From IMG/VR virus record IMGVR_UViG_3300049736_000614, positions 1-22,647 of that record: a DNA stretch of 22,647 nucleotides. One strand, written 5' to 3'. Made by a program: the position numbers and the translations under genes. Source of the stretch: a virus. The notes below the pieces were generated by a model. The model did no database searches. It had not been told where the DNA came from and worked only from the letters and a program-made list of their open reading frames with translations. Below are positions 1 to 22,647 of the stretch, in pieces. Numbering within the stretch: the first letter of the stretch is position 1; every line of letters starts with the position of its first letter.

Positions 1-1070
1 CATCCAAGCTGTTCAAAATAGCTGCAAATCCGCGCAACATCAAGCTGGCCATGATGGCTATAGCATTGTTAGGGGCATTGGGTGGTGTTGACACCAGCTC
101 CGCTACTGACATGTTAAATGACCTACCGGAAGATGATCAAAATTTAGCCGCGGAACTGATGAAAAATCATGAAATCGCGCAAAATGTACGTGACGGAGAA
201 GACGCGATTGATGGTACATTGTACGACACAGAACAGCTAGCTAAAAATGATATTGACATAAACTATCAAGGTATAGACGATCATATAGATCAGCTTGTGG
301 CCTCCGGAGCCTTAGATCAACAAGCAGCTGACAACATTTTGATGTGTATGGAGATGAAAAGCGGTCTTGAATTGGGAAGCTTTTTCGAAGGTGTGAATAT
401 ATCCAGTTACGACAAATTGATCAACGAAACAAACACCATAACTGATGATTCCGGAGTGACCATGACCGGGGAGGAAACATTTGAATCGTATATCAAAACC
501 ACCATAACCGATAAAAATGGTGAAACAATCAAGCTAGCCGAGATAAAAACCACCATGACAACAGAACAAGCCACTGGTAACGTGTCAATACAAAAAGAAC
601 ATGGTGGTCTAGATTTTGATATCATTTCCATGATGGATGCCAATATAAAACAACTACCACCAGAACAACAAGAAGAACTCTGGAAAATGATAAATGCTAG
701 AGAAACATCTGGTCTTGGTATAGATGGTGACATGACAGCTGGTCCTGGACAAGGACAGTTCGACATACCCAAAAAGTTTGGTGGTTACGGAAAACCTGAA
801 TATCAAGTGCATGACACCGCGCGAGACACTGGTTTCGATGTGAGCAAGCAATTTGCATCCAACCCACCGCTGGGTGAGAGCAAGCGTGATAACGACTTGA
901 TATGGGAGAGTTATTTAACAGAATCCAGCAAACAACAGACTGTCGCCAACGTGAAACAACTTGAAGCTCAATACTTGAAAGGTTTACGCAACTTGGCTGA
1001 AGTGATGGTGCAGCGAGCCATACGTAAACAAGTCACTGTAGGTCAGACAGTACCAGCCAAACAATTGTAA
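1..1070 (+). CDS. Unassigned phage protein, 5' end outside the window
   Basis: The frame is open from base 3, so the gene probably starts to the left and 355 codons are visible. The first in-frame ATG is at 51, but the residues before it (SKLFKIAANPRNIKLA) continue naturally into a short Ala/Leu/Gly-rich segment. The remainder is hydrophilic and acidic: an Asp/Glu-rich region, a Thr-rich stretch in the middle and a basic C-terminus. There is no signal peptide, catalytic motif or repeat that I recognise. Its TAA shares one base with the ATG of the nucleotidyltransferase (TAATG at 1068-1072), so the two are probably translationally coupled. Its composition resembles internal or virion-associated proteins of T4-like marine phages, but that is only an impression. 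I do not assign a function. The reading frame is secure; its identity is not. Confidence 0.8.
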   Translation, partial: SKLFKIAANPRNIKLAMMAIALLGALGGVDTSSATDMLNDLPEDDQNLAAELMKNHEIAQNVRDGEDAIDGTLYDTEQLAKNDIDINYQGIDDHIDQLVASGALDQQAADNILMCMEMKSGLELGSFFEGVNISSYDKLINETNTITDDSGVTMTGEETFESYIKTTITDKNGETIKLAEIKTTMTTEQATGNVSIQKEHGGLDFDIISMMDANIKQLPPEQQEELWKMINARETSGLGIDGDMTAGPGQGQFDIPKKFGGYGKPEYQVHDTARDTGFDVSKQFASNPPLGESKRDNDLIWESYLTESSKQQTVANVKQLEAQYLKGLRNLAEVMVQRAIRKQVTVGQTVPAKQL

Positions 1071-1696
1071 TGGAATCATTCAAGAACTTTTACAATCGTC
1101 AAGGTGATACTTGGTCTACCAAGCCAACAGTGGCGATTGTTCCTGGTTCTTTCAAACCACCACACAAAGGCCATTATGAGATGATACGTCAGTACTCTCA
1201 ACTGGCTTACAGAGTATTGGTGCTAATCTCAGCACCCAGCGCCAAGAGTCAGCGTGAGACAAAAGACGGTAAAATAATAACCCCAGAGATGGCCAAGAAA
1301 ATTTTAGAAATATACACCGCAGGGTTGGGAAATGTTGATATAGAGATATCACCCACACCTTCTCCTGTAGGAGCAACCTACGAAGCGCTTGAGACAATGA
1401 GTAACAACCCACCGACTGAAACAATCATCAAGCCAAGAGTTGTACTTGGTTCTAGCAAGAAAGACGATGACTGGAAAAGATGGTCTGGGGTGCAGACATG
1501 GGTAGCTAAAAATGAATTGAATGTGGATGTTGTTGACCCTCAAATGACCGCGGTTGATGTTGTTGAGAAACCAACAGGTGAACCTTACAGCGCCACCAAC
1601 ATACGTAACAATTTTGATGATCCGGACAAAGTGTCTGAAGATCTACCGGATCATGTGGACCCGGTGCAAGTATATTCTATACTATCGTCGGTGTAA
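1070..1696 (+). CDS. Nucleotidyltransferase, NMN-adenylyltransferase-like
   Basis: This 208-aa protein belongs to the HxGH nucleotidyltransferase superfamily, whose members transfer a nucleoside monophosphate from an NTP to a phosphorylated substrate such as nicotinamide mononucleotide. The N-terminal motif GSFKPPHKGH (about residues 26-35) places the two catalytic histidines at H32 and H35. The C-terminal SATNIR (about 174-179) corresponds to the ISxTxxR nucleotide-binding motif. Both motifs have the spacing of a complete, single-domain NMNAT-type enzyme. It starts one base inside the upstream stop codon. A P-loop kinase of the NadR/AAA_28 type lies at 6916-7602, so a split NadR-like NAD salvage pair is possible but not demonstrated. 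Alternative substrates such as pantetheine-phosphate, CTP-linked alcohols or RNA ends cannot be excluded. The superfamily call is firm and the substrate is open. Confidence 0.8.
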   Translation: MESFKNFYNRQGDTWSTKPTVAIVPGSFKPPHKGHYEMIRQYSQLAYRVLVLISAPSAKSQRETKDGKIITPEMAKKILEIYTAGLGNVDIEISPTPSPVGATYEALETMSNNPPTETIIKPRVVLGSSKKDDDWKRWSGVQTWVAKNELNVDVVDPQMTAVDVVEKPTGEPYSATNIRNNFDDPDKVSEDLPDHVDPVQVYSILSSV

Positions 1697-1847
1697 GTTC
1701 AGTAAACTGACAGTGCATATCATCGCGATCGCGATGAATATCAACACACCATTGAAATTGTGACCAGCATGCTCACATACACCGGTTGTACACTCTAGAT
1801 ATTTCGGCTCTATTTTATCAAATATAGTTTTCATATAAAATTTCTTA
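1697..1847. other. Convergent intergenic gap with an 18-base perfect palindrome
   Basis: This 151-base gap separates the 3' ends of the nucleotidyltransferase (plus) and folE (minus). It contains a perfect palindrome at 1720-1737 whose core is GCGATCGC (1725-1732). No T-run follows the palindrome on either strand, so it does not look like a standard intrinsic terminator. The right half, next to folE, is very AT-rich. I see no tRNA and no convincing ORF here. Confidence 0.6.
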
Positions 1848-2498
1848 TTATGATATTTTCATATCTCTCACAAAATCATAAAACTCTTGTCTAGTATTTA
1901 TATCTTGTTTATCGAGAAAGGCCCCACTCATTCTGGCTGTCTTCATGGTACTATCATGCTTCACACCTCTCAACCCAGCACACGTATGATTCGCGGAAAC
2001 TAGTACTGCCACTCCTTTATTGTCCACACATACTTCATCGATATACTTGTGGATTTGCATAGTTAGATTTTCTTGTACTTGAGGTCTCCTAGAAAACCAC
2101 TCAACTATACGATTTAACTTACTTAAACCAATAACCTGACCATCCTTACCCGGTATATAAGCAACGTGTGTTTGACCAATGAAGGGTAAATGATGATGTG
2201 AACAGAAAGAGTTAGTTTTAATATTACCTTGAAATACTAGACCATCATACTGATCCACATTGTCAAATGTTGTTATGTTTGGTGGCTCATCATAACACCC
2301 AACAGCAAGATCATTCACGAAGGCTTTCGCAACTCTTCGTGGTGTATCAGCACTGTTAGGATCAGATCTCCAATCAAACCCTAAGGCATCCATATACTTT
2401 TCATATGCTTTAGCCGCATTCTCAATAATTTCTTCTTTTTCCTCCTTCGTTCTAGGATGGTTTCCATTTGCGAAAGGTAATTTAAAATCTGGACTCAT
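1848..2498 (-). CDS. folE: GTP cyclohydrolase I
   Basis: FolE converts GTP to 7,8-dihydroneopterin triphosphate, which feeds both folate and 7-deazaguanine synthesis. The 216-aa protein is the usual length for a type IA enzyme. The zinc ligands are visible as C99 and H102 (SFCSHHHLPF) and C173 (ANHTCAGLRGVK). The core segments IGLSKLNRIVEWFSRRPQ and the C-terminal MKTARMSGAF are also typical. It is transcribed alone on the minus strand, facing the 599-aa gene across a 59-base divergent gap. QueD and QueE follow on the plus strand at 4389 and 5093, so 7-deazaguanine supply is a more likely role than folate. The upstream region is AT-rich (TATAATA-like box) with no Shine-Dalgarno. The identification is very secure. 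Confidence 0.96.
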   Translation of the reverse strand: MSPDFKLPFANGNHPRTKEEKEEIIENAAKAYEKYMDALGFDWRSDPNSADTPRRVAKAFVNDLAVGCYDEPPNITTFDNVDQYDGLVFQGNIKTNSFCSHHHLPFIGQTHVAYIPGKDGQVIGLSKLNRIVEWFSRRPQVQENLTMQIHKYIDEVCVDNKGVAVLVSANHTCAGLRGVKHDSTMKTARMSGAFLDKQDINTRQEFYDFVRDMKIS

Positions 2499-2542
2499 AT
2501 AAATATTATAACATATACATCTCTTTAATTCAAGATAAATAT

Positions 2543-2550
2543 CATAAATA
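2543..2550 (+). promoter_or_regulatory. Late-promoter-like box upstream of the 599-aa gene
   Basis: CATAAATA differs by one base from the T4 late promoter box TATAAATA. It ends seven bases before the ATG at 2558, in the divergent gap with folE. No Shine-Dalgarno is visible. Confidence 0.4.
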
Positions 2551-2557
2551 ATATAGT

Positions 2558-4357
2558 ATGAAGTTTAAAGACATGGTGAAACTGACAGCGAATGAACAAT
2601 CACTAAAAAGAGTGAGACTCAGAACTGACCCGAAACAAAAACATTCACTACAAAACGCAACTGCATATGAAGGATATGTTATTGAGGAAGATGAAGGTAT
2701 GATCAGAGTGATGATGATCGCGCCAGACGAAGCTAACAACATTCAACAATTCGACCCGGAGCAACTTGAACCATGTGGTCAACGCACTTTAGATGATTTT
2801 AAAAACTTCGCGTTGAATTATATAATGCAAATCGGTAAGTGTGACGAAACAGATGTGACACATCACAACATATTGAACGCCAGCGACATACAACATTTGG
2901 AATCTTTTTTGAAGGAACAAGGAGTTGAGCATGATGAATTTGTAAAAATACTCAAACTATACATAATGTCAGATGGACTGTACAACGAGGGGTTGCTGTC
3001 TAACGTTGGTAACGCGTTGGGTACTGGTCTAGCGAAGCTCAAAAAAGCAGGTAGTGACATGAAGAACGATTTCCAGTCCGGCTTCAACACTGGTTATCAA
3101 AACCAGTCACCCACCATCACACCACCTCCAACCACAACCACATCTACTCCTGTTGGTCCAACAGGGCCCGCGGTGAGCGATCAACAATTAGGTACATCGG
3201 AAAAACCTGGTGGGTTGTTAGGTGCTATTGATAAAGCTGTAGGTACTATAGACAGTATCAAGAATGTATATAAAAATGGTGCAACAATAATACCAGTACA
3301 AGGAGCCACATACTATGATCAAAAAAATAGACCTCATAAATTTGGAGAGATAACCACCGGGTTCAGCAACGGTAATCCTGGTTATTTTGAATTTGATCAT
3401 ATTGACGCAGACGAAAACAGAAGACTGAGACTTTTTGGTCAGGCCAAGAACTCTGGAGATCGATCCAATTTCAACTCGAGTATACCATTAACAATAAAGT
3501 TCGAATATGATGAAAAGGATCAACCCGCGTCTCAACCAGCTCAACCGGTTAATGAGAATTTAAAAACAATAGAACATCTGATATACGGTCAATTGAATGA
3601 ATACAAAAGCCGTCGCGAACAACAAAAATCAAAATTTGGTCGAAAAACAAGAGACCGGCGGATGACGAACAACAGTATATCTCAAGTGAAAGGTGATAAA
3701 CAAGTCACAAAACTACAGAGCATTGTTAAAAAATATCTCGGCAAAGAGATGAATGCTGATATAGCTGCTGACATGGTGAAAGACAAGAACATGTTACTAG
3801 ACGCCATGAAAATCGTTGATCCGGAGCTTGGAGCGGAAAGACAAGGCAAGTTTGGTAGACAAGAAGATGGTTCCATGGATGTGTCTGATTGGGAAGAAAT
3901 CAAAGAACAAGCCACTCTACAAACCGTCAAACAATTCGCGAACACACTAGGTATCAACAATGTAGATCCTAGCAGGTTGGAAAATCTAGCTAACAAATGG
4001 TCTCAATTTATATCGGCAATCAATACCGCCGGGCTGGGCAATCTCTACAAACCCAAACAAACATCAGACCCGGAAACCGAACCGGAGGAAGATCCAGAAG
4101 AGATCTCACCCAAAGGGAACGTCGGGCAAATATACGGTTATCTAGTGCTGTCAGATCCCAACAACATTGACAGCCCTTTCAAGATTATTTCACGTAGTCA
4201 ATATAAAAACAACAAAGTGAAAGGGAAAAAGAAATCTGACAAGCCCAAAACATCTGTACGTGACCCTAAAACCGGTCGATTCGCAGCTGGTAACCAATCT
4301 GGGGTTCAATTTGCTGAAAGTGTAAACAATCTGAAAAAACTAATGTCTGGTAATTGA
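2558..4357 (+). CDS. Unassigned 599-aa phage protein, probably virion-associated
   Basis: I do not recognise a family. The N-terminal ~70 residues are charged and contain a possible small beta domain (YEGYVIEEDEGMIRVMMIAP). A helical region follows, then GNALGTGLAKLKKAGSDMKN, a Thr/Pro-rich linker at about residues 185-205, a second compact segment, another Pro/Gln linker (QPASQPAQPV), a basic stretch rich in Lys/Arg/Gln, an acidic Pro-rich segment (about 505-525) and a lysine-rich tail containing RDPKTGRFAA. This architecture of several small blocks joined by disordered linkers suits an internal or injected virion protein, but that is inference. It starts at ATG 2558, downstream of a late-like box, and is followed 31 bases later by queD. 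The coding call is certain and the function unknown. Confidence 0.85.
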   Translation: MKFKDMVKLTANEQSLKRVRLRTDPKQKHSLQNATAYEGYVIEEDEGMIRVMMIAPDEANNIQQFDPEQLEPCGQRTLDDFKNFALNYIMQIGKCDETDVTHHNILNASDIQHLESFLKEQGVEHDEFVKILKLYIMSDGLYNEGLLSNVGNALGTGLAKLKKAGSDMKNDFQSGFNTGYQNQSPTITPPPTTTTSTPVGPTGPAVSDQQLGTSEKPGGLLGAIDKAVGTIDSIKNVYKNGATIIPVQGATYYDQKNRPHKFGEITTGFSNGNPGYFEFDHIDADENRRLRLFGQAKNSGDRSNFNSSIPLTIKFEYDEKDQPASQPAQPVNENLKTIEHLIYGQLNEYKSRREQQKSKFGRKTRDRRMTNNSISQVKGDKQVTKLQSIVKKYLGKEMNADIAADMVKDKNMLLDAMKIVDPELGAERQGKFGRQEDGSMDVSDWEEIKEQATLQTVKQFANTLGINNVDPSRLENLANKWSQFISAINTAGLGNLYKPKQTSDPETEPEEDPEEISPKGNVGQIYGYLVLSDPNNIDSPFKIISRSQYKNNKVKGKKKSDKPKTSVRDPKTGRFAAGNQSGVQFAESVNNLKKLMSGN

Positions 4358-4375
4358 CTTCCGGTACAAAAGTTA

Positions 4376-4383
4376 CTATAATA
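4376..4383 (+). promoter_or_regulatory. Promoter-like box upstream of queD
   Basis: CTATAATA contains a -10-type TATAAT and ends five bases before the queD ATG at 4389. The spacing matches the late-like boxes elsewhere in the window. There is no Shine-Dalgarno. Confidence 0.35.
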
Positions 4384-4388
4384 GATGT

Positions 4389-5090
4389 ATGTTTACAAGT
4401 ACAAAGATAATTGAACTGGGTAGCTGCGCGTTCCGACAACCTCAGGCAGATTCCCATTGCAGATTTTTACATGGTTACAGACTCACTGCTAAATTTTGGT
4501 TCAGTGCCAAACACCTAGATCAAAACAATTGGGTTGTTGATTTCGGTGGATTGAAAGGTCTGAAAAAATTGATGCAGAATCAATTCGATCATACAACATG
4601 CATCTCTCAGACCGACCCTAAGCTGGATGTGTTCAAAAAATTGAATGAAGCCGGTGTATGTGATTTGAGAATCATGGATGGAGTGGGTATCGAGAAATTT
4701 GCAGAGTGGTGTCACATAGTTGCAGACAATTATGTTGATGAGCTGACCGATGGTAGATGCAATTGTGTCAAGGTTGAAGTGTTTGAACATGAGAACAATT
4801 CAGCCATTTTCGAGATGTGGAACTCTTCAACTTCTGGAACACAATACATGAACGACAAAGCAAATGAGATTGAACAAAATCTACCATCTGCAGAAGAAGT
4901 TGCAGAAGATATCGCGACAGCAGTTGATAACAAGCAACAGACATCACAGGAAGAGGAAGCACCCCCAGAAGCATCACATAATGACGCTCCAGAACAAGCA
5001 GAGAAACGTTCTTTATTCAACACTGAAAAAACTGTCAACAAGTGGGTGAACCCCAAACATAAAAAAACAACAAACAGCTGGTTATTTTAA
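4389..5090 (+). CDS. queD: QueD-like 6-carboxytetrahydropterin synthase with acidic C-terminal extension
   Basis: QueD converts dihydroneopterin triphosphate to 6-carboxy-5,6,7,8-tetrahydropterin, the second step of 7-deazaguanine synthesis. Residues 1-145 carry the fold: the catalytic Cys in CRFLHG (C24, H28), the WVVDFGGLK segment, the Asp-His pair in QFDHTT (D67, H68) and a C-terminal glutamate (VEVFEHEN). The metal site is unusual. The canonical HGH is HGY (Y30), and the first ligand, normally in an FxAAH segment, is not in place; H23 directly before C24 is a candidate substitute. Residues ~150-233 form a low-complexity acidic then basic tail absent from standard QueD (about 120-150 aa). 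queE begins two bases after the stop, so the two genes are coupled. A paralogous pterin synthase activity is possible, but the neighbours argue for QueD. Confidence 0.85.
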   Translation: MFTSTKIIELGSCAFRQPQADSHCRFLHGYRLTAKFWFSAKHLDQNNWVVDFGGLKGLKKLMQNQFDHTTCISQTDPKLDVFKKLNEAGVCDLRIMDGVGIEKFAEWCHIVADNYVDELTDGRCNCVKVEVFEHENNSAIFEMWNSSTSGTQYMNDKANEIEQNLPSAEEVAEDIATAVDNKQQTSQEEEAPPEASHNDAPEQAEKRSLFNTEKTVNKWVNPKHKKTTNSWLF

Positions 5091-5092
5091 AT

Positions 5093-5857
5093 ATGAAAAA
5101 AATAGATACATTAAATATTTCAGAGGATTTTTATTCTGTACAAGGAGAAGGTAAAACCAGTGGAGAGCCTGCGTATTTCATCAGGCTCAAAGCGTGTAAC
5201 TTGATGTGCGGCGGGCGAGACGGTAGTCTGGTCAAGTCCGGAGATGCTACCTGGTGGTGTGACACAGAATATGTGTGGCGCAAAGGTCTAGAGAAACCGT
5301 TTCAATATCTTGTTGATCGATGGAAAGAAGAAAACATCCTGGAGTGGGTCAAAACTGGTCGGGTCAATTTGATATGGACTGGTGGGGAACCATCGATACC
5401 TAAAAACCAGCGAGCGATCTCTAATTTTCTGGATTGGTTTGAGGAAGAACATCAACCTCCTGTGTTGTTCAATGAGATTGAAACTAATGGTACGATATAT
5501 ATTGATGACCCGCTCTTCAATCATCTGAAACAAATCAATTGCTCTGTCAAACTTAATAACAGTGGTATGGACGCTAGCCGGAGAATTGTACCAGCGGCTC
5601 TAGAGAGAATCATGAGTCACTACAATTACTGGTTCAAGTTTGTGATAAGCACCGAGAGTTGCTTAGATGAAATAGAACGTGATTTTATAAAACCTTATGG
5701 TATACCACCCAAGCGAGTGTTGATGATGCCCGGCTTAGACAAGCAAGAACATTACCATGAACGTACCAAGTTTTGTATGGAGATGGGTAAAAAACATGGA
5801 TACACAGCTCTCACTCGTTTGCATGTGAGTGCTTGGGATCAAACCACTGGCGTATAA
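5093..5857 (+). CDS. queE: QueE-like 7-carboxy-7-deazaguanine synthase (radical SAM)
   Basis: QueE is a radical SAM enzyme that rearranges 6-carboxytetrahydropterin into 7-carboxy-7-deazaguanine (CDG). The protein opens with the family signature FYSVQGEGKTSGEPAYFIRL, followed by CNLMC (C35, C39) and CDTE (C56). The canonical CNLxCxxCDT core is therefore interrupted by about 14 extra residues between the second and third cysteines (C-x3-C-x16-C). WTGGEPSIPKNQ is the GGEP motif for SAM binding, and FNEIETNGT is the usual ETNG strand. Its 254 aa are slightly longer than the common 210-245. It follows queD by two bases, so the substrate producer and user are co-transcribed. No queC is present in the window. 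Confidence 0.92.
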   Translation: MKKIDTLNISEDFYSVQGEGKTSGEPAYFIRLKACNLMCGGRDGSLVKSGDATWWCDTEYVWRKGLEKPFQYLVDRWKEENILEWVKTGRVNLIWTGGEPSIPKNQRAISNFLDWFEEEHQPPVLFNEIETNGTIYIDDPLFNHLKQINCSVKLNNSGMDASRRIVPAALERIMSHYNYWFKFVISTESCLDEIERDFIKPYGIPPKRVLMMPGLDKQEHYHERTKFCMEMGKKHGYTALTRLHVSAWDQTTGV

Positions 5858-5860
5858 ATA
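5853..5860 (+). promoter_or_regulatory. Exact T4-type late promoter box
   Basis: TATAAATA overlaps the stop codon of queE and ends five bases before the ATG at 5866. With the T4 late geometry (box at -13 to -6) the transcript would start at that ATG. Confidence 0.5.
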
Positions 5861-5865
5861 TAAAC

Positions 5866-6084
5866 ATGACAATGTTAAAAAATATAAATGGTGGAGTTCT
5901 ATTATGCTGCGGAAAAGCCAAATGCCCGATGGTAAAAGTTGTTGATGACGACAAGGTGACTATCACCGATGATGATGGTAACACAATCAAGGTTGATATA
6001 GATCAAGCCAACCTACTACCGCAAGCGATCGCGCAGTTATTTAACCCACCACCAGCAAACGTCCATTCAAAGAACAACAAGTGA
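5866..6084 (+). CDS. Small Cys-motif protein of unknown function
   Basis: This 72-aa protein starts at ATG 5866 (or the ATG at 5872). An upstream TTG start at 5833 would run through the end of queE and the promoter box, so I reject it. The N-terminal segment GGVLLCCGKAKCP has three cysteines in a CCx4C pattern that could bind a metal. It is followed by an acidic beta-like segment with repeated Asp (VDDDKVTITDDDGNTIKVD) and a Pro/Asn-rich tail. Its stop overlaps the GTG start of the following membrane protein (GTGA, 6081-6084), so the two are coupled. I recognise no named family. It is supported as a gene by its promoter box, the coupling and codon use like its neighbours. Confidence 0.7.
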   Translation: MTMLKNINGGVLLCCGKAKCPMVKVVDDDKVTITDDDGNTIKVDIDQANLLPQAIAQLFNPPPANVHSKNNK

Positions 6085-6383
6085 TTCCATACTGGCTGCA
6101 GCTAGCTGCTGGTACAGGAGCTACCATGATCATTGTATATGGTAGCATATTGAACGCACCACGTGACTGGCTCAAGAGTAACTCCAAGTTGCTAAAAGAG
6201 TTTCTTACATGTAGCATGTGTGTTGGTTTCTGGGTAGGTTTTGTGATGAGCCATTGGTTGAATGGTACATATCAACAGCATGTGATTGTAGGTCTCGCGG
6301 TGTCATGTAGCAGCTGGTTGTATGATGGTTTGGTTGGAGCTAGTCAATCAATCGAAGTATATCTAGACAAAAGGAATAAATAA
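6081..6383 (+). CDS. Small membrane protein with a DUF1360-like motif
   Basis: This 100-aa protein begins at GTG 6081, overlapping the previous stop by four bases. It has about three hydrophobic segments: residues ~5-23, ~43-62 and ~68-86. Between the first two lies a basic amphipathic loop (PRDWLKSNSKLLKEFLTC). The central segment LTCSMCVGFWVGFVM matches the CxxCxGFWxG signature that I associate with the DUF1360 family of small membrane proteins, whose role is unknown. An inner-membrane location is likely. Neighbouring small genes may act on the envelope during late infection, but nothing in the sequence specifies how. The membrane prediction is solid and the family assignment moderate. Confidence 0.75.
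   Translation: MIPYWLQLAAGTGATMIIVYGSILNAPRDWLKSNSKLLKEFLTCSMCVGFWVGFVMSHWLNGTYQQHVIVGLAVSCSSWLYDGLVGASQSIEVYLDKRNK
6375..6382 (+). promoter_or_regulatory. Late-promoter-like box upstream of the metalloprotease-like gene
   Basis: AATAAATA ends exactly five bases before the ATG at 6388. It sits over the stop codon of the preceding gene. An AAGGA at 6371-6375 lies 12 bases from the ATG, too far for a good Shine-Dalgarno. Confidence 0.4.
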
Positions 6384-6387
6384 ATGT

Positions 6388-6768
6388 ATGAACAGTTTCA
6401 AAAGTTTCAGTATTCTATATGAACACAAAGACTCTATAGACAAGTTTATCAACTTCTGTAACAAAGGCTTAGGCTTGAAACAACCATGCAACATAACTTT
6501 TCTAGATGAACCAGAGGAAGACATGACAACCGGGTGTTACAGCCCGGTGGACAAGAGTATAAAAATCCTTTCCGGAAACCGCGCTTTAGTAGACATATTG
6601 AGGAGCATAGCACACGAACTTGTTCATGCTAAACAACATCAAGAAGGTAGATTGTTCCCAGGTGATGGTAATGATGGTAGTCCTATAGAAAATGAAGCTA
6701 ATGCATTAGCCGGGGTTATAATGAGAAAATTTCAACGCGCCAACAGAAACATATACAGTGAAGAATAA
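6388..6768 (+). CDS. Zinc-metalloprotease-like protein (HELVH)
   Basis: This 126-aa protein contains HELVH at residues 76-80, which matches HExxH with two zinc-ligand histidines and the catalytic glutamate. About 20 residues later comes PIENEANALAG, whose glutamates could supply the third ligand, as in gluzincin-type peptidases. The length is small for a secreted protease and no signal peptide is visible. Phages carry such single-domain metallopeptidase-like proteins in virions or as host-modifying factors. Which applies here cannot be told. The start at ATG 6388 is chosen because it lies five bases after the AATAAATA box; the ATG at 6384 is out of frame. A 42-aa ORF overlaps its end. Confidence 0.75.
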   Translation: MNSFKSFSILYEHKDSIDKFINFCNKGLGLKQPCNITFLDEPEEDMTTGCYSPVDKSIKILSGNRALVDILRSIAHELVHAKQHQEGRLFPGDGNDGSPIENEANALAGVIMRKFQRANRNIYSEE

Positions 6769-6886
6769 GAGCGTGTTACTCAAGGTGTCTAGCATTCCAC
6801 CGTCCCGAGCCATTCGGGAATGGATCAAACAGCATGTACCCAAGGGAGTCAAGATACTGTACACACTTGACAAGTCCAAAAGTTGA
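6758..6886 (+). CDS. Small basic protein of 42 aa, overlapping start
   Basis: A GTG at 6758 opens a 42-codon frame that overlaps the metalloprotease-like gene by 11 bases and ends at TGA 6884-6886. The product is basic (about 9 Lys/Arg) and has no Asp/Glu-rich segment. Its readable core is VLLKVSSIPPSRAIREWIKQ followed by a VPKGVKILYTLDKSK tail, which looks like a small beta-alpha fold more than random translation. It fills the otherwise empty gap before the kinase gene, and the overlap resembles the coupled starts elsewhere in this genome. An inverted repeat at 6803-6819 (TCCCGA/TCGGGA) lies inside it. No family is recognised, and coding status is probable but not proven. Confidence 0.5.
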   Translation: MKNKSVLLKVSSIPPSRAIREWIKQHVPKGVKILYTLDKSKS

Positions 6887-6915
6887 TTTAACAAATCAAC
6901 ATCATAAAATAATAC

Positions 6916-7602
6916 ATGAGAATAGCTGTCACAGGAACTGCATGTGTTGGTAAAAGCACGTTTGTAAATGATTTTTTAAACAACTGGTCCGATATATACT
7001 CCAAACCGGAGTCATCATATCGTGACATGTTGAAAGAGAAAAAATTAGAACATAGCAAACAAACAAACAAAGAGACTCAACAAGCCATCCTAGATTACAT
7101 GGTGGATCAACACATGAAATACACAAAAGATGACCATGTGATTTTTGATAGATGTCCATTAGACAACTTGGTGTACTCGCTATATTCATATGACAAAGGC
7201 TTGTCAGATATAGATGAAGAGTTCATTGAATCATGCATACCAATAATCAAAGAAGCCATGAGATTCATCGACATAGTGTTATACATTCCCAAGCTAGGTG
7301 ATGTGAAGATTGAAGATGATGGTAACAGAGAGACTGATCCAGAATTTGTAGATGAAATTGACAAAATGTTGATGCAGATTGAACACCAAGCGTTACAACC
7401 CGCTAGTGTGTTTTTTCATACAGACGACCGCCCGGCATTCATACGAATCTCCGGAGAACCTCGAGAGAGAATACGTCAAGCCAGTTTGTACATAACAGAT
7501 GATGGTGGGAGTTACACCGATCAAGAGAGTGAGATTGACTGGGAAGAACTTGCCGGGTTGGGAATTCAACCAGAGGACGTCTTTCCTGGAGGAAAACTTT
7601 GA
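6916..7602 (+). CDS. P-loop nucleoside/nucleotide kinase-like ATPase (NadR/AAA_28 type)
   Basis: This 228-aa protein starts with a beta strand and Walker A loop, GTACVGKST (residues 7-15), where K13 and S14 would bind ATP phosphates. HVIFDRCPLDNLVYSLY (about residues 74-90) resembles the DR-containing segment of nucleoside kinases and of the NadR/Ttd14-type AAA_28 group. An Arg-containing segment (EPRERIRQASLY, ~182-193) could be the lid. The last 30 residues are acidic (QESEIDWEELAGLGIQPEDV) and look like an added tail. Possible substrates are nicotinamide riboside, deoxynucleosides or deoxynucleoside monophosphates. The NMNAT-like gene at 1070 makes the first plausible. Start ATG 6916 follows an AT-rich leader without Shine-Dalgarno. 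The P-loop kinase class is secure and the substrate is not. Confidence 0.75.
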   Translation: MRIAVTGTACVGKSTFVNDFLNNWSDIYSKPESSYRDMLKEKKLEHSKQTNKETQQAILDYMVDQHMKYTKDDHVIFDRCPLDNLVYSLYSYDKGLSDIDEEFIESCIPIIKEAMRFIDIVLYIPKLGDVKIEDDGNRETDPEFVDEIDKMLMQIEHQALQPASVFFHTDDRPAFIRISGEPRERIRQASLYITDDGGSYTDQESEIDWEELAGLGIQPEDVFPGGKL

Positions 7603-7607
7603 TTCTA

Positions 7608-7615
7608 TATAAATA
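7608..7615 (+). promoter_or_regulatory. Exact T4-type late promoter box
   Basis: TATAAATA ends eight bases before the ATG at 7624, in the 21-base gap after the kinase gene. There is no Shine-Dalgarno. Confidence 0.45.
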
Positions 7616-7623
7616 TATATACA

Positions 7624-7836
7624 ATGGATCAATTTAATAAAAACATACAAGACGTGTATCAAGAAAACTTGAACAGTATAAAGGTGACCAGAAGACAGTT
7701 CTACCCTAGGAATTTCGAGCTGAGTAACGAGTTTGTGGATGCATTCAAGGTTGAGTACAAAAGATTGCTAGAAGCTGGTCAATCACCTAGAACAGTACTC
7801 GAAAAGATCAACAAAGCGCTGAAATTTCACGCCTGA
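7624..7836 (+). CDS. Small hypothetical protein, 70 aa
   Basis: The protein is charged and predicted mostly helical, with roughly balanced Lys/Arg and Glu/Asp. Segments such as FELSNEFVDAFKVEYKRLLE and SPRTVLEKINKALKF look like two amphipathic helices. There is no cysteine motif, transmembrane segment or catalytic signature, and I recognise no family. It starts at ATG 7624, eight bases after an exact TATAAATA box. It ends at 7836, where the stop codon forms the first bases of a hairpin shared with the convergent fibre-like gene. Its own promoter and codon use like its neighbours support it as a real gene. Confidence 0.75.
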   Translation: MDQFNKNIQDVYQENLNSIKVTRRQFYPRNFELSNEFVDAFKVEYKRLLEAGQSPRTVLEKINKALKFHA

Positions 7837-7864
7837 GACAGGTTACATAAACTTAACCAGTCTC
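7835..7864. terminator. Hairpin between convergent genes, candidate bidirectional terminator
   Basis: The arms at 7835-7845 and 7854-7864 pair in 10 of 11 positions (GAGACAGGTTA with TAACCAGTCTC, one A/A mismatch) around an 8-base loop. It straddles the stop codons of both convergent genes. There is no T-run on either side, so it may act as a weak or factor-assisted terminator, or as a 3'-end stabiliser. Confidence 0.5.
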
Positions 7865-8929
7865 TTCCACTTCCGCGGTGTTCAATCCGACCACCAACCG
7901 AGCACCTATCCCGATAGGGAAGCTGGTCCTATCATCTGTAGTAACTTCTAGCATCTGTATATAATCTGGATTCCTGATGGTGGTTACATTACCCTCATCA
8001 TCCGTCACAGACACTGTTGGTGCCTGGTTCGGAGATTGATCGGTATTCATCACTTCTGTCTCTACAATCATCTCAGAAAAAGCCTTGCCACCGAATCGCT
8101 TGATGGTCCAAGCGAAAGATTGATCACCACCCTCGATAGCACCTCTGGTGAACTCTGACACCGCGAATGTACCTGAATTGGTGTAAGGTGTCTCGTCAGT
8201 TCTAGTCAAAGCATCTGCAGAACCGGTAAACCGTATGTTGTATTGTAAACTACCCGCATGCACCGCGTATTTTGAAGGTATCTTCACCGAGAAAGTGACA
8301 CTGTCTTTTCCGAATGTAATTTCATCTTCCAGACTCATGGTGAAAACATCCACACTCGCCAGAGCAGTGTCCATCACTATACCCAACAACCCTCCAGGGT
8401 TGTTCTCAGGAGCCGCTCCAGTCGCTCCAGCACCAGTGTACACCAACCTATCGCGATCAGTGATGTCGCTAGCTCCTCTGATTTTCACAATCTCGCTGGT
8501 CAGTTGCGAGTACAGACTGTCATGAATCAACGCACTCAACGTTTGCATGTTGTTGTCTAACACTCTAGGTTCTCCGGATTGAGGATCATCTGGCAAGCTA
8601 GCTCGACTCTCCTCTAAAAATGTTGAAAATTCTGCACCATACAACGAGGTGTTCATGGTGTCTATAGCAGCGCTCAGCGAGGTGTTAACAATGTAAATTG
8701 GACTGTCGGAGTTGTTCATGTCCAGTCCAGCGGACAATGTCTCCATGGTTCCAGACAGGGTGGTTATGTTGCTTTGTATGTCAGCAGCAAACGTGGTGTT
8801 GTCTTGATCAATCACAAAATTGAGAAAATCTAACAACTGCGTACCCGCCGGTGTTTCAATTAAAAAATAATCCCCGGCGGCCATCGCGTCACTTTGTGGT
8901 AGTTCTTTTATGTTTCTTGATTCTGCCAT
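7853..8929 (-). CDS. Probable virion structural protein, fibre-like
   Basis: The 358-aa product begins with NIKELPQSDAMAAGDYFLIE followed by ETPAGTQLLDFLNF. This resembles the short N-terminal attachment domain of many tail-fibre and appendage proteins of marine T4-like phages. Residues ~40-150 are rich in Ser/Thr/Asn/Leu with a periodic pattern (NITTLSGTMETLSAGLD, NTSLSAAIDTMNTSL) expected of a helical trimeric stalk. The rest is beta-rich and may form a distal knob. There is no signal peptide or enzymatic motif. It is the last gene of the minus-strand block phoH, two glycosyltransferases, fibre, only 18 bases after the double glycosyltransferase. That raises the possibility that those enzymes decorate it. 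Start ATG 8929 lies five bases from a TATAAATA box. The structural role is inferred. Confidence 0.6.
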   Translation of the reverse strand: MAESRNIKELPQSDAMAAGDYFLIETPAGTQLLDFLNFVIDQDNTTFAADIQSNITTLSGTMETLSAGLDMNNSDSPIYIVNTSLSAAIDTMNTSLYGAEFSTFLEESRASLPDDPQSGEPRVLDNNMQTLSALIHDSLYSQLTSEIVKIRGASDITDRDRLVYTGAGATGAAPENNPGGLLGIVMDTALASVDVFTMSLEDEITFGKDSVTFSVKIPSKYAVHAGSLQYNIRFTGSADALTRTDETPYTNSGTFAVSEFTRGAIEGGDQSFAWTIKRFGGKAFSEMIVETEVMNTDQSPNQAPTVSVTDDEGNVTTIRNPDYIQMLEVTTDDRTSFPIGIGARLVVGLNTAEVEETG

Positions 8930-8934
8930 GTTAT

Positions 8935-8942
8935 TATTTATA
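8935..8942 (-). promoter_or_regulatory. Exact T4-type late promoter box upstream of the fibre-like gene
   Basis: On the minus strand TATAAATA ends five bases before the ATG at 8929. This would give the virion-protein gene its own late transcript starting at its first codon. Confidence 0.5.
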
Positions 8943-8947
8943 TAAGA

Positions 8948-10579
8948 TCATAAGTATTGCTCTCCAAACGTTATCAATTGTTGTGTTTTGTTGGTCCACA
9001 GATCAGATTGAAATGTTTTTAGTTTCCCGGAATTAACGTAAGCTCGATCGATTGCTTCAAAATTCACCCCAGGACACAACTCAGATGGGATCGCTTCCGG
9101 TTGAAAATCTAGTCCATTGACCACTGGGTCATAGCGCTCGTTTATCTCGTTTACCGTCAAGTTGTTGTGTTTCAACTCGAAGTGTTTGTACCATAATTGC
9201 TTCAATGCGTAATATTTTTTGTTGATAGACTGTAGATGCATGAAACCGTATTTTTTAGTTCTTATACACGGCTTATTTAGATTAACCTTTGGTGTTCTGG
9301 GTGTGTGGTACGTGGGCAAACGTCTAATGTCTTGTGATTTAGGTACCGGTTCAATTTGATAATTGTCTAGAAACAATAGAAAATTTCTAAAATTGTATTT
9401 GTAACTAGGATCTGTTCTGTAATGACCATTCACTCCGGTGACATTGTATTGGTACAAACTCAACGTGTGGTCTATTGTGACATTCAACAATTTATCAAAA
9501 TCATCGATCATCGTTTGCGTGACCAGTTCATCACAATCGATACTCAACACATGAGAAGCGTCTGTGTGTTTGGAAAAATTAAACATTGCGCCTCGGGAAA
9601 TCGACTCATGTGTGTCACTGATTGGATTTTCATTGATTATTTTCGCCTGAGAACCAAACAAATCACGTATCACATCAACAGTAGAATCTCTGCTGTTGTC
9701 ATTGAAGAACAACCACCGATCAACTGGTATGTTTTTCCAATTGTCATGCACCACTGGCAACAGGTCTTGTTCATCTCTGACCAACACATGAGCATCAACC
9801 GTCCGGTTTTTTGTGATGTTCACACTGCCCATGTTGTTGATTATTTGATCAGATCGTTCATGAGTTTCATTTCGCATCACCTCTATCTCCTCCAATCGTT
9901 GAGGTTCAGTGTATTGGTACAACATGGTCGCAGACTGCCATTCACAATGCTCTCTCAATCGTCGAGTGGTACAATCAACATCCCCAGTGACCGACACATG
10001 ATTATGCTTGATGAGCACCCATGGTAAAAAATATTTCAACCCGGCACCTTGAAACACATCATTCAACCACGTGTCAACATACAGATGCTTCCACTCTTGT
10101 AGATATCGTCCGAACATGTCAATGTATTTTCTAGGTATGAAACTGTTTGTCGCTAACACCTCTGCAGCAGTTTTACCTCGTTGTATACCGTCCGCGCAAT
10201 GTATCAAATACAATCCCGCTGGTTGAAAAACTCGCTCGATTGATTTCAATACATGTACATCCCAGCTCGGGGTCATGAACTCAAAATCATCACCCACCAT
10301 GGCGATCACATCCTCAGTAGTGTTTTCAGCCATGATGTTCCACAGTTTACCCAAACCTGGAAAAGTATCAGCTACCGGGAATGTTATTTTTTTAACATAT
10401 GTTTTGAAACGTGCATGAGCATCAACAAGAGCTGATGATTCATGATCGTCAGAATCGATCCCTAGATACAACACGAAATTGTTCAAGTCATCAGCAGTCC
10501 GTTCAATTGATCTGATCAGACATTCGATGTCGTCGGGTCGGTTGCTGGTGGGACATAACAATGCTATCTTACGATTCAT
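8948..10579 (-). CDS. Two-domain GT-A glycosyltransferase
   Basis: The frame opens at 10633, but the first 18 residues overlap the upstream gene heavily and do not resemble the fold. I place the start at ATG 10579 (MNRKIALLCPTSNRP), giving 543 aa. Domain 1 (about 1-230) begins with a GT-A strand and has VIAMVGDDFEFMTPSWD as its Asp-pair, nucleotide-sugar-binding region. Domain 2 (about 265-540) restarts with a second GT-A domain: AHVLVRDEQDLLP, then WLFFNDNSRDSTVDVIR, and a DxD in HVLSIDCDELV, like GT2/GT92-type transferases. It overlaps the stop of the GT-B gene upstream by 11 bases and is followed by the fibre-like gene. It probably transfers sugars in two steps to a glycan or phage protein. 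Donor and acceptor are unknown. Confidence 0.8.
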   Translation of the reverse strand: MNRKIALLCPTSNRPDDIECLIRSIERTADDLNNFVLYLGIDSDDHESSALVDAHARFKTYVKKITFPVADTFPGLGKLWNIMAENTTEDVIAMVGDDFEFMTPSWDVHVLKSIERVFQPAGLYLIHCADGIQRGKTAAEVLATNSFIPRKYIDMFGRYLQEWKHLYVDTWLNDVFQGAGLKYFLPWVLIKHNHVSVTGDVDCTTRRLREHCEWQSATMLYQYTEPQRLEEIEVMRNETHERSDQIINNMGSVNITKNRTVDAHVLVRDEQDLLPVVHDNWKNIPVDRWLFFNDNSRDSTVDVIRDLFGSQAKIINENPISDTHESISRGAMFNFSKHTDASHVLSIDCDELVTQTMIDDFDKLLNVTIDHTLSLYQYNVTGVNGHYRTDPSYKYNFRNFLLFLDNYQIEPVPKSQDIRRLPTYHTPRTPKVNLNKPCIRTKKYGFMHLQSINKKYYALKQLWYKHFELKHNNLTVNEINERYDPVVNGLDFQPEAIPSELCPGVNFEAIDRAYVNSGKLKTFQSDLWTNKTQQLITFGEQYL

Positions 10580-11462
10580 TGTATATATTAATGTATTCTG
10601 ACACAATATCAACTGGTCGCCAGAACGTCTCAAACCATTGTTTAGATTTTCTACCTTCCTCTATCAAATAATCCCGACCACGGTCGATCATGTCCACCAG
10701 ATAATCTTGTAACCAACCAACATACACACTATGAAACGGCAACGTGTCACTGCCAGAGCACGTGGCTAGTATCTCTTGAACACGTGAATCAATCCAACAT
10801 ATTGTGGGCTTGCCAAGTGCCAGACCCTCTAATGAACTCAAGTGATAGCTAGGTGTTACACATTCATCTACCACGATGTCTGCACGTGCTTTGCGGGTCA
10901 AACACTCATGGTAATCGACCTCTTTGATGGTGTCTACCATGATGGACCCTCTATAATGCTCTACTAATAAATTGAACACTGAACCATGCTGCTCCACACC
11001 CTTCCTTTGCCACGTACCATACTCGTTGCTGGATGGTGAAAACGATATTGACACTCGTTCAGTCGGAGTGTTGTCAAGTGTATATGATGAGAGATCAACT
11101 ATGTTGCGCGCCGTTGTGCAGTTTTCATACGCGCGCAGACCTGCATGGTAGTGTGGTATGACTAATTGTCTAACGTCGCTTGGAATTTTGCCTCGCTGCT
11201 CCCATATGTGCAAATTGTCTGGTGGGCTGTGATACTGTAATATGTGAGTTTTTTTATCAAACTTATGATACACGTCCAGATCAATTGTGTTGTGCCAATG
11301 AACCACATCCGCCCGGGACATCTGATACATGTCAGCCTTCAGATCATATTTTGTGTCTCTTCTGATCCAACTAGAATCATGATCAGAATATTTGTTGATT
11401 GCTGTTGATAGATGACCAGGAGCTCCAGAGATGCTGGACCGACTCACGTGAACAATTCTCAT
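10569..11462 (-). CDS. GT-B glycosyltransferase-like protein
   Basis: This 297-aa protein starts at ATG 11462, with its A shared with the TGA of phoH, which indicates coupling; the TTG one codon upstream is less likely. It opens with MRIVHVSRSSISGAPGHL, a GT-B N-terminal strand and Gly-rich loop. ADVVHWHNTIDLD follows, as in GT4-type enzymes. The C-terminal half has the donor-site pattern: ADIVVDECVTPSYHLSSLEG followed by LALGKPTICW, where the glutamate before GLALGKP matches the conserved EGLALG element. The length is short for GT4 (usually 350-400). It is probably cytoplasmic. The partner gene downstream is the double GT-A enzyme, so the two may act sequentially on one acceptor. The fold is well supported and the specificity unknown. 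Confidence 0.8.
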   Translation of the reverse strand: MRIVHVSRSSISGAPGHLSTAINKYSDHDSSWIRRDTKYDLKADMYQMSRADVVHWHNTIDLDVYHKFDKKTHILQYHSPPDNLHIWEQRGKIPSDVRQLVIPHYHAGLRAYENCTTARNIVDLSSYTLDNTPTERVSISFSPSSNEYGTWQRKGVEQHGSVFNLLVEHYRGSIMVDTIKEVDYHECLTRKARADIVVDECVTPSYHLSSLEGLALGKPTICWIDSRVQEILATCSGSDTLPFHSVYVGWLQDYLVDMIDRGRDYLIEEGRKSKQWFETFWRPVDIVSEYINIYNES

Positions 11463-12181
11463 CAACCATCAATTTGGTCAAGCTGCTTCACAATGAACTG
11501 TAGAATCTCGCTACGTACGATGTCGGTCTCATCAAACTTGAACGTGTATATGTTTTGCTCTTCACTCGCCACGTTGTCAAAACATTTTTGTATTGGCCCA
11601 AAACCGCTTCGATTTCCAATGTCGCTCTGCCGAGTGTCACCCACAATCACAAACTTGCTACCCTCACCAAATCTAGTGAGAATGGTTATCAACTCTCCAC
11701 GGGTCAAATTTTGTGCCTCATCCACTATCACGAAGCTGTTGTTGAAAGTGAGACCACGTACAAAGTTGACCGGTACACAATGCGCGAACCCACGTCCCAG
11801 CAGCTCTTTTCTCACCGTGACTCCAACCAGCTCGTCTAGTTTCTCCACCAACGGCATGCTCCATGGACCGAACTTGTCATCCACCTCACCTGGCAGGCTT
11901 CCCATTTTTTGACTGGCACTCTCCACCACGCTACGAATGTACACTATCTCATCCACCGCATGTTTTTTCAGCAACGACACCGCTCCGTACACTGCCAGGT
12001 ATGTTTTGGCAGTACCAGCAGGCCCGTCCACAAACAACATTTTACTGTCCGGCTTCATCATTAAACTGGTGAAACTTCTGTGTTTGTCGTTCGATTTGAA
12101 GTTACGTTCAATTTTAAAATCTAAATCCCAGGACAATGATCCGATGTCGTTGGGTCGAGTTCGTGTCTTTTTACGTGGCAT
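11462..12181 (-). CDS. phoH: PhoH-like ATPase
   Basis: This 239-aa protein carries VDGPAGTAKT (Walker A, residues 51-60), the conserved EIVYIRSVVESASQKMGSLP segment that is hallmark PhoH, and VIVDEAQNLT (Walker B, D154-E155). FVIVGDTRQSD follows as sensor I. PhoH-like genes are widespread in marine T4-like phages. The domain also forms the helicase half of PhoH2-type proteins, but the phage role is not established and a phosphate-starvation link is uncertain. It is the first gene of the minus-strand block leading into two glycosyltransferases and the fibre-like gene. It faces the RgpF-like gene across 34 bases. AATAAGTA lies 7 bases upstream of the start on the minus strand (12189-12196). The family identification is very secure. 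Confidence 0.93.
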   Translation of the reverse strand: MPRKKTRTRPNDIGSLSWDLDFKIERNFKSNDKHRSFTSLMMKPDSKMLFVDGPAGTAKTYLAVYGAVSLLKKHAVDEIVYIRSVVESASQKMGSLPGEVDDKFGPWSMPLVEKLDELVGVTVRKELLGRGFAHCVPVNFVRGLTFNNSFVIVDEAQNLTRGELITILTRFGEGSKFVIVGDTRQSDIGNRSGFGPIQKCFDNVASEEQNIYTFKFDETDIVRSEILQFIVKQLDQIDG

Positions 12182-12202
12182 GTGTAATTACTTATTCTTC
12201 AC

Positions 12203-12210
12203 AATAAATA
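12203..12210 (+). promoter_or_regulatory. Late-promoter-like box upstream of the RgpF-like gene
   Basis: AATAAATA ends exactly five bases before the ATG at 12216, within the 34-base divergent gap with phoH. There is no Shine-Dalgarno. Confidence 0.4.
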
Positions 12211-12215
12211 ATTCA

Positions 12216-13181
12216 ATGACCACCAATTATTACGTCAGACATCTGGATCATTCCAGTAGCGAGCAATTGTGTCTGAACGTTTATAATTTTTTAAACAATA
12301 GTGAAGAGATGCCAGAAACCGTATATGTTGTAGAACATGTGATGCTGAAGCAGCAATACAAAGACATACTGAACAAATTAATAAACACGACGTACATTAA
12401 TCCGGATAAATTTTTAAACATTTATTCTAATTGTTCCGCGCCTGTAGAAATTACATTCACGACAAATATAGTCACCCTCTCTCCTGCTCTCGGTGATCAA
12501 AATAACAGTATCGCAGTGGTGTTGTATGTATATTATCCTGAACTATTAAGAGAGTTCATTGAATATATAAATATTTTTTCTAACAATTATAAAATTGATG
12601 TATATCTATACATATGTGAGAATATTCCAGATAAAAATATACAAGATATAATCAGCTCATACAGTAACAATATTAATTACAATTACGAACATACACCTAA
12701 CCGTGGTCGCGACATATTGAGTTTCTTGTCATTTATACAAACAAAAAAATATGAAAAATACAAATACATATGTAAACTACACACTAAAAAAACAAACTAT
12801 TTAGATCCAGAATGGAGAACAAATTTATTGAAATATTTGTTAAATGTTAATGTATTTAATAATACAATCAAACCTCAACTAAACTCACGACAACCCAAAA
12901 TTCAATCTTGTTCAAAATATAATTTGATAGAAAACTACAATCAACACAACAACAATTACAGCTCTATGTACAATCTATGTAAAACAATAAAACATAATTT
13001 ATATACCCATAACCGTTATGAATTCATCGCCGGTTCTATGTTTTGGATAAATCAAACCTATGCTTCTAATTTACATAAACTAATCGAACATGTTGATATA
13101 CATAATATGTTCGAGTTAGAGCCCATACCACCAGACGGTACTATCGCTCATGCATGGGAACGACTATTTTACAATCTTTAA
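12216..13181 (+). CDS. RgpF-like (rhamnan synthesis F) glycosyltransferase
   Basis: The open frame extends back to 11937, but that part is antisense to phoH. ATG 12216, placed after the AATAAATA box, gives a 321-aa protein. The family pattern is visible: IAVVLYVYYPELLREFIEYI (about 110-130), a beta strand ending YICE, NRGRDILSFLSF, YKYICKLHTKKT, and EFIAGSMFWI near the C-terminus. These elements recur in the rhamnan synthesis F family, which builds rhamnose-rich surface polysaccharides. The gene is strikingly AT-rich (27% GC on hand count of bases 12361-12420), with many Asn, Ile, Lys and Tyr codons, unlike the phoH block beside it (45% at 11701-11760). It opens the glycan island and is followed by a WbsX fusion, its frequent genomic partner in bacterial O-antigen loci. 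Confidence 0.8.
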   Translation: MTTNYYVRHLDHSSSEQLCLNVYNFLNNSEEMPETVYVVEHVMLKQQYKDILNKLINTTYINPDKFLNIYSNCSAPVEITFTTNIVTLSPALGDQNNSIAVVLYVYYPELLREFIEYINIFSNNYKIDVYLYICENIPDKNIQDIISSYSNNINYNYEHTPNRGRDILSFLSFIQTKKYEKYKYICKLHTKKTNYLDPEWRTNLLKYLLNVNVFNNTIKPQLNSRQPKIQSCSKYNLIENYNQHNNNYSSMYNLCKTIKHNLYTHNRYEFIAGSMFWINQTYASNLHKLIEHVDIHNMFELEPIPPDGTIAHAWERLFYNL

Positions 13182-13203
13182 TATAGATATACCGATACAT
13201 TAT

Positions 13204-13211
13204 AATAAATA
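13204..13211 (+). promoter_or_regulatory. Late-promoter-like box upstream of the WbsX fusion
   Basis: AATAAATA ends exactly five bases before the ATG at 13217. There is no Shine-Dalgarno. Confidence 0.4.
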
Positions 13212-13216
13212 AATTT

Positions 13217-15280
13217 ATGTACACGTTACAAGATAACGAACGGTTAATAGTCTACTGTAAACAGACATCAGATATACCGATATACTTTCAACAGTACGTT
13301 GCCGGTCAACAACATTTATCAACAATTTATACAAATAACCAAAACACATTACTACCGTTAGAAAACATTGTTGTTACAGCAGCAACTTCTTTACAAGAAA
13401 TCACTTCTTTACATTTAACTGATATTTCGGTCAATACTAAATTACTGTGGTTAGAACTACCCCCGTGCGAGGCTGTTGAAAATCCGGCAAAGATTATTGC
13501 ATACTATTTACCACAATACCACACCATTCCAGAAAACGACAAGTGGTGGGGAAAAAATTTTACAGAATGGACAAACGTTAGAAAAGCCAAACCAGTTTTC
13601 CCTGGGCATGAACAACCCAAGATTCCATTAGAATATTATGATCTAGCCGATCCAACAACAATCCATGATCAGATTGAACTTGCAAAAAAATACAATATTC
13701 ACGGGTTTTGCTTTCATTACTATTGGTTCGCCGGTAAACGATTGTTAGAACTACCCATAGAAAATTATCTTCAAGATGCTTCTCCACAAGCAGATTTCCC
13801 ATTTATGTTATGTTGGGCCAATGAAGACTGGACTCGTACATGGGATGGTAAATCCGGGGAGATCTTGATCGGACAAAAACACTCCGTTGCTGATCATCGT
13901 CGAGTCGCAAAAGATCTGTTAAGATATTTTCAAGATCCGCGGTATATAAAGGTAAACGGAAAACCGGCATTGATTATTTATCGAGTGGAATTAATTAAGG
14001 AGTTACAAAAATTTAAAGATATTGTAGAAAAAGAAGCAGCTAAGGTAGGTATACCGGGTATACATTTAATTAGCACCACCGCTAGTTGGCGATTCGGCCC
14101 GGATCTTAGCGGCACGGTACAACATGTATGTGATGGTGAAGCAGAATTCCCACCTCATACCAAATTCGATAATGCAATAAAACGAGTAAAGGTGGATACA
14201 TCTACAGACTTTACCGGATTCGCATACGACTATGTACATTATAAAAACCGACATATACAAGGTTATGATGAATTGTTAAACACTAAACTAGAAACTGCGT
14301 ATTATCCTGGATGTTTCCCTGGATGGGACAACACGGCCCGCAGACCAGACAGCTCTCATATATGTGTGAACAACTCCCCGGAACAATTTGAAGAATGGGT
14401 CACCGCTGGTATACAATATACAAATAAAAAAAACACCTCACAAGATAATTTTGTTTTCATAAACGCATGGAACGAATGGGCGGAAGGCGCGGTAATAGAA
14501 CCAACAGTAACAGAAGGTTATAGTTACGCTCATGCCTTGTCCAAGGCTTATAATAAATCAAAACAAGATAGAATCACAGCCTATCAAATATATTATGAAG
14601 ATGATCAACTACCTAACATCCTGCCCGGTTTTCAAGCTCATTACAACAAAAAATCGACAGTGTATCTTGAGAGTGGTATAATCAACGATCTTGTTAGACG
14701 TAAAAAACATCTAAATAGTGATTGGTTTGGTGTATTTTCATGGAAAGCGCGAGATAAGGTCATCGGGTTTTCTCATGAACGTATACAAGAATGTATAGGG
14801 AGCAATAGACCGTCCTTCGAAGGCGGGTGTAGGAATTATGATATACTCTCAATATCTAGAGAGAACGCGAAGGCTGGACTCCCCCGGGGATCCCATAACC
14901 CACGGGAACTTCACGTGGAGCACTGGCCTGTTTTTGATGCATTGATTAATAAAATGTACAAACAAGGTATAATATCACGAAAACCTTATTTCGATAAAGA
15001 CATGAACTTTATATATTGTAATTGTTTCTTGGCCAAAACACACATATATGAAGATTTTGTAAAAACAATATTACGGCCAGGTATAAACTTATTTAAAAAT
15101 GATAAAGACCTGTACAATCTAGGCACTAACAACCTACCTAGAACTAAACATGGAAAACCACCACAACGTTTTACAGATCATACCGGGTATGAAGAATGGC
15201 CACATATACCGTTTGTGTTAGAGAGATTAATCAATGTGTATGTTGAGTTGAATGACTTGAAGGTTGGTTGGATATTATAA
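13217..15280 (+). CDS. WbsX-family glycosyltransferase with extra N- and C-terminal regions
   Basis: The 687-aa protein has three parts. Residues 1-90 are an unassigned region. Residues ~92-450 are WbsX (Glyco_tran_WbsX, GH99-like fold): IIAYYLPQYHTIPENDKWWG, FTEWTNVRKAKPVFPGHEQP, GFCFHYYWFAGKRLLELP, MLCWANEDWTRTWDG and NAWNEWAEGAVIEP are all typical. Residues ~465-687 are a further domain that I cannot name. It contains a possible nucleotide-sugar-like region, SDWFGVFSWKARDKVIG, an HxE-rich centre (RELHVEHWPVFDAL) and NCFLAKTHIYEDF, reminiscent of capsule-type transferases. WbsX proteins occur in O-antigen and capsule clusters; their exact reaction is poorly known. Fusion to another glycan enzyme suggests two consecutive steps on one polymer. 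The WbsX part is secure and the tail function unknown. Confidence 0.87.
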   Translation: MYTLQDNERLIVYCKQTSDIPIYFQQYVAGQQHLSTIYTNNQNTLLPLENIVVTAATSLQEITSLHLTDISVNTKLLWLELPPCEAVENPAKIIAYYLPQYHTIPENDKWWGKNFTEWTNVRKAKPVFPGHEQPKIPLEYYDLADPTTIHDQIELAKKYNIHGFCFHYYWFAGKRLLELPIENYLQDASPQADFPFMLCWANEDWTRTWDGKSGEILIGQKHSVADHRRVAKDLLRYFQDPRYIKVNGKPALIIYRVELIKELQKFKDIVEKEAAKVGIPGIHLISTTASWRFGPDLSGTVQHVCDGEAEFPPHTKFDNAIKRVKVDTSTDFTGFAYDYVHYKNRHIQGYDELLNTKLETAYYPGCFPGWDNTARRPDSSHICVNNSPEQFEEWVTAGIQYTNKKNTSQDNFVFINAWNEWAEGAVIEPTVTEGYSYAHALSKAYNKSKQDRITAYQIYYEDDQLPNILPGFQAHYNKKSTVYLESGIINDLVRRKKHLNSDWFGVFSWKARDKVIGFSHERIQECIGSNRPSFEGGCRNYDILSISRENAKAGLPRGSHNPRELHVEHWPVFDALINKMYKQGIISRKPYFDKDMNFIYCNCFLAKTHIYEDFVKTILRPGINLFKNDKDLYNLGTNNLPRTKHGKPPQRFTDHTGYEEWPHIPFVLERLINVYVELNDLKVGWIL

Positions 15281-15287
15281 TTTAAAA

Positions 15288-16220
15288 ATGAAAAATATAT
15301 TAATAACAGGAGGTCTTGGATTCATAGGTAGTAATTTTACAAAATACGTGTATGAAAAATATGATTACAATATATGGAACATTGACAAGGTCACATATGC
15401 CGCAAACCCAGGAAACATCCCTGACAATATAAAAAATTCTGAACGTTATAACTTCGTTCAATGCGATATAAATGAAACTTCTAGACTAAATTCTATTGTA
15501 AAACAACATAATATAAATTATATTGTCAATTTTGCCGCGGAAAGCCATGTTGATAACAGTATCAACGACTCTAACCCGTTTGTACATACAAACATAACCG
15601 GTACACATTCTCTACTAACACTACTACATGACTGCTCCAGTGTGGAAAAATATCTTCAGGTATCAACTGATGAGGTGTACGGTAGTTTATCAGAGCAATG
15701 CCCAGCTTTTATTGAGCAATCCGCAATAAAACCTAACAGCCCCTACTCTGCCAGTAAAGCTAGTGCAGATTTATTATGTCGGAGCTTCCATGAAACATTC
15801 AAATACCCCGTTTTAATCACTCGTTGCTCTAACAATTATGGACCAAATCAACATGAAGAAAAACTAATTCCATTGATGATTAAAAATGCTAAAGCCGGGA
15901 AAAATCTTCCGGTGTACGGTGATGGTCGAAACATTCGTGATTGGATACATGTTAATGATCATTGCTCCGGTATTGATACGGTCTTACATACCGGTACTAT
16001 TGGTGAGATATACAACATCGGTGGTAATAATGAAATTCGAAACATTGATATTGTGAAGACAATTTTGAGCTTGTTAAACAGAGATGAAGATCAAATTGAA
16101 TACGTTGAAGACCGTTTAGGTCATGATTGGAGGTACGCGATAAATAACAACAAAATTCAAACACAATTAGGCTGGTCTCCTAGCTATGATTTCATTTCCG
16201 GTTTGAAAAGCCTATTATAA
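15288..16220 (+). CDS. dTDP-glucose 4,6-dehydratase-like NAD-dependent sugar enzyme
   Basis: The start at ATG 15288 (MKNILITGGLGFIGSN) follows a TATAAT (15276-15281) that lies in the tail of the WbsX gene. The 310-aa protein is an extended short-chain dehydrogenase. It has the Rossmann motif GGLGFIG (8-14), the Thr-Asp-Glu catalytic triple in STDEVYG (T127, D128, E129) and YSASK (Y153, K157). RNIRDWIHVNDHC is the usual substrate-side element. The TDE triple separates RmlB-type 4,6-dehydratases from epimerases. It ends about 25-40 residues earlier than typical RmlB (about 340-360), at GWSPSYDFISGLKSLL, so the last helix is shortened. No RmlA, RmlC or RmlD is in the window, so precursors must come from the host or from elsewhere in the phage genome. 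The gene fits dTDP-6-deoxysugar supply for the RgpF-like enzyme. Confidence 0.88.
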   Translation: MKNILITGGLGFIGSNFTKYVYEKYDYNIWNIDKVTYAANPGNIPDNIKNSERYNFVQCDINETSRLNSIVKQHNINYIVNFAAESHVDNSINDSNPFVHTNITGTHSLLTLLHDCSSVEKYLQVSTDEVYGSLSEQCPAFIEQSAIKPNSPYSASKASADLLCRSFHETFKYPVLITRCSNNYGPNQHEEKLIPLMIKNAKAGKNLPVYGDGRNIRDWIHVNDHCSGIDTVLHTGTIGEIYNIGGNNEIRNIDIVKTILSLLNRDEDQIEYVEDRLGHDWRYAINNNKIQTQLGWSPSYDFISGLKSLL

Positions 16221-16225
16221 CATTC

Positions 16226-17077
16226 ATGAAAAAAGAGTTACAATCACTAGATAGAATACTCAAAAATTCTAGAGTAAAAAGAAACAATTTTGTCAATAAT
16301 TTAATGGATGTAGATAATATTAAAGTCTTAGTATGGACATTTGCAAAAACTGGGACAACAACTCTAGCCAGTAGTTTTCAACAAAATATATCCGGAACTA
16401 AAAGCTTTAAAAATGTTACACACTCTCATGGTGAACCATGTTGGTTTAATAACATATCACAAGAATTAAAACAGATAGGGTTTACATTTAAAATGCTAAT
16501 TGAATATATAAATAGTAAAGGTATACGACCTGTCGTTATCCAATCTTATAGGTGCCCGGTTGATACACATATTTCCGCACACTTTCATAAAATACAAAAA
16601 AACAATAAGTTAAGTGTTAATACAGATGGACTATCTAAATATGCTTCCTGCCTGGCACCACAAGCGTTGAAACCTATAGATCTTTTCACTGGTCAAGAGA
16701 GTTATATTAATTATTTAGAAAAAACATTTAACGGAATATGGACTCATAATTTTGATAAAGTAAGGGGTTATGGGTTTCATCAAGAACCTGATTATGATAT
16801 TTTATATACAACAACCGATTATATTAAAAAATTACCAGATAATATAAAACTAATCAAGGAACTAAAAGAGTATCATAATCTAAAAATTACAAAACGTAAC
16901 TTAACATATACAAAAGAGCCCGGTACATATTCTAACTACAAAAAAACACTCACTTTTGAACGCAAAGTCATTAACCACATATACAACATACACTCGAAAC
17001 CGTTAAACTTTTTTTATACAAAGGATAAAATAAAATATATGCTACAATCTGCTTTGAATAAATATAGTTGTATCTAA
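16226..17077 (+). CDS. Sulfotransferase-like protein 1
   Basis: This 283-aa protein carries the 5'-phosphosulfate loop FAKTGTTTLASSF (residues 39-51), which binds the PAPS cofactor. It also has the 3'-phosphate element YRCPVDTHISAHF, with R109 and S117 at the canonical spacing of eight. Such enzymes move sulfate from PAPS to sugars or other acceptors. There is no transmembrane segment, so it is probably cytosolic. The gene is AT-rich like the rest of the island. It starts six bases after the RmlB-like stop and ends 12 bases before the next sulfotransferase. The acceptor cannot be read from sequence; it lies in a glycan locus, so a carbohydrate is likely. Distinguishing a true sulfotransferase from a P-loop relative would need structure prediction. 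Confidence 0.72.
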   Translation: MKKELQSLDRILKNSRVKRNNFVNNLMDVDNIKVLVWTFAKTGTTTLASSFQQNISGTKSFKNVTHSHGEPCWFNNISQELKQIGFTFKMLIEYINSKGIRPVVIQSYRCPVDTHISAHFHKIQKNNKLSVNTDGLSKYASCLAPQALKPIDLFTGQESYINYLEKTFNGIWTHNFDKVRGYGFHQEPDYDILYTTTDYIKKLPDNIKLIKELKEYHNLKITKRNLTYTKEPGTYSNYKKTLTFERKVINHIYNIHSKPLNFFYTKDKIKYMLQSALNKYSCI

Positions 17078-17088
17078 AAAGAGCTATT

Positions 17089-17961
17089 ATGAAAATAAAA
17101 AAACAAAAAAATAAAAAAACCTCTGCAGAATGGAACGGGTTACTAAAGTGTAATGATTACATTGTAGATTGGTCGCCTAAATCTGGTTGTACTACAGTAA
17201 AAAAGCTATGGTTTCGCTACCTGGGTGTATTAAATGAAGCATTATCAATGAAAAAAATAATGAACGGCAGAGTGGTTACAAATTGGGTACATAATTTCAC
17301 ACCAACGTTTTTTGAAAGATATGGTAAAATTACATCAGAAGATCTAAAAAACGATTCGTATGTCAAAATAAAACATGTGAGAAACCCGTACGATAGAGTT
17401 GTGAGCTCCTACATTCATGCATGTAAGCACCCCGGGTTATTTGAAAATTGTAGAGAATATGACCCATCGTTCGTTGATTTTTTAAATCTATTATATACAG
17501 GAGAATTACATATGGATGCAGGAGGGATGCATTGGAGGATTCAAAACCATAATCCAAGTATAGAGTATGATGAGATAATCAAATTAGAAATCCTAGATGA
17601 TGAGATAATTAGATTAAGTGAAAAATACAATATAGACTTTAAAGTGAGTGATAAAACAAAACGCTCACCTCATCATGTTAAAAAGAAAGCTTATGTAAAA
17701 TCTTTTTTTGACATTCCTGCATCCAGTGTGCGGAGCTATATAAGTGATCATCGCAGTGCCCCGGTCTACGACTCATTTTACAATGACGAAATAAAAGATA
17801 TTGTATACGATATATATAAACTAGATATAGACTCATATGATTATAAATATGAGAACCGGGTTGATGATGCAGATGGAGAGAGTGAAACAGACCCAGACAT
17901 ATTAGACCCATTTACAGTCAACCCTCAAACAATAATGCAGGAAGCCATGGGAAACACATGA
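17089..17961 (+). CDS. Sulfotransferase-like protein 2
   Basis: The start at ATG 17089 gives 290 aa; a TTG frame start at 17068 would overlap the preceding gene. The PAPS loop is clear at SPKSGCTTVKKLWFRY (about 29-44), and the 3'-phosphate element KHVRNPYDRVVSSYIH is near perfect (R98, S106). This PKSGCTT plus RNPYDRxxSxY arrangement is that of the sulfotransferase family 2 type (Golgi-like carbohydrate sulfotransferases and their bacterial relatives). The last 40 residues are acidic (DDADGESETDPDILDPF) and look disordered. Its stop overlaps the ATG of the third copy by four bases (ATGA, 17958-17961), which indicates coupling. It is the most canonical of the three. The acceptor is unknown. 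Confidence 0.82.
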   Translation: MKIKKQKNKKTSAEWNGLLKCNDYIVDWSPKSGCTTVKKLWFRYLGVLNEALSMKKIMNGRVVTNWVHNFTPTFFERYGKITSEDLKNDSYVKIKHVRNPYDRVVSSYIHACKHPGLFENCREYDPSFVDFLNLLYTGELHMDAGGMHWRIQNHNPSIEYDEIIKLEILDDEIIRLSEKYNIDFKVSDKTKRSPHHVKKKAYVKSFFDIPASSVRSYISDHRSAPVYDSFYNDEIKDIVYDIYKLDIDSYDYKYENRVDDADGESETDPDILDPFTVNPQTIMQEAMGNT

Positions 17962-18629
17962 TAGTTTCAGATGTAAAAAAGTTCATAATTTTTCAGCCAT
18001 GGAAATGTGCGTCAACTACATTGTATATACGGCTAAAAAAATATGATAGCGAACATTACCCACAAGATATTTACTATAATGAAGTTTTAAAAAAATATAG
18101 TCATAAACACATACGCTTGTCTGACTTCATACAACTTCCGGAAGCCTCTCTAGATTACACAAAAATATGTTATGTTCGAAATCCATATGACAGAATCTAC
18201 GCTGGTTATTTACAACTCTTAAAAGAAATGAAACAAGGTAATGATATACCCATGATAAATCATATAAAAGAAGGGTTTAATACATATCTAAAATATTACA
18301 CATTACCCGTATACGAGAGTACAGACGAATTTTGGGGAGGTAAGTTGCATGAATATACACACTTTGAAAATAAAAAATATGTAGATTGTATAGGTTATGT
18401 TGAAAGATTTGAGAAAGATTTCAAACAAATTTTCAATAAACTAGGCATTAACGATACTGAAACTATTTCTGGTAACATAAAAAATAAACCAAAGACTATG
18501 TGTAATCCACATAACATGAAACGATGTAATTATAAATATATTGATAAATATACACAAGAAGATATCGAAATTGTGAATTATATTTTTAAAGATGATTTTG
18601 AAATTTTCAATTATAAAATAATAAAATGA
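17958..18629 (+). CDS. Sulfotransferase-like protein 3 with changed PAPS site
   Basis: This 223-aa protein overlaps the previous and following genes by four bases each, so three genes are coupled in series. The phosphosulfate loop is QPWKCASTTLYIRL (residues 13-26), and the 3'-phosphate element is CYVRNPYDRIYAGYLQ. The serine expected eight residues after R74 is alanine (A82), whereas copies 1 and 2 keep it. CGYV-type residues later (DCIGYVERFEKDFKQIFNKL) match the C-terminal family element that binds the substrate side. The gene is very AT-rich (23% GC on hand count of 18481-18540). It may have reduced PAPS affinity, or use a compensating residue. Family membership is well supported and activity less so. 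Confidence 0.75.
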   Translation: MIVSDVKKFIIFQPWKCASTTLYIRLKKYDSEHYPQDIYYNEVLKKYSHKHIRLSDFIQLPEASLDYTKICYVRNPYDRIYAGYLQLLKEMKQGNDIPMINHIKEGFNTYLKYYTLPVYESTDEFWGGKLHEYTHFENKKYVDCIGYVERFEKDFKQIFNKLGINDTETISGNIKNKPKTMCNPHNMKRCNYKYIDKYTQEDIEIVNYIFKDDFEIFNYKIIK

Positions 18630-19078
18630 ATAATAAAGAAATAATAGGTTTTACTGCAGGTAATTTCGACTTGTTGCACCCAGGATATATTTATACTTTT
18701 GAAGAAGCAAAACGTCATTGTGACCGATTTTTAGTTTTCCTTCACACCGATCCATCAGAAACACGTAACACAAAATATAAACCAGTCGTACCGCTATATG
18801 AACGATACAAAACCTTGATGTCTATTCGGTTTATAGATGATGTGTACATGTACAGTACAGAAGAACAGTTATATGGTTTAATCAAGTTTCACAAACCTGA
18901 TATTAGAATATTAGGTGAAGATTATATAAATGATGATGGCACAGCCAAGTCTTTCACCGGTGATGATCTACCACCACGAGTTATATATACAACCAGGTCT
19001 CATGGGTGGTCCACAACTCGAATCAAAGACTTGATTACCAAACAAACCATAAAACAGAACCCAGGTATAGTTAAATAA
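18626..19078 (+). CDS. TagD-like cytidylyltransferase with an altered HxGH motif
   Basis: This 150-aa protein has the length and layout of glycerol-3-phosphate cytidylyltransferase-type enzymes, which make CDP-alcohols or nucleotide-linked precursors for surface polymers. The opening strand GFTAGNFDLLHPGYIYTFEE would normally end in HxGH; here it is HPGY (H18 to Y21), so the second catalytic His is missing. RYKTLMSIRFIDDVYMY and RILGEDYIND are the usual middle elements, and STTRIKDLI is the C-terminal ISTTxI/R motif. It overlaps the sulfotransferase 3 stop by four bases. In context it probably activates a glycan building block. Loss of the second His could lower activity, or mark a variant that uses Tyr. 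Possible relatives are HldE-type or ethanolamine-phosphate cytidylyltransferases. Confidence 0.82.
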   Translation: MNNKEIIGFTAGNFDLLHPGYIYTFEEAKRHCDRFLVFLHTDPSETRNTKYKPVVPLYERYKTLMSIRFIDDVYMYSTEEQLYGLIKFHKPDIRILGEDYINDDGTAKSFTGDDLPPRVIYTTRSHGWSTTRIKDLITKQTIKQNPGIVK

Positions 19079-19082
19079 GGAC

Positions 19083-19769
19083 ATGCAACAACAATTGATA
19101 CCAGGGTATATGGCCACAAGAGTTAATCTGGTTGACATGGTGCCTGCTCAGGTAACATCGACACCATCTGTCACGGACTACAAACAACTACAGCAATTGG
19201 TAACCGCCCATGAACCTTCCAATCCTCTATTCAAACCAGAAGAACAATACAAAGATCATATTAAATCTCGATGGGAGCAACGACAAACAAAATTTACCAA
19301 CATAAATCAGATACCGTTACATACCCCGGTTATAATATACACCCCACCCACTGATCCCGTCGCGCAAGCCGCATTCATCAGACTAGAAAATGTGTACCAG
19401 GTTGTACACCCCACAACCGCCATGATATATGGTTACGCAGAGGGTATATTTTGTGATGCTAGAACACCACCAACATCCTTGGTCTTACCAAGCAACATAC
19501 AATTGTATTATGGTAACGTAACAAGTTCAAAATTGATCTCTAGAATATGGTCAGATCACAATTATGATGTGAGAAGTTACAAGATATATTCTCCCGGGAA
19601 CGAAGCCCAGTTAACTGCTCAGTTCCCCGGTTACTGGCCGAACGTGCTCACCTCACTAGCGCATGATTTAAAATCTAAACATGAACAACCCCCAGTGTTG
19701 TTGGGAATAGACAAAGGCATGCTAGACACATTTGATCAACAAAATTTACGTGAATTTTGTTTCATTTAA
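19083..19769 (+). CDS. Unassigned 228-aa protein
   Basis: No family is recognised. The N-terminal 60 residues are polar and Gln-rich. The middle is a compact segment with alternating hydrophobics (VIIYTPPTDPVAQAAFIRLE). The C-terminal half includes MIYGYAEGIFCDARTPPTSL and RSYKIYSPGNEAQLTAQFPG, which read as a folded alpha/beta domain. There is no transmembrane segment or clear catalytic motif. ATG 19083 is two bases after AAGG, too close for a good Shine-Dalgarno; the ATG at 19110 (MATRVNLV) is an alternative. Its composition is less AT-rich than the sulfotransferases, so the island's compositional edge may lie just before it. Its last eight bases overlap the end of the convergent glycosyltransferase. 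It is clearly coding, with function unknown. Confidence 0.75.
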   Translation: MQQQLIPGYMATRVNLVDMVPAQVTSTPSVTDYKQLQQLVTAHEPSNPLFKPEEQYKDHIKSRWEQRQTKFTNINQIPLHTPVIIYTPPTDPVAQAAFIRLENVYQVVHPTTAMIYGYAEGIFCDARTPPTSLVLPSNIQLYYGNVTSSKLISRIWSDHNYDVRSYKIYSPGNEAQLTAQFPGYWPNVLTSLAHDLKSKHEQPPVLLGIDKGMLDTFDQQNLREFCFI

Positions 19770-20568
19770 ACTGATGTTTAACATCAAAAACATCTACTGA
19801 ATCATATTCCCAGTTGTTGTAATTCAAATATTCTTCCATCCTAGCCACACCTGGAAATCTTTTTTTTCTATCCGGTAATATCTCCCCGTTCGCGACTCGT
19901 TGACCACGTAACGACTCTAGATCCATGTTGTATTGAGTCAATATTTGTTCGCATTTTCTCAATGTACTCTCACGCCCAACATCATGATAATGTAGATACA
20001 CAACGTCCGTATCAACCACCTCACCGTTGATGGTCACCCCGGTGTGGAATCCCAGATCAGTTGATATGAAACCTTTGTTGTTGAAAAACTTTTTACAATT
20101 CTGCCGGTCTGTTATGCTCCAGTTGAACTTTGTGATCTGTCCGACCGGATCATCATACGCTTCCTGTTCAGCGATTGAGTTCAGATGACCCCGGGTTCTG
20201 AACATCTCGCTCGTGTCCGTGAGACTCAACAAATATTCTCTGATGTTTTCCGGGTCTTGCTCAATCTGATCATCTACCCAGCGAACCACAAACTCATCCG
20301 CGTCTAGTGGCATGGTCACACCCGGTTGTTTGTTGTATTTGGTGATGAACTGAGAGATCACCTCCCCTTTTTTGAGAAACAAATTGTGTTGATGTACATT
20401 GATCCCATGCGATTGTTTGAACTCCAGGAGCTTCTCGTATGTACCGTCTGTAGACCCGTTGTCAAACACATGTATCCCCCACCATGCTGCGATCGGTCCA
20501 TGATGTTTCAACCAATCTTCAATCAGCTCAATTTCGTTTTTAACCATCGCGACTATTCTGATGTACAT
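19762..20568 (-). CDS. GT-A glycosyltransferase, GT2/GT92-like
   Basis: The frame is open back to 20901, but the upstream part is antisense to the DUF366-like gene. ATG 20568 gives 268 aa beginning MYIRIVAMVKNEIELIEDWL, the standard N-terminus of this group. FDNGSTDGTYE (about residues 31-41) is the UDP-sugar-binding loop, and MPLDADEFVV carries the DxD metal motif. Later HFNDxG-like elements are represented by VYLHYHDVGRESTLRKCEQI. The length suits a soluble single-domain enzyme. It shares eight terminal bases with the plus-strand neighbour and stands alone on the minus strand, with its own AATAAATA box. It is homologous in layout to domain 2 of the double transferase at 8948-10579. Sugar and acceptor are unknown. 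Confidence 0.85.
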   Translation of the reverse strand: MYIRIVAMVKNEIELIEDWLKHHGPIAAWWGIHVFDNGSTDGTYEKLLEFKQSHGINVHQHNLFLKKGEVISQFITKYNKQPGVTMPLDADEFVVRWVDDQIEQDPENIREYLLSLTDTSEMFRTRGHLNSIAEQEAYDDPVGQITKFNWSITDRQNCKKFFNNKGFISTDLGFHTGVTINGEVVDTDVVYLHYHDVGRESTLRKCEQILTQYNMDLESLRGQRVANGEILPDRKKRFPGVARMEEYLNYNNWEYDSVDVFDVKHQFK

Positions 20569-20573
20569 ATGTT

Positions 20574-20581
20574 TATTTATT
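20574..20581 (-). promoter_or_regulatory. Late-promoter-like box upstream of the GT-A gene
   Basis: On the minus strand AATAAATA ends exactly five bases before the ATG at 20568, in a 52-base divergent gap. A second, TATAATA-type box (20609-20615) serves the plus-strand gene at 20621, also five bases from its ATG. Confidence 0.4.
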
Positions 20582-20620
20582 TTGGTTGATTTACAACTCA
20601 ACATCATATATAATATACAT

Positions 20621-21214
20621 ATGATTATATCGAATATTGAAACATATGACGGAGAGCTATTACACAACAGATTCGCATATAAATTTTTCAGAGAGAAGAC
20701 GTTACCCATTGGTAACATCATCGCGTTCCGGGCTCCCATGCTAGTTGAAGCTGATGGCATGATTGACACAGAAGACATCATAAAAAATGAATTCATATAC
20801 AGTGATGATGCCATCAATTTTTTGTGGGAAATTCCATGCTTGAATGACGCGTTTGGAGCGGTAGCATGGCAAAGGCTGTTCAACACCAACATGGCCAACA
20901 TACTGAGTGCCTCGTATGTACACGCACCAATTGAGGTGGATGGTGATGATCTGATTGTGCATAAAGATCATGACCAGGGTGGAGTGTCTCAACCCAAAGG
21001 CAAGTGCAGCGTGAGCATAACATACACAAAAGATAACGTGGCGCTTGGACACACAGGCATCAACATACATGCAGGTGACAAAGCTCCGGATCATGCATTT
21101 TCAACTGAACTAGACAACATGCAAGTCAGTCAATTCATGCGTGAAGTTGTGGACATGTTCTATCAAATGAATGATGACATGTTTCTCGCGACAACTAAAA
21201 CTATAGTCAAGTGA
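20621..21214 (+). CDS. DUF366-like protein, possible 7-deazaguanine link
   Basis: ATG 20621 gives 197 aa; the frame opens earlier (20561), but that part lies in the divergent promoter gap. The layout matches what I recall of DUF366: an opening YDGELL with RFAYKFF, then GNIIAFRAPMLVEADGMIDT, the EFIYSDDAINFLWE segment, an Arg-containing helix (AWQRLFNTNMANIL), a KCSVSITY strand and a GHTGINIHAGDKAP loop. The acidic, His-containing centre (DDLIVHKDHDQGG) could bind metal. The family has no assigned function that I can state with certainty. FolE, QueD and QueE are in the same window without QueC, so a role in finishing the deazaguanine base is a working idea only. The stop overlaps the GTG start of galE by four bases, which may instead indicate a sugar-related role. 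Family call moderate. Confidence 0.65.
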   Translation: MIISNIETYDGELLHNRFAYKFFREKTLPIGNIIAFRAPMLVEADGMIDTEDIIKNEFIYSDDAINFLWEIPCLNDAFGAVAWQRLFNTNMANILSASYVHAPIEVDGDDLIVHKDHDQGGVSQPKGKCSVSITYTKDNVALGHTGINIHAGDKAPDHAFSTELDNMQVSQFMREVVDMFYQMNDDMFLATTKTIVK

Positions 21215-22257
21215 GAGTACTAGTCACCGGTGGCTTCGGATACATAGGTAGTCACACAGTAGTAGAGTTAATTCAATCCGGGCATGATGTGTATATCATT
21301 GACAATCATAGCAACTCAGATCCGAGGGTAAAACAGCATGTTGAAAAAATAACCGGTACAGACATACCAAGTGATATTATTGATATACAACATCTAGATT
21401 TTCCAACGCATGTTCACCTAAAATTTGATGCAGTGATACATTTTGCTGCTCATAAGAGTGTAGGTGAAAGCATGAAAGAGCCGATGAAATATTATCAAAA
21501 CAATGTACACGGTACATGCAATTTGTTGCAAGCAATCAAAAAGGCTGAAATCAAAAATCTAGTATTTTCTAGCAGCTGCACAGTGTATGGTGATCCAGAC
21601 ACATGCCCGGTCACAGAAAAATTTCCAATCAAACCACCAAGCAGTGTGTATGGGCACACGAAACAGATTTGTGAAGATATCATCAACAACTTTCATAAAG
21701 AATATGAATACAACAGCTACAATCTTAGATATTTCAACCCGGTTGGGTCACATGAGTCCGGATTGATAGGAGATGCTCCAACCGGTGTACCAGACAATTT
21801 GATGCCGTACATAACTCAAACAGCCGCCAGGGTGAGAGACAAACTCACCATCTTTGGAGACACATATGACACACCAGACGGTACATGCATCCGAGACTAT
21901 ATTCATGTGGTGGATCTAGCCAAAGCTCATGTGCTAGCTGTAGAAAACTTAACAACCTTCCAACCTGGAGTGAAAGACAATATCAATCTAGGAACCGGTA
22001 CAGGTTACAGTGTCAAAGACATGGTCGCGACATTCGAGAAGGTGAACAACGTCAAAATACCACATGAGATCGGACCTACACGTGATGGTGATTTGCCTAA
22101 AATATATGCTGATCCTGTGTATGCATATGACGTGTTAGGCTGGCGCGCCACACATGGTCTGGAAGACATGGTACGTTCCGCATGGAAATATGAACAGTTG
22201 TACAGAGCTGTTGAAGCTGGTAACAAGTCTAATATATGCTCATCATCTGGGAGCTGA
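21211..22257 (+). CDS. galE: UDP-glucose 4-epimerase
   Basis: GalE interconverts UDP-glucose and UDP-galactose using bound NAD. The 348-aa length is normal. It starts at GTG 21211, overlapping the upstream stop by four bases (GTGA). The Rossmann loop GGFGYIGSH is at residues 7-15, VIHFAAHKSVGESM follows, and FSSSCTVYG (120-127) plus YGHTK (Y147, K151) form the catalytic site. NLRYFNPVGSHESGLIGD and RDYIHVVDLAKAHV are the usual GalE elements, which distinguish it from the RmlB-like enzyme. The final Ser/Cys-rich residues (NICSSSGS) look like a short extension. It is less AT-rich than the RmlB-like gene, so the two sugar enzymes may have different origins. It would supply galactose donors to the phage glycosyltransferases. 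Confidence 0.94.
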   Translation: MRVLVTGGFGYIGSHTVVELIQSGHDVYIIDNHSNSDPRVKQHVEKITGTDIPSDIIDIQHLDFPTHVHLKFDAVIHFAAHKSVGESMKEPMKYYQNNVHGTCNLLQAIKKAEIKNLVFSSSCTVYGDPDTCPVTEKFPIKPPSSVYGHTKQICEDIINNFHKEYEYNSYNLRYFNPVGSHESGLIGDAPTGVPDNLMPYITQTAARVRDKLTIFGDTYDTPDGTCIRDYIHVVDLAKAHVLAVENLTTFQPGVKDNINLGTGTGYSVKDMVATFEKVNNVKIPHEIGPTRDGDLPKIYADPVYAYDVLGWRATHGLEDMVRSAWKYEQLYRAVEAGNKSNICSSSGS

Positions 22258-22267
22258 ACAGTAGATA

Positions 22268-22272
22268 GAAGG
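22268..22272 (+). promoter_or_regulatory. Shine-Dalgarno that supports a TTG start
   Basis: GAAGG lies eight bases before TTG 22281. An in-frame stop (TAA 22278-22280) directly precedes the TTG and no ATG is available nearby, so this site decides the start. Confidence 0.6.
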
Positions 22273-22280
22273 CATTATAA

Positions 22281-22647
22281 TTGAATATTTTTAATTATCT
22301 ATCCAACCTGTTGTTCACAAAGAAACAACCAGCGATACAAAACATTGATCAGGAAGGTGACTATCAACCATTCTTGATCAACAGATGGTGCAGCATGCTG
22401 AACAAAACAACTGCTAACGTGATCAACACCACCGTGAATACTTTCTTCCCGGTCTTTGATCACAAGCATGACCATTATAAATTTTTACATTACATACTAC
22501 CCCGTTCTAGATTCACTCGAATAAATTACATCAAGAAGCGTAAAGAATCTCAAACTGAAAATCAAGAGATTGTGAAGAAAATGGCCAAGAGACTTGAATT
22601 ATCGCGCCGTGAGATAAATCTATATGTAAACCAAACAGGTTTAGATT
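22281..22647 (+). CDS. Clamp-loader small subunit, gp62-like, 3' end outside the window
   Basis: From TTG 22281 the frame stays open to the window edge (122 codons). The product opens NIFNYLSNLLFTKKQ. From about residue 66, HDHYKFLHYILPRSRF, then YIKKRKE, VKKMAKRLELSRREINLY and NQTGLD, aligns by eye with T4 gp62 (the segment with HFNYL, AVPRGKRYGK, KLLAKRYQV). gp62 is the small subunit that, with gp44, loads the sliding clamp gp45. The N-terminal part is more divergent and includes NRWCSMLNKTTANVIN. The neighbouring right-hand region should contain gp44 and gp45 homologues if this call is right. The start is set by a Shine-Dalgarno and the preceding stop codon. It is the clearest marker of T4-like replication genes here. 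Confidence 0.72.
   Translation, partial: MNIFNYLSNLLFTKKQPAIQNIDQEGDYQPFLINRWCSMLNKTTANVINTTVNTFFPVFDHKHDHYKFLHYILPRSRFTRINYIKKRKESQTENQEIVKKMAKRLELSRREINLYVNQTGLD

Follow-up and report, generated by a model that had tools for sequence, protein, structure and literature searches.

Among the viruses with described 7-deazaguanine genes, halovirus HVTV-1 and Cellulophaga phage phi38:2 have preQ1-type sets that encode FolE, QueD, QueE, QueC, and a QueF-type enzyme in compact clusters; DUF366 had no match in the parts of these genomes that were read. In HVTV-1, preQ0 genes and a QueF-like protein were reported at a time when no DpdA had been recognised, and the virus carries mainly dPreQ1, at approximately 30% of G (PMC6884629). 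Flavobacterium phage vB_FspM_immuto 2-6A (NC_055915; hereafter immuto) carries a single compact cluster in the order QueD-QueE-FolE-DpdA-formyltransferase-kinase-QueF, and the region read contained neither an annotated QueC nor a DUF366 match. Cellulophaga phage phiST carries FolE-QueD-QueE together with a DpdA3-like protein, with no QueC or DUF366 match in the 16.8 kb read.

The phage group described here has the same FolE, QueD, QueE, QueC, and QueF-type set as HVTV-1 and phi38:2, and the DpdA-formyltransferase-kinase-QueF order of its 222-kb contig G009 agrees with that of immuto. However, its genes are dispersed, QueC/GATase and DUF366 are additions relative to immuto, and the phi38:2 transglycosylase belongs to another subfamily (phrog_887), which was not found in this group.

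The window and its large relatives

The window, i.e., the whole stretch of DNA analysed, is a linear fragment of viral DNA, 22,647 bases in length, for which no end repeats are known, and it had no match among isolated phages in a megablast search. The following genes are relevant to the pathway:

1848–2498, minus strand: FolE, GTP cyclohydrolase I (PF01227, E 3e-47; phrog_2197, E 1e-58)
4389–5090, plus strand: QueD, 6-carboxytetrahydropterin synthase (PF01242, E 1e-17; phrog_2389, E 3e-33)
5093–5857, plus strand: QueE, 7-carboxy-7-deazaguanine synthase, radical SAM (phrog_2076, E 7e-46)
20621–21214, plus strand: DUF366 protein (PF04017, E 7e-22)

FolE, which converts GTP to dihydroneopterin triphosphate, has the motifs CSHHH and HTCAGLRG in its sequence and was 91–93% identical to its closest relatives. 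QueD, which carries approximately 90 additional amino acids at its C-terminus, was of the phage subtype (SHC..LHGY); all six large relatives described below and phi38:2 share this subtype. QueE showed 35–40% identity to the QueE proteins of Cellulophaga phages and haloviruses, those of HVTV-1 and phi38:2 being its closest relatives in GenBank. The DUF366 protein scored 78.3 bits against PF04017 (cut-off, 29.9) over positions 6–183 of the 184-position profile, and its start at ATG 20621, not ATG 20561, agrees with that of most relatives. The Pfam and PHROG matches thus confirmed the four genes that an earlier note had read from the sequence. Its statement that the window holds neither QueC nor DpdA was also borne out by searches of the 22.6-kb fragment (phrog_887 and phrog_7068 for DpdA), which found no QueF or DpdA3-type protein there either. 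These absences are uninformative, because the record is a linear fragment and the genes span more DNA in the large relatives. The window extends 1.8 kb beyond FolE on one side and 1.4 kb beyond DUF366 on the other, indicating that it covers the middle of the pathway and that both ends are cut off.

Other genes of the window lie among these. A gene resembling thymidylate kinase (6916–7602; AAA_28/phrog_2107) is located near QueE, and in both immuto and G009 a related kinase gene separates DpdA from QueF. A kinase also adjoins the transglycosylase in CP220 and in phiST, although that of phiST belongs to another AAA family. The 6916–7602 product is possibly a nucleotide kinase with a role linked to the modified base. 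Positions 8948–20000, which lie between the genes for the base and DUF366, encode glycosyltransferase, WbsX, sugar-nucleotide dehydratase-like, sulfotransferase, and nucleotidyltransferase proteins; part of this block, which probably consists of surface-glycan genes, has a low GC content (30–35%).

Searches of viral contigs with DUF366 and QueE gathered 20 related records. DUF366 was found in 19 of these, including all but one of those detected only with QueE, and QueC was found in four, including G009. In wider searches, DUF366 was found in at least 494 viral contigs and the DpdA3-type transglycosylase in at least 525; since the contigs are related to one another, the co-occurrence of DUF366 with the pathway cannot be counted as independent events. 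The contigs closest to the window (G001, G003, and G005) carry the same cut-down gene set, and QueC, QueF, and the DpdA3-type gene were not found in them, all three being fragments of only 26–69 kb. In contrast, all six large relatives (G009, 222 kb; G063, 225 kb; G064, 209 kb; G056, 217 kb; G054, 193 kb; and G055, 158 kb) encode QueD, QueE, QueC, a class-II glutamine amidotransferase, DUF366, the DpdA3-type transglycosylase, and QueF, with FolE and the formyltransferase each present in five of the six. The gene order is collinear in most of these contigs: the amidotransferase/QueC block is followed after approximately 14–22 kb by FolE-QueD-QueE, after a further 10–18 kb or so by DUF366, and after another 8–15 kb or so by the QueF/formyltransferase/transglycosylase block, which in G009 is located elsewhere on the contig.

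Gat-QueC fusions occur in archaea and in phage 9g. In the large relatives, this fusion is split: QueC and the class-II glutamine amidotransferase are encoded separately in G009 (171139–172522) and in the other five contigs, adjoining each other in G009 and G056 and lying approximately 1–2 kb apart in the others. In the contigs whose sequence was inspected, QueC kept the motifs SGGxDS, VPxRN, and a GYWD or GFWD form of YPDC, and YxQxHxxE was also kept in G009. Relative to the motifs given in PMC13329287, an aromatic residue occupies the position of the Y of YPDC and a Tyr follows the first zinc cysteine, and the QueC proteins of G063 and G064 are without most of the zinc cysteines. QueF contained KSNC..QPDWG and RGGIDINP in five of the six large relatives, with G054 deviating, and a PurN-type N-L-H-P motif with a later Asp was present in most formyltransferases. 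G009 also encodes a second, short QueF-like protein at 50991–51497 (L038:10991-11497), with Gly at the position of the catalytic Cys (EFTFLGVKEQPDF); a homologue of this protein adjoins QueF in another locus (L290).

A divergent guanine transglycosylase

None of the related records matched the Pfam TGT family (PF01702), phrog_887, or phrog_7068, and the PHROG models do detect known phage DpdAs; an HMM built from 43 DpdA sequences and a scan for the DSGAF motif likewise gave no DpdA match in the group. These negatives were false, as revealed by profile–profile alignment, the only method that found a divergent transglycosylase family, and the reading that the group has no DpdA was dropped. When a DpdA alignment was compared with 164 protein families of G009 (approximately 330 comparisons), a single protein was picked out (8930–9730; phrog_19058), the alignment spanning DpdA from its DSGAF to its DSxSW region (hhalign). 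By itself this match was weak, with an uncorrected E of 3e-4 over the approximately 330 comparisons. The protein is, however, 44% identical to immuto gp206, which is annotated as "DNA guanine transglycosylase" in GenBank, and 44–45% identical to most of its matches in Campylobacter phages. Its AlphaFold model (266 amino acids; pLDDT 93.5) had TGT structures as its 39 best matches in the PDB (E 3e-8 to 1e-5), followed by 7UI4, the DNA preQ0 insertase DpdA. The matched TGT structures are larger, at 348–382 amino acids, and the DpdA3-like protein of phiST aligned with the model at TM-scores of 0.86/0.89. The predicted structure confirmed the G009 protein as a TGT-fold guanine transglycosylase, and we take its subfamily to be the DpdA3 type.

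In terms of gene neighbourhood, QueF was located near the transglycosylase in 74 of 80 loci (median distance, 569 nt), and a formyltransferase homologue was present in 38 of the 80, directly following the transglycosylase in 31. The family is labelled "unknown function" in PHROGs, and its members in CP220-like phages of Campylobacter (e.g., L354:5995-6771) are hypothetical proteins in GenBank. Naming phrog_19058 as a transglycosylase family would mend many phage annotations.

DUF366 in phages, bacteria, and archaea

The DUF366 model (pLDDT 88.9) showed a biotin/lipoate-protein-ligase fold, with 2ddz as its best Foldseek match (E 4e-13), followed by LipL1, BPL, and LplA (approximately 3e-6 to 1e-5). 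The window protein thus shares both the sequence family (PF04017) and the fold of P. horikoshii 2DDZ, and no recognised decarboxylase fold was detected in the predicted model. The conserved stretch GDDL..K(C/L)SVSI..H(T)GIN is reminiscent of the ligase signature, although the sequence similarity is weak, and the alignment of the invariant K128 in GDDL..KCSVSI with the ligase KKVSG motif was also weak (E 1.1). In an alignment of 49 DUF366 sequences, 22 invariant columns were common to phage and bacterial members. We found no functional assignment for DUF366 in the literature, and no homologue was detected in authentic isolated phages in a collection of 50,697 records. Besides murJ, secDF, fabI, and fliM, the record of Microcystis phage MaAM05 (MW495066.1; L058) contains a DUF366 almost the same as that of Vampirovibrio (L141); judging by its gene content, this record appears to be bacterial DNA submitted under a phage name.

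In bacteria, DUF366 immediately followed queC in 34 of 45 loci, and Desulfosporosinus and its relatives have the operon queD-queC-DUF366-queE-folE; in the class of Desulfosporosinus, each of the 15 loci examined had DUF366 together with queE-folE. Further bacterial examples are L114:9962-10525 and L408–L422, and DUF366 is next to queC in Gastranaerophilales. Among the genomes encoding DUF366, QueA was present in 33 of 33, QueD in 32, and QueF in only eight. QueF was found in 2 of the 23 genomes with DUF366 next to queC versus 6 of the 10 others (Fisher p 0.004). Among 83 genomes of the class of Desulfosporosinus, DUF366 was encoded in 39 and QueF, at scores above the cut-off, in 14, and no genome had both (p 5e-5, relatedness ignored), where absences from metagenome-assembled genomes may be assembly gaps. 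This mutual exclusion within one class is the pattern of one gene replacing another.

A replacement of QueD by DUF366 was ruled out, since QueD is present in 32 of the 33 DUF366 genomes. The idea that DUF366 is a strict substitute for QueF everywhere was also untenable, because phages, Vampirovibrio, and one Stahlbacteria genome carry both; it follows that DUF366 is not merely a spare QueF in phages. Furthermore, DUF366 occurs in Methanocaldococcus jannaschii and Methanosarcina acetivorans, in neither of which was QueA or QueF found, so that preQ1 formation is unlikely to be its sole role. As judged from its bacterial gene context, DUF366 belongs to the 7-deazaguanine pathway, and it is probably an unrecognised enzyme of that pathway. 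A more specific proposal, which we consider possible but somewhat short of probable, is that it is a ligase-fold 7-deazaguanine enzyme that replaces QueF in bacteria with QueA and without QueF and that may give a new DNA base in phages, where it might, for example, activate the carboxylate of CDG.

Proposed pathway and final base

The window very probably represents the middle of a 7-deazaguanine pathway for DNA modification whose genes form a complete but scattered set in uncultured tailed phages of one large group. From the relatives, we infer that its own phage, with a genome of roughly 200 kb, has QueC, QueF, and DpdA. FolE, QueD, and QueE would convert GTP to CDG, which QueC would convert to preQ0, probably with ammonia from the separate class-II glutamine amidotransferase, and QueF would reduce preQ0 to preQ1. 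The DpdA3-type transglycosylase would then exchange guanine in DNA for a preQ1-type base, and the PurN-like formyltransferase encoded beside it in many members may add a formyl cap to preQ1, whereas DUF366 would act at some step of the same pathway. The modified base presumably shields the phage DNA from restriction. Gene identities, the transglycosylase fold, several conserved motifs, and co-occurrence are established here, and from the genes we infer the identity of the final base. Since QueC and QueF are present, preQ1, or formyl-preQ1 where there is a formyltransferase, would be offered to the transglycosylase; as predicted from the gene set, preQ1 or formyl-preQ1 in DNA, and not CDG, is thus the most likely end point of the pathway, although the amidotransferase could lead to archaeosine or ADG instead of preQ1.

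The earlier note had proposed a DNA 7-deazaguanine pathway ending at CDG, and only the first half of this proposal is supported by the large relatives. If the pathway stopped at CDG, either the transglycosylase would insert dCDG or DUF366 would decarboxylate CDG to 7-deazaguanine, and the gene set of phiST and the co-occurrence of DUF366 with QueE would fit such an ending. However, the window's own genome is incomplete, and the search beyond it found both QueC and DpdA in six of six large relatives, so that the lack of QueC expected of a CDG subtype does not hold in them; QueF is present in the same six, and most catalytic motifs of QueC and QueF are intact. In bacteria, moreover, DUF366 is directly behind queC in most loci, where CDG must reach QueC. 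The ending at CDG was rejected once QueC, QueF, and the transglycosylase had turned up in the large relatives, and we regard it as extremely unlikely. The true counterpart of this idea appears to be phiST, where, given the genes read, the pathway may end at CDG. As for the suggestion that DUF366 performs the finishing step, its link to the pathway is upheld by the bacterial operons and its family membership by the PF04017 match, but nothing points to CDG decarboxylation, given the ligase fold, the lack of homologues in authentic isolated phages of the collection, and the lack of a DUF366 match in the phiST region read, where FolE-QueD-QueE and a DpdA3-like protein occur with no QueC nearby.

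It is also very unlikely that the genes serve to provide the host with preQ0 or preQ1 for tRNA queuosine while the phage DNA stays unmodified. The host TGT naturally uses preQ1, which these genes would yield, and raised host tRNA Q has been proposed for phages without DpdA (PMC6884629); nevertheless, these phages co-encode a TGT-fold enzyme that is related to an annotated phage DNA guanine transglycosylase and shorter than the matched TGT structures, and the group to which its Campylobacter-phage homologues belong is reported to be highly modified with dADG (PMC6884629). That DUF366 is a chance neighbour with no tie to the base pathway is similarly improbable. In the phages, several to approximately 20 kb separate it from the rest of the pathway genes, and co-occurrence alone proves little among mutually related contigs, but DUF366 sits inside the preQ0 operon of unrelated bacteria, excludes QueF in one bacterial class, and has its invariant columns in common between phages and bacteria.

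The preferred reading, a complete but scattered pathway leading to a preQ1-type base, corrects the tempting CDG-only interpretation of the window and points to a widespread group of aquatic phages whose dispersed DNA-modification pathway is missed by standard family searches. For DUF366, whose structure has been solved but for which we found no function in the literature, it also offers a specific, testable role in the preQ0-to-preQ1 step in bacteria without QueF.
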